Shown here in pieces: positions 1-64,000 of a stretch of DNA of 64,000 nt (position 1 is the stretch's first letter; the number at the start of each line of letters is the position of its first letter). This stretch comes from SAR86 cluster bacterium (GTDB lineage Bacteria > Pseudomonadota > Gammaproteobacteria > Magnimaribacterales > D2472), in contig CP097973.1 of assembly GCA_023703655.1 (NCBI GenBank), positions 540,170-604,169 of the forward strand, in the 5' to 3' direction. A program made the position numbers and the translations under genes. Under the pieces are notes generated by a model, which was not told the DNA's origin, made no database searches, and worked only from the letters and a program-made list of their open reading frames with translations.

Positions 1-218
1 ATAGACTTTTTTAGTTCGTTCTCATCAGAAATATCAAAAGCATGAGCTTGAACATTATTTGAGATTTTTGAAAGTGTATTTTTAGCTTTGTCTAAATTTT
101 CTTTATTTCTTGCAGTTATCACAACTTTTGCATCTTGTTTGAGAAGCTCACTTGCAATTTCATAACCAATACCAAGACTTGCACCCGTTACGTAAATGAC
201 TTTATCTTTAAGATTCAA
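1..218 (-). CDS. Short-chain dehydrogenase/reductase (SDR), N-terminal part; cut by window edge
   Basis: The first 72 or so codons of an NAD(P)-dependent SDR, reading out of the window at its left end. A Rossmann fold start is visible: a beta strand, then the glycine motif TGASLGIG near residues 9-16, and an NARNK-like segment after the second strand that suits NADPH. The start is probably TTG at 218 because a GGGGAAG ribosome binding site lies 5 bases upstream and an in-frame TAA closes the frame just before it; ATT at 221 is the only other option. It follows the protease gene by 15 bases on the same strand, so it is probably co-transcribed with it. Substrate cannot be told from this fragment. 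Confidence 0.8.
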   Translation of the reverse strand, partial: MNLKDKVIYVTGASLGIGYEIASELLKQDAKVVITARNKENLDKAKNTLSKISNNVQAHAFDISDENELKKS

Positions 219-233
219 AATAACTTCCCCATA

Positions 234-2666
234 TTAGAATTTTACATTCAAATTCACTGAAAAATACCAATAATTATTATATTTCAAAGAGTGGTATGGA
301 TTATTTTTGTATTCTAAATTATATGCAATATTTAGTTTTTCATATTTGCTCTCTATCATAACTTTTGTATTAGTTTCCACAGCTGATGACTTTAATGAAA
401 TTGTATTATTTGAAAACAACACATTGCCATTTGGGAACCTATAGGCAGGAAGTTTAAGATTTAAATTTCCAGAATTAATGACTAGTGGTTGATTATGGTA
501 AAAAGTTATTTTGTGTAAATCATTAAAAATTTTTAAGGATATTCCAATTCCATATGAATTAGACTTAACATCTGATATCGAGGTTATGTAACTACTCTTA
601 CTGTATTCATTGTCGGAGTAACCAACATAACTACTAGCAAAAATAGACGCGTACTTCATCTCTTTTAAAAGGTTTAAACCAAAGAATCTTGTATTTGAAA
701 CAATCCCATCTGAAAATTCACCACCGAATGCAATTCCATGATTTCCGTTTTTTTCACTAATCAAGCCTGTTTGAAGTGAAACGCCCATCTTTGGTAAATT
801 TAAATTAAATGCTGTTATAAGATTTGAGTTTCTCTCTTTAAATATTTTTCTATTAACACCTTCTTTTCCATACGAAATAGATACTAATAACTCCGCAGAG
901 GGGTATGAGAAAAATCTTCCTAAAGTAATTCCATCTTTTGTAAAATTAGACCACGGATTCACAAAATCTTTGATTATCGATTCGCTGTTAAATATTTGTC
1001 TATCTTTGGTTAATCCAATGTTTCGATCAAATGAAAAACCGTAATTTATATAAATATTGTTATTCCTCATCGAAAAACCTGATATTTTTTCTAAAAAAGT
1101 ATCACGATATCCAATCATTTTTTCTGTTGAGAAATTATTCTTTTCATAGTGTAGATATTCAGCAAAGTTTCCAGCGCTTGAATTATAAAAGTGTTCTTTT
1201 TTTCGCATGTGATGTTGCATTTCTACCAAGTTATAATTGAAATTATTTTGATTAACTAGATTTAACATAGGCATACGAAATGGGGCACCCAACTCATCAA
1301 ATAATATTAAGGACATGTTTGCAAAACCATTAAAGATTGCATCACCAAAAGCATTATTTGATATTGAGAGAAAATTTTGATGCCATGGACTCAACTGATT
1401 AGCGCCTAATGAGACTGCAGATAATTGTCCAACAGGTCTAGTTGCAGCATCTAAGTCAATTAATCCCTGTCCATATGTAAAGGTATCAGCATAAATACCT
1501 GTTTTATTTGCCGTAGAAAATAATCTTTCAACAAGTTCAGTATTCCCAAGTTGGCCTTCAAAATAATCTGCCATTACCGCCAACGCTCCAGAAACAAATG
1601 GAGCAGCAAATGATGTTCCACCACCAACGGCAAAACAAGAATTATCGAATTTACAATCTCTTTCTACATTCTCAAAAATTCCTTGATCATCAAACGACAC
1701 AGGATACGCAAGAGTTATATCTCCACCAGGAGCAGCTACACAAAAACTAGCAACTATTCCACATCTATTTGAGAATTCTGAAATTTGACCTTCTTCATCA
1801 ATTGATACAACGGCTATGGAATGACTTTGGAGTTCATCAATATAAGCTGTAAGGCCGGGAAAAATTTCTGGACTTGAGAAATCCACTCCTTGATCAGCAT
1901 AACCACCCGCGTTGCCTGCTGACCAAACATATATCGTTTTTTGGTAATCAGGGACGTCTTGTTGTGCCATTTCTCTAATAGTCCTAGGAAAAGCACTTCT
2001 GATTTGTGCTTCAGTATAGTCAATTATATTTCCTGAATATCCATAACTATTATTTACAATATCAACGCCATTACTGTTATGGATTGAAAATAACTGACTA
2101 AAAAAACTATCTATACCAGAAAAATCAGGAGAATTGTTTCCTGAACTATCACCTAGATCAACTGGATCATAATTTTCATCAGGTTCTGCAAGCTCAATAG
2201 CTATAAAAAATACAGTCGAATCAAATGCAACACCATGCATAGGTGTATCTGTATTTTCTGATAATTCTCCTGCAGCAATAGACGTTACATAAGTTCCATG
2301 TCGCATTTGTCTTGTGTTAGGTTGATAATTTTGATAGCTTTGCCTACTTCTTGGATCTATTCTTGTTGAATTTATTTCAGCGTGAGTACTATCTAAACCT
2401 GAATCTGTTATACCAATTATAATCCCTGCACCTGTTGCGCCTCGAGCATATGCAGAGGATGCATTTATAGCATCTAATCCCCATTGACCTTGATACTCAC
2501 TGTTTGCTTCGTATTGAGCTTTTGCCTCATCAAAAGAAATTGAAGGCTCAGGAGGAGGTACTGGCGGTGTAGCATTTTCTGTCATTAACATTGGAGAGGA
2601 ACCTGATCCGCCACCTGAACATGAAACAACAAGCAATAAAATTAGAAAAGATCTTACTATGTGCAT
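234..2666 (-). CDS. Lipoprotein subtilisin-like serine protease with C-terminal autotransporter-like region
   Basis: An S8 (subtilase) peptidase of 810 residues. The N-terminus is a lipoprotein signal (hydrophobic run, lipobox LVVSC, Cys16), then a Gly/Ser and Pro-rich linker. The catalytic triad is clear: Asp88 in GITDSGLD, His123 in RHGTYV and Ser352 in GTSFAAP, with oxyanion Asn252 in SAGN. From about residue 450 to the end the sequence is rich in alternating polar and aromatic residues and stops in VNLNVKF with a terminal Phe, typical of an outer-membrane beta barrel. The layout resembles the lipidated subtilase autotransporter NalP of Neisseria, so I infer a surface-exposed or self-released protease. 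It is divergent from the acyl-CoA synthetase with only 35 bases between start codons. The barrel assignment is inference from composition and the C-terminal residue. Confidence 0.85.
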   Translation of the reverse strand: MHIVRSFLILLLVVSCSGGGSGSSPMLMTENATPPVPPPEPSISFDEAKAQYEANSEYQGQWGLDAINASSAYARGATGAGIIIGITDSGLDSTHAEINSTRIDPRSRQSYQNYQPNTRQMRHGTYVTSIAAGELSENTDTPMHGVAFDSTVFFIAIELAEPDENYDPVDLGDSSGNNSPDFSGIDSFFSQLFSIHNSNGVDIVNNSYGYSGNIIDYTEAQIRSAFPRTIREMAQQDVPDYQKTIYVWSAGNAGGYADQGVDFSSPEIFPGLTAYIDELQSHSIAVVSIDEEGQISEFSNRCGIVASFCVAAPGGDITLAYPVSFDDQGIFENVERDCKFDNSCFAVGGGTSFAAPFVSGALAVMADYFEGQLGNTELVERLFSTANKTGIYADTFTYGQGLIDLDAATRPVGQLSAVSLGANQLSPWHQNFLSISNNAFGDAIFNGFANMSLILFDELGAPFRMPMLNLVNQNNFNYNLVEMQHHMRKKEHFYNSSAGNFAEYLHYEKNNFSTEKMIGYRDTFLEKISGFSMRNNNIYINYGFSFDRNIGLTKDRQIFNSESIIKDFVNPWSNFTKDGITLGRFFSYPSAELLVSISYGKEGVNRKIFKERNSNLITAFNLNLPKMGVSLQTGLISEKNGNHGIAFGGEFSDGIVSNTRFFGLNLLKEMKYASIFASSYVGYSDNEYSKSSYITSISDVKSNSYGIGISLKIFNDLHKITFYHNQPLVINSGNLNLKLPAYRFPNGNVLFSNNTISLKSSAVETNTKVMIESKYEKLNIAYNLEYKNNPYHSLKYNNYWYFSVNLNVKF

Positions 2667-2701
2667 AATTAAGTTTTACTATACAATTTAATTGATTATT
2701 T

Positions 2702-4375
2702 ATGAAAAAAACATTTCAAGAAGTTGTCGATGAATCAACTGCACAGGGTCAGCTCTTTGAGACCAAAGAGTTACTTCATTCCAATGGTAATACATACAAA
2801 GAATTTATTAATACTCCAAAAACTTTAAAAGATTATTACCAGTTTGGTCTCTTACATCCAGAGGTCGATTGGTTAGTTTTTGAAAATGAAAGATATACAT
2901 ATAAAGATGTTTTAGATAGATCACATCAAGTAGCTAATGCACTAAATCAGCAAGGCCTAAAAAAAGGAGATCGTGTTGCTGTTTGTATGCAAAATAATCC
3001 CGAATATATCTTTATTTACCTGGCATGCACTTCAATGGGTTGTGTTTTTGTTCCACTTAATTCATGGTGGGTTGCAAAAGAGATAATTTTTGGCTTAGAC
3101 AATTCCGGTGCAAAAATAATTTTTGGAGATGAAAAAAGATTAAAAGGTCTTGAGTCCCATGATGCGATAAAGATTATTGTTAGAGCCCAACAGGAATCAA
3201 GTTATCAATCATTCAATGATTTTGTGCTTAATCAATCAGAAGTATTGCCAGATGTAACGATTGATACTGACGATAATGCTACTATTTTTTATACATCTGG
3301 TTCGACCGGTTACCCAAAAGGCGTGCTTTCATCTCATAGAAATATTCTGGCTACTTTGTTTAGCTGGGCTTTATTTTTTTCTGCAAGGAGTGCTTCAGCT
3401 GAAAGCAATTCAGAAGAAGATGATACAACTAAACCACCCTTGTCATTGTTGCACTGTGTTCCTTTATTTCATGTTACTGGATCACATGCTGGATTATTGA
3501 TGTCGGTTTTAAGTGGCAGAAAAATTGTTTTAATGCCAAAGTGGGATCCTACTGAAGCCTTAAAACTTATAGAGGCCGAAAGGATTACTGCTATTACAGG
3601 TGTACCAACACAAACATGGGATTTGCTTAATCATCCTCAAAGAGATGAATATGATTTATCGTCATTAGATGATTTAAGTGGAGGTGGAGCTCCTAGACCT
3701 CCTGAACATGTAAAAAGACTCAACGATGAAATGAATGGTAGCCCATCTATTGGATATGGCCTTACTGAAACTAATGCTGTTGGAACTTTGAATGCAGGCG
3801 AAGATTATATCAAGCATGCTGCGAGCTGTGGTAAAGCAGTCCCACCTGTTACAGAAATAGCTATTGCAGATGATGACTGGAACCATCTCAAAGAAGGTCA
3901 AACCGGTGAGGTTCTCATAAAATCTCCTGCAAATATGTCAGGTTATTGGAATAATCCTGATGCAACAAATGAAGTATTTGGTAAAGATGGATGGTTTAGA
4001 ACAGGTGATATTGGCTACATCAAAGATGAATTTTTATACATAATTGATAGAGCAAAAGACTTAGTTATTCGTGGTGGTGAGAATATATCATGTATTGAAG
4101 TTGAATCTGCAATTTCTTTGTTATCAGCAGTAAGGGAGGTTGCAGTATTTGGAATCCCAGATGAAAGGCTCGGAGAAGTCTTGTGTGCAGCAATTTACAC
4201 AGACGATAAAAAATTCGATCATGCATCATCGATTCAATCCTTTTTAAAAGATAAGCTTGCAGACTTTCAAATACCTCAACATATAAAGATTTATCTTGAA
4301 CCATTACCAAGGATTGCATCCGGTAAGTTCTCTAAACCTGAGATGAGGGATGAATTTAAAAAGCTATTTAAATAA
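2702..4375 (+). CDS. Acyl-CoA synthetase (AMP-forming, FadD-like)
   Basis: A 557-residue ANL-superfamily enzyme that activates a carboxylic acid to its CoA thioester through an acyl-adenylate. Visible motifs: P-loop YTSGSTGYPKG near residues 195-205, YGLTET near 352, TGDIGY near 434, the hinge region DRAKDLVIRGGENI, and the C-terminal lysine in SGKFSKPEM. The length is normal for the family. It starts 35 bases from the divergent protease; a TATACAAT at 2680-2687 could serve as a -10 element. It is followed by phoB after 40 bases. Chain length and nature of the acid cannot be read from the sequence; a second paralogue lies at 16297. Confidence 0.93.
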   Translation: MKKTFQEVVDESTAQGQLFETKELLHSNGNTYKEFINTPKTLKDYYQFGLLHPEVDWLVFENERYTYKDVLDRSHQVANALNQQGLKKGDRVAVCMQNNPEYIFIYLACTSMGCVFVPLNSWWVAKEIIFGLDNSGAKIIFGDEKRLKGLESHDAIKIIVRAQQESSYQSFNDFVLNQSEVLPDVTIDTDDNATIFYTSGSTGYPKGVLSSHRNILATLFSWALFFSARSASAESNSEEDDTTKPPLSLLHCVPLFHVTGSHAGLLMSVLSGRKIVLMPKWDPTEALKLIEAERITAITGVPTQTWDLLNHPQRDEYDLSSLDDLSGGGAPRPPEHVKRLNDEMNGSPSIGYGLTETNAVGTLNAGEDYIKHAASCGKAVPPVTEIAIADDDWNHLKEGQTGEVLIKSPANMSGYWNNPDATNEVFGKDGWFRTGDIGYIKDEFLYIIDRAKDLVIRGGENISCIEVESAISLLSAVREVAVFGIPDERLGEVLCAAIYTDDKKFDHASSIQSFLKDKLADFQIPQHIKIYLEPLPRIASGKFSKPEMRDEFKKLFK

Positions 4376-4415
4376 ACTATTTCTCAGATACAATTAGATA
4401 ATAAATGAACTCTTT

Positions 4416-5120
4416 ATGATGGCTAGTAAAATTCTTTTAGTAGAGGATGAACCAGATATTAGAAAGACTCTAAAATATAATTTTTCACGTGAATCATTTG
4501 ATGTGATTACTGCTGGAAGCATAAGTGAAGCTGAGAGTCTATCAAGTAATAATCAGGTTGATTTAATAATTCTAGACTTAATGTTACCTGATGGATCTGG
4601 TCTTGATTTTTGCAGAGCAATTAAATCTGATAAAGAAAAAAAATCAATACCTGTAATTATTCTTACTGCAAAGGCTGATGAAGTTGATAGGGTTGTTGGG
4701 TTTGAGTTAGGCGCTGATGATTATGTAACAAAACCATTTAGTGTTAGAGAGCTAGTTCTGCGAGCGAAAGCTGTGATGAAACGAGGAGTAAATTCTGAGG
4801 AAGATTCAAACAAAGATTTTGAAACTTTTAAATTTGGAGATTTAGAATTAGATCTTGAGTCACATCAAGCATTTATTAAAGATCAAGAAATTAACTTTAC
4901 AGCATTAGAATTCAGATTACTTAAGCATTTAATTGATCGAAAAGGCAGGGTGCAAACTCGTGATCAATTACTTGGTGATGTGTGGGGATATACTAATTCG
5001 GTTACAACCAGGACTGTAGATACTCACATTAAAAGATTAAGAGAAAAACTTGGCGCCGTTGGAAAGCATATTCAAACAATTAGAGGCGTTGGTTATAGAT
5101 TTTCAAGATCGCCTGATTAG
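4416..5120 (+). CDS. phoB: Phosphate regulon response regulator PhoB
   Basis: An OmpR/PhoB-type response regulator of 234 residues. The receiver domain has the acidic pair Glu10/Asp11, phospho-acceptor Asp54 in LDLMLPDG, Thr84 and Lys106 in TKPF; the C-terminal winged helix ends with the recognition helix region TRTVDTHIKRLREKLG and GVGYRF. The start could be either of two adjacent ATGs (4416 or 4419). A PhoR-type kinase follows 5 bases later and ppx, ppk2 and a PiT transporter come next, so the phosphate role is well supported by context. On phosphate starvation PhoB~P would bind Pho boxes; I see no good Pho box in its own short upstream gap. Confidence 0.92.
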   Translation: MMASKILLVEDEPDIRKTLKYNFSRESFDVITAGSISEAESLSSNNQVDLIILDLMLPDGSGLDFCRAIKSDKEKKSIPVIILTAKADEVDRVVGFELGADDYVTKPFSVRELVLRAKAVMKRGVNSEEDSNKDFETFKFGDLELDLESHQAFIKDQEINFTALEFRLLKHLIDRKGRVQTRDQLLGDVWGYTNSVTTRTVDTHIKRLREKLGAVGKHIQTIRGVGYRFSRSPD

Positions 5121-5125
5121 TTCAT

Positions 5126-6895
5126 ATGGGTATTAGGGCAAGATTATTTATAATAATTTTTTCTTGTCTTTCCTTGGGTTTAATTTTTTCATACATTGTT
5201 GCTGAAAGAGATCTTGGTATTAAAGTCCAAGATCATTTTGAATCAGAACTCCAAAAACAGGGTCAAATTATCAGAGAAAACATCGGTATTCTAAGTGATT
5301 ATGATAATCCACATTTTTTAAAATCTGAGACTGACAAATATTCTAATGCTTCAAAATCAAGGGTTACTTTTATAGCAAATGATGGTCATGTAATGGCCGA
5401 TTCAGAAATTGAAGTCGATGATTTAAAAAATATAGATAATCACGGTAATAGACCTGAGGTTATTGACGCATTGGCAAATGGCATGGGTTGGAGTAAAAGA
5501 TTTAGTGAAACAATTAAGCAGGAAATGATGTATTTTGCTATTTTAGATTCATCCTCAGAACAAAATAACATCATCAGGTTAGCTATGCCATATAATTATT
5601 TTGACGAGACATTAAATTCACTTGAGAATTCTGTAACACTCATCTTCGTTGTTGCCTTAATCGTATCAATTATGGCAGGAATAATAGCTGGTAATTACAC
5701 AAGAGATAACTTGTATGAGCTTGAAAAAGCAGTAAGCCAGTTAGCAAGCGGTAATATCAGAAAAAAGGCTATTAAGTCTCTACCCACAAAGAAAGTTGAT
5801 CAAATTGGATCAATCGCAAGAGATGTTTCAAGTATTTCTGTAGATCTAAAAAATCAAATGACCTTATTAGCAAAACAACGTAATCAGTTTGCTGGAGTTC
5901 TTGATGATTTAGGACAAGGAATCATTGTGTTCAATGAAGACGGTTTTGTAACTTTTAGTAATGAAGAGTCGATAAACATCTTGAATGTTGGAGATATTAT
6001 CAATAAGCATGTTTCTGCATTAGGAAGTAAATCATTAGAGCAAGTCTTTAATCAGGCTCTTAAGAAGGGTAAATACGCCATGGAGTTTGAACATAAGATT
6101 GATAATGAAAATAGGTGGTTGTTATCACAAATGAACAGAACCAAAGCAACAAAAGAATTAATATTGGTTCTTAATGATTCTACTGAATTGAGAAAAATGG
6201 ATTCTATGCGCAGAGATTTTGTTGCAAACATGTCACATGAATTAAGTACTCCTGTGAGTGTTATAAGAGCAAATTCTGAAACGTTACTTGATGGGGCTCT
6301 AAATGAAAAAACTGATGCAAAAAAGTTTACATCAGCAATCCTTCAGAACTCTATTAAACTCAGTGAAATGGTATCAAAATTAATACACCTCTCACGCATT
6401 GAGTATGGTGATCAAAAGTTTAATATTGAAAAATTTGATCTCAAGGTTGAAATAACTAATGCACTAGAATCATTAAGAGAGTTAGCTAAAAAATATAACG
6501 TAGAGTTTGATTTTGACTACGCTGGAGAAGCAATTGTTGAATCAGATAAAAGTGCCTTAGAACAGATTCTTAATAATTTAATCGGAAACGCAATTAAATA
6601 TTCAACCACATCAATTGAGAGTAAAAGTAAAATTGAGATAAAGATTCGTAAAAATGAAAAAATTACTCGCGTATCAGTTCTTGATCAGGGTGTTGGAATA
6701 AATACTGAAGAAAGAAAACTTGTTTTTAATAGATTTTATAGAACTGCAATAGCTAGAGGTCAATCTAAAGAGGGCAGTGGTCTTGGTCTAGCTATAGTAA
6801 AGCACCTCGTTGATCAGCTTGGTGGTGAAGTTGGAGTAATGCCAAGAAAAAAAGGAGGCTCAAGATTTTGGTTTACACTGAAAACAGCTAACTAG
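5126..6895 (+). CDS. phoR: Phosphate regulon sensor histidine kinase PhoR
   Basis: A 589-residue membrane histidine kinase. Order: N-terminal membrane helix (about 7-25), a sensor region of roughly 140 residues, second membrane helix (about 173-195), a HAMP-like linker, a PAS domain (about 255-355), HisKA with phospho-acceptor His371 in MSHELSTP, and HATPase with NLIGNAIKYS, DQGVGI and GSGLGLAIV. The large extracytoplasmic region is longer than in E. coli PhoR, whose sensing goes through the Pst/PhoU system; no pst or phoU genes are visible here. The motif reads HELSTP rather than the usual HELRTP. It ends tail-to-tail with ppx, the two stop codons sharing CTAG. Confidence 0.88.
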   Translation: MGIRARLFIIIFSCLSLGLIFSYIVAERDLGIKVQDHFESELQKQGQIIRENIGILSDYDNPHFLKSETDKYSNASKSRVTFIANDGHVMADSEIEVDDLKNIDNHGNRPEVIDALANGMGWSKRFSETIKQEMMYFAILDSSSEQNNIIRLAMPYNYFDETLNSLENSVTLIFVVALIVSIMAGIIAGNYTRDNLYELEKAVSQLASGNIRKKAIKSLPTKKVDQIGSIARDVSSISVDLKNQMTLLAKQRNQFAGVLDDLGQGIIVFNEDGFVTFSNEESINILNVGDIINKHVSALGSKSLEQVFNQALKKGKYAMEFEHKIDNENRWLLSQMNRTKATKELILVLNDSTELRKMDSMRRDFVANMSHELSTPVSVIRANSETLLDGALNEKTDAKKFTSAILQNSIKLSEMVSKLIHLSRIEYGDQKFNIEKFDLKVEITNALESLRELAKKYNVEFDFDYAGEAIVESDKSALEQILNNLIGNAIKYSTTSIESKSKIEIKIRKNEKITRVSVLDQGVGINTEERKLVFNRFYRTAIARGQSKEGSGLGLAIVKHLVDQLGGEVGVMPRKKGGSRFWFTLKTAN

Positions 6896-7752
6896 TTATT
6901 TTTGATTTTAATATTTTGACTATATATTTGCTGATATAAATTTACTGCCGCTGAATCTGAAACTCCCCATTTAGTTGCTTTAATCTTTTTAATATCCGTT
7001 CTATTAAGAATAAATTCATAAATACTTAAGGCATAATCGATTACATCAGCACGGTCCTTCGAAAATCCATATGTATTAATTTTTTCTTCATAAGTAAGTT
7101 TATTTAACTTATCTTTTGCAGAAATAAACTCATTTTTTAATGTTGTTTTCGCATTAATAGAGCTGAGAAAGGATCTAATATTTCCTCCAATACCAACTAG
7201 ATTCTTTTTCTTCGGTGTTGTAAGCAACCACTGCTCAAGTTTATTCCATTCGTTTGCTTTATCTTTTCTTAACATATTTCTTACTGCTCCTAGTTGGAAA
7301 GATTTGATCACAAGCCTATTATTTTTAAAAAGTAAGAATTCTGTACTACCGCCTCCAACATCTACATACATCCCATCATCATTATTACCAAAATCAGGAT
7401 GCAATTGGATTAACTTAGCTTCCTCCAAACCAGAGATTATTCTGATTGGATGTTCAATTTCATTTTCAACTAATCGCCTGGTTTCTTCAGAGTTTTTAGT
7501 ATCGCGAAATGCAGACGTTGCAACAATATCAAAGTGTTCAATTTTTTTCTTTTTAAATTGATGGATAAATTCACTCAAGATTTTGATTAATTTAGAGATA
7601 CTTTTTTTTGATAATTTACCATCAATAAACACATCTGTTCCTAGCCGCATTGCACTTCTATTAGATTCTATAAATTCAATATGTGAGGGCGAAGTATTAA
7701 AAACTTTAGCTTTAACTGCATTGGTGCCAATATCAATTGCGGCTATTTTCAT
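6892..7752 (-). CDS. ppx: Ppx/GppA-family phosphatase (exopolyphosphatase-like)
   Basis: A 286-residue member of the ASKHA-fold Ppx/GppA family, which releases orthophosphate from polyphosphate or converts pppGpp to ppGpp. Diagnostic segments: AAIDIGTNAVK at the N-terminus, the DVGGGSTEF phosphate loop near residue 128, and GIGGNIRSFL near 185. It is only the two-lobed catalytic core, lacking the C-terminal extension of E. coli Ppx. It lies 9 bases downstream of ppk2 on the same strand and beside phoBR, so exopolyphosphatase is the more likely role; the GppA activity cannot be excluded from sequence. One oddity is GTNAVK, where the family usually has GTNS followed by a hydrophobic residue. 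Confidence 0.87.
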   Translation of the reverse strand: MKIAAIDIGTNAVKAKVFNTSPSHIEFIESNRSAMRLGTDVFIDGKLSKKSISKLIKILSEFIHQFKKKKIEHFDIVATSAFRDTKNSEETRRLVENEIEHPIRIISGLEEAKLIQLHPDFGNNDDGMYVDVGGGSTEFLLFKNNRLVIKSFQLGAVRNMLRKDKANEWNKLEQWLLTTPKKKNLVGIGGNIRSFLSSINAKTTLKNEFISAKDKLNKLTYEEKINTYGFSKDRADVIDYALSIYEFILNRTDIKKIKATKWGVSDSAAVNLYQQIYSQNIKIKNN

Positions 7753-7761
7753 AATAAATGT

Positions 7762-8598
7762 CTATAAATCATCAGAATATTTAGTAAGTATTTTATATTG
7801 TTCAAAACTTAAATTATCAAATTCAATACCTTCAAGTGTTGCCTTGTAATTATTAATCTTTTTTGTCCAAGCAAGTGGTTTTAGTAGTTTTTTATTCTCA
7901 TATGGAACTTGATTTAAAATGAAACGCAATGCGGTCAGCCTCGCAATCATTTTATTATTCGCGTTTATTGCTATCCAAGGTGAAAAACTTGGTGATGTCC
8001 TCTCAAACATCTGTTCTTTGTAAAGAGTAAAGGCATCCCATTTCGTAACAATGCGTTCATCGTTTGGAGAAAGTTTCCAATATTTTAATTCTGATTTTTT
8101 TCTAGCTTTCATTCTTCTTTTTTGTTGATCTTTTGACAATGAAAAATAAAACTTTATTATTTCTACTCCTTCATATATCAACTTTTCTTCCCATGGAATC
8201 ACTTTTTCCATAAAGTCGATATATTGTTTTTCAGTACAATAGCCCATTACAGGCTCAGTAAGTGCACGTGTGTACCAGGATCTGTCTAGAAAAGCTATCT
8301 CACCTTTTTTTGGAATTACTTTTTTCCATCTTTTAAACCAATGTGATGACTCCCATTTAGTTGGGATTCCCAAATTCACATAGGTAAAATTCTTTGGAAT
8401 AAGATATTGAGAGAAAAACTGAAATGTCGAGCTTTTGCCTGCTGTATCCCTGCCTTCAAAAATTATGCATAACCTTCTATTATTTTTAATGACATCTTCT
8501 TGTAATTTTAATAATTCAATTTGCAATCTTCTTTTTTCAAGTTGATAGGATTTATCATTAAGTTTTTGATATTCTTTTTGATCAAAAGTGATTAACAT
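7762..8598 (-). CDS. ppk2: Polyphosphate kinase 2 (PPK2 family)
   Basis: A PPK2-type P-loop kinase that moves phosphate between polyphosphate and nucleoside phosphates. Walker A is GRDTAGKSS, the Walker B-like segment is IAFLDRSWYTRA, and the lid region carries basic residues (SKDQQKRRMKARKKSELKYW region). I start at ATG 8598 (278 aa); the frame is open upstream to a TTG that adds seven residues, which fits the family less well. It heads a two-gene operon with ppx and is divergent from the PiT transporter, 65 bases apart. The pairing with ppx suggests reversible phosphate storage. Whether it prefers ADP, GDP or AMP cannot be decided by eye. Confidence 0.9.
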   Translation of the reverse strand: MLITFDQKEYQKLNDKSYQLEKRRLQIELLKLQEDVIKNNRRLCIIFEGRDTAGKSSTFQFFSQYLIPKNFTYVNLGIPTKWESSHWFKRWKKVIPKKGEIAFLDRSWYTRALTEPVMGYCTEKQYIDFMEKVIPWEEKLIYEGVEIIKFYFSLSKDQQKRRMKARKKSELKYWKLSPNDERIVTKWDAFTLYKEQMFERTSPSFSPWIAINANNKMIARLTALRFILNQVPYENKKLLKPLAWTKKINNYKATLEGIEFDNLSFEQYKILTKYSDDL

Positions 8599-8663
8599 GG
8601 ACAAAAAATTTATTCTCAAATTTTAACCTATATGTCACATTCCTAATATACTGTTTAAACATT

Positions 8664-9914
8664 ATGGAAGAGTTCTTTTTATCTCCTTATATAATTTTAG
8701 CAATTGCCGCTATATTAGGTCTATTTATGGCATGGGGTATTGGAGCAAATGATGTTGCCAATGCCATGGGCACATCTGTCGGTTCAAAGGCCTTAACTCT
8801 TAAGCAAGCAATTATCATAGCTGCTATATTTGAATTTCTTGGGGCTTATCTAGCTGGGGGTGAGGTAACTTCAACAATCCGTAAAGGGATTGTCGATCCA
8901 CAACTATACGTTAATGATTTAAATATTTTTATTATAGGCATGATGTCATCTTTGTTGGCAGCGGGCTTTTGGCTATATATTGCAAGTAATAATGGCTGGC
9001 CAGTTTCTACAACGCATTCAATTGTTGGAGCAATTGTTGGTTTTGTATTAATTACTAAAGGTATTGATGCTGTGTCATGGTTTACGGTAGGTGAAATAGC
9101 TTCAAGTTGGATCACATCTCCTTTAATTGCTGGCATCTTAGCCTTTTTAATATACCTCAGTGCAAAAAAACTCATCTTAAACGCAAAGAATCAAGTTACT
9201 GCAGCTATTTCTTATATCCCTTTTTATAGCTTTCTTGTCGCAGGAGTCATAGCTCAAGTTGTTGCAAGAAAGGGTTTATCTCATATTGGTCTTTCTTGGA
9301 ATGATAATGAAATTTGGTTTTTTACAGCTTTAATAGCTTTATTAGTTGGCGGGGTTACATCTTTAGCACTAAGACTCAATAAAGAAAGTATTTCATCTCA
9401 TGGTGGCATCGAATATGCATTTGGAATTTTAATGATTGTAACTGCATGCGCGATGGCCTTCGCCCATGGTTCAAATGATGTTGCAAATGCAATTGGACCG
9501 TTGGCTGCAATTATTTCTGTAGTCAATTCGAATGATTTATCATCAACTGCACCAATTAATCCAGCTATATTATTATTAGGTGGTGCAGGAATTGTTTTGG
9601 GGCTTACCACCTTGGGCTATAAAGTAATTAAAACTGTCGGTGAGAAAATTACTAAGCTTACTCCAAGTTTGGGATTCTCTGCGGAGATGGCAGCAGCTAG
9701 TACAGTTGTTTTTGCCTCATATTTAGGTTTTCCAATCTCGACAACCCACACTCTTATAGGAGGAGTTATTGGAGTTGGTTTAGCAAGTAGTGCTAAAGAT
9801 CTTGACTGGTCATCAGTTTACCGTATTTTTGCGTCTTGGATCATCACAATTCCAATTGGAGCTGTCTTCACTATTTTGTTCTATGTTTTTTTAAGGGTAA
9901 TTTTTAATGTCTGA
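8664..9914 (+). CDS. pit: Inorganic phosphate transporter, PiT family
   Basis: A 416-residue polytopic membrane protein with the duplicated PiT signature: GANDVANAMGTSVGSKAL near residue 27 and HGSNDVANAIGP near residue 270, each followed by a PxSTTHS/T element (WPVSTTHSIVG and FPISTTHTLIGG). Ten or more hydrophobic segments are visible. PiT proteins import phosphate as a metal-phosphate complex driven by an ion gradient. It stands divergent from ppk2/ppx and close to phoBR, so it is probably the main phosphate importer of this region; no high-affinity Pst ABC system is in the window. Sulfate or other anion transport by PiT relatives is known but less likely here. Confidence 0.92.
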   Translation: MEEFFLSPYIILAIAAILGLFMAWGIGANDVANAMGTSVGSKALTLKQAIIIAAIFEFLGAYLAGGEVTSTIRKGIVDPQLYVNDLNIFIIGMMSSLLAAGFWLYIASNNGWPVSTTHSIVGAIVGFVLITKGIDAVSWFTVGEIASSWITSPLIAGILAFLIYLSAKKLILNAKNQVTAAISYIPFYSFLVAGVIAQVVARKGLSHIGLSWNDNEIWFFTALIALLVGGVTSLALRLNKESISSHGGIEYAFGILMIVTACAMAFAHGSNDVANAIGPLAAIISVVNSNDLSSTAPINPAILLLGGAGIVLGLTTLGYKVIKTVGEKITKLTPSLGFSAEMAAASTVVFASYLGFPISTTHTLIGGVIGVGLASSAKDLDWSSVYRIFASWIITIPIGAVFTILFYVFLRVIFNV

Positions 9915-10380
9915 TATTCAGAAAAGAATTCAACGGCTCGAGGACATTAAATCCATCGAACAATTAAAATATAAATACTTACATGCATGTGATGATAAGG
10001 ATCCTGAAGCAATGATTTCAGTTTTTACTAAAGAAAATTGTGAAATTGATTATGGAGAAGTTGGCGTATTTAATAACAGAGAATCGTTAAAGAAAGTTTA
10101 CACTGCAGCAGCATGTCATGATTATATGATCGAGTCTCATCATGCACACAATCCCATCATAAATATAATTGACTCTGACAAAGCCATAGGGGTTTGGGCG
10201 TTAACATATCAACTAATTAATACTAAAGACCTTTCAATAGTGAAGTTAAAGGGTATTTACGAAGATGAGTATATAAAAGATGCCGGAGAATGGTTAATAT
10301 CGAAAACAAAATTTATATTGAAATCAACATTAAGCAGACAGATCGAGGAAAAATTTTTAAAAGTTATATTTGCTGGATAA
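9907..10380 (+). CDS. SnoaL-like / NTF2-fold protein
   Basis: A 157-residue protein of the NTF2-like alpha+beta barrel superfamily (SnoaL_4 type). The N-terminal helix pair IQRLEDIKSIEQLKYKYL followed by the CDDKDPEAMISVF segment is typical, as are a central HHAHNP segment and GEWLISKTKF near the end. Members include polyketide cyclases, ketosteroid isomerases and dehydratases, and also non-enzymatic proteins, so the reaction is unknown. It overlaps the end of the PiT gene by 8 bases, implying co-transcription, although a role in phosphate uptake is not obvious. It converges on the TetR gene with a one-base gap. Confidence 0.75.
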   Translation: MSDIQKRIQRLEDIKSIEQLKYKYLHACDDKDPEAMISVFTKENCEIDYGEVGVFNNRESLKKVYTAAACHDYMIESHHAHNPIINIIDSDKAIGVWALTYQLINTKDLSIVKLKGIYEDEYIKDAGEWLISKTKFILKSTLSRQIEEKFLKVIFAG

Positions 10381-10381
10381 A

Positions 10382-10969
10382 TTACTTTGTTGCACAGCTT
10401 AAGTAATAAGCATAGGACGCTCTAATAGCCTCGTTTAAGCCAATTTCATTAAGTTCCTTATTTTCTTTTATATTTAATGAAAATATTGATAGCACTATAT
10501 TTACTATTACTAAAAACACACCTTCTTTATTAAACATTTGAGGTATAGAGTTTACAGCTTCAATTTTTTTTAGAATTACATTGCCAATTTCTTTTAGTTG
10601 TTTATTGTTAAAAGTTGGTGAAAAATTGTTATGAAAGACAATTTTTTGAGCTGCAATGTTATTTTTAAAGTAGGTATGAAATTGGCTTAATATTATTTTG
10701 ATGCAATCATAGATTTGGTCATTGTTTATTTCAGATTTTTCTAAAGATATAAGACATTCCTCAAAATATCTTGCACATAAGGCCTCTTTTATATTATTAG
10801 GGTGAGGAAAAAACTTATAAGTTGATGTTCTTTTTAACTGAGCTAGGTTTGATATTTTTGCAATAGATATATCATCTGGCATATTATCTTCTAAAAAATC
10901 ATGTGCTGAATCAAGAATTTTATCAACCCTATCAAGACTTCTTTTTTGTTTAGCAACACCTAGGCTCAT
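10382..10969 (-). CDS. TetR-family transcriptional regulator
   Basis: A 195-residue one-component regulator. The N-terminal helix-turn-helix is recognisable: ILDSAHDFLEDN, then ISIAKISNLAQLKRTSTYKFFPHP, where the last part is the recognition helix and the following Tyr-Lys-Phe-Phe is the family hallmark. The C-terminal helical domain is divergent, so the ligand is unknown. The start is ATG 10969; the frame also contains an upstream TTG at 10975. It is divergently arranged from the TonB receptor gene, and a perfect inverted repeat (arms ATTAAACAA/TTGTTTAAT) lies between them, which makes autoregulation and control of the receptor-phytase pair a reasonable inference. Confidence 0.85.
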   Translation of the reverse strand: MSLGVAKQKRSLDRVDKILDSAHDFLEDNMPDDISIAKISNLAQLKRTSTYKFFPHPNNIKEALCARYFEECLISLEKSEINNDQIYDCIKIILSQFHTYFKNNIAAQKIVFHNNFSPTFNNKQLKEIGNVILKKIEAVNSIPQMFNKEGVFLVIVNIVLSIFSLNIKENKELNEIGLNEAIRASYAYYLSCATK

Positions 10970-11012
10970 AATCAAATTATCGACAAATGTTTAGATAATT
11001 ACAAATAAAATT

Positions 11013-11038
11013 ATTAAACAACCAATAAATTGTTTAAT
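11013..11038. promoter_or_regulatory. Inverted repeat, candidate TetR operator
   Basis: Perfect 9-base arms, ATTAAACAA at 11013-11021 and TTGTTTAAT at 11030-11038, separated by 8 bases, in the 144-base gap between the TetR gene and the divergent TonB receptor gene. The size and symmetry suit a TetR dimer site. No GC-rich stem or T-run makes it look like a terminator. Operator function is inferred from position. Confidence 0.45.
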
Positions 11039-11058
11039 TGTCACAAGGTTTTTATTAT

Positions 11059-11092
11059 CTGTAACAACAATGACATATTTTATTTTTATATT
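11059..11092 (+). promoter_or_regulatory. Candidate Pho box with -10 element
   Basis: CTGTAAC (11059-11065), a 4-base spacer AACA, then ATGACAT (11070-11076) gives the 7-4-7 direct-repeat layout of a PhoB site; each half matches the CTGTCAT consensus at 5 of 7 bases. TATATT at 11087-11092 follows 10 bases later, the spacing expected when a Pho box replaces the -35. In an AT-rich genome this match could be chance. Confidence 0.3.
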
Positions 11093-11113
11093 TAAATCTA
11101 CATAGGAGTAAAT

Positions 11114-13639
11114 ATGAAAAATCGTTCTACTTTATTACTTTGTTTCTTATCTACAAATCTTTTATTAGCACAAGAAGAAGCTGTTGAAGAGGTTGTTGTT
11201 ATAGGAACAAAAGCTAGTCTTATTTCTGCAATTGAAAAACAAAGACAATCAAATTTAATTGTGTCAGTTGTAGATTCTGATGCTTTAGGTGATTTTCCTG
11301 ATACCACTGCAGCTGAAGCAATCCGAAGACTATCTGGTATTTCAGTTGAAAATGATCAGGGTGAAGGCCGATATGTAAATATAAGAGGTATATCTGGAGA
11401 TCTTAATTCAATTGCTGTTAACGGTGCTCTTGTTCCAGCTCCAGAGGGAGGCAGAGCTGTAATGCTTGATGGTCTGCCAACAGAATTGCTAGATTCAATA
11501 GAGGTCTATAAGTCTTTAACAGCAGATAAAGATGCGGACTCAATTGGTGGAAGAATAGAGTTTAATACTAAAAGAGCTACTTCAATTGACGGAACACTTT
11601 TAAAATTTAAAGCAGATACTTCTTACAATGAACAATCAAAAAATTCAGATAATCCAAAAATGGCTTTTACCTATGGTTCAATGATTAATGAAAATGTTGG
11701 TCATGTTCTTGGAGTTACTTACGCTAGTAAACAGATTGTTACCTATAACAACGAAACAGGTTTTCCTGCATGGGATACAGATAATGGAAACATTTTTCTT
11801 GATGATGATTGGGAAATGAGATTTTATGATTTAACAAGAGAAAGAACAGGTGTTACATATGACATCGATATGATGATAGATGACGATACATCAATTTATG
11901 CAAATTTTTTATATAACAAATATGAAGATGATGAGTTAAGGAATAAAGAAGAATTTGGTTCTCTCAGAACTGGAAATGTATTTGCAGGCTCAAGTGAGAT
12001 TAATAGAATTAGAAGGGATGCTGAAGTTAGAAAAAGAATAGAAACACGTGATATTAGAACGGTTATATTGGGTGGTGAGACGTTGATTAACGGTTGGTAT
12101 ACAGAAGTGCAATTCAGTCATTCTTATGCTGAAGAAAATGATACAGATAATGTCGACGTAACTTTTAGAAGTAACAGAATTGATACTGATGATTGTGGAG
12201 GACCTTGTGGCTTATTTACCTATCAAGATCCTCAAAAAGTTGGTTTATCTCTCTCATCATATGCTCAGGGAGTGCTTTATGCTGATTTAAATGTTGATGC
12301 GTGGGAAGAGGATTGGAGTCTTATAGAAGATACTGAAACAGCATTTAGCATAGATATGACAAAAGATGGATTTACATTTATGAATGTTCCAACAACAGTA
12401 AAGTATGGTTTTAAATATAGGTCTAGAGAGAAAAAAGGCGATAGCAATCAAATAGAAGTTGATGATGATGATGTGCAAGCTTTACTTCAATCTGAATTTG
12501 GACCATACACAAGATCTTGGCCATTTCCTGGACAAAAATATGGCCCTCATGCTGATGAACATCTTTTGTATGCAAGAAAGGGTCAATACACTGGCGGTCC
12601 GGACTATGATAATTTTGAAGAAGACTTTACAACTAATGAAGATATCACAGCGTTATATTTAATGGGTACAATGGAGTTTGATAAGGCAGTCGTAATAGCA
12701 GGTATCAGAGTTGAAGATACTGATTTTGATACTCTTGGATATAATGACGGTGATGTAAATGATGTTTTAACAGCATCAAAGAGTTACACATTTGTCTCGC
12801 CAAGTTTAAATGTTAAATATTTCTTAGATGATCAAACTATCATTAGAGGTGCAATATGGAGAGCATTATCTAGACCTGGTTTTGGTCAAGCAAACTTAAT
12901 AGCTGATATAACAGAAAGAGATGATGGTAATTACAGAGGTGAAATGGGTAATCCGGATCTTGATCCTTATGAAGCAACCAATTTTGATTTATCTATTGAA
13001 TATTATGGTGATAGCTCATTTGCATCATTTGGATATTTTAAGAAAGATATTGAAAATGCAATCTACCCACTCGCAGTTGCTAACACAACTGTAAATGGTT
13101 TGTTGTTTGATGAATTATTAACTTATGTAAATACAGATGACTCCGATGTCGATGGCTTTGAATTAAATATATTCCAAGAGTTAAATATGTTGCCTGCACC
13201 TTTTGATGGTTTGTTTTTGTCAATGAACGTAACTAAAACTGATGGAAAATCATCTTTAGATGTGGATAATGGAACTGTATCATTTCCATTTAGAAAACTA
13301 GCTGAGGATGTTTCAAATATTTCAATAGGGTATGATAAGAATAAATTTGATATAAGGTTATCAGCTGTTTCAAGATCACCATATCTGGATTACCTTGCAG
13401 ATGATGATAGTGAAACAATTCAAGAGGATTTAGATAATAATAATATTAGGTATACTGATGATCACACACAAATTGATTTTAATCTTAAATATGAGATTAA
13501 TAAAAATTTGAGTCTTAAATTTGATCTTAATAACATAACTGATGAACCAGAATTTTACTACTGGGGTACCCCCGACAGATTATCTCAATATGACGAGTAT
13601 GGCACGACAGTATCTATTGGCCTTAGATATACCTACTAA
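11114..13639 (+). CDS. TonB-dependent outer-membrane receptor (phytase-linked)
   Basis: An 841-residue TonB-dependent receptor. A signal peptide (MKNRSTLLLCFLSTNLLLAQ) is followed by a TonB-box-like EEVVVIGTKASL, a plug domain (about 45-150, with AIRRLSGISVEND, YVNIRGISGDLN and a SIGGRIEFNT end) and a barrel ending in SIGLRYTY with an aromatic last residue. The plug resembles the subfamily common in Caulobacter/Xanthomonas and marine groups that takes up carbohydrates or organic ligands rather than siderophores. The ATG at 11114 has a good AGGAG site. It is immediately followed by a phytase, so I infer that phytate or another phosphorylated organic compound is its ligand. Upstream carry a possible TetR operator and Pho box. 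Confidence 0.92.
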   Translation: MKNRSTLLLCFLSTNLLLAQEEAVEEVVVIGTKASLISAIEKQRQSNLIVSVVDSDALGDFPDTTAAEAIRRLSGISVENDQGEGRYVNIRGISGDLNSIAVNGALVPAPEGGRAVMLDGLPTELLDSIEVYKSLTADKDADSIGGRIEFNTKRATSIDGTLLKFKADTSYNEQSKNSDNPKMAFTYGSMINENVGHVLGVTYASKQIVTYNNETGFPAWDTDNGNIFLDDDWEMRFYDLTRERTGVTYDIDMMIDDDTSIYANFLYNKYEDDELRNKEEFGSLRTGNVFAGSSEINRIRRDAEVRKRIETRDIRTVILGGETLINGWYTEVQFSHSYAEENDTDNVDVTFRSNRIDTDDCGGPCGLFTYQDPQKVGLSLSSYAQGVLYADLNVDAWEEDWSLIEDTETAFSIDMTKDGFTFMNVPTTVKYGFKYRSREKKGDSNQIEVDDDDVQALLQSEFGPYTRSWPFPGQKYGPHADEHLLYARKGQYTGGPDYDNFEEDFTTNEDITALYLMGTMEFDKAVVIAGIRVEDTDFDTLGYNDGDVNDVLTASKSYTFVSPSLNVKYFLDDQTIIRGAIWRALSRPGFGQANLIADITERDDGNYRGEMGNPDLDPYEATNFDLSIEYYGDSSFASFGYFKKDIENAIYPLAVANTTVNGLLFDELLTYVNTDDSDVDGFELNIFQELNMLPAPFDGLFLSMNVTKTDGKSSLDVDNGTVSFPFRKLAEDVSNISIGYDKNKFDIRLSAVSRSPYLDYLADDDSETIQEDLDNNNIRYTDDHTQIDFNLKYEINKNLSLKFDLNNITDEPEFYYWGTPDRLSQYDEYGTTVSIGLRYTY

Positions 13640-13643
13640 AGCA

Positions 13644-14690
13644 TTGCAAACTCAATTTAAAGCCAGCCTTGTGCTGGCTTTATTATTGTTGTTTGCCGTT
13701 TCATGCTCTCAAGATCCAAATATTTATGCCAGTTATGAAACTCCTCCTGTCATCACTGCAGAGGATGCTGCGGACGACCCAGCTATTGTTATTAATTTTG
13801 ACAATCCACCTAATTCATTAATCTTCGGAACAGACAAAAAATCAGGCGTTTATTTATATGATCTAGAGGGCAATGAATTAAGCTATGCGCCATTGGGCAA
13901 CATAAATAATATTGATGTTCGTCAACTTAATGATCAAGTATTTGTTACAGCAACCAACAGAAGCATTCAGGCTATAGAGTATTGGGTCTTCAATCAAAAT
14001 GATTTTTTTAATACAAGCAATCATGCTGATATTTTTTCGACAGCCATTAGAACGTCAACCACATTATCTGCAATAAATATTTATGGTATTTGCATGGGAT
14101 TAATTAACTCTGCTCCAGTTGCCTTTGTCACTGAGGACATGGGACCAAGCGTTGAATTGTGGACTTTAGACAATTCTACTTTGGTTGGAACCTTTGATAA
14201 TGGGGGTGAGTCAGAGGGCTGTGTGTTTGACGATGAAAATCAGGCTTTATTTATTTCTGAGGAAGAAACCAATGGAGTTTTAAAAGCTTATGACCTCTCT
14301 ATAGAATTTCCATTCGAGTCACCATTTATTGTTGATTCTCGTGAAGGAAATATTGGCGGAGATCCAGAAGGGGTGGCCTTATACAAAACTTCATTAACCG
14401 ATGGGTATATTGTCCTCTCTTCTCAGGGCGATAACAAATATAATCTATATAATAGAAATGCACCTTATGCCTTTATCACCAGTTTTCAGATTTCAGATAA
14501 GGATGGTGGTATTGATGGAACATCTGATACCGATGGTATTTCTGTTTCAAGTTTTAATTTTGGTGGCGAGTTTTCTAAGGGCCTGATGGTAGCTCAGGAT
14601 GGTTACAATTATGATGGCGATGAACTCATGAATCAAAACTTTAAAATTATTTCCTTCAAAGAAGTCTTAAAGAAAACTAATTTAGATTAA
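13644..14690 (+). CDS. 3-phytase, beta-propeller phytase family, lipoprotein
   Basis: A calcium-dependent beta-propeller phytase, releasing phosphate from inositol phosphates. The hallmark DDPAI segment appears soon after the signal, followed by repeated blade motifs with SGVYLYDLEG, ESEGCVFDDEN, EEETNGVLKAYDL, GDPEGVALY and GTSDTDGI. I place the start at TTG 13644, four bases after the receptor stop, because this yields a compact lipoprotein signal with a lysine, a hydrophobic run and lipobox AVSC (348 aa); the frame is open further upstream to 13542 inside the receptor gene, and ATG 13599 would give a 15-residue longer leader. No clear ribosome binding site is seen for any of these. It was probably acquired or exchanged: its G+C is visibly higher than the receptor gene. 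A hairpin overlaps its first codons. Confidence 0.85.
   Translation: MQTQFKASLVLALLLLFAVSCSQDPNIYASYETPPVITAEDAADDPAIVINFDNPPNSLIFGTDKKSGVYLYDLEGNELSYAPLGNINNIDVRQLNDQVFVTATNRSIQAIEYWVFNQNDFFNTSNHADIFSTAIRTSTTLSAINIYGICMGLINSAPVAFVTEDMGPSVELWTLDNSTLVGTFDNGGESEGCVFDDENQALFISEEETNGVLKAYDLSIEFPFESPFIVDSREGNIGGDPEGVALYKTSLTDGYIVLSSQGDNKYNLYNRNAPYAFITSFQISDKDGGIDGTSDTDGISVSSFNFGGEFSKGLMVAQDGYNYDGDELMNQNFKIISFKEVLKKTNLD
13659..13690 (+). terminator. Terminator-like hairpin inside the phytase leader
   Basis: A perfect 9-base stem, AAAGCCAGC (13659-13667) and GCTGGCTTT (13673-13681), with loop CTTGT, followed by a T-rich but interrupted tract (ATTATTGTT). It begins 20 bases after the receptor stop codon, the usual place for an intrinsic terminator, yet it lies within the codons of the phytase signal peptide. 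It could end receptor transcripts or attenuate the phytase. Confidence 0.6.
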
Positions 14691-15526
14691 TTTAAATTAT
14701 TTTTGTTTGCTGTAATTTCATGTGCATAAGTTTCATAAACTTCTACAAACTCAGGATGAGTTAGTATCCAAAACTCCTTGCTTTCAATTTTTTTAAAAAC
14801 AATCGTAGCTAAGTCTTCAGGACTCATGCCTTCTTTAACGCCATCGGCAAGCCATTGAGCATTGTTCTTCGCGCTTTCGTGTTGGTCAATTGAAGCCTCA
14901 TCAAGGGCTAGGCCAAGGTGATCTCTGTCTATGATATTGGTTTGAACCAATCCAGGGCAAAGCACAGACACCCCAACCTTATCATTGTCTGCTAGATCCT
15001 CATGCAAGGTTCGGGTTAAACCCACAACTGCATGCTTGGTCGTTGTATAAGGAGCAAGCGCAGGGCCAACAATGATACCTGCCATAGATGATGTATTGAT
15101 AATGTGACAGCGTTCTTGGCTAGCAACCATCTCATCAACAAACAGATTTAAGCCATAAATCACACTCATTAAATTTACATCAATAATTCGTTGCCAGTTT
15201 TTTTGGTCTGCTTTCCATGCTCTACCTTCTAAAAAGATTCCTGCGTTATTAAATAGGAAATGAACTGTGCCAAACTCACTTTCAATTTGTTCTTTCGCTT
15301 TTGCAAAGTCTTCTAAGTTAGATACATCACACTGGATGATCATGGATGGACAATCTGCCATCAGGCTATGAGTCTCACTTAAACCATTTTTGTTGAGGTC
15401 CATTAAGACTACATTCATTTGAAGTTTTGCAGCATGCAATGCTAAGCCTCTACCAATTCCACTGGCAGCACCAGTGATTAAGACAGTTTTATTTGTAAAA
15501 ATATCAGCTTGCAAGATATCCGCCAT
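14687..15526 (-). CDS. SDR-family oxidoreductase
   Basis: A classical SDR of 279 residues: TGAASGIGRG cofactor motif near residue 20, NNAG, catalytic Ser in NTSSMAG, and the YTTTK active-site pair. Length and C-terminal extension (a PEDLATIVFKKIE segment) fit the SDR members acting on hydrophobic alcohols or ketones. Start is ATG 15526; a TTG one codon upstream is also open. The head overlaps the last 23 bases of the upstream SDR, so the two are probably co-transcribed, and it converges on the phytase with a 4-base overlap. Its G+C is noticeably higher than that of its neighbour (sampled 60-base lines reach 47-50%), like the phytase, which suggests a shared foreign origin. Confidence 0.9.
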   Translation of the reverse strand: MADILQADIFTNKTVLITGAASGIGRGLALHAAKLQMNVVLMDLNKNGLSETHSLMADCPSMIIQCDVSNLEDFAKAKEQIESEFGTVHFLFNNAGIFLEGRAWKADQKNWQRIIDVNLMSVIYGLNLFVDEMVASQERCHIINTSSMAGIIVGPALAPYTTTKHAVVGLTRTLHEDLADNDKVGVSVLCPGLVQTNIIDRDHLGLALDEASIDQHESAKNNAQWLADGVKEGMSPEDLATIVFKKIESKEFWILTHPEFVEVYETYAHEITANKNNLN

Positions 15527-16271
15527 CAATCGGAATGTATGATCCAGTTATATATGATGAATCGTTGCTAGCAAGAAAATAGATCAAATTAGCTATTTCT
15601 TCAGGCTGTCCAAATCGCTTTAGAGGAATTCTACTGTTCATTAAATCAATAATCATTTTGTCATCTTTTATATCTTCAACCATTGGTGTTTCTACTGCAC
15701 CCGGTCCAATCGCATTGGCCCTAAGATTAAAAGATGCATAATCTTGTGCAATTGATTTAGTAAGACCAACTACACCATGTTTAGTAGCACTGTATACAGC
15801 CTGGGCAGCACTTGCTCTTTTTCCCATAATCGATGAAATATTAATTATTGAACCACAAGAAAGTTTATTATCTAAAAATTGTTTCATGAACTCTTTACAC
15901 ATTAAAAAAGTGCCAGTTAAATTGATATCAATACATTTTTTCCAATCATTAACATCATAGTCATGTAAAGCATTCAACGGGGGACTGATGCCTGCACAAT
16001 TTACAAGAATGCTAACATTTTTTTTAATTTCACTAATTTGTTTAAATCCATTGATGATTGAATCATGTGAAGTAACATCTACTTGAAAAAAATTATGATA
16101 AGTATCTGATTTAATGCCATCTTTAAAAGATTTTTCCATGTCATTATTTATATCAAATACAAAAGTTTCTATCCCTTTATCAAGAAATTTTTGGGTTGCT
16201 GCTAAACCAATTCCAGATGCTCCACCAGTAACGATTGCAACTTGATTTTTTAATCCTATTTCTTCGGTCAT
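15504..16271 (-). CDS. SDR-family oxidoreductase (FabG-like)
   Basis: A 255-residue classical SDR with TGGASGIG near residue 15, NCAG, Ser in NISSIMG, and YSATK; the C-terminus SSYITGSYIPIDGGY is the standard FabG/3-hydroxyacyl type ending. Such enzymes oxidise or reduce 3-hydroxy/3-oxo groups, including on CoA esters. It is divergent from the acyl-CoA synthetase at 16297, with 25 bases between start codons, and precedes another SDR. The context suggests a dehydrogenase step of the CoA-ester degradation cluster, but the substrate is not visible. Confidence 0.9.
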   Translation of the reverse strand: MTEEIGLKNQVAIVTGGASGIGLAATQKFLDKGIETFVFDINNDMEKSFKDGIKSDTYHNFFQVDVTSHDSIINGFKQISEIKKNVSILVNCAGISPPLNALHDYDVNDWKKCIDINLTGTFLMCKEFMKQFLDNKLSCGSIINISSIMGKRASAAQAVYSATKHGVVGLTKSIAQDYASFNLRANAIGPGAVETPMVEDIKDDKMIIDLMNSRIPLKRFGQPEEIANLIYFLASNDSSYITGSYIPIDGGYLAS

Positions 16272-16296
16272 GATTTAATTATAATAGAATTTTTAT

Positions 16297-17952
16297 ATGC
16301 ATACTGATCCCGACATAAATTACTTAACAAAGGAAAATCCTTTCTTTGAAATTGGCATTGAATCAGTTTTAGGGATAGAAATGCAAGTTTTTAAAAATAG
16401 ACCTAAAAATCTTGGTTCGTTTATCGAATTATCAAAAAATCACGACCAAAATATCTATTTGATTACTGAACATAAATCAATTTCATTTTCAGAGCATGAA
16501 AAATGTGTCATAAAAGCGATGGGGCTTCTAAGAGATAAATACGATGTTCAGCCTGGTGATAGGGTTGCTATCTATGCTGCCAATTGCAGTGAATGGATTA
16601 TATTTTTTTGGGCAACAGTATCTTTGGGTGCCATAGCATGTGGACTTAATGGATGGTGGAATGGAAAGGAGGCTATGAAAGCATTAGATGACGCTGAACC
16701 AAAGATTTTATTATGTGATAAAAAAAGATTCGAACGGATTACTGATTATAAGGGACCTTATCTCACATTTGAGGATATTGATTTTGATTTAATAGAACAC
16801 TCCGATGTATCAATTCATCCTTCTGATGAGGATGACTGCGCCTGTCTTCTTTATACAAGTGGCACCACAGGTAGTCCAAAAGGGGTAATGACTTCACACC
16901 GATCAATGATCAATAACACCATGCTGCAGCTTTTACAAGGTGCTGCTGTTTCAATGAGAAGTACAAGACTTGGTACCGACTGGACTGTAAATAAGCCAAC
17001 CAGTTTACTTACCTCACCTTTATTTCATGTATCTGGATTATCAGCTGGAGTTGTAACTGCGTTGTTTGCTGGAACTACCACTTACATATATGAGGGAAGA
17101 TTTGATCCTCAAAACATACTTAGAGTTATAGACAAATATAAAATAACATCATGGGGTGGAGCCGTTCCTACAGCTTTAAAAAGAGTTTTAGATGAAGCAC
17201 CAAATCATAATTTTGATTATGAAAGTATGCTTGTTGTTGGTGGTGGTGGCGCACCAATGCCTGAAACATTAATTGCAAGAACGAAACAAATTTTTAAAAA
17301 TGTTGAACATAACTTTGGTTATGGTTATGGACTTACTGAATCAGGAGCTATAACTGTTGTTAATTGGGGAGATGACCTCAACAACTTTCCAAGATCACCT
17401 GGTAAACCAATGCCAACAATTGAAGTAAAGCTCATTGATGACGATGGTAATGAAATTTTTGATGATGAAGTAGAAGGTGAAATTTGCGTAAGGAGTCCCT
17501 CTGTAATGCTTGGTTATTATAAAAATCAAATTGAATCAAAAAAGTCTCTAAACAAAGATCGCTTTTTAAGTACTGGTGATTATGGTTATCGTAAAGATGA
17601 TCTTTACTTTATCTCTTCCAGAAGAACAGATCTAATTTTACGCGGTGCAGAAAATGTTTATCCACAAGAAATAGAAATCCTTCTTGATCAATATGATGGT
17701 GTTGCAGAATCAGCGGTAATAGGTGTACCGCATGATGACCTAGGTGAAGAAGTAAAAGCCATAGTGGTACTTGAAAATAATAAAATTACCTTCGATGAGT
17801 TAGAATTATATCTTAAAGATAATTTGGCTTATTTTAAGGTTCCGAGCTTGTGGGAAAAAAAGTTAAAATCTTTACCAAGAAATGCTTCAGGTAAAGTCAT
17901 GAAACATGTTTTAATTGATCAATCTAAAAATAATTTCGTTGAAGATGAGTGA
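16297..17952 (+). CDS. Acyl-CoA synthetase (AMP-forming)
   Basis: A 551-residue ANL enzyme. Motifs: YTSGTTGSPKG near residues 186-196, YGYGLTESGA, STGDYGY, the RTDLILRGAENVYPQEIE hinge and the catalytic lysine in NASGKVMKH. It would activate the acid substrate of the operon that follows: DUF35 proteins, thiolase-fold proteins and crotonases, each overlapping the next or separated by only two bases. That contiguity makes it the likely entry enzyme of the pathway. It is not close in sequence to the paralogue at 2702 outside the shared motifs, so the two probably take different acids. Confidence 0.93.
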   Translation: MHTDPDINYLTKENPFFEIGIESVLGIEMQVFKNRPKNLGSFIELSKNHDQNIYLITEHKSISFSEHEKCVIKAMGLLRDKYDVQPGDRVAIYAANCSEWIIFFWATVSLGAIACGLNGWWNGKEAMKALDDAEPKILLCDKKRFERITDYKGPYLTFEDIDFDLIEHSDVSIHPSDEDDCACLLYTSGTTGSPKGVMTSHRSMINNTMLQLLQGAAVSMRSTRLGTDWTVNKPTSLLTSPLFHVSGLSAGVVTALFAGTTTYIYEGRFDPQNILRVIDKYKITSWGGAVPTALKRVLDEAPNHNFDYESMLVVGGGGAPMPETLIARTKQIFKNVEHNFGYGYGLTESGAITVVNWGDDLNNFPRSPGKPMPTIEVKLIDDDGNEIFDDEVEGEICVRSPSVMLGYYKNQIESKKSLNKDRFLSTGDYGYRKDDLYFISSRRTDLILRGAENVYPQEIEILLDQYDGVAESAVIGVPHDDLGEEVKAIVVLENNKITFDELELYLKDNLAYFKVPSLWEKKLKSLPRNASGKVMKHVLIDQSKNNFVEDE

Positions 17953-18397
17953 AAAAAATAAATCAGATATGCTAAGAGCACCCTTTAAGCTTGAATATGA
18001 TTATGAGAGATCAACCGGTCCAATCATTGGAAAATTTTTTGAGGGCTTATCAAATCAGCAAATACTTGGTACAAAGAATGGTGATAATGTTTATGTTCCT
18101 GCAGCTGAATTTGACCCCATAACATATGAACACTTAAGTGAGTTTGTTGAACTTCCTGAAACAGGTACGGTAAAGTCATTTACATGGATAGATCAGCCAA
18201 GAAAGCATCATTTAATAAATAAACCATTTGCTTTTGCATTAATCCAAATTGATGGAGCTACATCATCTATATTACATATGATTACAAATTGTAATGAGAG
18301 CGACATAGAAGTTGGGTCTAGAGTAAAAGTTTCCTGGTCAGAAGAAAAAACAGAAACTATTAAAGATATTAGTCATTTCGAGTTAATAAATGAGTGA
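17945..18397 (+). CDS. DUF35/OB-fold protein without zinc-ribbon cysteines
   Basis: A 150-residue protein related to the next gene. The N-terminal segment (APFKLEYDYERSTGPIIGKFFEGL) and the OB-fold part (TGTVKSFTWI ... FALIQIDGATSSILHMI ... GSRVKVSW) align with DUF35 proteins, but the zinc ribbon has been replaced: where CxxC pairs should stand it reads GTKNGDNVYVPAAEFDP, with no cysteines. DUF35 proteins bind acyl-CoA and serve as partners of thiolase-fold enzymes. I start at ATG 17945, which overlaps the synthetase stop by 8 bases; the frame also opens at 17915. It may be a structural partner of one of the two thiolase-fold proteins downstream. Confidence 0.78.
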   Translation: MSEKNKSDMLRAPFKLEYDYERSTGPIIGKFFEGLSNQQILGTKNGDNVYVPAAEFDPITYEHLSEFVELPETGTVKSFTWIDQPRKHHLINKPFAFALIQIDGATSSILHMITNCNESDIEVGSRVKVSWSEEKTETIKDISHFELINE

Positions 18398-18887
18398 AGA
18401 GAAGAAAGATCATTTTATTAGTCCAATATCTCTGGACTATAACTACACTGCAGGGGCTGCAACCACCAGATTTTTAAAAAAAGTTTCTGAAGGTAAAATT
18501 GTTGGCCAGAAATGTCCAAAATGTACAGCAGTGTATGTACCTCCACGAGGAAGTTGTCCAAGATGTGGTGTGGCAACTGAGGAGGAAGTTGAATTAGTTG
18601 ATAAAGGTAGTGTTGAGTCTTTTACTATTGTCCACATACCAATTCCTGGAAATCCAATTGTGCCACCATATGTATGTGCGATGATTAGGCTTGAAGGTGC
18701 CAACATTTCATTTCTTCATCTTATACAAGAGATTGATTTAAAAGATATTAGGATAGGCATGCGAGTTGAAGCTGTATGGAAAGATAAATCTGAATGGGAT
18801 ACAACACTTGAAAATATTAAATGGTTTAAGCCTTCAGGTGGAGATGATATCGATCCATCAGAATACAGATTTAAGGGCCCAGAATGA
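18390..18887 (+). CDS. DUF35 zinc-ribbon/OB-fold acyl-CoA-binding protein (ChsH2-like partner)
   Basis: A 165-residue DUF35 protein with the full zinc ribbon, Cys42-x2-Cys45 and Cys56-x2-Cys59, then the OB fold (GSVESFTIVHIP ... PYVCAMIRLEGANISFLHLI ... GMRVEAVW). Known relatives pair with thiolase-fold proteins: the DUF35 part of ChsH2 with Ltp2 in bacterial steroid side-chain retro-aldol cleavage, and the archaeal thiolase/HMG-CoA synthase complex. It overlaps the gene before by 8 bases and the thiolase-like gene after by ATGA. I infer that it channels or positions the CoA substrate for one of the thiolase-fold proteins. Confidence 0.88.
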   Translation: MSEEKKDHFISPISLDYNYTAGAATTRFLKKVSEGKIVGQKCPKCTAVYVPPRGSCPRCGVATEEEVELVDKGSVESFTIVHIPIPGNPIVPPYVCAMIRLEGANISFLHLIQEIDLKDIRIGMRVEAVWKDKSEWDTTLENIKWFKPSGGDDIDPSEYRFKGPE

Positions 18888-19939
18888 AAGATATTTACAT
18901 AATTGCTTATGCTCAAAATCCAATACTTGCCGATGCTAAAGCTGCAAATGAAGTAGAGCTTATTATGCCTGTCGTTCACGAAGTATTTCGTCAAACTGGT
19001 TTAAGTCAAAAAGATATCGATTTCACATGCTCAGGAAGTTGTGATTATTTGCAAGGAGCGGCTTTTGCTTTTGTTGAGGGTCTTTCAGCAATTCAAACCA
19101 ATCCACCAATCAAAGAATCCCATGTTGAAATGGATGCAGCTTGGGCCTTATATGAGTGCATGTTAAAAATAAGCTCAGGTGACACCGAAAGTGCTTTAAT
19201 TTATGGATTCGGTCGATCTTCACCTGGAAATTTGGATTCAATAATTTCCCTTCAAACAGATCCATATTATTTATCTCCATTATGGGTTGACAGGATTTCT
19301 TATGCTGCACTTCAAGCTAATACACTATTGCAACACGGAACCATTAGCCATGATGAGATGTATGATGCAATTGTTGAATCTATGGAGTTTGCAAAGTCAA
19401 ATCCTAATGCCTTAGTCAGTAATGCTCCCAGTAAAGAAGAATATGTAGCAGAGCAAAAACTATCTACTCCACTTAATAAATTTGATGTCGCTCCAGTTTC
19501 AGATGGTGCTTCGGCAATGATTATTTGTACAAAAGATTTTGCAAAAAATCTTAATCTAGATCATGTAAAGATAAATCAAGTTTGTCACAATATCGAGTCA
19601 TCAAATATTGGAACACGAGACTTATCTACTTCAACAAGCCTTTTAGATCTCTCAACAAAACTCAATCTTACAAATTTAAGTGTTGATATTGCTGAGCTTC
19701 ACTCTCAGTATAGTCATGAAATAGTTTTTCTTAAAAAATTGCTTGGGCTAGATAACACTTCGGTGAATGCATCAGGCGGCCCATTGTCAGGGAATGTCAT
19801 GATGGCTGCTGGATTAGACTGCATTGGAAAAACCTATGAGTATCTAAAATCTAAAGACGTTACGAATGGCCTTGCCCATGCAACGTCAGGCCCATGTTTA
19901 CAACAAAATATGCTTCTGCACATGGAGAGAGTTAAATGA
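18884..19939 (+). CDS. Thiolase-fold protein (lipid-transfer/SCPx-thiolase-like) lacking thiolase catalytic residues
   Basis: A 351-residue thiolase-superfamily member. Recognisable pieces are the first strand IIAYAQNPI, the EMDAAWALYECM segment, the APVSDGASAMII strand (the usual DGAAA region) and NASGGPLSGN near the C-terminus. The nucleophile motif and the GHPxG histidine are missing (the latter reads SGNVMMA), and the terminal Cys-x-Gly-Gly segment is changed to TSGPC. A normal thiolytic reaction is therefore unlikely; Ltp2-like retro-aldolases show similar losses. It is ATGA-coupled to both neighbours. It may be a catalytic aldolase or a non-catalytic subunit paired with the next gene product. 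Confidence 0.82.
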   Translation: MKDIYIIAYAQNPILADAKAANEVELIMPVVHEVFRQTGLSQKDIDFTCSGSCDYLQGAAFAFVEGLSAIQTNPPIKESHVEMDAAWALYECMLKISSGDTESALIYGFGRSSPGNLDSIISLQTDPYYLSPLWVDRISYAALQANTLLQHGTISHDEMYDAIVESMEFAKSNPNALVSNAPSKEEYVAEQKLSTPLNKFDVAPVSDGASAMIICTKDFAKNLNLDHVKINQVCHNIESSNIGTRDLSTSTSLLDLSTKLNLTNLSVDIAELHSQYSHEIVFLKKLLGLDNTSVNASGGPLSGNVMMAAGLDCIGKTYEYLKSKDVTNGLAHATSGPCLQQNMLLHMERVK

Positions 19940-21081
19940 TTGATGCTGCTGTTATTGGTGTAGGTCAAACTAAATATGATTCCAAAAGACGGGACGTTTC
20001 AGTAGGTGGTCTCGTAAGAGAAGCAATTGATAATGCTATGAAACACGCAAATGTTGATTGGGATGCGATTGATGCAGTAATACTTGGGAAAGCTCCAGAT
20101 ATGTTTGAGGGTATTATGATGCCTGAACTCTCATTAGCGGACGCCATTGGAGCAGTTGGTAAACCTGTGCTAAGGGTTCACACGGCTGGAAGTGTTGGTG
20201 GAAGCACTTCGGTGATTGCTGCTACCCATGTTACGTCTGGAAATTTTGATACAGTGCTTACTGTCACTTTTGAAAAACAATCTGAATCAAATGCAACATG
20301 GGCATTATCTCCAAAATATCCATATTCTCCTCATATTAATGCAGGTGCTGGCGGATATTTTGCACCATACATGCGAGAGTATATTCGTAGGTACAACGCA
20401 CCTGAAAATATTGGCTGGATAGTCGCAGCAAAAGATAGACAAAATGCATTAAAAAATCCATATGCTCATCTACAAATACCTAACATTGACGAAAAAATGG
20501 TTGCTGATACGCCAATGTTATGGGAGCCACTTAGATACTTAGAGAGCTGCCCATCCTCCGATGGAGCATGCGCTCTGGTTATATCTAATGAAAAACTTGC
20601 TAAAGGAAGAAAGGCTGCGTGGATTAAGGGTATGGCGGTTCGATCTGAGGGTACATTGTCAGCTGGAAGAGATGAAGTTAATCCTCAAGGTGGACAAGAT
20701 TGTGCTTCAGATATTTATAAGCAAGCTGGTATTTTAAATCCAAAAGATGAAATTGATTGCGCAGAAATATATGTCCCTTTTTCATGGTATGAGCCAATGT
20801 GGCTAGAAAATTTACATTTTTGTGATTTAGGTGAAGGCTGGAAATTAACTGAGAATGGAACAACAGCTCTTGATGGCGATCTTCCTATTAACATGTCGGG
20901 TGGTGTTTTATCATCCAATCCTATTGGTGCATCAGGTATGATCAGATTTGGAGAGGCAGCCTTGCAAGTTATGCATCAGGCAAATGAATATCAAGTAGAT
21001 GGTGCAAAATTAGCCATGGGGCATGCTTACGGTGGTGCATCTCAGTTTTTTGCGATGTGGGTTGTTGGTAACGAGAGGTAA
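19936..21081 (+). CDS. Thiolase-fold lipid-transfer protein (Ltp2-like, possible retro-aldolase)
   Basis: A 381-residue thiolase-superfamily protein closer to the SCP-x/lipid-transfer branch: AAVIGVGQTKY at the start, HTAGSVGGSTS where thiolases carry the nucleophilic Cys (Ser/Gly here), CPSSDGACALVIS, and SGGVLSSNPIGASG, in which the GHP histidine is Asn. The last active-site Cys is also absent (HAYGGASQFF, with a Tyr). These changes, together with the adjacent DUF35 gene, resemble Ltp2, which with ChsH2-DUF35 splits a beta-hydroxy acyl-CoA. Retro-aldol function is an inference from family knowledge. It is coupled by ATGA to the gene before and lies two bases before the crotonase. Confidence 0.85.
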   Translation: MIDAAVIGVGQTKYDSKRRDVSVGGLVREAIDNAMKHANVDWDAIDAVILGKAPDMFEGIMMPELSLADAIGAVGKPVLRVHTAGSVGGSTSVIAATHVTSGNFDTVLTVTFEKQSESNATWALSPKYPYSPHINAGAGGYFAPYMREYIRRYNAPENIGWIVAAKDRQNALKNPYAHLQIPNIDEKMVADTPMLWEPLRYLESCPSSDGACALVISNEKLAKGRKAAWIKGMAVRSEGTLSAGRDEVNPQGGQDCASDIYKQAGILNPKDEIDCAEIYVPFSWYEPMWLENLHFCDLGEGWKLTENGTTALDGDLPINMSGGVLSSNPIGASGMIRFGEAALQVMHQANEYQVDGAKLAMGHAYGGASQFFAMWVVGNER

Positions 21082-21083
21082 AT

Positions 21084-21881
21084 ATGGATACAAATCACGC
21101 AATTGTCGAAATTGATAAACATACATTGATAATCACGTTAAATCGCCCTGAAAAAAGAAATGCTCTTAGTCCGGGCATGCTCGTTACAGTCTACGAGGCA
21201 TGGAGACAACTTGATAATGATGATAATCTCAGATGTGCTATTTTGACAGGAGCTGGAGGTACTTTCTGTTCTGGAGCTGATCTGACAGCAATGAAAGGTG
21301 GGAATGAAGATTCCGAGATGATGAAAAAACTTGAAGAGATTCCTGACTTACATTGGCAAGCTCTTCTTAGACATAACAGACCGTGCAAACCTGTGATAGC
21401 TGCTGTTGAAGGTTTTGCTTTGGCTGGTGGTACAGAAATACTTCAAGGGACAGATATTAGAGTGGCTGGAAAGTCATCAACATTTGGTCTAACTGAACCT
21501 CAAAGAGGATTGTTTCCTTTAGGTGGATCAACAATAAGATTAAGACGTCAAATACCATATACACTTGCTGCTGAAATGTTATTAACAGGTAGAAGAGTGT
21601 CAGCTGAAGAAGCCTTGGATTATGGACTTATTGGTCATATTGTTGAGGACGGACATGCGCTCGAAAAGGCAAAAGAAATTGCTGAGAGGATATGTGACAA
21701 TGCACCACTATCTATTAAAGCAATTACAAAGTCACTTAGAGAATTCGATGAAAGTTTTCATGAAGTAGATGCGCTAAAAAAAGAAATTGAAATAGGGGAG
21801 CCTGTTTTTGCTAGTGAGGATACAATCGAAGGCTTGACAGCGTTTGCAGAAAAAAGAAAACCTATTTTTAAAGGCAAATGA
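21084..21881 (+). CDS. Enoyl-CoA hydratase/isomerase (crotonase) family protein
   Basis: A 265-residue crotonase: RPEKRNALSPGM, the oxyanion-hole segments GAGGTFCSGADL near residue 55-66 and KPVIAAVEGFALAGGTEI near 110, and a glutamate-containing GLTEPQRGLFPLGG. Crotonases hydrate, isomerise or cleave acyl-CoA. The strand order and length are canonical. It starts two bases after the thiolase-like gene and overlaps the second crotonase by ATGA. It would add water to the enoyl-CoA formed earlier in this pathway; no acyl-CoA dehydrogenase is in the window. Confidence 0.9.
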   Translation: MDTNHAIVEIDKHTLIITLNRPEKRNALSPGMLVTVYEAWRQLDNDDNLRCAILTGAGGTFCSGADLTAMKGGNEDSEMMKKLEEIPDLHWQALLRHNRPCKPVIAAVEGFALAGGTEILQGTDIRVAGKSSTFGLTEPQRGLFPLGGSTIRLRRQIPYTLAAEMLLTGRRVSAEEALDYGLIGHIVEDGHALEKAKEIAERICDNAPLSIKAITKSLREFDESFHEVDALKKEIEIGEPVFASEDTIEGLTAFAEKRKPIFKGK

Positions 21882-22615
21882 ATAAGCTACTGATTGAGGA
21901 TCATAATTCCTCAAAAATACTTACATTAAATCGACCTGATAAGATTAATGCTTTCGATGCAGAGTTATGGGGTCTTTTGGGTGGTACGCTCAATGCTTTC
22001 AGTGATGATGATGCTGTCAAGACTGTAATTGTCAAAGGCGCAGGTGGTAATTTCTCATCAGGCGTTGATCTTGCCAGCATGATGTCAGGCAATGGAAATG
22101 ATTATGAAAAACCTTTTGAGGATTGTATTGATGCATTAATGAATTTTAAAAAACCTTTGATTGCTTGCGCGGAGGGTATGGCAGTTGGAGGTGGCGCAAC
22201 CATATTATTACATTTTGACTATGTATTTTTATCTGACAATTTTAGACTTAAATATCCTTTTACCGAGTTAGGTTTAGTTCCAGAGGTTGGTAGCTCGTTT
22301 TTAATATATGACAAGCTAGGCTATCAAAAAGCATTTGATTTACTTACTACATCTGATTGGATAGATGCACATACATATTACTCGGAAGGTCTTGCTACAA
22401 AAGTTTGCAAAGATCCATTGACTGAGGCCATTAAATGTTCTGATTTAATCGAAACAAAATCTCAAGGAAGTCTTATTCAGACTAAAGCTATTTTAAAAGA
22501 GTTTCAAAAGGATAAATTATTACTTGCAAGACGCTTAGAAACAGAAGCAATGCAGAAATTGTATGGTTCGAAAGACAATCATGAAGCAGTAAAAAAATTT
22601 TTTGGAACCAAATAG
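21878..22615 (+). CDS. Enoyl-CoA hydratase/isomerase family protein
   Basis: A second, shorter crotonase of 245 residues: RPDKINAFDAELW, oxyanion segments GAGGNFSSGVDL and KPLIACAEGMAVGGGATI, then FTELGLVPEVGSS. The position of Glu in FTELGLVPE suits an enoyl-CoA isomerase or hydratase. It is only loosely similar to the preceding crotonase, so the two probably act at different steps. Start ATG overlaps the previous stop by 4 bases. It ends on the first base of the DedA start codon. Confidence 0.88.
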   Translation: MNKLLIEDHNSSKILTLNRPDKINAFDAELWGLLGGTLNAFSDDDAVKTVIVKGAGGNFSSGVDLASMMSGNGNDYEKPFEDCIDALMNFKKPLIACAEGMAVGGGATILLHFDYVFLSDNFRLKYPFTELGLVPEVGSSFLIYDKLGYQKAFDLLTTSDWIDAHTYYSEGLATKVCKDPLTEAIKCSDLIETKSQGSLIQTKAILKEFQKDKLLLARRLETEAMQKLYGSKDNHEAVKKFFGTK

Positions 22616-23121
22616 TGTCTTTTGAAAAATTACAGATCTTTCTGAACACAAATCCCGAATATGCTGGTTTAATAATTTTTTTGTTAGCTTTTGGTGAATC
22701 AATGGTCATAACAGGAAGCATACTACCAAGTGCAATCTTGTTTTCTGTCTGCGTATTTATATTTAATAGTGAGATTTTAAGCATTTATTTGATTGCATTA
22801 TTTGCCATGTTTGGATCTCACTTAGGTGACCTTGGCGGATTTTTTGTAGGAAAAACAATTGGACCAAATATTTTAAAAATGAGATTTTTTGAGAAACGAA
22901 GTAAGTTAATAGGCAGAGGTCAGAAATTTCTTGATAGATTTGGTGATTATGCTGTTATCTTTGGTAGGTTTGTACCAGCTATCAGGCCAATCGCTCCATT
23001 TTTAATCGGCCTATCAGACTTACGAGCAATAAGATTCTATAGAGCAGATATTATTGCTTGTCTATTGTGGGGTATAGCTTTAATATTTCTTGTACTTTCA
23101 GTGGGTAGCATATTCAAATGA
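22615..23121 (+). CDS. DedA-family membrane protein
   Basis: A 168-residue inner-membrane protein of the DedA/SNARE-associated family, thought to flip or transport lipids such as undecaprenyl phosphate or phosphatidylethanolamine. Features: FLLAFGESMVITGSILPS near the N-terminus, GSHLGDLGGFFVGKTIG, and the signature FGRFVPAIRPIAPFLIGL near residues 119-136. The start is GTG at 22615, which shares its first base with the preceding TAG stop. It overlaps the next small gene by 4 bases. It is smaller than E. coli DedA-type proteins (about 200-220 aa) but has all core motifs. Confidence 0.88.
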   Translation: MSFEKLQIFLNTNPEYAGLIIFLLAFGESMVITGSILPSAILFSVCVFIFNSEILSIYLIALFAMFGSHLGDLGGFFVGKTIGPNILKMRFFEKRSKLIGRGQKFLDRFGDYAVIFGRFVPAIRPIAPFLIGLSDLRAIRFYRADIIACLLWGIALIFLVLSVGSIFK

Positions 23122-23306
23122 GCATTTTAATAATTTCAATATTGACTATGATTGCGCTTCTATTTTTAGTAGTTCAATTATTAAAAGTTAATCAGACTAG
23201 TGGATTCCTAAAGATTTTACGTGATTTAATGATTGTTATTCTATCCTTAGGATTAACATTCTTGGTTTTTTATGTTGGATATAGACTTATGCGAGTATTT
23301 CTTTAA
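23118..23306 (+). CDS. Small two-helix membrane protein, unknown function
   Basis: A 62-residue protein with two predicted membrane helices (about 2-22 and 36-57) joined by a short basic/polar loop (KVNQTSGFLKILRD). I do not recognise the family. The 4-base ATGA overlap with DedA and the 1-base overlap with the HIT gene argue that it is really translated. It sits between a lipid flippase-like protein and a nucleotide-binding protein, which does not point to a job. Confidence 0.65.
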   Translation: MSILIISILTMIALLFLVVQLLKVNQTSGFLKILRDLMIVILSLGLTFLVFYVGYRLMRVFL

Positions 23307-23644
23307 TGGATGACTTATTTCTTAAAATTATTGATAAAGAAATTCCTGCAAACATCATTTTCGAAGATGAGGACATTCTTGCTTTTGAAGATATTAATCC
23401 ACAGGCTCCAACTCATATACTAATTATCCCAAAGAAACATATTGCTAAATTATCTGATGCAGATATTTCTGATCAAAAATTATTAGGTCATATGTTGATT
23501 AAAGCAAATGAAATTGCTGCGAATTTGAAATTGGATAATACCTTTCGTTTAGTTATAAATAATGGTGCAAATGCTGGGCAAAGCGTATTTCATCTGCATA
23601 TGCATCTTTTAAGCGGTAGAAGTTTTTCATGGCCACCAGGATGA
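23306..23644 (+). CDS. hinT: HIT-family nucleotide hydrolase (HinT-like)
   Basis: A 112-residue histidine-triad protein. The triad His96-Leu-His98-Met-His100 is present with the upstream NNGANAGQSVF segment, and the N-terminus FLKIIDKEIPANIIFEDED and the PQAPTHILIIPKKHI segment are typical of HinT. HinT enzymes hydrolyse aminoacyl-AMP and AMP-lysine. The start ATG shares a base with the previous stop, and its end overlaps the NTF2-like gene. The C-terminus is intact and of family length. Confidence 0.93.
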   Translation: MDDLFLKIIDKEIPANIIFEDEDILAFEDINPQAPTHILIIPKKHIAKLSDADISDQKLLGHMLIKANEIAANLKLDNTFRLVINNGANAGQSVFHLHMHLLSGRSFSWPPG

Positions 23645-24258
23645 ATTCCCTAGAAAAAAAAATCGATAAACTTGAATCAATTGAGGAAATAAAACAACTT
23701 GTTGCCAAATATGCTGTATCTCTTGATATGAGAGCAATAGATATGCATGTAAATTTATTTGTTGAGGATGTTAAAGTTGGAAAAGAGGGAGTTGGAAGAA
23801 AAGCGCTAAAAATTTGGGCTGACAAAACATTTAGAGATCAGTTTACAGGCACATCCCATCACATTGGCAATCATATTATTGAATTTATTGATCCTGACAA
23901 TGCACTTGGCCTATTGTATTCAAAAAATGAACACGAAACAGATAATGAATGGATCATTATGCAAATGTTGTATTGGGACGCATACAAAAGAGTAGATGGT
24001 ATTTGGTATTTTCAGAAAAGACTACCAATGTATTGGTATGCTACGGATTTAAATAAACCTCCACTTGGTTCAAAAAAAATGAGATGGCCAGATCAAGAAG
24101 CTTACGAAGGATATTTTCATGATCTATTTCCTACATGGAAAGAATTTTGGGATAGTAAATACAACAGGCATGCTGATGTCTCAACACCAGCTTTACCAAA
24201 TGAGTTTCTCAGAAAACTAAGAGGTGATAGTAAACCACCAAAAATTAAAGTTAGGTGA
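23641..24258 (+). CDS. SnoaL-like / NTF2-fold protein
   Basis: About 205 residues of the NTF2-like superfamily, starting with the helix SLEKKIDKLESIEEIKQLVAKYA typical of SnoaL_4 proteins and bile-acid dehydratase-like enzymes. The fold core is followed by a basic, aromatic tail (PLGSKKMRWPDQEAYEGYFHDLF) longer than in most relatives. I start at ATG 23641, which overlaps the HIT stop as ATGA; ATG 23629 is also open and adds four residues. A dehydratase or isomerase acting on the products of the upstream CoA cluster is plausible but not shown by sequence. Confidence 0.72.
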   Translation: MNSLEKKIDKLESIEEIKQLVAKYAVSLDMRAIDMHVNLFVEDVKVGKEGVGRKALKIWADKTFRDQFTGTSHHIGNHIIEFIDPDNALGLLYSKNEHETDNEWIIMQMLYWDAYKRVDGIWYFQKRLPMYWYATDLNKPPLGSKKMRWPDQEAYEGYFHDLFPTWKEFWDSKYNRHADVSTPALPNEFLRKLRGDSKPPKIKVR

Positions 24259-24349
24259 TTAAATAGGCTAAAATACCTAACAAGAAAACAAAACTCCCAA
24301 TAGCAATCATGAATGCTCCAAGATTAAATATTGTCTTTTTATCATCCAT
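24251..24349 (-). CDS. 32-residue single-helix membrane protein
   Basis: A very short gene: charged N-terminus MDDKKTIF, then one hydrophobic segment (about residues 10-30) ending in AYLIT. It is supported by a strong AGGAG ribosome binding site a few bases before ATG 24349, unusual for this AT-rich region. Function unknown. The head faces the metallo-beta-lactamase gene, and its end overlaps the NTF2-like gene by 8 bases. Confidence 0.5.
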   Translation of the reverse strand: MDDKKTIFNLGAFMIAIGSFVFLLGILAYLIT

Positions 24350-24369
24350 ACTCCTAATAATAAAAAAAT

Positions 24370-25395
24370 ATGAATACTGATACAAGACTAGTTTTTCCAT
24401 ATGAAGATGTTCCAAAAAATGGAACCATGCTAGAAATTGAAAATAATGTTCGATGGATAAGAATGCCATTACCCATGTCCTTGAATCATATAAATTTATG
24501 GTTAATTGGTGAATTAAATCAATCTACATTAATTGATACAGGAATGTATTATGAAGATGTAAAGAATGCATGGAATGATATTCTGGGAGAATCTGATATT
24601 AAACTTGAAAATATTATCGTAACTCATATGCATCCAGACCACATTGGGATGGCAGGTTGGTTATCCAGACATTTTCAAATTCCACTTTCAATGAGTAGAG
24701 GAGAATATTATCAATGCAGAGTATTAGCTTCGGATACAGGTGACAGAGTCCCAGAGGAGGCAATTAATTTTTATAAAAATGCTGGCCTAACAGATAACCA
24801 AATTGATGCATATGTTAAAAGATTTGGTTTCTTTGGATCAATGATCTCAACTCTCCCTGACTCATACAAAAGATTAAAAAATGGTGATTCTATCTCATTT
24901 GCTAATACTGATTGGTCTATTATTGATGGGTATGGCCATTCACCTGAACATATATGTTTGTATTCAAACGAAAAAAAATTATTGATTGCAGGTGATCAAT
25001 TATTACCAACTATCACATCAAATGTAGGAGTTTTTCCAACCGAGCCTTATGCAAATCCATTGGAAGATTGGTTGGATTCATGTAAAAAACTAAAAGATAT
25101 AGTTAGTGAGGACGCACTTGTTTTGCCATCCCATGGTAGGCCTTTTCTTGGAGCACATAAGAGATTAGATGCAATAATTAATCATCATGAAACAGCGCTT
25201 ACTAAATTGCACAATCTATTAGCTGAGCCTATGCGTTCAGTGGATACTTTTGAAGTGCTTTTTAAAAGAGAAATTGATGATACCAATTTACTGATGGCAA
25301 CTGGGGAGTCCTTAGCACATTTAAATTGCCTAATCGAAAGGGGTTTAGCAAAAAAATACTTTAAAAAGAATGTAGCATATTATGAGCAAGTCTAA
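24370..25395 (+). CDS. Metallo-beta-lactamase-fold hydrolase
   Basis: A 341-residue MBL-fold protein with the dinuclear-zinc motif His86-x-His88-x-Asp90-His91 in THMHPDHIGMAG, a later GHSPEHICLYS (third-histidine region) and AGDQLLPTI (bridging Asp). A further His lies in PSHGRP. The C-terminal helical region resembles members often annotated as thioester or lactone hydrolases next to CoA-degradation genes. It overlaps the MFS gene by 14 bases. The substrate is open; hydrolysis of a CoA thioester or lactone would fit the neighbourhood. Confidence 0.86.
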   Translation: MNTDTRLVFPYEDVPKNGTMLEIENNVRWIRMPLPMSLNHINLWLIGELNQSTLIDTGMYYEDVKNAWNDILGESDIKLENIIVTHMHPDHIGMAGWLSRHFQIPLSMSRGEYYQCRVLASDTGDRVPEEAINFYKNAGLTDNQIDAYVKRFGFFGSMISTLPDSYKRLKNGDSISFANTDWSIIDGYGHSPEHICLYSNEKKLLIAGDQLLPTITSNVGVFPTEPYANPLEDWLDSCKKLKDIVSEDALVLPSHGRPFLGAHKRLDAIINHHETALTKLHNLLAEPMRSVDTFEVLFKREIDDTNLLMATGESLAHLNCLIERGLAKKYFKKNVAYYEQV

Positions 25396-26629
25396 GCTCA
25401 ATCGAGTTGCTAAGTCATGGATAGCATATGATATGGGCAACTCAGCTTTTGCCACCACAGTTCTAGGTGCATTTTTTCCATTATTTTTCTCAAGTTATTG
25501 GGCAGGAGGCATGGATGAAATAACCATTACAAAAAACTATACAGCAGGATTAACCATCATAAATGTAATCATTTTAATTATGATGCCTATTATTGGTGCA
25601 ATTACAGATGTTAGGAGTTTAACTAAAACATTTTTTATTTTATTTACTTGTATCTCAAGTTTAACGGTTGGTTCATTTTATTTTATTGATTATGGTCAAT
25701 GGATCTTAGCGTTGTCTTTGTACGGTATTGCATTATTTTGCTTTGCAGCAAGCTTAGTGCTTTACGATAAAATTTTGTTATTTGTATCATCAAATGAGGA
25801 TGTAACCAAAATATCAGGATATGGATATGCTTTTGGTTATTTAGGTGGAGGCATACTTTTTGTTATTAATTCATTTATGGTTTTAAACCCATCATTCTTT
25901 GGCTTGCCAAGCGGAAGTGAGGGGGTAGTACTTGCTACGAAATGGTCTTTTGTCTCGGTAACCGTTTGGTGGTTAATTTTTTCAATGCCTATATTTATTT
26001 TTTATAGACAATTACCTTTTGAAACAGAGGGATCTTTTTCTGACGCTTTAAGACAAATATTTTCAACATTTAGACATATATCAGAGAATAAAAACATAGC
26101 TTTATTTTTACTTGCATTTTTCTTTTACATTGATGCAGTGCATACCATTATGCAACTTGCTGCAATGTTTGGTGATGGTATTGGTATTGATCAAAGCTCA
26201 ATAATATATGCATTAATATTAGTTCAATTCGTTGCATTTCCGGCTACATTATTTTGGTCATATTTTGGAAGTAGATATGGAGATAAAAATGTTATTTATT
26301 TAACAATATTCGTTTATTTGTTTGCATTATTTTTTTCATCAACTTTAAATAATGCTACAGATTTTTTTATCTTGGCTTTTTTTGTTGGTTCAATCCAAGG
26401 AGGTATACAAGCATCTTCAAGAAGCTTGTTTGCAAAAATTATTCCTGAAGATAAAGCAGGCGAATTATTTGGTTTTTATAATACTTTTGGTAGAGCTGGG
26501 TCTGTACTTGGACCGCTTCTTATAAATATTTTTCTATCATATTCAAATGACCTTAAAGTCGCACTTATCCCATTAGCGATTATTTTTTTAATAGGTCTGG
26601 TACTATTATATTTTGTAAAAGAAAGATGA
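25382..26629 (+). CDS. MFS transporter, UMF1 (Atg22-like) family
   Basis: A 415-residue protein with about twelve hydrophobic segments. The N-terminus VAKSWIAYDMGNSAFATTVLGAFFPLFF is the signature of the UMF1/Atg22-like MFS branch, with SRSLFAKIIPEDKAGELFGFY in the C-terminal half as its second landmark. Eukaryotic Atg22 exports vacuolar amino acids; bacterial substrates are mostly unknown. It overlaps the MBL gene before by 14 bases and the small protein after by 4. Confidence 0.88.
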   Translation: MSKSKLNRVAKSWIAYDMGNSAFATTVLGAFFPLFFSSYWAGGMDEITITKNYTAGLTIINVIILIMMPIIGAITDVRSLTKTFFILFTCISSLTVGSFYFIDYGQWILALSLYGIALFCFAASLVLYDKILLFVSSNEDVTKISGYGYAFGYLGGGILFVINSFMVLNPSFFGLPSGSEGVVLATKWSFVSVTVWWLIFSMPIFIFYRQLPFETEGSFSDALRQIFSTFRHISENKNIALFLLAFFFYIDAVHTIMQLAAMFGDGIGIDQSSIIYALILVQFVAFPATLFWSYFGSRYGDKNVIYLTIFVYLFALFFSSTLNNATDFFILAFFVGSIQGGIQASSRSLFAKIIPEDKAGELFGFYNTFGRAGSVLGPLLINIFLSYSNDLKVALIPLAIIFLIGLVLLYFVKER

Positions 26630-26811
26630 AATTATTCAGTAAAAAGTCGATTATTTTTTATAGTATCTTGGGATTGTTTAGCTTATTTATTGCTAGGTTT
26701 ATTAGGGATATATTTGATCTAGCTCTATACATAGAAATTTTAATTACAACTTTTATAATTATCCCGATGTATATGTTAGCAAGAAGACTTGCCAAGAAAT
26801 ATTTACTTTAA
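26626..26811 (+). CDS. Small membrane protein, unknown function
   Basis: A 61-residue protein with a basic N-terminus (MKLFSKK), two hydrophobic stretches (about 9-24 and 33-52) and a basic tail (ARRLAKKYLL). The ATG overlaps the transporter stop as ATGA, which suggests coupled translation. No family is recognised. It converges with the phosphodiesterase gene, overlapping by four bases. Confidence 0.6.
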   Translation: MKLFSKKSIIFYSILGLFSLFIARFIRDIFDLALYIEILITTFIIIPMYMLARRLAKKYLL

Positions 26812-27536
26812 GTGCTTAAATTATTTAATACTGATGGTTTATCAGTAATTATTCCATCAACGCCCAGTTCAATTAGATTATCCATGACGTTTGAATCATT
26901 AATTGTCCAAACATGTATTTTTAACCCGCGCTCGTGAATAAAATTAATGAAATGTTTTGTGACTAGTTTTACTCCATATTTATAAATTGGCACCTGCACA
27001 CAATCACCCTCAATGTTAAATACATCTAAACCAAGACTCATTAACTTTATTTTAAATATTTCACTAGGCCCCATTGAGGTACAGAATTTTGGGTAATGCT
27101 GACGTGTATAAACTAATCTTCTATCTGAAAAACTAGCAATACAAACTCTGTCATATGTTTTTTGTTTAGATAAAATTTTTAAAGCCGGCATCATTACTTC
27201 ATCTGTCTTTAAATCAATATTGAATTTAATGTCACTAAATGCATCCAAACAGTCAATTAGACGTGGTATTTTGCAATCATCAAATATCCTTATTTTATCT
27301 ATTTCATAACTATTCAAATCATTAAATTTTTTATCAATACCAGCAACTCTTTTTAGATCATCATCATGAAATATATAGGGAATTTCATCCTTTGAGGCTT
27401 GAACATCCGTCTCAATGTAATCACAACCAATTTTTACTGCATAACTAAATCCTTCTAATGTATTTTCATGAGTCTCAAGTGATCCTCCTCGATGAGCTAG
27501 GGTTATATAATTTTTGTGATTAAGATATTGATGCAT
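26808..27536 (-). CDS. Glycerophosphodiester phosphodiesterase
   Basis: A 242-residue GDPD-family TIM barrel that releases sn-glycerol 3-phosphate and an alcohol from deacylated phospholipids. Catalytic and metal residues are visible: His15-Arg16 in AHRGG, Glu24-Asn25 in HENT, Glu42 and Asp44 in YIETDVQ, and His57 in FHDDDL. There is no signal peptide, so it acts in the cytosol like UgpQ. Its product feeds phosphate and lipid metabolism, fitting the phosphorus theme of the region, but its neighbours do not form an operon with it. Confidence 0.92.
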   Translation of the reverse strand: MHQYLNHKNYITLAHRGGSLETHENTLEGFSYAVKIGCDYIETDVQASKDEIPYIFHDDDLKRVAGIDKKFNDLNSYEIDKIRIFDDCKIPRLIDCLDAFSDIKFNIDLKTDEVMMPALKILSKQKTYDRVCIASFSDRRLVYTRQHYPKFCTSMGPSEIFKIKLMSLGLDVFNIEGDCVQVPIYKYGVKLVTKHFINFIHERGLKIHVWTINDSNVMDNLIELGVDGIITDKPSVLNNLST

Positions 27537-27577
27537 AGAATTTTATTCATTTTAGGTGGATGATGTAAAATAATATC

Positions 27578-27790
27578 ATGATTTATGAATCCATAATTCC
27601 TGGACTTAATCTGATGGCAATTGGCATGCTTATAGTATTTACGTTCCTTTTGGTTCTTATCATTTCAACAAAATTAATGACGCTTATTTTATCTATTGGT
27701 AATATTCATACATCAAATGAAATACAAACTTCTTTATCAGATGAAGAGAGTTTCATAATTAAAGAGGTTATTAAATACCATCGATCATGA
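27578..27790 (+). CDS. oadG: Oxaloacetate decarboxylase gamma chain (OadG)
   Basis: A 70-residue protein with one N-terminal membrane helix (GLNLMAIGMLIVFTFLLVLI), the recognisable OadG start, and a short polar tail. The gamma chain anchors the alpha subunit to the membrane-bound beta subunit and helps assembly. The alpha gene follows with an ATGA overlap and beta follows that, so the identification rests on sequence and on the complete gamma-alpha-beta order. Confidence 0.87.
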   Translation: MIYESIIPGLNLMAIGMLIVFTFLLVLIISTKLMTLILSIGNIHTSNEIQTSLSDEESFIIKEVIKYHRS

Positions 27791-29544
27791 ATGAAGAAAA
27801 AATAATTGGTATTACCGAAGTAGTACTTCGTGATGGACATCAGTCTCTCCTTGCTACTCGATTTAGATATGAAGATATGGAAGATATTTTATCTTTAATG
27901 GATAAAGTTGGATATTGGTCTGTTGAGTCATGGGGAGGAGCTATATTTGATTCATGCATTAGATATCTAGGAGAAGACCCCTGGGAAAGAATAAGAAAAA
28001 TTAAGTCTATGATGCCAAACACTCCTCAGCAGATGTTACTTAGGAGCCAAAATCTCTTAGGTTATAAACATTACTCCGACGATGTTGTTAAAAAATTTGT
28101 TGAACGTTCAAAAGAAAATGGTGTTGACGTGTTTAGAATCTTTGATGCAATGAATGATCCAAGAAATATGAGTGAATCAATCAAATGTACTAAAGAGATG
28201 GAAGGGCACGCACAAGGAACAATTTCTTATACTACAAGTCCTGTCCACAATATTAAAGGATGGGTCGATTTATCTCTAAAAATTCAAGATTTAGGTGCTG
28301 ATTCGCTAGCTATAAAAGATATGGCTGGACTATTAAAACCTTATGTGGCGTTTGAATTAGTCTCATCATTAAAAGAAAATTTAGAAATTCCTATTCATAT
28401 GCAGAGTCATGCCACCACAGGAATGTCTACTGCAACCGGTATAAAGGCAATAGAGGCTGGGTTGGATAATATTGATGTATCTATTTCTACCATGAGCATG
28501 ACATATGGCCATTCACCAACAGAAACTATGGTGGCAATTTTGGAAGGTACTAATAGACAAACAAATATTGATATTAAAATGTTAGAACCCATCGCAAGTC
28601 ACTTTAAAAAAACTCGATCCAGATACCGTAATTTTGAGGGTTCACTTCGTGGCGTTGACTCAAGAATACTTATTAGTCAGGTTCCTGGTGGAATGCTTAC
28701 TAATTTAGAAAATCAACTAAAAGAACAAAATGCGGCTCACTTATTTGATGAAGTATTAAAAGAAATACCAAAAGTCCGTGAAGAGCTTGGATTTATTCCC
28801 CTAGTAACACCAACTTCACAAATTGTCGGAACACAATCAGTTATAAATGTACTCAGTGAAGAACGCTACAAAACAATCACCAATGAAACGAGAGGACTAC
28901 TTGCGGGTGAGTATGGAGCAACTCCTGCGGATGTGGATAAAGATCTTCAAGAAAAGGCTCTTGAAGGCGATGCAGCAATTTCATGTAGGCCAGCTGATTT
29001 GATTAATGAAAAATTTAGCGATATCAATGAGGAATTCATTAAAGTCCATCAAGAAAATAGTCTAGATGTAGAAATCAATGACGATAATGTTTTAATTTAT
29101 GCATTGTTCCCTGAAATTGGCTTGAATTATTTTAAAAATATTAATAATCCAAACTATTTTGAAATGCGCCCTCCAGAGATAGAAGAAAAAACTTCCAATG
29201 TATATGCAGTTACAATTAATGATAAGACTATTGAGATTAGTGTTGATGAAATGGATAACATCACACTTAATGATACTCACAAAAGGAAATCTAATGTTGA
29301 AGTGCAAAAAGATACAACTACCAAATCAACAAAATTTGAACTAAATGCACCTTTAGCAGGCAATATTTTTAAAATCTTTACAAAAGATGGCGAAGCTGTT
29401 GTGAAAGATCAAACATTAATAATACTTGAAGCAATGAAAATGGAAACTGAAATAAAATCGCCTGAGGACGGCATTGTTAAACAAATACATGCAAAGGTTG
29501 GTGATTCTGTAAATCCTGGTGACATACTAATTGAGTTTTCTTAA
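27787..29544 (+). CDS. oadA: Oxaloacetate decarboxylase alpha chain, biotin-containing (OadA)
   Basis: A 585-residue carboxyltransferase with a biotinyl domain. The N-terminal TIM barrel starts [16 protein letters not shown] and includes [11 protein letters not shown] (catalytic Lys and metal site) and [10 protein letters not shown]. After a short linker (about 505-515), the biotin domain has the acceptor Lys551 in EAMKMET. It transfers CO2 from oxaloacetate to biotin; decarboxylation by the beta subunit then drives Na+ export. The family is shared with pyruvate carboxylase subunit B, but the flanking oadG and oadB settle the assignment. Confidence 0.94.
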
Positions 29545-29546
29545 TT

Positions 29547-30836
29547 ATGGAATTTGATCTATCAGGTTTATTAACTTCATTTGGTATTTATTCAATCACC
29601 TTAAGCCAGATTCTTATGATTGGTGTAGGGTTTTTACTTTTATTTCTTGCTATACATAATAAATTCGAACCATTATTACTATTACCAATTGGGTTTGGAG
29701 CAATACTTACTAATATTCCTGAAATTGGACTAAGTTATAGTGGTTTAGAAAAATTAATATTAGTTAATGATCAACTCGAAGTAGAGGGTTTGCTTGCATT
29801 ATTAGGACTCAGTGAAATTAATCTGTACTCAATATCTGATTTAACATCTCATCAATTATTTATGGGTGAGAATTTTGCATATGATCAGGGTTATCGATCC
29901 GGTATTTTGTATAAATTTTATCAAGTATCAATTGGATCAGGTATTGCTCCGTTGCTTATTTTTATGGGTGTAGGTGCAATGACAGATTTTGGTCCTATGT
30001 TAGCAAATCCCAAAACATTAATCCTTGGTGCAGCTGCTCAATTTGGAATTTTTGCTACTGTAATTGGTGCTTTATTTCTAAATAATTTTGATACTTTTAG
30101 TTTTACCCTTAAACAAGCTGCTGCAACTGGAATCATTGGTGGTGCCGATGGCCCTACAGCCATATATGTTGCATCAATTTTAGCACCAGAACTTCTTGGT
30201 GCTATTGCGGTTGCTGCATATTCTTACATGGCACTAGTGCCTTTGATCCAACCACCAATTATGAAAGCACTTACCACTCAAAAAGAAAAAGCTATCGTAA
30301 TGAATCAATTAAGAAATGTAAGTCAAAAAGAAAAAATATTTTTTCCAATAATATTGTTGTTACTAGTAGCATTGTTTTTGCCATCTGCAGCTCCACTTTT
30401 AGGCATGTTTTGTTTTGGCAACCTGTTGAAAGAGTCTCAGGTAGTTGAAAGGTTAAGTGAAGTTGTACAAAACTCTTTAATTAATATTGTTACAATTTTT
30501 TTAGGTCTAAGCGTTGGGTCTCAACTGCTAGCAGAAAAATTTCTTACAGCTGAAACTTTAGGAATTTTAGTATTGGGTGTTATAGCGTTTGCAATTGGTA
30601 CAGCCTCAGGTGTATTGATGGCAAAAATCATGAATTTATTTAGTAAAAACAAAATCAATCCTCTAATAGGAGCGGCAGGGGTTTCAGCAGTTCCAATGGC
30701 TGCGCGCGTTGTCAATAAAGTTGGGCTTGAATACAATTCACAAAATTTTTTGTTGATGCATGCAATGGGCCCTAATGTAGCTGGTGTAATTGGTTCTGCT
30801 GTAGCAGCTGGAATAATGATTAAGCTTCTTTATTAA
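29547..30836 (+). CDS. oadB: Oxaloacetate decarboxylase beta chain, Na+ pump (OadB)
   Basis: A 429-residue membrane protein with about nine hydrophobic segments. The family signature [16 protein letters not shown] (Na+/carboxybiotin site, near residue 195) and [12 protein letters not shown] are present, as is [13 protein letters not shown] near the end. It couples decarboxylation of carboxybiotin to outward Na+ pumping. It starts two bases after oadA. In an aerobic marine cell this pump may generate a sodium gradient or remove excess oxaloacetate. Confidence 0.94.
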
Positions 30837-30837
30837 A

Positions 30838-31968
30838 TTGACAGATAAATTCTCTTCAATAAAACCATATTCTGATCATGAGGTAAATGGTGTCTTAAAC
30901 AGAATCATTGCAAATGATAACTTTATTGATGCTCTTCAATCTCAACAAAATCAATTAGCAAAATTTATTCCATTTTCTAAATTTTTTCTTAAAAAATATA
31001 TGTTACGTCTAATAAAAAATATTAATTCAGTTGATGCTTATCAATTGCTTTATGAAAAACTTATTAAAGACATGATCAGTAGTAAAATTGATAATTTTAA
31101 CCTAAGTGGATTGGATAATATTGACCCTAAGCAGAATTATCTATTCATATCAAATCATCGCGATATAACTCTTGATCCTGCATTACTAAATTATGCTATT
31201 TTCCAGCATGGTCATAAAACTTTTAATATTGCAATTGGAGATAATTTAATAAAAGATTCATGGGTTTCAGATCTAATGAGACTTAATAAAAGTTTTATTA
31301 TTAAAAGATCTGGAAATTCAAAGAAAGAAATTTATAAGAGTCTAAAATTGGCATCTGAATTTATTGGAAACAAGATACTTAACTCTAATGAATCTGTATG
31401 GATTGCTCAAAGACAGGGTAGGGCTAAAGATGGAATTGATGCAACAGATACTAGTATATTAAAGATGATTTATTTGTCTGCAAAAAAAGATATGTCGATT
31501 GGCGAATATTTTAATAAATTAAAAATAGTACCAATTTCTCTTTCCTACGAGATTGACCCTAATGATGTTTCTAAAGCTAATGAGCTTTCAATTATCAGTA
31601 GCAATGGCCGCTACATAAAGTCTAAGAATGAGGACTTTTTGAGTATCTATAATGGTATATTTGGTAATAAAGGAAACGTATCTTTAAAAATATGTAAACC
31701 TGTAAATTTAGATAAAGATATAAACTTTGATTCCATTGCAGAGATAATTGATAAGAAAATTATTTCTGGATATAAATTACATTCGTCTAATTATGCAGCA
31801 GCAAGTCTTCTACGAATTGGATTTGATAAAAATGAGATTGCTGAAGAAGAACTGAACAAAGCTGTGAATGAGATGAGTAATAAAGTTTCATTATTATCAG
31901 ATGGCGTAAGAAAGAATTTGCTTCTTCAATACGCCAATCCAATAATTCAGAAGCAAAACTTAGTGTAG
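30838..31968 (+). CDS. Glycerol-3-phosphate/lysophosphatidate-type acyltransferase
   Basis: A 376-residue PlsB/PlsC-superfamily acyltransferase. The catalytic HxxxxD motif appears as NHRDITLD near residue 102; block II/III-like segments IIKRSGNSKKE and VWIAQRQGRAKDG follow. The length and the GRAKDG segment are closer to PlsB-type than to short PlsC enzymes. No membrane helix is prominent. The start is TTG at 30838, directly after oadB, with a weak ribosome binding site; no better start is near. Its role would be phospholipid or storage-lipid synthesis. Confidence 0.8.
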   Translation: MTDKFSSIKPYSDHEVNGVLNRIIANDNFIDALQSQQNQLAKFIPFSKFFLKKYMLRLIKNINSVDAYQLLYEKLIKDMISSKIDNFNLSGLDNIDPKQNYLFISNHRDITLDPALLNYAIFQHGHKTFNIAIGDNLIKDSWVSDLMRLNKSFIIKRSGNSKKEIYKSLKLASEFIGNKILNSNESVWIAQRQGRAKDGIDATDTSILKMIYLSAKKDMSIGEYFNKLKIVPISLSYEIDPNDVSKANELSIISSNGRYIKSKNEDFLSIYNGIFGNKGNVSLKICKPVNLDKDINFDSIAEIIDKKIISGYKLHSSNYAAASLLRIGFDKNEIAEEELNKAVNEMSNKVSLLSDGVRKNLLLQYANPIIQKQNLV

Positions 31969-32021
31969 ATTCTAGGGGGGAAAGAGTAACCGATAATTTG
32001 TTCGGTAAAAATCTACACTAA
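31960..32021. repeat. 12-base inverted repeat enclosing a second hairpin, between convergent genes
   Basis: Arms TTAGTGTAGATT (31960-31971, spanning the acyltransferase stop codon) and AATCTACACTAA (32010-32021) are perfectly complementary. The 38-base interval contains ACCGA (31989-31993) paired with TCGGT (32002-32006), and a run of six G. The element lies in the convergent gap between the acyltransferase and amt. It could act as a bidirectional terminator or 3'-end stabiliser, or it could be a small structured RNA. Confidence 0.55.
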
Positions 32022-32048
32022 ATTTGCCAACTCTCCTCTAAAATTAAA

Positions 32049-32078
32049 GGAAATAAATGTGGCGCTGAATGCACCACA
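32049..32078 (-). terminator. Intrinsic terminator of the amt operon
   Basis: On the minus strand TGTGGTGC (32078-32071) pairs with GCGCCACA (32065-32058) through seven Watson-Crick pairs and one G.T wobble, with loop ATTCA, followed by the T-rich TTTATTTC. It begins 8 bases after the amt stop codon. Confidence 0.7.
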
Positions 32079-32085
32079 CTTTGAA

Positions 32086-33324
32086 CTAGTCAAATTCCGG
32101 ATATGCTTCAACTCCAACCTCAGTTGAATCAAGTCCAGCCATTTGTTCTTCATCAGTCGCTCTGATGCTTAAGAACATATTGATAACATATATTGCTATA
32201 AGGCTTGCAACATATGTAAATCCAGCAATAGCTATAACTCCATATAGTTGCCACAAGAAACTTGCATCACCATTAGTGAAAGGTACTACCATAACACCAA
32301 AGATTCCAACTATACCGTGAGCTGATATTGCTCCTACAGGATCATCAATTTTAAGTTTTTTCTCAAAATACAAGATTGAGACATAAACCAATAAGCCAGC
32401 TAACAAACCAATTAACACAGCTGCACCACCGCTAGGTGCACTTGGACCTGCAGTAATACCGACTAATCCAGCAATCGCACCATTTATGGCCATTGTTACA
32501 TCCATTTTCCCAGTCATGATAAGACTTAAAATAAGGGCACCAACAACACCTCCTGCAGCTGCCATGTTTGTATTCAAGAACACTTGACTTACTGCAACAG
32601 CACTAGCCTCTGAACTTACTACAAGCTCGGATCCACCATTAAAGCCAAACCAGCCTAACCACAATATCCATGCTCCTAATGCAGCAATCGGTATATTTGA
32701 ACCAGGCATTGCGTTAGTTGTTCCATCAGCATTGTATTTACCCATTCTTGGACCAAGAACTGTGACTATAGCCAAAGCAGCAGCAGCACCACATAAGTGC
32801 ACTGTACCTGACCCAGCATAATCTGAATAGCCGCCTGATGATAGGAAACCACCACCCCAATTCCAATATCCTTGGATAGGATATATGAAACCAGTTAGCA
32901 CTATGGCAAATATAAAGAATGGCAAAAGCTTCATCCTACCAGCAACTGCTCCAGAAACAATTGACATTGCAGTTGCAACAAATACAACTTGGAAAAAGAA
33001 ATCAGCCTGTTGAGAATAATCCATTCCATAAGGCATGCCAATTTCCTCATTTGGTAGGCTAGTAGATAAACCCAATGATGTTCCAATTGCAGGAATAATT
33101 CCGTCAATGATCGCACCACCTGGATACATCAGTACAAAACCACATGTTAAATACATAATGCATGCAATTGAATAAAGACCTAAATTTTTAGTAACAATTT
33201 CTGAAACATCCTTTTTTTGGACCAGCCCAGCTTCTAACATAGTAAAACCAGCTGCCATCCACATTACAAGTGCTCCAGACATCAAAGCGTAAAACGTATC
33301 AAGTGAAAATTTAATTTCGTCCAT
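32086..33324 (-). CDS. amt: Ammonium transporter (Amt)
   Basis: A 412-residue polytopic Amt/Mep/Rh protein. It has about eleven hydrophobic segments, the twin-histidine pore pair in GTVHLCGAA and ISAHGIVGIFG, and GAWILWLGWFGFNGGS. Amt conducts ammonium and is blocked by unmodified GlnK. The gene has a strong GGAGG site (minus-strand AGGAGGAAAA before ATG 33324), lies 8 bases downstream of glnK, and ends at a hairpin terminator. With the upstream sigma-54 promoter this is a nitrogen-starvation operon. Confidence 0.95.
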   Translation of the reverse strand: MDEIKFSLDTFYALMSGALVMWMAAGFTMLEAGLVQKKDVSEIVTKNLGLYSIACIMYLTCGFVLMYPGGAIIDGIIPAIGTSLGLSTSLPNEEIGMPYGMDYSQQADFFFQVVFVATAMSIVSGAVAGRMKLLPFFIFAIVLTGFIYPIQGYWNWGGGFLSSGGYSDYAGSGTVHLCGAAAALAIVTVLGPRMGKYNADGTTNAMPGSNIPIAALGAWILWLGWFGFNGGSELVVSSEASAVAVSQVFLNTNMAAAGGVVGALILSLIMTGKMDVTMAINGAIAGLVGITAGPSAPSGGAAVLIGLLAGLLVYVSILYFEKKLKIDDPVGAISAHGIVGIFGVMVVPFTNGDASFLWQLYGVIAIAGFTYVASLIAIYVINMFLSIRATDEEQMAGLDSTEVGVEAYPEFD

Positions 33325-33332
33325 TTTTCCTC

Positions 33333-33674
<342 letters not shown>

Positions 33675-34274
33675 TTATAAACTCGCTGCGATTGAGAAGA
33701 AAACACCATCTTCATCAACACCACTGTATCCTTCGTCTGTGAAGTCATAAAGCGTTAATCCACACTCATATGAACCACAAGCAAATCCATAACTAATACT
33801 ATAGTTGTCACCCATGTCATCATAGGTTCCATATGCAAAAGATACTGGACCTATACCGTAAGAAAGTTCCAAATAATCTGTGGCATCATCTTGCCCTGAA
33901 GCATAAAGAATTCCTAAGTCACCAAAGCTGAGACCAAGATAGATCTCTTCAAATTTAATATCAGGACTTGCATCTGGATAATCAAAGACAAGATATCCAA
34001 TATCCATGCTCACTGAGTCGCTGACATCAAACGCATAACCAGCATAGTAATCAAGTTCCTGACCATTACCATTGTTGAAATTAACGTTAGAACCCCAAAA
34101 ACCAGCATAAAAACCTGATTCAGAAGCATAGTCAAAACCACCAGATACTGCTGGTCCGTCTGATTGAGTCATACCCCTCCATATGTAATCAGTGGTAAAG
34201 CCAACATTGGCACTTACTTCTGAAAAAGATGGAAGTGAAAATAATCCAATCGATAGTAATAAATATTTTTTCAT
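33675..34274 (-). CDS. TorF-family putative outer-membrane porin
   Basis: About 199 residues: a signal peptide (MKKYLLLSIGLFSLPSFS), then ANVGFTTDYIWRGMTQSDGPAVSGG, the signature of the TorF/gcw_chp family of small beta barrels, followed by amphipathic strands with acidic turns. The family is often found beside glnK-amt in proteobacteria. I start at ATG 34274 because GGAGG lies just upstream; the frame also opens at 34286. Being first in a sigma-54-driven operon with glnK and amt suggests it lets small nitrogen compounds across the outer membrane, which is an inference. Confidence 0.85.
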   Translation of the reverse strand: MKKYLLLSIGLFSLPSFSEVSANVGFTTDYIWRGMTQSDGPAVSGGFDYASESGFYAGFWGSNVNFNNGNGQELDYYAGYAFDVSDSVSMDIGYLVFDYPDASPDIKFEEIYLGLSFGDLGILYASGQDDATDYLELSYGIGPVSFAYGTYDDMGDNYSISYGFACGSYECGLTLYDFTDEGYSGVDEDGVFFSIAASL

Positions 34275-34310
34275 ATTTTCCTCCATAAAATATTTCCTTA
34301 CTTATGTAGA

Positions 34311-34327
34311 TGCAATATGCATGCCAA
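34311..34327 (-). promoter_or_regulatory. Sigma-54 (RpoN) promoter of the porin-glnK-amt operon
   Basis: On the minus strand TTGGCATG-CATA-TTGCA (34327 to 34311) fits the -24/-12 consensus TTGGCACG-N4-TTGCA with GG and GC exactly 10 bases apart. A transcript starting about 12 bases later would give a leader of about 27 bases with a GGAGG site before the porin ATG at 34274. A GCACC half-site, like half an NtrC site, lies close upstream at 34342-34338. Confidence 0.8.
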
Positions 34328-34381
34328 TAAGACTGAAGGTGCTTAAAATGTTAATATTTTTGAGAATAAAGGAGAAAGACA

Positions 34382-34675
34382 ATGTCACATATGAATATAG
34401 TGAAGTTTCATGTAAATCCAGATAATATTGATAATTTTCTTGATGCATTTAAAAATGCAACACTAAATCAAGGACAAATATCTGGTAAGTTAGTGCAAAT
34501 TGCTGAAAATAAGTTTTGTAGCATAGGATTATGGGAATCTCAAAGTGCTATGGATGAAGCAATGGATGATATGATTAGCTTTTTAGATACAATTCGTCAT
34601 ATGCTTATTACGATTTCTGAAGAATTAGGTGTAACAGATCCTGCTTCAGGACCTGTTTTAATAGAACATAATTAG
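34382..34675 (+). CDS. Small ABM-like (dimeric alpha/beta barrel) protein
   Basis: A 97-residue protein beginning MSHMNIVKFHVNPDNIDNFLDAF, a ferredoxin-like fold start typical of antibiotic-biosynthesis-monooxygenase-like or EthD-type dimeric barrels; FCSIGLWESQSAMDEAM is the second half-motif. Enzymatic function is unknown. It has a good AAGGAG site and precedes an SDR by nine bases. Its short upstream gap (34275-34381) is shared with the divergent porin operon. Confidence 0.68.
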   Translation: MSHMNIVKFHVNPDNIDNFLDAFKNATLNQGQISGKLVQIAENKFCSIGLWESQSAMDEAMDDMISFLDTIRHMLITISEELGVTDPASGPVLIEHN

Positions 34676-34684
34676 GATAAATAT

Positions 34685-35446
34685 ATGGAAATAAAAAATA
34701 AAACAATTGTTGTTACTGGTGGTGCTTCAGGTTTAGGTGAAGCAACCGCAAGAAGTTTTTTAAAAGCTGGTGCGAATGTTGTTATTTTTGACTTAAATGA
34801 TGACAATGCAAATAAGATTATTTCTGAGCTAGGCTCTGAAAATATTAAATATATAAATACAAATGTTACGGATGAGGAATCTGTTACAAAAGCATTTGAT
34901 TTTGTTCAGAAAGAATTTAAAAAACTGCATGTTGTTATAAATTGTGCTGGCACTGGATATGGAGCCAGAATTATTGGTAAAGATGCTCCACATCCATTGG
35001 ATCATTTTAAATTTATTATTGACCTTAATTTGGTGGGTACATTTAATGTAATGCGGTTAGGTGCCTCAATGATGGATAAAAATGGAGAAGATGAAAACGG
35101 CGTTATTATTAACACTGCATCTGTTGCTGGCTATGAAGGCCAAATTGGTCAATCTGCCTATAGTGCATCAAAAGCGGGTGTGATTGGATTGACGCTAACA
35201 GCTGCAAGGGATCTAGCAAGGCATTCTATAAGAGTAAATACAATTGCGCCGGGTATTTTTGATACTCCTTTAATGAAGATGGCACCTGATAAAATACGTG
35301 ATCCATTAATCTCATCTACTCAGTTTCCTCCCCGGTTTGGTGAGCCTAATGAATTTGCACAATTAGCAATGCACATCGTTGAAAACACTTATTTAAATGG
35401 CGAAACAATAAGATTGGATTCAGGGATGCGAATGCAACCAAGGTGA
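34685..35446 (+). CDS. SDR, 3-hydroxyacyl-CoA dehydrogenase type II-like
   Basis: A 253-residue classical SDR: TGGASGLGEAT near residue 12, NCAGTGYG, catalytic Ser in NTASVAG, YSASKAG, and a C-terminus LNGETIRLDSGMRM. The segment DHFKFIIDLNLVGTFNVMRL and the MAPDKIRDPLISSTQFPPRFG motif match the HSD17B10/3-hydroxyacyl-CoA dehydrogenase type II branch, which oxidises 3-hydroxyacyl-CoA and steroid alcohols. It overlaps the oxidoreductase that follows by four bases. Confidence 0.9.
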   Translation: MEIKNKTIVVTGGASGLGEATARSFLKAGANVVIFDLNDDNANKIISELGSENIKYINTNVTDEESVTKAFDFVQKEFKKLHVVINCAGTGYGARIIGKDAPHPLDHFKFIIDLNLVGTFNVMRLGASMMDKNGEDENGVIINTASVAGYEGQIGQSAYSASKAGVIGLTLTAARDLARHSIRVNTIAPGIFDTPLMKMAPDKIRDPLISSTQFPPRFGEPNEFAQLAMHIVENTYLNGETIRLDSGMRMQPR

Positions 35447-36432
35447 ATCAATTGGATTTTAATGCTTTTGTTGTATCTCAAAAGAATGATAAATTTATCT
35501 CTGAAATTAAATCAATTAAGCAACCTAAATTAGAAGACGGAAAAGTTTTAATATCAGTAAAATATTCATCATTGAATTATAAAGATGCTCTTTCTGCATC
35601 AGGCAATAGAGGAGTTACAAGAGAATATCCATTTGTTCCTGGAATTGATGCAGCTGGCACTGTAATTGAATCATCATGCGATAAGTTAAGTAAAGGTGAT
35701 GAAGTTATAGTTACTGGATATGATTTAGGCATGAATACCTTTGGTGGATTTGGTGAAGTAATTCATGTTCCAACTGAGTGGGTTGTAAGTTTACCAAATA
35801 ATTTATCTCTTGAAGATTCTATGATGCTTGGAACAGCTGGTTTGACTGCTGCAGCCTGTATTGATTCAATATTAATGAATGATAATTTTTTGAAACCAGT
35901 TGCTGTTAGCGGTGCTAGTGGAGGAGTTGGCTCAATCGCCATATCAATTTTATCTAAATTACATATATCTGCGACTGCTATTTCCAGTAAAAAAGAATCT
36001 GAAGATTTTCTTAAAGGACTTGGTGCTGAGAATATAATTTTTTTAGATGATTACTGTAAGAATGACTGCCGACCATTAGATAAATCCGTTTTTTCAAATG
36101 CTATCGATGCTGTTGGAGGAGAAATTCTATCAAGATTAATTTCACAAGTTGAAAGGCACGGCGTTATTACATGTTGTGGCAATGTAAATTCTCATATTCT
36201 AAATACTACTGTATTTCCATTTATTCTTAGAGGCATTACGTTGAAAGGAATTGATTCTGCTGAATCATCAATTGATTATAAGTCATACTTATGGAGTAAG
36301 TTAGCATCTGAATGGAAGGTTGATTTGCACAAATCAACAAAAATAATCGCTTTAGATGAATTGTCATTAGAAATTGATAAAATATTGGCTGGAAAACAAA
36401 TTGGAAGAGTTTTAATAAAACACAATATTTAA
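35443..36432 (+). CDS. Zinc-free MDR oxidoreductase, YhdH/AcuI-like (acryloyl-CoA reductase family)
   Basis: A 329-residue medium-chain dehydrogenase. It has the YhdH/AcuI landmarks LNYKDALSASGNRGVTREYPFVPGID, GGFGEVIHVPTEWVVSLP, GTAGLTAA and AVSGASGGVGSIA (NADPH site), and no catalytic or structural zinc cysteines in the usual places. AcuI reduces acryloyl-CoA to propionyl-CoA in DMSP degradation and detoxification. The start is GTG at 35443, overlapping the SDR stop. No DMSP lyase is recognised nearby, so the substrate may be another enoyl-CoA or quinone. Confidence 0.82.
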   Translation: MNQLDFNAFVVSQKNDKFISEIKSIKQPKLEDGKVLISVKYSSLNYKDALSASGNRGVTREYPFVPGIDAAGTVIESSCDKLSKGDEVIVTGYDLGMNTFGGFGEVIHVPTEWVVSLPNNLSLEDSMMLGTAGLTAAACIDSILMNDNFLKPVAVSGASGGVGSIAISILSKLHISATAISSKKESEDFLKGLGAENIIFLDDYCKNDCRPLDKSVFSNAIDAVGGEILSRLISQVERHGVITCCGNVNSHILNTTVFPFILRGITLKGIDSAESSIDYKSYLWSKLASEWKVDLHKSTKIIALDELSLEIDKILAGKQIGRVLIKHNI

Positions 36433-36433
36433 T

Positions 36434-36565
36434 ATGAATAAGAAATTTGAAGAATTTTACGAAACTTCTGAGGACAATGAGGACTCAAAATCTGATACCA
36501 CAATTGCTTTAATAATAGTTATCGTTGCAGTTGTTACAGCTTTATTTTGGGTGTCTAGTCAATAG
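36434..36565 (+). CDS. 43-residue single-helix membrane protein
   Basis: A short gene beginning one base after the oxidoreductase stop. It encodes an acidic cytoplasmic stretch (KFEEFYETSEDNEDSKSD) and one hydrophobic helix (about 22-41) ending in a short tail. No family is recognised. Tight spacing with the gene before suggests co-expression. It converges on trxB with a one-base gap. Confidence 0.45.
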   Translation: MNKKFEEFYETSEDNEDSKSDTTIALIIVIVAVVTALFWVSSQ

Positions 36566-36566
36566 T

Positions 36567-37496
<930 letters not shown>

Positions 37497-37539
37497 TTAA
37501 TTATAAATCATGGGTTAAAATTTTTTACAAAATCCATTA

Positions 37540-37545
37540 TATAAT
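37540..37545 (+). promoter_or_regulatory. Candidate -10 element for ftsK
   Basis: A perfect TATAAT lies 17 bases before the ftsK start, in the 69-base gap from trxB. TTAAAA 19 bases upstream of it is a poor -35. In sequence this AT-rich a TATAAT alone is weak evidence. Confidence 0.3.
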
Positions 37546-37562
37546 TTGAGCATAGGTATTTA

Positions 37563-39875
37563 ATGAAGAAGTCAGTAATTACAAAAGCTCAATTTCCATT
37601 CAGACAAATATCGTCATTTGTCATCCTATCATTCAGTATATATTTTTTTATTTCATTAATAACTTATGATCAAAACGATCCTTCGTTTTCATCTATATAT
37701 TCTGAAAATCAAATTATTACTAACGCTGGTGGTTTTTTTGGTGCGTATATTTCTGATTTATTTTTATCAATTTTTGGTGCAAGCGCATACATTTTAATTT
37801 TTTTTATAATTCACGAAGTCTATCTAGCAATATTTCAAAAAGAGAAATTTAAAATACTTATATTATTGAGATTTTCCTCAATAGCATTAGCTACTCTATG
37901 TTCATGCATGCTATTTGAACATTTTTATGCAGGAGAACTTTATCCACAATTATCATCTGGAGGATTGATAGGCTTTAAATCTTTTGATTTTTTAGTTTCA
38001 TATATTGGAATCTATGGCTCATTAGTTTTTATTTCAATTTTTTCAATAGCCTCTTTTACATACGCTTTACAAATTCAATGGTCGAGATTATTTAAAAATT
38101 GCATGTCTTTTGTACAAATATTATTTACTAAACTTAAAAATATTTTATTAACTTCAGTAAATTTTTTTACTAATGCGTTAAGCTTAATTTCTTCAAATAT
38201 AATTAATTCAATAAAATCCTTTTCATTAAATAATACTGTTGAGGCTGAAGTTACCAAAACTAAATCTCGTGAAGTTAAGGAAGTTAAAAGCCAAGATAAA
38301 ATTGAAGAGGAATCCTCAGCAAACACTTCTGCACATGAAGAACAAATTAAATCTGAAAAGATAAAAAAGAAAACTACTGTTTACAAGAAGCAAAGCGATG
38401 CTGATACATCAATGCCAAATACATCTTTATTAGACAAAGCATTAGATGATGGACAATCACTCTCAAAAGAGGAGTTAAATTCTTTAGCTGATTTACTTGA
38501 AAAAAAATTGTTAGAATTCGGTGTTGAAGCAGAAGTTGTATCAGTATTACCAGGACCAGTTGTAACAAGGTTTGAGGTTCAACCAGCTCCAGGAACTAAA
38601 GCAAGTAAAATAACAAATATTTCTCAAGACATTGCACGTTCCCTAGCAGTTAATAGCGTAAGAGTAGTTGAGGTGATTGAAGGAAAATCTGTGGTCGGAG
38701 TAGAAATCCCTAATACAAATAGGAAAATGGTTCGGTTAAGTGAAATTTTGTCTTCTGAGGTATTCAAAAGCTCATCTTCCTCTCTGTCTCTAGCTTTAGG
38801 CCATGATATTTCAGGAGATCCAGTTGTTGTGGATTTATCAAAAATGCCTCATTTATTAGTTGCAGGTACTACTGGATCAGGTAAGTCAGTTGGTTTGAAT
38901 GCAATGCTTTTGAGTCTACTGTTTAAATCTGAGCCTACCGAAGTAAGATTAATCCTGATAGATCCAAAAATGCTTGAACTTTCTGTCTATGATGGGATTC
39001 CTCATTTACTAACACCTGTTATTACTGATATGACAGATGCCTCAAATGGTCTAAGGTGGTGCGTTGCTGAAATGGATAGGCGTTACAGATTAATGTCTGA
39101 AATGGGTGTTAGAAATTTAAATGGATTAAACAAACTTATTCAAGAAGCTAAAAATAATGACAGTAAGATTTTTGATCCAACTTCTGATGATGACATTGAA
39201 CTAGAAGAATTGCCATCGATTGTTGTCGTAGTTGATGAATTTGCTGACATGATGATGTTGGTTGGTAAAAAAGTAGAACATTTAATTTCAAGAATTGCAC
39301 AAAAAGCAAGAGCTGCTGGAATTCATTTAATCCTTGCAACTCAAAGACCATCGGTTGATGTTATTACCGGCTTAATTAAAGCTAATATTCCTACTCGAAT
39401 AGCTTTTCAAGTTTCATCTAAAATTGACTCTAGAACAATACTTGACCAAGGAGGTGCTGATCAGCTACTTGGATATGGAGATATGTTATATCTACCACCT
39501 GGACAAGGAAATCCAATAAGAGTACATGGCGCTTTTGTTGGTGATGATGAAGTACATAGAGTTGTAAAAGATTGGAAAAATAAGGCCAAGCCTGATTATT
39601 TAGATGAGATTACTTCAGATCTTCAAGAAACAGGTCCTATACCTGGATGGACAAGTGATTCATCATCAAACTCCGAAGAAAATGATGAACTTTATGATGA
39701 GGCTGTAAACTTTGTAATTGAGTCAAGAAGAGCATCTATATCTTCAGTTCAAAGAAAATTAAGAATTGGTTATAACAGAGCTGCAAGAATAATTGAGGCT
39801 ATGGAAGAGGCTGGATTAGTTTCTGAAATGGGCACGAATGGTACACGCGAGGTGTTAGTGCCAAAGAATCAATAA
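37563..39875 (+). CDS. ftsK: DNA translocase FtsK
   Basis: A 770-residue FtsK. Four N-terminal membrane helices (residues about 15-180), a short charged linker (about 225-300, far shorter than in E. coli), the RecA-like motor with Walker A Gly435-Thr-Thr-Gly-Ser-Gly-Lys-Ser and Walker [13 protein letters not shown], and the C-terminal winged-helix gamma domain (about 710-768, [19 protein letters not shown]) that reads KOPS. It pumps chromosome termini through the septum and activates dif recombination. The short linker is typical of small-genome bacteria. lolA follows after one base. Confidence 0.96.
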
Positions 39876-39876
39876 A

Positions 39877-40347
39877 ATGAAAAATTTTCTTTTATTCTTC
39901 TTATCTCTTCATGTTTATGCAGTTGACGAAGAGTTATTAAATGCTATTGATCAAAACTATGCATTTAAAGAACAAATTGTTTTTAGCAATAATATAGAGC
40001 AATTCTCAAGTGGTTATCTAATAAGAAGTGAGAATGAAGTACAGATTCAAATAAATGAACCATTTAAAGAATCATATACATATAAAGATGGGTACATAAA
40101 ATATATTGATTATGATCTCTCTACAGAATCATTTTTTGATGTAAAAGATTTGAATAATCCAATTATTGATTTATTTCTTATGAAAGTACAAAAGAAAGCT
40201 TTAAATATTATTAAAATAAATAATTACTATGAGCTTGCATCAGATGACTTAAAAATAAGAATCAAGTTGAATAGTTATGGATTTGATAAGATTTCTTACA
40301 TGGACAATTTTGATAATTACCATTCAATAAGTTTTTTTCCACAATGA
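39877..40347 (+). CDS. lolA: Outer-membrane lipoprotein carrier LolA-like protein
   Basis: A 156-residue exported protein: signal peptide MKNFLLFFLSLHVYA, then an open-barrel-like region with Q-I-x-I-NEPFKESYTYKDGYIKYIDYDL, which matches the LolA segment for the hydrophobic cradle. It would carry lipoproteins across the periplasm from LolCDE to LolB. Overall similarity is low and it is shorter than E. coli LolA (203 aa), so the call also leans on the ftsK-lolA order. It overlaps crcB by four bases. Confidence 0.72.
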   Translation: MKNFLLFFLSLHVYAVDEELLNAIDQNYAFKEQIVFSNNIEQFSSGYLIRSENEVQIQINEPFKESYTYKDGYIKYIDYDLSTESFFDVKDLNNPIIDLFLMKVQKKALNIIKINNYYELASDDLKIRIKLNSYGFDKISYMDNFDNYHSISFFPQ

Positions 40348-40700
40348 TATTACTAATGATTGTAATTGGAGGCGCATTAGGAGCTATATCAAGATATTAC
40401 TTAGGACTTTTATTTGACTCAATCCAAATATTAAATGTTTCATTTGGAACATTTTTCGTAAATATAATTGGTTGTTTTTGCATTGGTATTTGTATGGCGC
40501 TAATTGATACCAAATCAAATTTAAGTCTTTTGATAGTAACTGGATTCCTAGGGTCTTTTACTACTATGTCCGCATTATCATCTCAAACCATTGAATTAAT
40601 GATCACTGAAAAATATCTAATAGGTATTATTTACTCAGTTGGTACTGTTATATCATGTGTGATAGCAACATTTATTGCTTATAATATTTTTAAAACCTAA
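40344..40700 (+). CDS. crcB: Fluoride channel CrcB (Fluc)
   Basis: A 118-residue, four-helix fluoride channel. GGALGAISRYYLG near the N-terminus, GTFFVNIIGCFCIG (with the pore Asn) and TGFLGSFTTMSALSSQ are the family signatures. It exports fluoride as a dual-topology dimer. It is coupled by an ATGA overlap to lolA and lies two bases before serS. Confidence 0.93.
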   Translation: MILLMIVIGGALGAISRYYLGLLFDSIQILNVSFGTFFVNIIGCFCIGICMALIDTKSNLSLLIVTGFLGSFTTMSALSSQTIELMITEKYLIGIIYSVGTVISCVIATFIAYNIFKT

Positions 40701-40702
40701 TA

Positions 40703-41950
40703 ATGCTTGATCTAAATTTAATAAGAGAAAATCCTGATCATTTTAAAGATGTTTTAGGTAAGCGTGGATATTTATTTGATACAAAAAAATTCAAAAAAAT
40801 TGATAACACTAGAAAGAAAACACAAACACTTACTGAGGAACTTCAACAAGAAAAAAATATCCTGTCAAAAGAATATGGTCTTTTAAAAAAGGATGGATTA
40901 TCAACGTCTAATTTAGATATAAAACTGGAAAAAATTAATACATCTATTGAAGAAAACGAAAAAGAATTAAGTAAGGTTTTATCAGATCTTCATGATTTCA
41001 TGTTGGATATTCCAAATGTGCCATCTGATGATACTCCTGTGGGTGACAATGAATCAGACAACGAAGTTGTGAAAACTCATTTAGAACCCAAAAGCATAAA
41101 TTCAAAGAGTCATGAAGAGATATCAAAAAATATTAATTTTGAATTATCACAAAGATTAAGTGGGTCAAGGTACTCTGTCTTAAGTGGCCCTATAGCCAAA
41201 TTACATAGAGTGCTGGTATCTTTTATGATTGAAAATGCAATTAATAATGAATATGAGGAGTTCTATCTTCCATATATTGTGAATGAGGAAATGCTTGTTG
41301 GAACTGGTCAGCTGCCAAAGTTTGAAGAGGATTTATTTAAATTAGAGAATGGACAGTTTCTGATTCCAACATCTGAGGTACCACTAACTAACTTGATGAG
41401 AGATAAAATTATTTTAAGTACTGATTTACCGTTAAAATTCACATCTCATACCCCATGTTTTCGCTCTGAAGCAGGAAGTTATGGAAAAGATACAAAAGGA
41501 TTAATGAGACTTCATCAATTTGATAAAGTAGAGTTAGTTCAAATAGTTCATCCAGATGACTCAAATGATGCTCTTGAGGAGTTAACAAAAGATGCAGAAT
41601 CAATCTTAGAACTTCTTGAACTTCCATTTAGAACAGTGAAACTATGTACAGGAGACTTAGGTTTTGCAGCAACAAAAACTTATGATCTTGAGGTATGGGT
41701 TCCTAGTCAAAATAACTACAGAGAAATATCATCCTGTTCAAATTGTTTAGATTTTCAAACTAAAAGAATGAAAATGCGATTTAAGGAAAATGGAAATACA
41801 GTTTTTCCGCATTCATTAAATGGCTCAGCACTAGCAATTGGTAGAACAATTTTATCTATAATTGAGAATAATTTTGATGAAAAAAATAGTTTGATTCATA
41901 TTCCAAAGGCCATTCAAGATTCAATGAAAGCTGAATATATTGAAGTTTAG
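40703..41950 (+). CDS. serS: Seryl-tRNA synthetase
   Basis: A 415-residue class II synthetase. N-terminal coiled-coil arm (about 25-100) for the tRNA long variable arm, motif 2 CFRSEAGSYGKDTKGLMRLHQF, TSEVPLTNL (serine site) and motif 3 NGSALAIGRTILSII. It charges tRNA-Ser and tRNA-Sec with serine. Length is normal. It closes the housekeeping block that begins with trxB/ftsK. Confidence 0.96.
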   Translation: MLDLNLIRENPDHFKDVLGKRGYLFDTKKFKKIDNTRKKTQTLTEELQQEKNILSKEYGLLKKDGLSTSNLDIKLEKINTSIEENEKELSKVLSDLHDFMLDIPNVPSDDTPVGDNESDNEVVKTHLEPKSINSKSHEEISKNINFELSQRLSGSRYSVLSGPIAKLHRVLVSFMIENAINNEYEEFYLPYIVNEEMLVGTGQLPKFEEDLFKLENGQFLIPTSEVPLTNLMRDKIILSTDLPLKFTSHTPCFRSEAGSYGKDTKGLMRLHQFDKVELVQIVHPDDSNDALEELTKDAESILELLELPFRTVKLCTGDLGFAATKTYDLEVWVPSQNNYREISSCSNCLDFQTKRMKMRFKENGNTVFPHSLNGSALAIGRTILSIIENNFDEKNSLIHIPKAIQDSMKAEYIEV

Positions 41951-42044
41951 GTCATCTCCATTAAAAAGTTACAAAACATTCACACTTGTATGTTTGATAA
42001 ATATGTAAAAATAGTTAAAATCTAAATAACATTTGAGGGAAATT

Positions 42045-45000
42045 ATGTTTAAACGTTTTCTATTAATCATTTCATTGATTTCTATTCCTTCCTACGCTCA
42101 AGAATTAACATCCGATATTACTGGTACAGTATCAAATACTGCTGGAAATAATGTTTCGAACGCTAGGGTAGTTTTAACTTATGAACCAACTAATTCTGAA
42201 ACAGTTAGAGTAACTGGAGCAAATGGTAGGTTTTCATTTGGTGGATTAAAACCAGGTGGACCATATACTGTTTCTGTTTCATCTGCTGATTTTAATAGTG
42301 AAGAGGTTTCTAATGTAAATTTGGTTGTTGGTGATACCACAAGACTAAATTTTATTTTAGAGAGTATTGATGAAGTAGTTGTTGTTGCTGAGAGAACAGA
42401 ACGTCTAGATACAGGATATGGATTCGGTACAGCACTTACTGCAGAAGATATAGAAAAGAATGTCTCTGTTCAAAGAGACTTAAAGGATTTTGTAAGACTA
42501 AATCCGCTTGTATCGCTTGATGACGCCGAAGAAAATTACGAAGCTATCTCAATTGCTGGTGCTCATCCCAGAACAAATGACTTGAGAGTTGATGGTGTAT
42601 CGTTTAATGATGATTTTGGTTTGAACGCCAATGGATACCCAGCTCAAAGAAGTCCAATTTCCTTAAATGCTATTGAACAATTAGCGGTAAAAGTTGCTCC
42701 GGCCTCAGTAGAGTACTCAGGTTTTAGAGGTGGAGTAATTGAGATTATTACTAAATCAGGAACTAATGAGTTTACTGGAGAGGTGTTCTTTTATGATAGA
42801 GGTGACTCTTTAATGGGTAATGAGTCAGAAGGGCAAAAGTATCAATTTGAACTTGATGATACCTCTGAAGGTTTTGCATTCGGAGGCCCAATTATAAAAG
42901 ATAAGGCTTTTTTCTACATTACTTATGAAGAAGCTGAGATCTCAAAACCTATCACACATGGTCCAATTGGCTCCGGTCTTCCTAATGAAATCAGGATTAC
43001 TACCGCAGAGGTTGATAATATTAGATCAATCACCCAAAGTGTTTATGGTTTCGATCCATTAGGTTATACAAATTCAAATGTTTCTTCTCAAGAGTATTGG
43101 ACTTATAGATTTGACGTTGATATTGACGATATTCACAGACTAACACTTAATTATAAGGAAGTTGATAGTAATCAATTGAGAAATCAGAACACTAGTTCAA
43201 GCACCATGAAATTTTCTTCTCAAGAATATAACAAGGGTGAAATTACAGAAACAAGTGGTTTACTTTTAGTCTCTAACTGGACTGATGACTTTGTTACTGA
43301 ATTTAGCTACACAACAAAAGATCAGATAACTTCACAACAATCTCCTTTAGGGCAAAATTTGCCCTCTTTTACTATAAATAATTGTGGCTCTCAAGGAATT
43401 GAGTGTTTGTTAGGTCCTGATATATTTAGGTCTGCAAATGATCTAAAAACTACAACAGATTACCTTAAACTTAAAGGAACGTATTATAGAGATAATCATA
43501 AACTAACATTTGGTTATGAAAATAAAGTTTGGGATATTTACAACGTCTTTTTAGAAGCTCAAGATGGTGAGTATGAATTTGATAGTGTTGCTGCATATCA
43601 AGCTCAGACTGCTTCTTTTTTCTCTCATAATAATTCAAGAGATTTAACGCAAGCTGGTGCTGCAGCTATTTTTGAATACTATCTAGATTCAATTTACATT
43701 CAAGATGAAATAGACTTGTCCGATAAACTCAATGTTTTGGTTGGTTTAAGATATGATCGATTTGATTCTGATGATGCACCTTCAGTTAATCAGGGATTTG
43801 TTGATACTTTTGGCTTTGCTAATGGTGGAATTGAAGGAACTGACATTCTTAACTACAGATTCAGTTTTGAATATCAAATCGATGATGTGAGTTCAGTTAA
43901 AGGTTTATATGGAACATTTTCTTCAAAACTACCTACTGTTTGGATATCTAATGCATATACAAATGATGGTGTCCGTACAGCTGCTTACAGTCAGGCAAAT
44001 GCGCCAGCAGGATGCTCACCTACAACCAATGTAACCACTACATTACCTGCGTGTGTTGGACAAGCTATTCAAAATGCACCACTAACTCAATCCAAAATTG
44101 ATTTTATTGCCCCAAGTTTTGAATGGCCAGAAACTAAGACATTCAATATTACTTATGAAAGAGAAATGGGTGATTGGTACCTTCAAGCTACTTATTTGAA
44201 TTCGAAACAAGAAGAAGCTAACTATAAAATACTTGATACTGGTACACCTCTTGTAGGTGATATGCCAACAGTTCCAACACTTACTGCTCCTGATGGCAGA
44301 CCAATCTATAATCAGTCTGAATCACAGTTTAAAACCACTAAGTTTGGGCTATATAATGTTGGTGGCGCTCAAAGAGAAGTTGTATCATTCTCATTATCTA
44401 AACTATTTAATGATGGTGATTCATCCTTAACTTTTGGATACACGCACCAAAATATTGACATGATTTGTAGCATGCAATCATCTACTTCTCATTCAAACTA
44501 CGGTAAGTGTCCTGCATCTGATTTTAACAATCGTGTACCGTCAAGATCAATTTATGAGACGGAACATAGATTTTTTGCAACACTTTCATCTACTCATTAT
44601 TTCTTTGGTGCAGATAAACCGACAACATTTAATCTGTTCCTTGAAAGAAAATCAGGACTACCAGGAACTCTAACCTTTGATACCTTTTCTAGCCCAGGCA
44701 GATATAAGACTCAGGCTTTTGGATATGAAAGAAGAGTTAATGATGACAGTGCTCATTTACTATATATTCCAGATGGTTTGGATGATCCGCTAGTATGTTG
44801 GGTTTCTTGTTCAAATCCAAATAATGCCGTTGGTTCTGAAATATTAAATCTACTCTATAACACTTATGGCCTAGAGAGATTTAAAGGCAGAATTTTACCA
44901 CCAGGTGTGTTTGAATTCCCATGGCAGACTTCATTGGATTTAAAAATCACACAAATTCTACCAGGCTTCAGAGATGACGATGGATTCGTAATATCGCTCG

Positions 45001-45254
45001 GAATAGAAAATTTACTAAACCTAATTGATGACGAGGAAGGTGTCATTAAGTATGGAGCCTATGATGGTAGGATTGATGTATTTGATTTTCAATTAACTAG
45101 TGATTATAGCAAATACATATTTGGTAATAGCAGAGGTGCTGATTATGCTTTTAGATATAATCCTAGCAACCCATATGAGCTAAGAAAATCTGCTGTTAAT
45201 AGTATTTGGAGAGCTCAATTAGGTGTTACCTATAAGTTTTCGTTATCATTCTAA
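42045..45254 (+). CDS. TonB-dependent receptor with N-terminal carboxypeptidase-regulatory-like domain (Oar-like)
   Basis: About 1069 residues. Signal peptide MFKRFLLIISLISIPSYA, then a CarboxypepD_reg-like beta sandwich (about 20-105, with GTVSNTAGNNVSNARV and GRFSFGGLKPGGPYTVSVS), a plug (about 125-225 with DLRVDGVSFNDDFG) and a long barrel ending YKFSLSF. This is the Oar/OmpA-related layout used for protein, peptide or polysaccharide uptake in Xanthomonadales and related marine groups. I start at ATG 42045, behind GAGGGA; a TTG further upstream is open. A strong terminator follows 20 bases after the stop. Confidence 0.9.
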   Translation: MFKRFLLIISLISIPSYAQELTSDITGTVSNTAGNNVSNARVVLTYEPTNSETVRVTGANGRFSFGGLKPGGPYTVSVSSADFNSEEVSNVNLVVGDTTRLNFILESIDEVVVVAERTERLDTGYGFGTALTAEDIEKNVSVQRDLKDFVRLNPLVSLDDAEENYEAISIAGAHPRTNDLRVDGVSFNDDFGLNANGYPAQRSPISLNAIEQLAVKVAPASVEYSGFRGGVIEIITKSGTNEFTGEVFFYDRGDSLMGNESEGQKYQFELDDTSEGFAFGGPIIKDKAFFYITYEEAEISKPITHGPIGSGLPNEIRITTAEVDNIRSITQSVYGFDPLGYTNSNVSSQEYWTYRFDVDIDDIHRLTLNYKEVDSNQLRNQNTSSSTMKFSSQEYNKGEITETSGLLLVSNWTDDFVTEFSYTTKDQITSQQSPLGQNLPSFTINNCGSQGIECLLGPDIFRSANDLKTTTDYLKLKGTYYRDNHKLTFGYENKVWDIYNVFLEAQDGEYEFDSVAAYQAQTASFFSHNNSRDLTQAGAAAIFEYYLDSIYIQDEIDLSDKLNVLVGLRYDRFDSDDAPSVNQGFVDTFGFANGGIEGTDILNYRFSFEYQIDDVSSVKGLYGTFSSKLPTVWISNAYTNDGVRTAAYSQANAPAGCSPTTNVTTTLPACVGQAIQNAPLTQSKIDFIAPSFEWPETKTFNITYEREMGDWYLQATYLNSKQEEANYKILDTGTPLVGDMPTVPTLTAPDGRPIYNQSESQFKTTKFGLYNVGGAQREVVSFSLSKLFNDGDSSLTFGYTHQNIDMICSMQSSTSHSNYGKCPASDFNNRVPSRSIYETEHRFFATLSSTHYFFGADKPTTFNLFLERKSGLPGTLTFDTFSSPGRYKTQAFGYERRVNDDSAHLLYIPDGLDDPLVCWVSCSNPNNAVGSEILNLLYNTYGLERFKGRILPPGVFEFPWQTSLDLKITQILPGFRDDDGFVISLGIENLLNLIDDEEGVIKYGAYDGRIDVFDFQLTSDYSKYIFGNSRGADYAFRYNPSNPYELRKSAVNSIWRAQLGVTYKFSLSF

Positions 45255-45274
45255 AATTATTTAGGTAATGAATA

Positions 45275-45299
45275 GGGCGGATTTTCCGCCCTTTTTTTT
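45275..45299 (+). terminator. Intrinsic terminator after the Oar-like receptor gene
   Basis: GGGCGG (45275-45280) pairs with CCGCCC (45286-45291) around loop ATTTT, followed by eight T (45292-45299). It is the strongest intrinsic terminator in the window, 20 bases after the stop codon. Confidence 0.95.
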
Positions 45300-45312
45300 G
45301 TAAAATGATTTC

Positions 45313-46215
45313 ATGAGTTCAACAGACATACCAAAGATTTCATTTAAAAAGCTTCTAGATAATGATTCTAGTGTAAATAATCAACTATCATATGCTCTTG
45401 AATCACATGGTTTTTTTGAAATTATTGATCATGGCATTTCTAAAGATTCACTGGATAAAAGTTACTACCTTGCTGCAAAGTTTTTTAATTTATCAAATGA
45501 AATAAAGAACAGATATTCGCATCCTGAATTTGGAGGTGCTAGAGGTTATACTCAATATGGCAAGGAAACCGCATTAGGCGAAACAACTCCTGATCAAAAA
45601 GAATTTTGGCATCATGGTCCAGATATTGATGCATCATATGATAGTAGAATACACAGAAATATTGTTGTAAATGAGCTAAGTGATTTCAATGATCATTTCA
45701 ATGAGGTATTCAAGTCATTAAATAATCTAGGGATGAAAATACTGTCATCTATTGCAAGAACGCTTACCCTCAATGAAAACTTCTTTGATGATTGGGTATC
45801 AAAAGGTAATTCAATTTTAAGATTAATTCATTATCCTCCTATAGAATCTGAAAATTTTTTAAGAGCAAGACCACATGAAGATATTAATTTAATAACACTG
45901 TTAGTTGGTGCGAAAGAACCAGGCTTGGAATTAAAATCAAAAGATAATGAATGGATTCCTATTCAATCAGATCATGATGGCATTATTTGTAACATCGGGG
46001 ACATGATGCAACTTGTAACACGTAATCAACTAAAAAGTACCACTCACAGAGTTATTCACTATGACGATGGGACAAATACTTCTAGGTATAGCATGCCTTT
46101 TTTTCTTCATCCTGCACCAAACGTTATGCTTAGATCGATTGTGAATGATTGCAAAGACGAGGTTTTAGCACACGACTTTCTTGAAGAAAGAGTTAAAGCA
46201 ATCAAACTTTATTAA
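45313..46215 (+). CDS. 2-oxoglutarate/Fe(II)-dependent oxygenase (isopenicillin N synthase-like)
   Basis: A 300-residue non-haem iron oxygenase. N-terminal DIOX_N-like region (LSYALESHGFFEIIDHGI), then the metal triad His188-x-Asp190 in RPHEDINLITLLVG and His245 in STTHRVIHY, with the 2-oxoglutarate-binding Arg/Ser in SRYSMPFFLHP. The family hydroxylates or desaturates many small molecules. It starts 13 bases after the terminator, so it has its own promoter upstream or within the terminator region, and two bases before the nucleoside transporter. Substrate unknown. Confidence 0.9.
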   Translation: MSSTDIPKISFKKLLDNDSSVNNQLSYALESHGFFEIIDHGISKDSLDKSYYLAAKFFNLSNEIKNRYSHPEFGGARGYTQYGKETALGETTPDQKEFWHHGPDIDASYDSRIHRNIVVNELSDFNDHFNEVFKSLNNLGMKILSSIARTLTLNENFFDDWVSKGNSILRLIHYPPIESENFLRARPHEDINLITLLVGAKEPGLELKSKDNEWIPIQSDHDGIICNIGDMMQLVTRNQLKSTTHRVIHYDDGTNTSRYSMPFFLHPAPNVMLRSIVNDCKDEVLAHDFLEERVKAIKLY

Positions 46216-46217
46216 TC

Positions 46218-47444
46218 ATGATGGTTATTCAAATTATTATTGGTTTCATTGGGTTGGTGTTAATAGCAATTCCCTTTTCGAAAGCAAAAAAAAAGATTCA
46301 GATTAAGTCAATTGCATTAGCAATAGTTTTTCAAATCTTTTTGGCATTCTTATTAATAGAAATACCTGTAATTAATGATATTTTTTTCTATTTTTCATTA
46401 GGTGTTGAGAAATTACAATTGGCAACAAATGCTGGCACTAGTTTTGTTTTTGGTTATTTATCAATGGGAATTGGTGAGGAATTAATTTTTGCATTTAAAA
46501 TACTGCCTCTAATTATAGTGATTTCGTCACTAACGGCTTTATTATGGTATTTAAATATATTGCCTAAGATCATAAAAGCAATCTCATTTATTTTTGAAAA
46601 GATTTTTAACATTGGAGGGCCTGTTGGACTTGGTGCAACTGCAAATATAATTATGGGCCAAGTTGAAGCTCCTTTATTGGTGAAACCATATTTATCAAAG
46701 ATGTGTAACAAGGAATTATTAATATTAATGACAGCAGGCATGTCTACTGTTTCAGGATCAATAATGATTGCCTTAGTTTCAATGTTGCAAATTCAGTTTG
46801 AAAATATAAATCTTGTTCAACACCTTATAACAGCTTCAATTCTCTCTATACCTGCTGCAATAATGTATGCAAATATTCTTATTCCATCAGACTCTGTTAC
46901 TGACTACAAAGAATCTAAGATATCAAAAATCTATGAAAGTTCTATGGACGCTATAACTAAAGGAACTAGGGATGGATTAGAAATTGCTGTAAATGTTGGG
47001 GCAATACTCATAGCTTTCATTGCACTAGTTTATCTTGTGGATTCAGCTTTAGCTTTATTACCAAATATCAATGGCCAGAGTGTATCTTTACAAATGATTT
47101 TAGGCTTTTTCTTCTATCCAGTTGTATGGTTGATGGGTGTGCCTACAAGTGAAGTAGTTCCTGTAGCTGAGCTGCTAGGAATTAAAACTGCTCTTAATGA
47201 GTTTGTTGCTTATGGGCAACTTGCATCATTAGATACAGAAATTCTATCTGATAGAACAAAACTAATTGCATTATATGCATTATGTGGTTTCGCTAATTTC
47301 TCATCAGTTGGTATTTTAGTTTCAGGCATTGCAGCTATGTCACCAACAAGGAAAAATGATTTAATTGAGGTTTCTTTTAAAGCTCTCCTGGGAGCAACTT
47401 TAGCATCATGTATGACAGGATTAGTAATTGGTATATTTAATTAA
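46218..47444 (+). CDS. nupC: Concentrative nucleoside transporter (NupC/CNT family)
   Basis: A 408-residue CNT with about ten hydrophobic segments. The signature GGPVGLGATANIIMGQVEAPLLVKPYL near residue 130 holds the nucleoside- and cation-binding Gln/Glu; a further motif is TAGMSTVSGSIM. The C-terminal GIRTALNEFVAY-type segment is present. It imports nucleosides with H+ or Na+. Marine cells can use nucleosides as carbon, nitrogen and phosphorus sources. It overlaps tspO tail-to-tail by eight bases. Confidence 0.93.
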   Translation: MMVIQIIIGFIGLVLIAIPFSKAKKKIQIKSIALAIVFQIFLAFLLIEIPVINDIFFYFSLGVEKLQLATNAGTSFVFGYLSMGIGEELIFAFKILPLIIVISSLTALLWYLNILPKIIKAISFIFEKIFNIGGPVGLGATANIIMGQVEAPLLVKPYLSKMCNKELLILMTAGMSTVSGSIMIALVSMLQIQFENINLVQHLITASILSIPAAIMYANILIPSDSVTDYKESKISKIYESSMDAITKGTRDGLEIAVNVGAILIAFIALVYLVDSALALLPNINGQSVSLQMILGFFFYPVVWLMGVPTSEVVPVAELLGIKTALNEFVAYGQLASLDTEILSDRTKLIALYALCGFANFSSVGILVSGIAAMSPTRKNDLIEVSFKALLGATLASCMTGLVIGIFN

Positions 47445-47886
47445 GTAACACAATTATTAGGTTCAAATATGAAGCATATAGAATCCATAATAGATATGGC
47501 AAGTAAATAAAGAACAATACTTTATTAGTGATTATTTTCTGCTGAATTAAACAATTTATAAGAATCAATAGATAAATATCGATCAATGCTATTAAGGGTA
47601 AATTAAAATAGAAAAATAACCATGACCAACTGCCATTTAACAGCAGTTGAAATAAATACAAATAATATATCTTGGAACTTTTATAATAACTAACAACACC
47701 CATTGATAGATATAGTATTGGCCAAACAATCCCAAATACATAAGGCGCTGGTGTTAAGCTACTTTTTTCAATACTTTGATACCAACTATCATCATCAACC
47801 ACAATGTTTGCTGATGATGCTAATAAAAAGGTTAAAGTTGTTAAAAAAGGTAAAAAAAACTTACTTCTATAAATATCAGTTTTCAC
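47437..47886 (-). CDS. tspO: TspO/MBR-family membrane protein
   Basis: A 149-residue five-helix membrane protein: WYQSIEKSSLTPAPYVFGIVWPILYLSMG is the TspO signature (near residue 34), followed by LLLNGSWSWLFFY. TspO binds porphyrins and cholesterol and affects tetrapyrrole and stress handling. The start is GTG at 47886, overlapping the stop of the 45-aa gene as GTGA, so translation is probably coupled. Confidence 0.9.
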   Translation of the reverse strand: MKTDIYRSKFFLPFLTTLTFLLASSANIVVDDDSWYQSIEKSSLTPAPYVFGIVWPILYLSMGVVSYYKSSKIYYLYLFQLLLNGSWSWLFFYFNLPLIALIDIYLLILINCLIQQKIITNKVLFFIYLPYLLWILYASYLNLIIVLLN

Positions 47887-48020
47887 TTAAAGAAGCGTTT
47901 GATTGGCTTAAGAATTGAAGAAATCAATGATGATCCTTTTGGTCTAGCCTCATTAAATATATAAATACCGACAAAAAAAGCAGCAATTATAAAAACAAAA
48001 ATTGAATCAAAATCAGACAT
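47883..48020 (-). CDS. 45-residue membrane protein upstream of tspO
   Basis: A short gene with an acidic N-terminus (MSDFDSIF), one hydrophobic helix (about residues 8-22), then a basic amphipathic tail (LKPIKRFFK). Its TGA overlaps the GTG start of tspO by 4 bases on the same strand, a good sign that it is translated. Family unknown. Confidence 0.55.
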   Translation of the reverse strand: MSDFDSIFVFIIAAFFVGIYIFNEARPKGSSLISSILKPIKRFFK

Positions 48021-48045
48021 TTTTTATTATATTTTATTCATAGAA

Positions 48046-49158
48046 TTATTTTTCAACCAAAATTGAACAAATTGAATAACCCCCTCCAAATGAACAAATA
48101 ATTCCTTTATCGCCAGGTTTAAGGTCATTATGTCTATGATATGCTATCAATGAACCTGCAGAGCTAGTATTTGCAAATTCATCAAGAACACACGGAGCTT
48201 TATCAGCATTAAATTTGTCGTCACCAACAATTCTTTTAAGAATAAAATTATTCATATTTAAATTAGCCTGATGCAACCAAAACTTTTTAATATCACGATG
48301 AGATAAATCTTCTTCAGACAGATGCTCAGATATAAGCTCTGCAACTAAGGGACAAACATCCTTAAATACTTTTTTACCGTTTTGTTTAAATAATAATTCA
48401 TCTCGACTGTAATCTTTATTTTCAATAAAATTAATAAAACCTTTCTCGTTTCTTATATTATTTGAAAATACAGTACTCTGTTTAAAACTGATAATTCTTG
48501 ATTTAACCGGCGAATTAGATTCACCCTGAACAACTGTCGCGGCCGCCACATCTCCAAAAATAAAATGTGCCTCACGATCAGTATAATTATTATGTGCAGT
48601 AGTAATTTCTGGATTTATAACCAAAATTGTATCTGCTTTTTCTGTTTTGATATCTGAATAAGCATTGCTTATACCAAATGTAGCAGACGAACAGGCTACC
48701 ATCATATCGTAAGCATAACCTTTGATATCAAGCTCATTTTGAATTTCAATTGCAATAGCAGGATAAGCGCGAGAAATATTTGCAGCGGAGACTATTACAG
48801 CATCTATATCTTTGGGTTGAAGATTTGCTCTTTCGAGTGCGTCTTTAGCAGCATTTACTCCTATTTCAGCTAATATTGAGAGATCATTCTTATCTCTAGG
48901 TTCAATTAGAGGTTTCATGAAGTTAGGATCTAGAAGATGTTTTTTTTCAATAACATATCTGCTTTTAATACCTGAAGCCTTTTCTACAAATTCTGTAGAT
49001 GAATGCTCTAGAGCTTTTATGGAACCTTCGTTAATTGAATCTTTATTATCTTCATTGTATTTATCTACATATTCATTAAATGATTGTATAAGTTCATCAT
49101 TTGATACTTTATGCTCTGGTATCCATAGCCCAGTGCTTGCTATATGTACTTCCCTCAT
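48046..49158 (-). CDS. Beta-ketoacyl-ACP synthase III family protein
   Basis: A 370-residue KAS III-type enzyme that condenses an acyl-CoA with malonyl-ACP or a related donor. The triad is complete: Cys156 in ACSSATFG, His296 in WLHQANLN and Asn330 in EFANTSSAGS. It is about 50 residues longer than the usual FabH (about 317), mainly an N-terminal insertion (residues 25-65), which matches the longer FabH-like paralogues of Pseudomonas and relatives. It may feed beta-oxidation products into fatty-acid synthesis, but that is inference. It is divergent from the alpha/beta hydrolase with 45 bases between. Confidence 0.88.
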   Translation of the reverse strand: MREVHIASTGLWIPEHKVSNDELIQSFNEYVDKYNEDNKDSINEGSIKALEHSSTEFVEKASGIKSRYVIEKKHLLDPNFMKPLIEPRDKNDLSILAEIGVNAAKDALERANLQPKDIDAVIVSAANISRAYPAIAIEIQNELDIKGYAYDMMVACSSATFGISNAYSDIKTEKADTILVINPEITTAHNNYTDREAHFIFGDVAAATVVQGESNSPVKSRIISFKQSTVFSNNIRNEKGFINFIENKDYSRDELLFKQNGKKVFKDVCPLVAELISEHLSEEDLSHRDIKKFWLHQANLNMNNFILKRIVGDDKFNADKAPCVLDEFANTSSAGSLIAYHRHNDLKPGDKGIICSFGGGYSICSILVEK

Positions 49159-49203
49159 AATGAAGATTTTCCCTTTATTAGATAAAATATATTTTATCGT
49201 TTT

Positions 49204-50115
49204 ATGAAATATTTAGCAGTAAATTCAACAGATAACTCAGAATTTAATTTAAATTGCTATCCATCAAAAAAAGAAAACACAGCTGCAAATATATTAATAT
49301 CTCATGGTCTAGCCGAACATTCAGCACGATATCAAGCTTTTGCTGAGTTTCTTTCAATTTCGGGTTTTCAAGTTTTTACTTATGATCACAGGGGGCATGG
49401 TAATAGAATTACAGATAAAAACTCTCAAGGAGTCTTTGCAGATAATAATGGTTGGAAAATAGTTGTATCTGACTTAGCATGCGCACTGAAAACGATTAAT
49501 CGAAAATATCCAAATCTTAAAATCAATTTAATTGGACATAGCATGGGAGCACTTATTGGTCTTGCAGGCTTGCAAAATACAAACAAGGTAAATAAGTTTG
49601 TGATGTCAGGCTCATTTTTACAACCAATAATTATTCAAATGCTTCAATCTCTAGTCTTGAAGATAGAGTCAATGCGGCTTGGCGATATGGGTTATAGCAA
49701 TTTAATGAACTTCCTTGTATTCGGTCTATTTAATAAAGCAATCAAGAATTCACAAACACCAAATGATTGGTTATCTTGCAATCAGGATAGTGTTAATGAT
49801 TACTTTATGGATCCTGATTGTGGATTTATTGTATCCAATTCAATTTGGAATGATTTGCTTTTAGGTTCTAAGAATACCTATATGTCAAAAAATTTATCGA
49901 AGTTAGATAGTCATCTTGATATTTTTTTGATGTCTGGGGATGAGGACGTAGTAGGGAATTTTGGAAATGGTCCTAAAAGAATACTTAAACTCCTTCATCA
50001 AAATAATATCAATGCAAAATTAAAATTATACAAATCTATGCGACACGAAATACTTAATGAAATTGATAATCATGTTGTTTATGATGAGATAATATCCTTC
50101 CTAATAGATGAATGA
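49204..50115 (+). CDS. Alpha/beta hydrolase (monoacylglycerol lipase-like)
   Basis: A 303-residue hydrolase of the lysophospholipase/monoglyceride lipase type: SHGLAEHSARYQ near residue 33 (oxyanion hole), YDHRGHG, nucleophile Ser113 in GHSMGALIG, Asp in MSGDEDVV and His in KSMRHEIL. It would split glycerol esters or lysophospholipids. No signal peptide. It overlaps the SDR that follows by eight bases. Confidence 0.88.
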   Translation: MKYLAVNSTDNSEFNLNCYPSKKENTAANILISHGLAEHSARYQAFAEFLSISGFQVFTYDHRGHGNRITDKNSQGVFADNNGWKIVVSDLACALKTINRKYPNLKINLIGHSMGALIGLAGLQNTNKVNKFVMSGSFLQPIIIQMLQSLVLKIESMRLGDMGYSNLMNFLVFGLFNKAIKNSQTPNDWLSCNQDSVNDYFMDPDCGFIVSNSIWNDLLLGSKNTYMSKNLSKLDSHLDIFLMSGDEDVVGNFGNGPKRILKLLHQNNINAKLKLYKSMRHEILNEIDNHVVYDEIISFLIDE

Positions 50116-50872
50116 CCTGACCAATAAAAACATTCTTATAACTGGTGCTGCACAAGGCATAGGACTGGGTATTACTAAACATGCTTTAAAGAATAATGCA
50201 TCTGTAATAATGCTGGATTCAAATAACGACTTATTAGAAGAAACAAGTGATGCACTTAAGTCAATACATGAAGGCAAAGTATTCAATTACAATCTGGATT
50301 TAATGAATGATCATGCTTATATTTCTGTGATTAATAATTTTCATAATGAATTTGGGAACATTCATGGATTTTGTAATAATGCAGCGGCATCAAGCGGATT
50401 GGGAGAATTGCATACTTTTTCCAATACTGATTTTGACAAAACACTTGATCTTAGCTTTAAGATGCTTTGGCTTTCATTAAAATGTGAGATTCAGTATTTG
50501 ACTGAGAAATCTTTAACTGCATCAATTGTAAATATTTCCTCTAATGCAGCTTTACGAGGTTACGCTAATAATTCCATTTATGCTGCTAGTAAAGCAGCTG
50601 TAAATAGTCTTACATTATCAGCTGCAAAAGAACTAGGTAAAAAAAATATCAGGATTAATGCTATTTCGCCAGGGACAATTCTTACTCCTGGAGTTGAAAA
50701 TTATTTCAAACAAGAACCAAATGCTGAAGATTATTTAAAAAGTTCGATTCTCTTAAATAGGATCGGTACGCCAGAAGATATAGGAAATGCAGTGAGTTTT
50801 CTTCTAAGTGAAGATTCAAAATACATTCATGGCCAAGTCATCTCAATAGATGGAGGTTCATCAATCTATTAA
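50108..50872 (+). CDS. SDR-family oxidoreductase
   Basis: A 254-residue classical SDR: TGAAQGIGLG near residue 13, NNAA, catalytic Ser in NISSNAALRG, YAASKAA, and the C-terminal SKYIHGQVISIDGG. The FabG-like ending suggests a 3-oxoacyl or alcohol substrate. It is overlapped by the hydrolase before it and shares a base with the nuclease after it. Confidence 0.9.
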   Translation: MNDLTNKNILITGAAQGIGLGITKHALKNNASVIMLDSNNDLLEETSDALKSIHEGKVFNYNLDLMNDHAYISVINNFHNEFGNIHGFCNNAAASSGLGELHTFSNTDFDKTLDLSFKMLWLSLKCEIQYLTEKSLTASIVNISSNAALRGYANNSIYAASKAAVNSLTLSAAKELGKKNIRINAISPGTILTPGVENYFKQEPNAEDYLKSSILLNRIGTPEDIGNAVSFLLSEDSKYIHGQVISIDGGSSIY

Positions 50873-51540
50873 TGAGCAAAGAATACTTTTATCCAGAATT
50901 AGATCTAGTTGAGAAAAATGGCAAGAGATATTACCTAGACTCAAACAATCATCCAGTTCCATCAGTTACAACAATTTTAAGCCTAACTAGTAACAAATCT
51001 GGAGTAGATGAATGGCGCAGACGCGTAGGGTCAAAAAAAGCAGATGAAATTGTTCATGAAAGTACAGTTATTGGATCAGCTGTTCATGAAGCTATTGAGA
51101 ACTACCTTTCTGATCAGAAATGGGACTCATTTGATAGAGATAGATTAGGATTAATTTCAAAATCTATTACAAATAAGTTTATTGAAACAGGACTTACAGA
51201 TATTACTAAAATATGGGGTCTAGAATCAGGTTTAATTCTAGACGGTTTATACGCAGGAACAGCTGACTGTATTGGTATTTATAAAGATAAACCAGCAATC
51301 ATTGATTTTAAAACAGCAAGAAAAATTAAAAAGAAAGAATGGATTGAGGATTACTTCTTACAATGTTGTGCTTATGCCAATGCACATAATGTAATGTTTG
51401 ATACAAATATAAAAGATTTAATAATACTTATGGTAGACAGAGACTTAATGTTTAAAGAATTTCATATAACAGAGCATGAATTCCCTTTCTATACCGATAA
51501 ATGGAAAAAGAGATTAATCAAATATCACAATAATTATTGA
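50872..51540 (+). CDS. PD-(D/E)XK-superfamily exonuclease-like protein
   Basis: A 222-residue nuclease-fold protein. Motifs in order: HEAIENYL (His72), Glu118 in GLESG, GTADCIG (Asp132), the core IIDFKTA (Asp145-x-Lys147) and FLQCCAYAN (Gln164). That series matches the PD-(D/E)XK exonucleases related to MGME1 and phage RecB-like nucleases. Most relatives of this layout are on phages or organelles; here it stands alone after an SDR with no phage gene nearby. It could trim DNA ends in repair. It converges on the GMC gene, overlapping by seven bases. Confidence 0.8.
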   Translation: MSKEYFYPELDLVEKNGKRYYLDSNNHPVPSVTTILSLTSNKSGVDEWRRRVGSKKADEIVHESTVIGSAVHEAIENYLSDQKWDSFDRDRLGLISKSITNKFIETGLTDITKIWGLESGLILDGLYAGTADCIGIYKDKPAIIDFKTARKIKKKEWIEDYFLQCCAYANAHNVMFDTNIKDLIILMVDRDLMFKEFHITEHEFPFYTDKWKKRLIKYHNNY

Positions 51541-53120
51541 TTTAAGATCATATCTGCACACTTTACTCCTATGACATTACAAATCGCATTGGTATTTCCT
51601 GAAATAATATTTGGTAGTATTGAAGCATCAGCAACTCTTAAATTTTTAACTCCATATACTTTAAGGTCAGGATCAACTACTGCTTTATTATTAACCCCCA
51701 TTTTGCATGTACCTACAGGATGATATACAGATAGAGCAGTCTCTTTAATGAATTCTTTAAGTTGTTCATCAGTATTAATTTGAGAACCAGGTAGAATCTC
51801 TTTAGGTGCTAAATCAGCAAGTGCTAATGCATTAAAAAAATCTCTTGTTTTTTTCACACCTTCTAATAAATATTCTCTATCACTTTCTACGCTTAAATAG
51901 TTGTAATCAATTAATGGTGCTTGATTATGGTTGTTTGAAGCAATTTTTACACTCCCTCTGCTTTGAGGTCGAAGGTGACAGACTGACGCTGTAATACCTG
52001 AAATTGGATTCATAGTCCCATCATTGTGATATTCACCAGCGCCTGGAGCAAAATGTATTTGAAAATCAGGTCTTTTTGATGATGAATTTAATTTAAAAAA
52101 AACTCCAACATCAGCAGCAGAATAAGAAAATATACTTTTACCTTTGATCATGTAGTTAAATAAATGTTTTATTAAATTAATACCACGGAGTTCTTCATAA
52201 AAAGTATTTTGATTAACATTAAATGACACATTCACCGTGAGGTGATCTTGCAAATGTTCACCAACATTTTTGTTATCTACAATCACGTCAATACCATATT
52301 TTCTAAGAACATTTCCATTTCCAATTCCAGATAGATTTAATATTTGTGGAGAATTTATTGCCCCTGCAGCAAGAATAATTTCACCGTTGCATGGTACTGT
52401 AGAAATTTTATTCTTTCTTTCAAACTCAACACCAAGGGCTTGATTATTTTTAATTATGATCTTGGAAGTAATTGCATTATTAATAATCTTTAAATTTTTT
52501 CTTGTCTTGACATCCTTTAAAAATGCATCTGCTGAACTAAAACGTCTACCATCTTTTATATTGACCTGATAATATCCAACACCTTCTTGGTCAGAGCCGT
52601 TAAAATCATACGTTTTCTTAATACCTTTTTCGTTAACTGCATTTATAAATTTTTTAGATATTGGTAATGAATAATTAAATGTATCAACCCAAACATCACC
52701 AAAGTTGCCATGGTATTGATCTGTAATGGCTTGATTGTTTTCAATTGATCTGAAATAAGGCAATAAATCATTAAAACCCCATCCAGTACATCCATCCTGA
52801 GCAAATTTATTATAATCTTCTGCTTGTCCTCTAATGTACACCATTCCATTTGTAGAGCTGGAGCCACCCAAGGTTTTACCTCTGGGTGAATTTATACATC
52901 GATTATTAAGATTTGATTGTTCGATGGATTCGTATCCCCAACCAAGTTTTTTGTCTTTAAATAAGCTACTTGCTGATAATGGCATCTTGATTTTAGCTGA
53001 ATTGTCCTTTGGCCCAGCCTCAATCAATAAAACTTGATTATTTTTATCTTTAGAAAGTCTATTTGCAAGTGCACACCCAGCACTTCCTGCACCAATAATG
53101 ATATATTTAAATTTATTCAT
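51534..53120 (-). CDS. GMC-family FAD oxidoreductase (choline/alcohol dehydrogenase type)
   Basis: A 528-residue flavoenzyme. FAD motif IIGAGSAGCALANRLS at the N-terminus, GMC signature 1 GKTLGGSSSTNGMVYIRGQ near residue 82, signature 2 GAINSPQILNLSGIG near 255, and the active-site His in VYHPVGTCKMG near 468. GMC enzymes oxidise choline, aliphatic or terpenoid alcohols. Without a betaine aldehyde dehydrogenase nearby, choline is only one option. It is divergent from peptidase E. Confidence 0.92.
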   Translation of the reverse strand: MNKFKYIIIGAGSAGCALANRLSKDKNNQVLLIEAGPKDNSAKIKMPLSASSLFKDKKLGWGYESIEQSNLNNRCINSPRGKTLGGSSSTNGMVYIRGQAEDYNKFAQDGCTGWGFNDLLPYFRSIENNQAITDQYHGNFGDVWVDTFNYSLPISKKFINAVNEKGIKKTYDFNGSDQEGVGYYQVNIKDGRRFSSADAFLKDVKTRKNLKIINNAITSKIIIKNNQALGVEFERKNKISTVPCNGEIILAAGAINSPQILNLSGIGNGNVLRKYGIDVIVDNKNVGEHLQDHLTVNVSFNVNQNTFYEELRGINLIKHLFNYMIKGKSIFSYSAADVGVFFKLNSSSKRPDFQIHFAPGAGEYHNDGTMNPISGITASVCHLRPQSRGSVKIASNNHNQAPLIDYNYLSVESDREYLLEGVKKTRDFFNALALADLAPKEILPGSQINTDEQLKEFIKETALSVYHPVGTCKMGVNNKAVVDPDLKVYGVKNLRVADASILPNIISGNTNAICNVIGVKCADMILNQ

Positions 53121-53133
53121 TAATATATGCGTA

Positions 53134-53832
53134 ATGCGACAGATTATTGCAATAGGTGGTGGTGGATTCGGACGAAATTCCGATGCAAATCATATTGAAC
53201 AGTATATTTTAGATCAATCAAAAAAATCTAGACCTAATATATTATTTATTCCTACTGCAAGTGCTGAACCACCTGAATACATTGACAACTTTTATAAAGT
53301 GTTTGAAAAATTAAATTGTGTGCCTAGGCACTTATCATTATTTAAGAGAACTCCAGACTTAGATAAATTATTTAATCAACAAGATATTTTTTATGTTGGT
53401 GGCGGTAATACTAAAAGTATGTTGGCTGTTTGGAAAGAATGGAATATTGATAAATTTTTAAAGAGAGAATACAAGAAAGAAAAAGTTATGTCTGGGGTAA
53501 GTGCAGGCGCTATATGCTGGTTCAATAAAGGAGTCACTGATTCATGGGAAAAAAATCTAAGATTATTAAACTGTTTAAATTTTATTAATGATACATGTTG
53601 CCCACATTATGATGAAGAACCTGAGAGAGAGCCTTCAACATTAAACTTTATTTCAAATAAAGAAATTGAATCTATTTATTGCATAGAAGGAGGATCAGCT
53701 CTCCATTTTAAAAATGAGGTAGCCTATAAAAATATTCAGTTCATAAAAAATAAGAATTCCTATTATTTGAAAAACTTAGACAATAAGCTAGTTAAAAATA
53801 TAATTGATAACCACAGTATTATAGAAACATGA
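53134..53832 (+). CDS. Peptidase E-like (S51) serine dipeptidase
   Basis: About 232 residues of the peptidase S51 family: an IAIGGGGFG start, the FIPTAS strand, GGGNTKSML, and nucleophile Ser123 in SGVSAGAICWF. PepE cleaves Asp-X dipeptides; related members split cyanophycin fragments. I start at ATG 53134; the frame is open further up to 53098 but that would overlap the GMC start region. It overlaps the next gene by four bases. Confidence 0.88.
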   Translation: MRQIIAIGGGGFGRNSDANHIEQYILDQSKKSRPNILFIPTASAEPPEYIDNFYKVFEKLNCVPRHLSLFKRTPDLDKLFNQQDIFYVGGGNTKSMLAVWKEWNIDKFLKREYKKEKVMSGVSAGAICWFNKGVTDSWEKNLRLLNCLNFINDTCCPHYDEEPEREPSTLNFISNKEIESIYCIEGGSALHFKNEVAYKNIQFIKNKNSYYLKNLDNKLVKNIIDNHSIIET

Positions 53833-54263
53833 AAATTCTGTTTAATTTTATTAATCCATTTGTAATTATATTTTTAAAATCTCCATTGCATTTTCTTCTA
53901 AGTCATCAAATTCTATTATTTAAAATAATTGGACGTAAATCTAAAAAGATTTATGAAATTCCAGCGAGTTATGCTGAGATTGATGGTGCATTGGTATGCG
54001 TGACATTACGTGAAAATTTATGGTGGAAAAACTTTAAAAATATCAAATCACAGGATATCTATTTCAAAGGCAAACTTATAACAAAACAAATTTCTATTAA
54101 TTATGAAGATGATGAATATGTTAGAACAAAGCTCAGAGAGTTAATCATGCATAATCCAATTGATGCTTTTTTTGCAGGTGTAAGTTTAAATAAGGATAAA
54201 TCACCAAATGAAATTGATCTTGAGAAAGCTTCAAAACTTCACACTGTTATTGAATTAACTTAA
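53829..54263 (+). CDS. Nitroreductase/deazaflavin-type split-barrel protein (DUF385-like)
   Basis: A 144-residue protein. After a hydrophobic N-terminus, the GRKSKKIYEIPASYAEIDGALVCVTLRENLWWKNF segment matches the flavin/F420-type split-barrel family annotated as nitroreductase (DDN-like). Marine gammaproteobacteria seldom use F420, so another cofactor or a non-redox role is possible. The similarity is modest. It is linked to peptidase E by ATGA. Confidence 0.55.
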   Translation: MKILFNFINPFVIIFLKSPLHFLLSHQILLFKIIGRKSKKIYEIPASYAEIDGALVCVTLRENLWWKNFKNIKSQDIYFKGKLITKQISINYEDDEYVRTKLRELIMHNPIDAFFAGVSLNKDKSPNEIDLEKASKLHTVIELT

Positions 54264-54652
54264 CCGTCATCAAATGAGATTTGCTTCTCGGAATTTATAA
54301 CTATTTGTGGAATATTATTATATTGTTGTATACGACCTTTTACACAAATTCTTTTTCTTCTTAATTTTTTATCAGGCTTATATGAAAAATTATCTTTTGC
54401 TCTATCCATCCATATTAAACCAGTAAAGAACTGATCTGGATAATCTCTAACAAAATTTAAAAAAATAGGCCTCCCAGGAGTAGATTTTCTATATGATGTT
54501 GATACAACTCGACCGCAAACTGTTTTTATTTCACCGATAAAATTTTTTGCACTTTTTGCGTCAATCTTATCTGTACTTAAAACATTTAATGAGTAAATAG
54601 TTATAATTAAGAGCAGCAAGTATCCTTTAAATGAAAAATCTGTACTTATCAT
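54260..54652 (-). CDS. Exported OB-fold-like protein, function unknown
   Basis: About 130 residues: a signal peptide (start MISTDFSFKGYLLLLIITIYSLNV), then GEIKTVCGRVVS, PGRPIFLNFVRDYPDQFFTGLIW and RICVKGRIQQYNNIPQIVIN, a pattern seen in small periplasmic OB-fold nucleic-acid- or ligand-binding-like proteins. The start is uncertain: ATG 54652 overlaps the head of the opposite gene by 22 bases, ATG 54670 more, and TTG 54619 would avoid overlap but loses the n-region lysine. Function unknown. Confidence 0.58.
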   Translation of the reverse strand: MISTDFSFKGYLLLLIITIYSLNVLSTDKIDAKSAKNFIGEIKTVCGRVVSTSYRKSTPGRPIFLNFVRDYPDQFFTGLIWMDRAKDNFSYKPDKKLRRKRICVKGRIQQYNNIPQIVINSEKQISFDDG

Positions 54653-55209
54653 ATTTTCTATTTTATTCAATAATTGCTAGTTCAGAAACAATTCTTTGTG
54701 AATTAAAAGGTACTTTTGAAGAAACCTCAGAAGTACCTAAAACAAATTATCTTCAAGATGTTGGTGATGCAATCAAAAATTTTACTACGAGTGCATACAC
54801 TGGTTTCCTTGTTCAAAAAGCAAAAGAAAATATCTCTGATAATTGGAATAAAGAAGATTTCTTTGTAAACCAATATTGGAATAAAGATCAAGATGGTACT
54901 TTGATATTAATGGACTATGAAATTGATCCAGCTATCAACTGGGTAATAGAGCAAACCAAAAAAAAAGAAAATTCAAAACTTAGGTCAATAGAGTTAATTG
55001 AAACATTTGAGTCAGGTCTTCAACATCCGTTTTCTGAAAAATTTAAAGTTGATTATTACAAAATTATAAATTCTATTAATAGATATACTGGAAAAGGTCG
55101 TATTGAAGGCAATATTTGGCTCTCCGGAATGAATGTTAAAAATTTAAAAAGTCCAAAGATTTCATTTATAGCAAGAGGAGTTTGTGGAAAACTTGAAGAA
55201 AAATTTTAA
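54631..55209 (+). CDS. Exported protein of unknown function
   Basis: A 192-residue protein with a signal peptide (about MKNLYLSYFLFYSIIASS), then a mostly alpha/beta sequence with two cysteines (ILCELKG and RGVCGKL) that could form a disulfide. I recognise no family. It is followed by psiE after 18 bases. Its start overlaps the divergent gene head, which is rare but both leaders look like signal peptides. Confidence 0.6.
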   Translation: MKNLYLSYFLFYSIIASSETILCELKGTFEETSEVPKTNYLQDVGDAIKNFTTSAYTGFLVQKAKENISDNWNKEDFFVNQYWNKDQDGTLILMDYEIDPAINWVIEQTKKKENSKLRSIELIETFESGLQHPFSEKFKVDYYKIINSINRYTGKGRIEGNIWLSGMNVKNLKSPKISFIARGVCGKLEEKF

Positions 55210-55227
55210 TTCATATAACTTATTAAT

Positions 55228-55581
55228 ATGTTTAGATTTGTTGAAGACGTAATTTTAATTCTTATTGCTATTTTAACCGTTGGGGCAATTCTATTTGAGT
55301 TATATTCAGTTTATGGAAATATGGTTATAACTCTTGCAGATCTTCTACTTTTATTTATATATGCTGAAGTTTTTGGCTTAGTCGCGGTTTATTTTAGAAG
55401 TCATGAACTGCCTGTAATATATCCATTATTTATTGCTATTACTGCATTATCACGTTTGATTGTCTTACAAGGAAAAGATTCAGCACCTGAACAATTAGTT
55501 TTTGAGGCAGCTTCGATATTGTTAATCAGCATTGCTGCAATTTTACTCAGAAATGTAAAAGTTAAAATAGGAACTGATTAA
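55228..55581 (+). CDS. psiE: PsiE-like phosphate-starvation-inducible membrane protein
   Basis: A 117-residue protein with four hydrophobic segments. LLLFIYAEVFGLVAVYFRSHELPVIYPLFIAITALSRLIV near residues 41-80 is the PsiE signature. In E. coli psiE is induced by phosphate starvation through PhoB; function unknown. No convincing Pho box is visible in the short upstream gap. It precedes the HD oxygenase by two bases. Confidence 0.87.
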   Translation: MFRFVEDVILILIAILTVGAILFELYSVYGNMVITLADLLLLFIYAEVFGLVAVYFRSHELPVIYPLFIAITALSRLIVLQGKDSAPEQLVFEAASILLISIAAILLRNVKVKIGTD

Positions 55582-55583
55582 TT

Positions 55584-56123
55584 ATGTTTAAAAGAATGGA
55601 CCAGAGTTCAAAGGAAGATTGGGATCATATTTACAATGAACACTTGCCTCATGTTCTTGATATGCCAAACAGAATAATTTCCATGCTAAAACAACTAGAG
55701 GGTCTTACACTTGGCTTTGGAACAAATCAACTGCACCATGCTTTGCAGACAGCAACCATGGCAAGAAAAGCTGGAGCATCTGATGAAATGGTTTTAATAA
55801 GTCTTATTCATGATATGGGTAAAGTTATCAATGTTCCAAATCATGGTCAAATATGTGCAGAAATTATTAAACCATATGTCTCTAGTGATGCTTACTACGT
55901 TATCAAAACACATCAAGATTTCCAGGGAGAACATTATTATCATTATCAGGGCAAGCCACGCGATCTACGAAAACAATACGTTAATGAACCATGGTATGAA
56001 AAAGCTATTGAATTTACAGATAAATGGGATCAGGCTGCATTTGATCCTGAATATAAAACTGATTCTTTGGAATCATTTGAACCATTAATTAAAAAATTTT
56101 TTGAAGCACCAAATTTTGTTTAA
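55584..56123 (+). CDS. HD-domain oxygenase-like protein, MIOX/PhnZ type
   Basis: A 179-residue HD-fold protein. The segment NQLHHALQTATMARKAGASDEMVL is very close to the N-terminal region of the PhnZ/MIOX mixed-valent di-iron oxygenases. All expected metal ligands are present: His52, His76-Asp77, His87, His110 and Asp149. The Tyr/Glu pair that PhnZ uses in its substrate loop (DYIGEAI) is replaced by TLGFGT, so the substrate should differ. It follows psiE by two bases and precedes MAPEG, so phosphonate or inositol chemistry is possible but unproven. Confidence 0.78.
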   Translation: MFKRMDQSSKEDWDHIYNEHLPHVLDMPNRIISMLKQLEGLTLGFGTNQLHHALQTATMARKAGASDEMVLISLIHDMGKVINVPNHGQICAEIIKPYVSSDAYYVIKTHQDFQGEHYYHYQGKPRDLRKQYVNEPWYEKAIEFTDKWDQAAFDPEYKTDSLESFEPLIKKFFEAPNFV

Positions 56124-56143
56124 TAAAAGTTTAGGAGAAAATA

Positions 56144-56509
56144 ATGATTAATTACATTTTGTACACATGCCTGCTTGCACTTTTTCAAGCATGGATTTTA
56201 CCAGCTGCATTGAATGTATCTAATGCAAAATGGATGTTAGGAAATAGAGATCAGGATCCTGATGGTTCAATAAAATACTTAAGAGCAAAAAGAGCATATG
56301 CAAATTTACAAGAATCGCTTCCAATATTTTTTGTATTGGGTGTTTTAGGTATTGTATTAGATATCAATCTAGAGTCCTTAATGCTTTATTGGCTGATTGC
56401 AAGACTTGTTCATGTTTTCGCATATGTAATGGGAATTGCTCTCCTAAGAAGTGCGTCATTTATTATATCTGCAGTTATATTAATTATGATGGCAATATCC
56501 CTTGTTTAA
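56144..56509 (+). CDS. MAPEG-family membrane protein
   Basis: A 121-residue protein of the MAPEG family (membrane-associated eicosanoid/glutathione metabolism): four hydrophobic segments, RAKRAYANLQESLPIFF as the glutathione-side signature, and WLIARLVHVFAYVMG. It would act as a membrane glutathione transferase or peroxidase. A GGAG site precedes ATG 56144. It is the last gene before a 99-base gap. Confidence 0.86.
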   Translation: MINYILYTCLLALFQAWILPAALNVSNAKWMLGNRDQDPDGSIKYLRAKRAYANLQESLPIFFVLGVLGIVLDINLESLMLYWLIARLVHVFAYVMGIALLRSASFIISAVILIMMAISLV

Positions 56510-56608
56510 AGATCGTTGTTGTATCTTTTCGCGCTTCAAATTAAATGATAGCGCTAGTCCATTATTACAACTAAAAATTATTGATTTGAGCTGTAGCACA
56601 TATAATAT

Positions 56609-57370
56609 ATGAAGCCTGTTTGTCTTGTTCTTGGTGCTGGTAGAGGCATAGGGGCTAATGTTGGAACATACTTTGCAGATCATGGTTATCATGCCTGCTT
56701 AGTAAGAAGATCAAATCAAGAAGCTCTTAATGAAAGCATAGACTTGATTCAAAAAGCGGGGAACTTAGCTACTGGATATTTAATAAATGTGATCGAAGAT
56801 GATTCCGTTGAGGATTTAATCGAAAATATTGAACAAAATATTGGTCCCATTGAAGTATTAGTTTATAACCTTGGTGCGCAATCAGGCATGAAATTATTAG
56901 CAGAGACTTCATACAAAGAATTTGAGTGGGCATGGAGAATTGCTAATCTTGGTCTTTTTAGGACTGCTCAATCATTAATACCTTTGATGCAACAAAGAGA
57001 GAAGGGCACATTTTTGGTCACATCAGCAACAGCTGCAATGCGTGGGAATAAGAATCAACATTCACATGCATCTGCTATGGGTGGTCGTAGGATGCTATGT
57101 CAATCTTTGAATGCAGAATTTGCATCTAAGGGTATTCATATAGCTCATATAATTATTGATGGTATGGTTGATGCACCAGATACACTTGGGAAAATGCTAG
57201 GTGATAAAGAGTTTAATAAACTAAAAGAGGATTTAGGTAGCTCTGATTTATTAATATCACCACTTGAAATTGCAAAAACATATTACCAAATTCACTTGCA
57301 ACATAGATCAGCATGGACCCACGAACTAAATATTAGTTCTTATCTAGATAAACAATGGTGGAATGATTAG
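56609..57370 (+). CDS. Atypical SDR lacking the YxxxK active site
   Basis: A 253-residue SDR with LGAGRGIGANV at the cofactor site and NLGAQSG, but the catalytic YxxxK is replaced by HSHASAMGGRR in the right place; the SATAAM serine region is kept. IHIAHIIIDGMVDAP near residue 185 matches a divergent SDR group that often lacks the classical Tyr. It may act with another general acid or have lost catalysis. It has its own short upstream gap with a TATAAT-like element and converges on the methyltransferase gene. Confidence 0.85.
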   Translation: MKPVCLVLGAGRGIGANVGTYFADHGYHACLVRRSNQEALNESIDLIQKAGNLATGYLINVIEDDSVEDLIENIEQNIGPIEVLVYNLGAQSGMKLLAETSYKEFEWAWRIANLGLFRTAQSLIPLMQQREKGTFLVTSATAAMRGNKNQHSHASAMGGRRMLCQSLNAEFASKGIHIAHIIIDGMVDAPDTLGKMLGDKEFNKLKEDLGSSDLLISPLEIAKTYYQIHLQHRSAWTHELNISSYLDKQWWND

Positions 57371-58260
57371 GTATTTTCAGAGATTTCTTTTATATGTTCA
57401 GGTCTTGTCGTGCAACAACCACCCACAACTTTTGCTCCTAGATTAATCCAATCTTTCACGTGTTTTAAGTAATCAGAGCAATTAATTTCGTTAGAATGAT
57501 GATGATGAATTTCATCTACACTTTCATAACTATCTAGCGAATCTTTAGACGGATCGTAAATAGATGAATTTGCATATGCTCCAAAATTATCAGTATGTTC
57601 TTTTAGAATTTTGATAGCCTCAGTTGTTAAATCAGCATGAGCACAATTTACAAGCTGATATTCAATTCTTGTTTTAGAAAGGTTTTTTACAGCATCACTC
57701 AATAATTCCTTTGACGGTAATAATTTAAAATCGATACCTCTTACTGTCCAACTTAACCAGACTCTATGAAAATTTTCTAATGCAATTTTTGATGCGATTT
57801 GTGCTTCTTGTATTGATGAAATTGTCTCACATAAGATTAAATCTACATTATTTGTATAAAGTTCACTTATTGAAGAGTAAAAATCAATCAATTGATTATT
57901 TGAAGGAATTAAATCTGGACGAAAACTTATGTTTATTGGTGGGAACGAGCCAGCAATCATTACATTTTTATTTTTTGAGTCCACAGCTTTTTGCGCAAGT
58001 TCAATTGCTATCTTTGTTAATTCAAGATAATTATATTTTTTTCCCATTCCATTAAGGATCAATGGTGTAGCATAATAATTACTGGTAGTAATAACATTAC
58101 AGCCCGCTGTAATATTATCTTCATGTATTGATCTTATTAAATCTTGACCATCATTTAATGCTTTAGCTGACCATATAGATTCTTTCCAATCTGGTAAATC
58201 ATAACCTCTATAAGCTAATTCTGTGCCCATTGCAGAGTCTAATATATAAAAATCAGTCAA
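57367..58260 (-). CDS. mmuM: Homocysteine S-methyltransferase family protein (MmuM-like)
   Basis: A 297-residue TIM-barrel methyltransferase. LDSAMGTELAYRG at the N-terminus, Cys206 in VNCAH, and Cys282-Cys283 in GGCC form the zinc site. It moves a methyl group from S-methylmethionine, SAM or a betaine-like donor to homocysteine. The start is TTG at 58260 with a GGAG site just upstream; no ATG fits before the conserved N-terminus. It overlaps the sulfotransferase by eight bases. With a BCCT transporter nearby a methylated donor from osmolytes is possible. Confidence 0.9.
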   Translation of the reverse strand: MTDFYILDSAMGTELAYRGYDLPDWKESIWSAKALNDGQDLIRSIHEDNITAGCNVITTSNYYATPLILNGMGKKYNYLELTKIAIELAQKAVDSKNKNVMIAGSFPPINISFRPDLIPSNNQLIDFYSSISELYTNNVDLILCETISSIQEAQIASKIALENFHRVWLSWTVRGIDFKLLPSKELLSDAVKNLSKTRIEYQLVNCAHADLTTEAIKILKEHTDNFGAYANSSIYDPSKDSLDSYESVDEIHHHHSNEINCSDYLKHVKDWINLGAKVVGGCCTTRPEHIKEISENT

Positions 58261-59854
58261 CGCTTACTCCATTGCTAACGAACATGCTTTTAAGTTCGAT
58301 TAAATATTTCTCAAAATTTTTCCAATATAAATGACTTGATTTATAAATTGGTTGTCTGACTTGTTCAGAACTTGGTGTTCTCACTGACCTTTTATTTTTA
58401 TAAAAATCTAAGCAACTTTTTTCAAAGTCTAAGTTACAAAAACTAAGCAATTCTCTGATTTCATATTCTGTATTTTCTATAAGATCTTCATATTTAATAG
58501 AATGAATTTCTCCTGGTAATACCTTATTCCAATGATCCATAATGTCTAAATAATCTAAATAGTAATTGCCAATTCTTCTCAACGAATATGTAAATCCTTG
58601 TCCAGTACCAAATAATTGTTTGTAACAACTAAAACAACAATCCATTGGATTCCTCCTTATATCAATAATTTTTGCATTTGGGAGAATTAATTTAATTAAA
58701 CCTATATGAACAAAGTTATTGGGCATTTTATCAATAAAAAACTCCTTGCTAAGAACTCTTTGAGTCATAGTATTTTCTATATACAGCTTGCCCATATTTC
58801 GAATTTTATCTGATGACATAAACTTTATTGCTGAGGGATATTCCGACTTACTATTTACAATATCTGTATTCGCTATTTTTCTAGAAAGCGCAACGATGTT
58901 TTGAAGTTCTGTAGTTGCTTCAACTTTTGAATGTGATGAGAGAATCTGCTCGACAAGTGTTGATCCAGATCTTGGTAGGCCAACAACAAAGATTGGATCA
59001 TGACATTCGTAACCGGCATGCTTATTATTTGAAAAAAACTCTTTAGTAAAAAATTTCTTTAATTCATTACACTGTCTGTTGAATCCTTTTGAATTCCATG
59101 GAACACGCTTACTTTTTACTTGATTACCCTTTGTGTATGCAGCGAATGCAGTTTGATATTCATTTTTATCTTCATTAGCTTTTCCAAATGCAAATAACAA
59201 ATGAGAATAATCATCAAAATTACAATTTTTATCATTTAACAACTTTTGTATTTCATTTAAATCCTCATTTAAAAATTTATACGTTTTAAGATTTGCTAAA
59301 CTCCAGTATGCTTCCCCAGCTCCTTTTTTAAAACCAATTGCTTTTTTGTAGGCCTTAATACACTCGTCAATCCGGCCTAGCGCACGAAGTGCATGACCAT
59401 AACTCAAATAAATCTGATTATTTGCTGGGAATTTATTGATTATGTATTCAAAAAGTTCAACTGCTTTATCATGTTTATTTCCAAGTGCATAATTCACTGC
59501 TTTTAAAGCAAGCCAGCTTTGATTATCTGGATCAGTATTTAGAATTATATTAAGTTGCTCTTCAGCCTCATCTGGTAACTGTCTTCTGTACAATAAATGA
59601 GCATATGAAAATCTTGCATTATGAAAATCTGGGGCTAGGTCCAAGGCCCTTGTAAATAAATATCCTGCCTCTCTATATGCTCTCACCTCAAGACCAACAT
59701 CACCAAGTAGTTTCATGGCATTTACATCCAATGGATTCAATTCTAAGTAGCTTCTGAGTAACTTTTCAGCTTTGCTAAAATTTTCTTCAGATAGAAATGT
59801 TGCTGCTTGAACAAGTTGTGGAGGCAAATTGTCTTTTGAGTAATTTGCCTTCAC
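58253..59854 (-). CDS. Tetratricopeptide-repeat sulfotransferase
   Basis: A 533-residue fusion: N-terminal TPR repeats (about residues 14-195; e.g. AKLLRSYLELNPLD, AYREAGYLFTRALDLAP, HDKAVELFEYIINKFPAN) and a C-terminal P-loop sulfotransferase domain. The 5'-PSB loop is GLPRSGSTLVEQIL (292-305), and the 3'-phosphate part is IIDIRRNPMDCCFSCYK. It would move sulfate from PAPS to a protein, lipid or glycan; TPR repeats suggest a protein partner. Start is GTG 59854 with no obvious ribosome binding site. It lies 26 bases downstream of the TonB receptor on the same strand. Confidence 0.92.
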   Translation of the reverse strand: MKANYSKDNLPPQLVQAATFLSEENFSKAEKLLRSYLELNPLDVNAMKLLGDVGLEVRAYREAGYLFTRALDLAPDFHNARFSYAHLLYRRQLPDEAEEQLNIILNTDPDNQSWLALKAVNYALGNKHDKAVELFEYIINKFPANNQIYLSYGHALRALGRIDECIKAYKKAIGFKKGAGEAYWSLANLKTYKFLNEDLNEIQKLLNDKNCNFDDYSHLLFAFGKANEDKNEYQTAFAAYTKGNQVKSKRVPWNSKGFNRQCNELKKFFTKEFFSNNKHAGYECHDPIFVVGLPRSGSTLVEQILSSHSKVEATTELQNIVALSRKIANTDIVNSKSEYPSAIKFMSSDKIRNMGKLYIENTMTQRVLSKEFFIDKMPNNFVHIGLIKLILPNAKIIDIRRNPMDCCFSCYKQLFGTGQGFTYSLRRIGNYYLDYLDIMDHWNKVLPGEIHSIKYEDLIENTEYEIRELLSFCNLDFEKSCLDFYKNKRSVRTPSSEQVRQPIYKSSHLYWKNFEKYLIELKSMFVSNGVSVD

Positions 59855-59879
59855 ATGCTATGCAGTTATGAAATTTTAA

Positions 59880-62159
59880 CTATTTATCTAATAACCAACT
59901 AAATTTAATGCCTATAGATCTAGGTCTGTTAACCGTAATAAGATCTACATAATCTTCGTAATTTCTTCCAAGTTCTGCAGTTTCATCAGTAAGGTTATTG
60001 ACGTAAAACTGTAGTTGCTTATTGCCTCTAACAAGTGTCCAAGATGCATTAACTATAGAGTATGAGTCTTGAATTTCTCTTGTTCCCAAGAAAACGTCAC
60101 TATTAAACATCTCATCAGTAAACGTATAATTAATTTGACCAAAAGAATTTTCATTTACTTCATAATCAAGATTAATATTATATTTTACATCTGGTGTTAG
60201 AGGCAGATCTTGACCAGCTGCAACTCTCAAAGTACCTCTATAAAAATAGTTTTCTTTAAGTTCAGCATCGTTAGATGAATAACCAACTGAAATAGTAGCC
60301 CTATCATTTATGATGTATCTTGAATCAAACTCAAATCCATTACTTTCAGCTTGTCCAAGATTATCAACTAGTCCAAGTAAGGAAATGTTTGGATCAAAAA
60401 ATGCTAATTGAATATCATTCCAATCTTGTTGATATATAGCACCATTAAACCTAAATCTTCCATCCATTAAAGTAGTCTTCAAGCCAATTTCAGTGCTTTC
60501 AAGGAAATCAGAATCATAAGTAGCACCAACTTCTGTTGTTCTATTAGCTCCACCAGGCCTATATCCTTCTGATAGGGTCAAATAAATTAGAGTTGTCTCA
60601 TTTATATCATAAGATAAATTAAACTTGCTCACGCTATCTTTACCACTAAACCTTGAATTTACATTATCAGCTCTGTTTGTGCCTCCAATATAGCTTGGCC
60701 AAAAAACAGTACCAACAAACCCTTTTAGCGAAGTTTCATTCTCAAAACGTCGATATCCAAGGGTTAATTTAAGCTGATCAGTTAGTTGATAATACAACTC
60801 ACCGAACAAAGCAGTTTCCTCGTCAACTCTAACTTGATCTGTTTGATAGTAGTTCTCAACAGAAAGAGGGACCTTGAGCGCATCGAGAATGCCAGGAATC
60901 CTCCACTGAGTATTATAATCAAGAGTATTTTCTGTATAGAAACTTCCAATAATCCAGTTAAGCTTAGTTTGATTCTTTGAAGTTAACCTAATTTCTCGGG
61001 TTTCAATTTCTTGATTAGTATCATTTTCGTATTGAATACTAGGATCAATACAATTATCACCATAATAATAGGCATAACATGTGTAATAAGCCTCGACATA
61101 TGCACTATAAGCTGCGTATGCAGAATAGTCAGTAAGATACTCTAAGTCTCTATCAAGTGTTGATGTTGTAAACGTAAGATCAGCAAATCCGAGGTCACCT
61201 GTTATTGTGGCGGTAAATTTTGACCAATCGTCATCGGTTGAGTCGTCAAAAAACCTACTAACATTATAGTCGCCAAGAGCGGTTGGATTATGATCCCAAA
61301 CACCGTCAGTCTCTGTTTGTTGGCTCATTAGATTTGCATCAAATGTCCATGAGTCACTAAGATTCACTCTCAGAGCAGCTTTGTAACCTTCAACCACTGA
61401 CTCATTAAAATCACTTTCAACAAAGTTTGCACTTGTTTTTGTTATACCACTGAGTGGATATGTAATTGAATCCTGAACAGAGTCAATATAACCACCATCC
61501 TTATCTCTATAACCGACAAGTCTTATTGCAGAATTTTGACTTAAGGGGATATTAACAAACCCTTCTAATAAATTACTACCCGATCCACCACTTGTAGATT
61601 CAATACCCATATTAGCTCCGGCATCAAACTCATTAATGGGTTTTTTTGTAATGATTCTTAAATTACCAGCTTGTGATGCAGCACCATACAATGTACCTTG
61701 AGGCCCAGTTAGAACTTCAATTCTATCAATATCATAAATATGAACATCAAGATTATCACCAATTGCTGTAACAGGAGCATCATCAACATATATAGCCACT
61801 GAGGGACCAGTTAAGGACTGATTTTGATTACCACCATCAGAAACACCCCGCATAAAAATTTGACCCATGCCCGGACGTCTTTGATAGCTACTAACAGATG
61901 GTAGCTGTAAAACATAATCAGCAAAATTCTTAATATTAAGCTTAGATAATGATTCTTCTGTTATCGCAGTAATACTTATTGGCACATCCTGAAGATTTTG
62001 TTCTCTTTTTTGAGCTGTAACAATAACTTCTTCAACTTCGAAGTTAGATCCATCTTGAGATGCTACAGCACCTGTAAATAGAACTGAGCTGCCGGCAAAT
62101 GCTACACGCGAAGAAGCCTTTGTGAGTTTATATAAATTGTTTAATTTAAAAATATCCAT
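59880..62159 (-). CDS. TonB-dependent receptor with tyrosine/alanine-rich loop
   Basis: A 759-residue TonB-dependent receptor. Signal/N-region (about 1-35), the typical EEVIVTAQKREQNLQDVPISI segment, plug (about 50-170 with GPSVAIYVDDAPV and GPQGTLYGAASQAGNLRI), and barrel ending in GIKFSWLLDK. A short segment near residue 348-375 is extremely Tyr/Ala-rich with two Cys. Start ATG 62159 has a GGGGGAA site; the frame opens also at 62171. The plug style (sphingomonad-type FepA/FecA-like annotated) is common for organic-substrate uptake in marine groups. The sulfotransferase downstream may be co-transcribed. Confidence 0.9.
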   Translation of the reverse strand: MDIFKLNNLYKLTKASSRVAFAGSSVLFTGAVASQDGSNFEVEEVIVTAQKREQNLQDVPISITAITEESLSKLNIKNFADYVLQLPSVSSYQRRPGMGQIFMRGVSDGGNQNQSLTGPSVAIYVDDAPVTAIGDNLDVHIYDIDRIEVLTGPQGTLYGAASQAGNLRIITKKPINEFDAGANMGIESTSGGSGSNLLEGFVNIPLSQNSAIRLVGYRDKDGGYIDSVQDSITYPLSGITKTSANFVESDFNESVVEGYKAALRVNLSDSWTFDANLMSQQTETDGVWDHNPTALGDYNVSRFFDDSTDDDWSKFTATITGDLGFADLTFTTSTLDRDLEYLTDYSAYAAYSAYVEAYYTCYAYYYGDNCIDPSIQYENDTNQEIETREIRLTSKNQTKLNWIIGSFYTENTLDYNTQWRIPGILDALKVPLSVENYYQTDQVRVDEETALFGELYYQLTDQLKLTLGYRRFENETSLKGFVGTVFWPSYIGGTNRADNVNSRFSGKDSVSKFNLSYDINETTLIYLTLSEGYRPGGANRTTEVGATYDSDFLESTEIGLKTTLMDGRFRFNGAIYQQDWNDIQLAFFDPNISLLGLVDNLGQAESNGFEFDSRYIINDRATISVGYSSNDAELKENYFYRGTLRVAAGQDLPLTPDVKYNINLDYEVNENSFGQINYTFTDEMFNSDVFLGTREIQDSYSIVNASWTLVRGNKQLQFYVNNLTDETAELGRNYEDYVDLITVNRPRSIGIKFSWLLDK

Positions 62160-62171
62160 ACTTTCCCCCAT

Positions 62172-62353
62172 AGATATAATATATATTATCCTACAAAATG
62201 TTGGCTTTTGCTAAATTTGGGAGTAACCTTATTTAGCGGTATTTATTAATCGCTCGCAAGCCAGACAAATCAGCGATATGTCGATAATAATAAATTATAA
62301 GAATTTGTAAAGCGTTTTGTAATTTTCTAACAAACCTACTAATTGTTGAAAGA
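62172..62353. promoter_or_regulatory. Divergent promoter region between the TonB receptor and BCCT gene
   Basis: A 182-base non-coding gap. It holds the perfect palindrome TAATATATATTA (62177-62188), next to the receptor start, and an inverted pair ATCGCT/AGCGAT 17 bases apart near 62250-62280. Both transcripts must start here, but no promoter is clear. The palindrome may simply be AT-rich sequence. Confidence 0.35.
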
Positions 62354-63817
62354 ATGATAAAAATCAAAAACTGGAATTTTTCAATAATTTTAACGATTAT
62401 GTTTATTGTTTTTGGTATTTTTTCATATACTCTCTTTGATCCTGTTAAATCTACAGAATTATTATCAACACTCTATAGAAATGCAGCAGTTATATTTGAA
62501 AGCACTTTTCAATATGGAACTTTGATTTTAATTGCTTTTTTAATAATTTTTGCTCTATCGCCTAAAGGTACGAAAGTAATTTCTATTACTGGAAGAGATA
62601 AATACTCATATATTTCATGGGGATTTATGATTTTTACAGCTGGTATGGGCGCATCAATTTTATATTGGGCACCAATTGAGTGGGCATATTATTTTAATGA
62701 GCCACCAACTGGAATTAAAAACAATGATGAATTGATTAAGAATTATGCTATTTCATATTCAAATTTTCATTGGGGTATAAGTGGATGGGCACTTTATTGC
62801 CTCCCAGCTTTAGCTTTTGCTATCAGCTTAATAAAAAATCCAGATAACCCGTTAACATTCAGTGGAATTTTTATTGGGAATGTAAAAAAATATAAATTTC
62901 TAGGATGGATTTTAGATTTAATTTTTATCGTGAGTATTATTTCTGGTGCTGCAATTGCGATAGGACTATCTTTCCCGCTTATTGCAAAAATATTTTCGAC
63001 AATTTTTAACATTTCTTTTTCAATTAATTTTCAATTTATGGTGCTTTTGCTTTGCTTACTGATTGTTGCTGTGACCACAGCATTAGGACTTACAAAGGGT
63101 ATTAAAAAACTAAGTGAATTCAACATATATTTGGTTATTTTCCTGCTAGGCTTTATTTTAATAAATGGTAATACTGCTGACTTACTAAATTATTCATATG
63201 TATCATTAAAAACATTATTTTCTAACTTCTTTGAGATGAGCACCTTAACGAATGATGTCTTTGTTCAAGACTGGACTGTCTTCTATTGGGCATGGTGGAT
63301 GGCCTTGTCTCCGTTTGTCGGTACCTTTGTAGTAAATATATCTAATGGCAAGACTCTTCGTGAGTTAATATTAGGAACAGTTTTTATTGGAGCATTTGGT
63401 TCAATGCTTCATTTCTTGATTATAGGTAATTATTCTTTTTATCTTTTTTCAAATGATATTGTGAACGTAATAGCGCTTATATCAAGTGGTGAAACTAATA
63501 CTGCAATAGTTAATATTATCGGAACTCTTCCGTTTAGAAATTTTATTTTATTAGTATATGCAATCGTTATGATTATATTTATGTGTACAACTTATAATTC
63601 ATGTGCATATGTTTTGGCTGCATCTTCAATGAAGACTACATCGAATGAGCCGGATATATTATTAAGAATATTATTTTCAATTGTATTAATGGTGTTACCT
63701 GGCTTATTTTTAGTTGTAGATGGGTTTGAACTTACAAAAAATATTCTATTATTAAGCTCAATTCCCTTAATATTTATTTTTGTTGCAATGATATATTTCA
63801 GCATTAAAAATGTTTAA
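62354..63817 (+). CDS. BCCT-family transporter (betaine/carnitine/choline type)
   Basis: A 487-residue BCCT carrier with about twelve membrane helices. Family marks: GMGASILYWAPIEWAYYF (near residue 98), NFHWGISGWALYCLPA, and the signature WTVFYWAWWMALSPFVGTFV near residue 312. It imports betaine, choline, carnitine or related quaternary or sulfonium compounds such as DMSP, usually with Na+. The Na+-pumping OadGAB elsewhere in the window would supply a gradient. It overlaps the hydrolase gene by eight bases. Confidence 0.93.
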   Translation: MIKIKNWNFSIILTIMFIVFGIFSYTLFDPVKSTELLSTLYRNAAVIFESTFQYGTLILIAFLIIFALSPKGTKVISITGRDKYSYISWGFMIFTAGMGASILYWAPIEWAYYFNEPPTGIKNNDELIKNYAISYSNFHWGISGWALYCLPALAFAISLIKNPDNPLTFSGIFIGNVKKYKFLGWILDLIFIVSIISGAAIAIGLSFPLIAKIFSTIFNISFSINFQFMVLLLCLLIVAVTTALGLTKGIKKLSEFNIYLVIFLLGFILINGNTADLLNYSYVSLKTLFSNFFEMSTLTNDVFVQDWTVFYWAWWMALSPFVGTFVVNISNGKTLRELILGTVFIGAFGSMLHFLIIGNYSFYLFSNDIVNVIALISSGETNTAIVNIIGTLPFRNFILLVYAIVMIIFMCTTYNSCAYVLAASSMKTTSNEPDILLRILFSIVLMVLPGLFLVVDGFELTKNILLLSSIPLIFIFVAMIYFSIKNV

Positions 63818-64000
63818 AACTATCAATAATAAAAGAATTTACTTCCATAATTTTGAAAATATTGATGCTAATAAAAAATCACTCTTATTTATACCTGGTG
63901 CCGGCTTAGATTATAGGTATGTGAGAGCGCTAAAATTTGACCACACAATATTCAATCCACCATTAGTAATTGATTTTCCAGGTCATGGAAAATCTGAAGG
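63810..64000 (+). CDS. Alpha/beta hydrolase, N-terminal part; cut by window edge
   Basis: The first 63 codons: MFKTINNKRIYFHN, a strand SLLFIPGAG (oxyanion-hole region) and IDFPGHGKSE, the usual second strand of an alpha/beta hydrolase. The catalytic serine would lie beyond the window. ATG 63810 overlaps the BCCT stop by eight bases, so they are probably co-transcribed. Specificity unknown. Confidence 0.8.
   Translation, partial: MFKTINNKRIYFHNFENIDANKKSLLFIPGAGLDYRYVRALKFDHTIFNPPLVIDFPGHGKSE

Follow-up and report, generated by a model that had tools for sequence, protein, structure and literature searches.

A probable Ltp3-Ltp4-type aldolase with two DUF35 subunits in a SAR86 cluster bacterium

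The closest described counterparts of the locus analyzed here are enzymes that combine thiolase-fold proteins with DUF35 partners. The nearest is the Ltp3-Ltp4 set (Rv3523/Rv3522) with Rv3521 from M. tuberculosis, encoded in the order Rv3515c (fadD19), Rv3516 (echA19), Rv3521, Rv3522 (ltp4), Rv3523 (ltp3) (PMC6429209). Two papers report that ltp3 and ltp4 encode aldol-lyases required for branched, not straight, sterol side chains (PMC6273163, PMC6678751), and phytosterol induces ltp3, ltp4, echA19 and fadD19 69–98-fold in actinobacterial degraders, with ltp3/ltp4 at about 97-fold (PMC6593523). The Ltp2-ChsH2 aldolase (PDB 6ok1) and the proteobacterial bile-acid aldolase Sal-Shy (PDB 9myr) also join a thiolase fold to a DUF35 partner and use catalytic tyrosines, Tyr294 in TcLtp2 and Tyr302 in CtSal (PMC12329534); the former comprises a single thiolase type and a single DUF35 type, while in the latter Shy carries a MaoC hydratase domain. 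The same combination occurs in the BbsAB benzoylsuccinyl-CoA thiolase (7pxp) and the archaeal thiolase/HMG-CoA synthase complex (6esq), which are, however, true thiolases from other pathways.

The window, a 64,000-nucleotide stretch of SAR86 DNA, contains four overlapping genes at 17945–21081, all on the forward strand, which encode two DUF35 proteins and two thiolase-fold proteins; the ORFs lie where the sequence-only reading had placed them, and neighbors overlap by 4–8 bases. They comprise DUF35a (17945–18397, +), DUF35b (18390–18887, +), the Ltp4 subunit (18884–19939, +) and the Ltp3 subunit (19936–21081, +). DUF35a is taken to start with the ATG at 17945; the ORF list instead has the upstream TTG at 17915. 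Like the Ltp3-Ltp4/Rv3521 set, this module has both thiolase-fold subunits, two upstream DUF35 domains of which the first lacks zinc, and an EchA19-like neighbor, but in SAR86 the two DUF35 domains are separate genes, whereas the Rhodococcus-type loci examined encode one fused protein, and the SAR86 operon ligase is CasG-like rather than FadD19-type. In the phylogenetic tree the Ltp3 proteins form one group together with proteins from Rhodococcus, Prescottella and Saccharopolyspora (support 100/100), and so do the Ltp4 proteins (support 99/99). The order DUF35a-DUF35b-Ltp4-Ltp3 was found in all 87 four-gene loci checked, which span SAR86, other Gammaproteobacteria, Sterolibacterium, Myxococcota and Actinobacteria (DUF35a and DUF35b being fused in 23 of them). 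This constancy rules out a chance cluster, and recent local duplication is ruled out since Ltp3/Ltp4 and DUF35a/DUF35b remain distinct families across phyla. The Rhodococcus module is flanked by a ligase of family PRK07798 and by EchA19, which scores 438.8 bits against a cut-off of 400; this agrees with the published M. tuberculosis order from fadD19 and echA19 to Rv3521-ltp4-ltp3. The loci show that this little-studied aldolase reaches far outside Actinobacteria. A scan of viral contigs found nothing.

We regard it as quite likely that the four genes encode a SAR86 Ltp3-Ltp4 aldolase with two DUF35 subunits; acting on sterol side chains branched at C24, it would remove either the branch or the chain end. 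The present analysis itself shows the gene order and orthology, the missing thiolase residues, the retained Tyr and the co-occurrence with steroid genes, while the function of the orthologs is taken from the literature. The sequence-only reading had drawn a parallel to Ltp2-ChsH2 and proposed an aldolase, possibly of four subunits, in a new degradation route. The resemblance stands, in the DUF35 fold and the Ltp3 Tyr, and a four-subunit aldolase would agree with the published heteromeric aldol-lyase Ltp3-Ltp4 (PMC6678751). The new route does not stand: the doubling of the set and the loss of zinc, which had been read as its marks, are both family-wide in Ltp3-Ltp4 and known from actinobacterial phytosterol degraders. 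The enzyme set (Ltp3, Ltp4 and two DUF35 domains) is already known, and what is new here is its SAR86 member. We infer that the proteins form a complex, and likewise infer the roles of the subunits, which bond exactly is cleaved, and what the natural substrate is, the last being probably algal 24-alkyl sterols. C24-alkylated sterols are made by many algae, and the module would give SAR86, which is abundant at the ocean surface, a genetic basis for attacking them. In the proposed sequence of reactions, C26 would be oxidized by a CYP125-type P450, an acyl-CoA ligase would then make the CoA thioester, an acyl-CoA dehydrogenase would convert it into the enoyl-CoA, and an EchA19-like hydratase would add water to yield a tertiary β-hydroxy thioester. 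Such a thioester would not be oxidizable by ordinary β-oxidation; the Ltp3/Ltp4/DUF35 complex would split it by a retro-aldol reaction, with release of propionyl-CoA or acetyl-CoA.

Or perhaps the enzyme could be a steroid aldolase acting elsewhere, at C22–C23 or C17–C20, and stand in for a missing Sal/Shy or Ltp2/ChsH2? Family searches of this genome (G000), which is 92% complete, detected neither Ltp2/ChsH2 nor Sal/Shy and no further SCP2-type thiolase C domain besides the module; the two DUF35 proteins of the module are the only ones, and there is one confident MaoC protein. Three genomes of the same genus (G030, G042, G145) likewise have two DUF35 proteins each and no more. The AMP-forming acyl-CoA ligase of the operon (16297–17952, +) also speaks for such a role, with the steroid-24-oyl-CoA synthetase CasG as its best NCBIfam model (516 bits, cut-off of 750 not reached), a ligase type that would suit a C24 acid equally; it falls outside the FadD19-type family PRK07798, two members of which are found elsewhere in the genome. 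Nevertheless, Ltp3 and Ltp4 cluster with the actinobacterial C24-branch enzymes, apart from the Ltp2-type protein of locus L129 (6.7e-78 to TcLtp2). Moreover, two genomes (G001, G144) retain Ltp3/Ltp4 despite having an Ltp2-type operon, hence the two types are not simple replacements for each other. We therefore consider action at another position unlikely.

The module could also cleave the acyl-CoA of a non-steroid branched lipid or terpenoid, e.g. a β-methyl-branched isoprenoid, for which the chemistry would be identical and the heavy investment of SAR86 genomes in β-oxidation (PMC11582366) would provide a setting. The ring-degradation cluster of this genome encodes FadD3-, HsaC-, HsaD- and HsaF-like proteins and a CoA-transferase pair, several of which score under the curated steroid NCBIfam cut-offs, so that another polycyclic terpenoid may be the substrate. 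However, Ltp4 is present in 18 of the 151 genomes of the order, and all 18 carry KshA, versus 1 of the 133 others; Ltp4 and KshA_C are confined to the same five of 22 genera, and 17 of the 18 Ltp4-positive genomes possess one distinctive P450 type, nearly missing elsewhere in the sample. The only PDB relatives of the KshA from this genome are 3-ketosteroid 9α-hydroxylases, and a P450 at locus L123, outside the ring cluster, is closest to CYP125. This evidence makes a non-steroid substrate very unlikely, and ties the predicted ability to attack sterols to one SAR86 sub-lineage having ring-degradation genes. The 450-aa distinctive P450 of the ring cluster is not CYP125-like (best PDB match CYP120), and two ORFs considered as IpdA/IpdB exhibit only CoA-transferase matches, the second slightly under the cut-off.

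Returning to the predicted Ltp3-Ltp4 aldolase, both DUF35 proteins exhibit the ChsH2 OB-fold domain (PF01796) above the Pfam cut-off, while the zinc ribbon (PF12172) was detected only in DUF35b, with ribbon cysteines Cys42/45/56/59. DUF35a contains one Cys in all (Cys116) and none in the ribbon region, which bears out the earlier suggestion that one DUF35 protein had lost its ribbon. DUF35b matches the PDB chain 6ok1_B (5.5e-9), and the solved folds nearest to the predicted DUF35a model (pLDDT 90) are the DUF35 domains of Sal-Shy (Z 12.8) and Ltp2-ChsH2 (Z 12.7), as the parallel to Ltp2-ChsH2 would have it. The distance correlations between DUF35a and Ltp4 (partial r 0.72 vs 0.30) and between DUF35b and Ltp3 (partial r 0.51 vs 0.35) suggest them as the probable pairs.

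The Ltp4 protein is matched best by far by the NCBIfam model NF005924 (family PRK07937; 380 bits, under the cut-off of 419), for which its Rhodococcus ortholog scores 644 bits and the orthologs from SAR86 family f2 477–485 bits; it does not reach the Pfam thiolase cut-off. Its AlphaFold model (pLDDT 87, pTM 0.89) superposes 343 residues on the 6esq thiolase (Z 42.9, rmsd 2.1). The position of the nucleophilic Cys is occupied by no Cys (Ala85 region), the GHP His by Asn304 (Asn in 82 of 90 relatives, His in 8), and the YDHF position by His273 (His or Tyr in relatives). The sequence-only reading was right that both proteins lack the nucleophilic Cys and the GHP His; as regards the final thiolase Cys, its claim needs refinement, as Cys338 of Ltp4 lies close to that site (Cys in 78 of 88 relatives, otherwise Ala or Val). 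Ltp4 is probably a structural partner, paired with DUF35a.

The Ltp3 protein scores 641 bits with NF006180 (family PRK08313), above the cut-off of 514, and its sequence identifies the thiolase fold (PDB 4yzo, E 1.4e-37). Gly85 stands where thiolases have the nucleophilic Cys, as it does in each of the 86 loci that could be aligned, and Asn328 takes the place of the GHP His (82 of 82 relatives); two motifs, Y279-V-P-F and N328-P-I-G-A-S-G, are conserved. Tyr279 corresponds to the catalytic Tyr294 of TcLtp2 and Tyr302 of CtSal, while Pro281, invariant in the aligned relatives, takes the place of the HDCF Cys of SCP2-type thiolases. Of the Ltp2 residues, which had been suggested as something to look for, the first (Tyr294 of YDHF) is thus kept, but the position of Tyr344 falls in N328-P-I-G and is not Tyr; of the Sal pair Tyr302/Cys304 (YDCY), the Cys304 that Sal requires is replaced by Pro281. 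The SAR86 set also differs from Ltp2-ChsH2 by having no MaoC hydratase. The alignment shows a predicted Ltp3-Ltp4 active site that differs from those of both solved steroid aldolases. Ltp3 is probably the catalytic aldolase subunit, acting with DUF35b and with Tyr279 as the base. A bolder proposal, which we find rather improbable, is that in SAR86 genera without Ltp2/ChsH2 and Sal/Shy this set is the sole side-chain aldolase, cutting at more than one position. Its active site would then represent a third type of design for aldolases of the thiolase fold, with a single conserved Tyr (YVPF) and neither of the residues that accompany this Tyr in Ltp2 and Sal. That both proteins are ordinary active thiolases, as the fold and the Pfam thiolase matches might indicate, is ruled out for practical purposes by the catalytic residues (Gly85/Asn328 and Pro281 in Ltp3, Ala85/Asn304 in Ltp4), substituted in nearly all relatives.

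On the upstream side, the divergently transcribed SDR2 (15504–16271, −; PF13561), an SDR oxidoreductase and probable hydroxyacyl or hydroxysteroid dehydrogenase, adjoins the module in both module-bearing SAR86 families. Downstream, Ech1 (21084–21881, +) is an EchA19-like enoyl-CoA hydratase (344 bits, cut-off 400), the probable hydratase supplying the aldolase, and a gene of this type is close to the module in most relatives with sufficient flank. It is followed by Ech2 (21878–22615, +), a second enoyl-CoA hydratase/isomerase, kept in SAR86 family f1. The genes beyond Ech2, for DedA-like, HIT, SnoaL-like, metallo-β-lactamase and MFS proteins, are not counted here as parts of the module; they accompany it in family f1 of SAR86 but were not seen in the non-SAR86 loci.

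The two thiolase-fold genes of the window and their DUF35 partners lie on the forward strand within an operon of the order acyl-CoA ligase (16297–17952), DUF35a (17945–18397), DUF35b (18390–18887), Ltp4 (18884–19939), Ltp3 (19936–21081), Ech1 (21084–21881) and Ech2 (21878–22615); ORF overlaps of 4–8 bases suggest translational coupling, and an SDR pair is transcribed divergently. The four-gene module is real and well conserved, and it belongs to the Ltp3-Ltp4 family, which is already known. In a maximum-likelihood tree, window Ltp3 falls inside one Ltp3 group (support 100/100) and window Ltp4 inside one Ltp4 group (99/99), both apart from an Ltp2-type protein and other SCP2-type thiolases, with deeper joins unsure owing to long branches. 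The names come from a Rhodococcus spelaei locus (L106) with the order PRK07798-family ligase, EchA19 (438.8 bits with the equivalog model, cut-off 400), fused DUF35a-b (323 aa), PRK07937 protein (643.8 vs. 419) and PRK08313 protein (715.5 vs. 514). Matched to the published M. tuberculosis order Rv3515c fadD19, Rv3516 echA19, Rv3521 (conserved hypothetical), Rv3522 ltp4 and Rv3523 ltp3 (PMC6429209), PRK07937 would correspond to Ltp4 and PRK08313 to Ltp3. The likeness to Ltp2-ChsH2 proposed in the sequence-only reading was a correct comparison, but the module does not amount to a new system.

The doubling of the set, noted in the sequence-only reading, is the family's usual state. Of 545 stretches encoding Ltp4 relatives we kept 80 named ones and added 10 SAR86 stretches, which some named SAR86 contigs duplicate; tblastn revealed DUF35a-DUF35b-Ltp4-Ltp3 on a single strand in all 87 loci with four placed parts (assignment being less certain near contig ends, e.g. 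L091 and L110), with both DUF35 parts fused into one protein in 23 of the 87. The hosts are SAR86, Halieaceae, Spongiibacteraceae, Endozoicomonas, Sterolibacterium MAGs, a Myxococcota MAG and many Actinobacteria. A locus labelled as a Klebsiella pneumoniae MAG (L060, CAMAXE010000001.1) also carries the Ltp4/Ltp3/DUF35 cluster (Ltp4 identity 51%); the label is probably wrong.

As predicted from the sequence, DUF35a possesses only the ChsH2 OB-fold domain, while DUF35b has both this domain and the zinc ribbon. The absent ribbon is a family-wide trait and not peculiar to the window, because DUF35a is Cys-poor throughout its relatives (among 89 loci, the first 75 aligned residues contain no Cys in 61, one in 25 and two in 3). 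In part of the DUF35b family (L033–L112) the fourth zinc ligand is Asp instead of Cys, and ribbon cysteines are absent from some loci, part of which may be alignment errors.

Ltp3 is thiolase-like by sequence; the Pfam thiolase signal of Ltp4 is marginal, and its predicted model (pLDDT 87) is a complete thiolase fold. Residue alignment bore out that neither retains the nucleophilic Cys or GHP His. The catalytic residues of related aldolases are Tyr294 (YDHF) and Tyr344 in TcLtp2, and Tyr302 and Cys304 (YDCY) in CtSal (PMC12329534). Ltp3 shares the first Tyr with both (Y279-V-P-F, Tyr in 84/84 alignable loci), whereas Cys304 of CtSal is replaced by Pro in all 84, and N328-P-I-G stands at the Tyr344 position of the Ltp2-type protein aligned to TcLtp2. 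This pattern argues that Ltp3 keeps the catalytic base, in which case the acid must be another residue than in Ltp2 and Sal. Ltp4 exhibits His (56 loci) or Tyr (34) at the equivalent motif and an invariant block of its own, S79-H-V-E-M-D-A-A-W-A, so it is under constraint, although the main catalytic role probably lies elsewhere. Judged by distance correlations, DUF35a goes with Ltp4 and DUF35b with Ltp3, a pairing that is suggestive only.

The genomic context is that of steroid degradation, already reported for SAR86 (PMC4810484); several Suzuki-family genomes have hsaA,C,D, fadD3, kshA and kstD (PMC11582366, where no aldolase is mentioned). Ltp4 (E < 1e-40) was identified in 18 of 151 sampled genomes of the order, and KshA_C (PF19298) in 19, i.e. 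all 18 and G135 (82% complete, genus g6). Both are confined to the same 5 of 22 genera, a coincidence with odds of 1 in 26,334 (22 choose 5) if genera were independent, though they are in fact related. One strong P450 type (>222 bits) occurs in 17 of the 18 and in G135, and in none of the other listed genomes. The window's own genome (G000; 1.33 Mb, one contig) has at ~899–918 kb a cluster in which KshA is spread over two ORFs. The cluster also encodes a FadD3-like ligase (642.8 bits, under the cut-off of 657), a thiolase, acyl-CoA dehydrogenases, two paired CoA-transferase proteins, and enzymes resembling HsaC, HsaD and HsaF. The KshA catalytic part matches only 3-ketosteroid 9alpha-hydroxylases in the PDB (2.9e-43), and another P450 is nearest to CYP125MRCA (1.6e-78). 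The adjacent Rieske and catalytic ORFs (L121:10505–11772, G000:C1 ~900.5–901.8 kb; L130:11898–13188 in G001) encode 134/149 and 288/279 aa (G000/G001); the split looks natural, because the catalytic ORF has 281–290 aa in most relatives.

G000 encodes only two DUF35 proteins, both in the operon (same-genus genomes likewise have two), and one confident MaoC protein; searches of this genome found neither a further SCP2-type thiolase C domain nor an igr-like operon. Such operons are present in two other SAR86 genomes, G001 and G144, at L126:5821–11955 and L129:11733–18207. They encode acyl-CoA dehydrogenases, a P450, two MaoC-like proteins, a DUF35 protein and an Ltp2-type protein (in G144, 6.7e-78 to TcLtp2) that has a YDAF motif.

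The ltp3 and ltp4 genes are reported to be required for branched, not straight, sterol side chains (PMC6273163). In a review, Ltp3-Ltp4 has been described as a heteromeric aldol-lyase acting after Cyp125 C26 oxidation, FadD19 CoA activation, desaturation, C28 carboxylation and hydration (PMC6678751), and phytosterol raises ltp3, ltp4, echA19 and fadD19 69–98-fold in a Mycobacterium (PMC6593523). G000 has one large acyl-CoA-carboxylase-type carboxyltransferase, unlinked to the operon, and two ORFs of AccA/AccD size. Genes of DedA-like, HIT, SnoaL-like, metallo-beta-lactamase and MFS types 3' of the operon (22615–26629) are kept with it in SAR86 family f1. Close to the operon (7762–14690), genes that by sequence alone resemble those for a phosphate permease, a polyphosphate kinase 2, a phytase-like lipoprotein and a TonB receptor form a possible phosphate-scavenging set. 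Spongiibacter and Endozoicomonas loci contain a CaiB-family gene (L047:13071–14210; L065:5779–6903), which may encode an alpha-methylacyl-CoA racemase; if so, it would suit an alpha-methyl acyl-CoA substrate, e.g. sterol-26-oyl-CoA.
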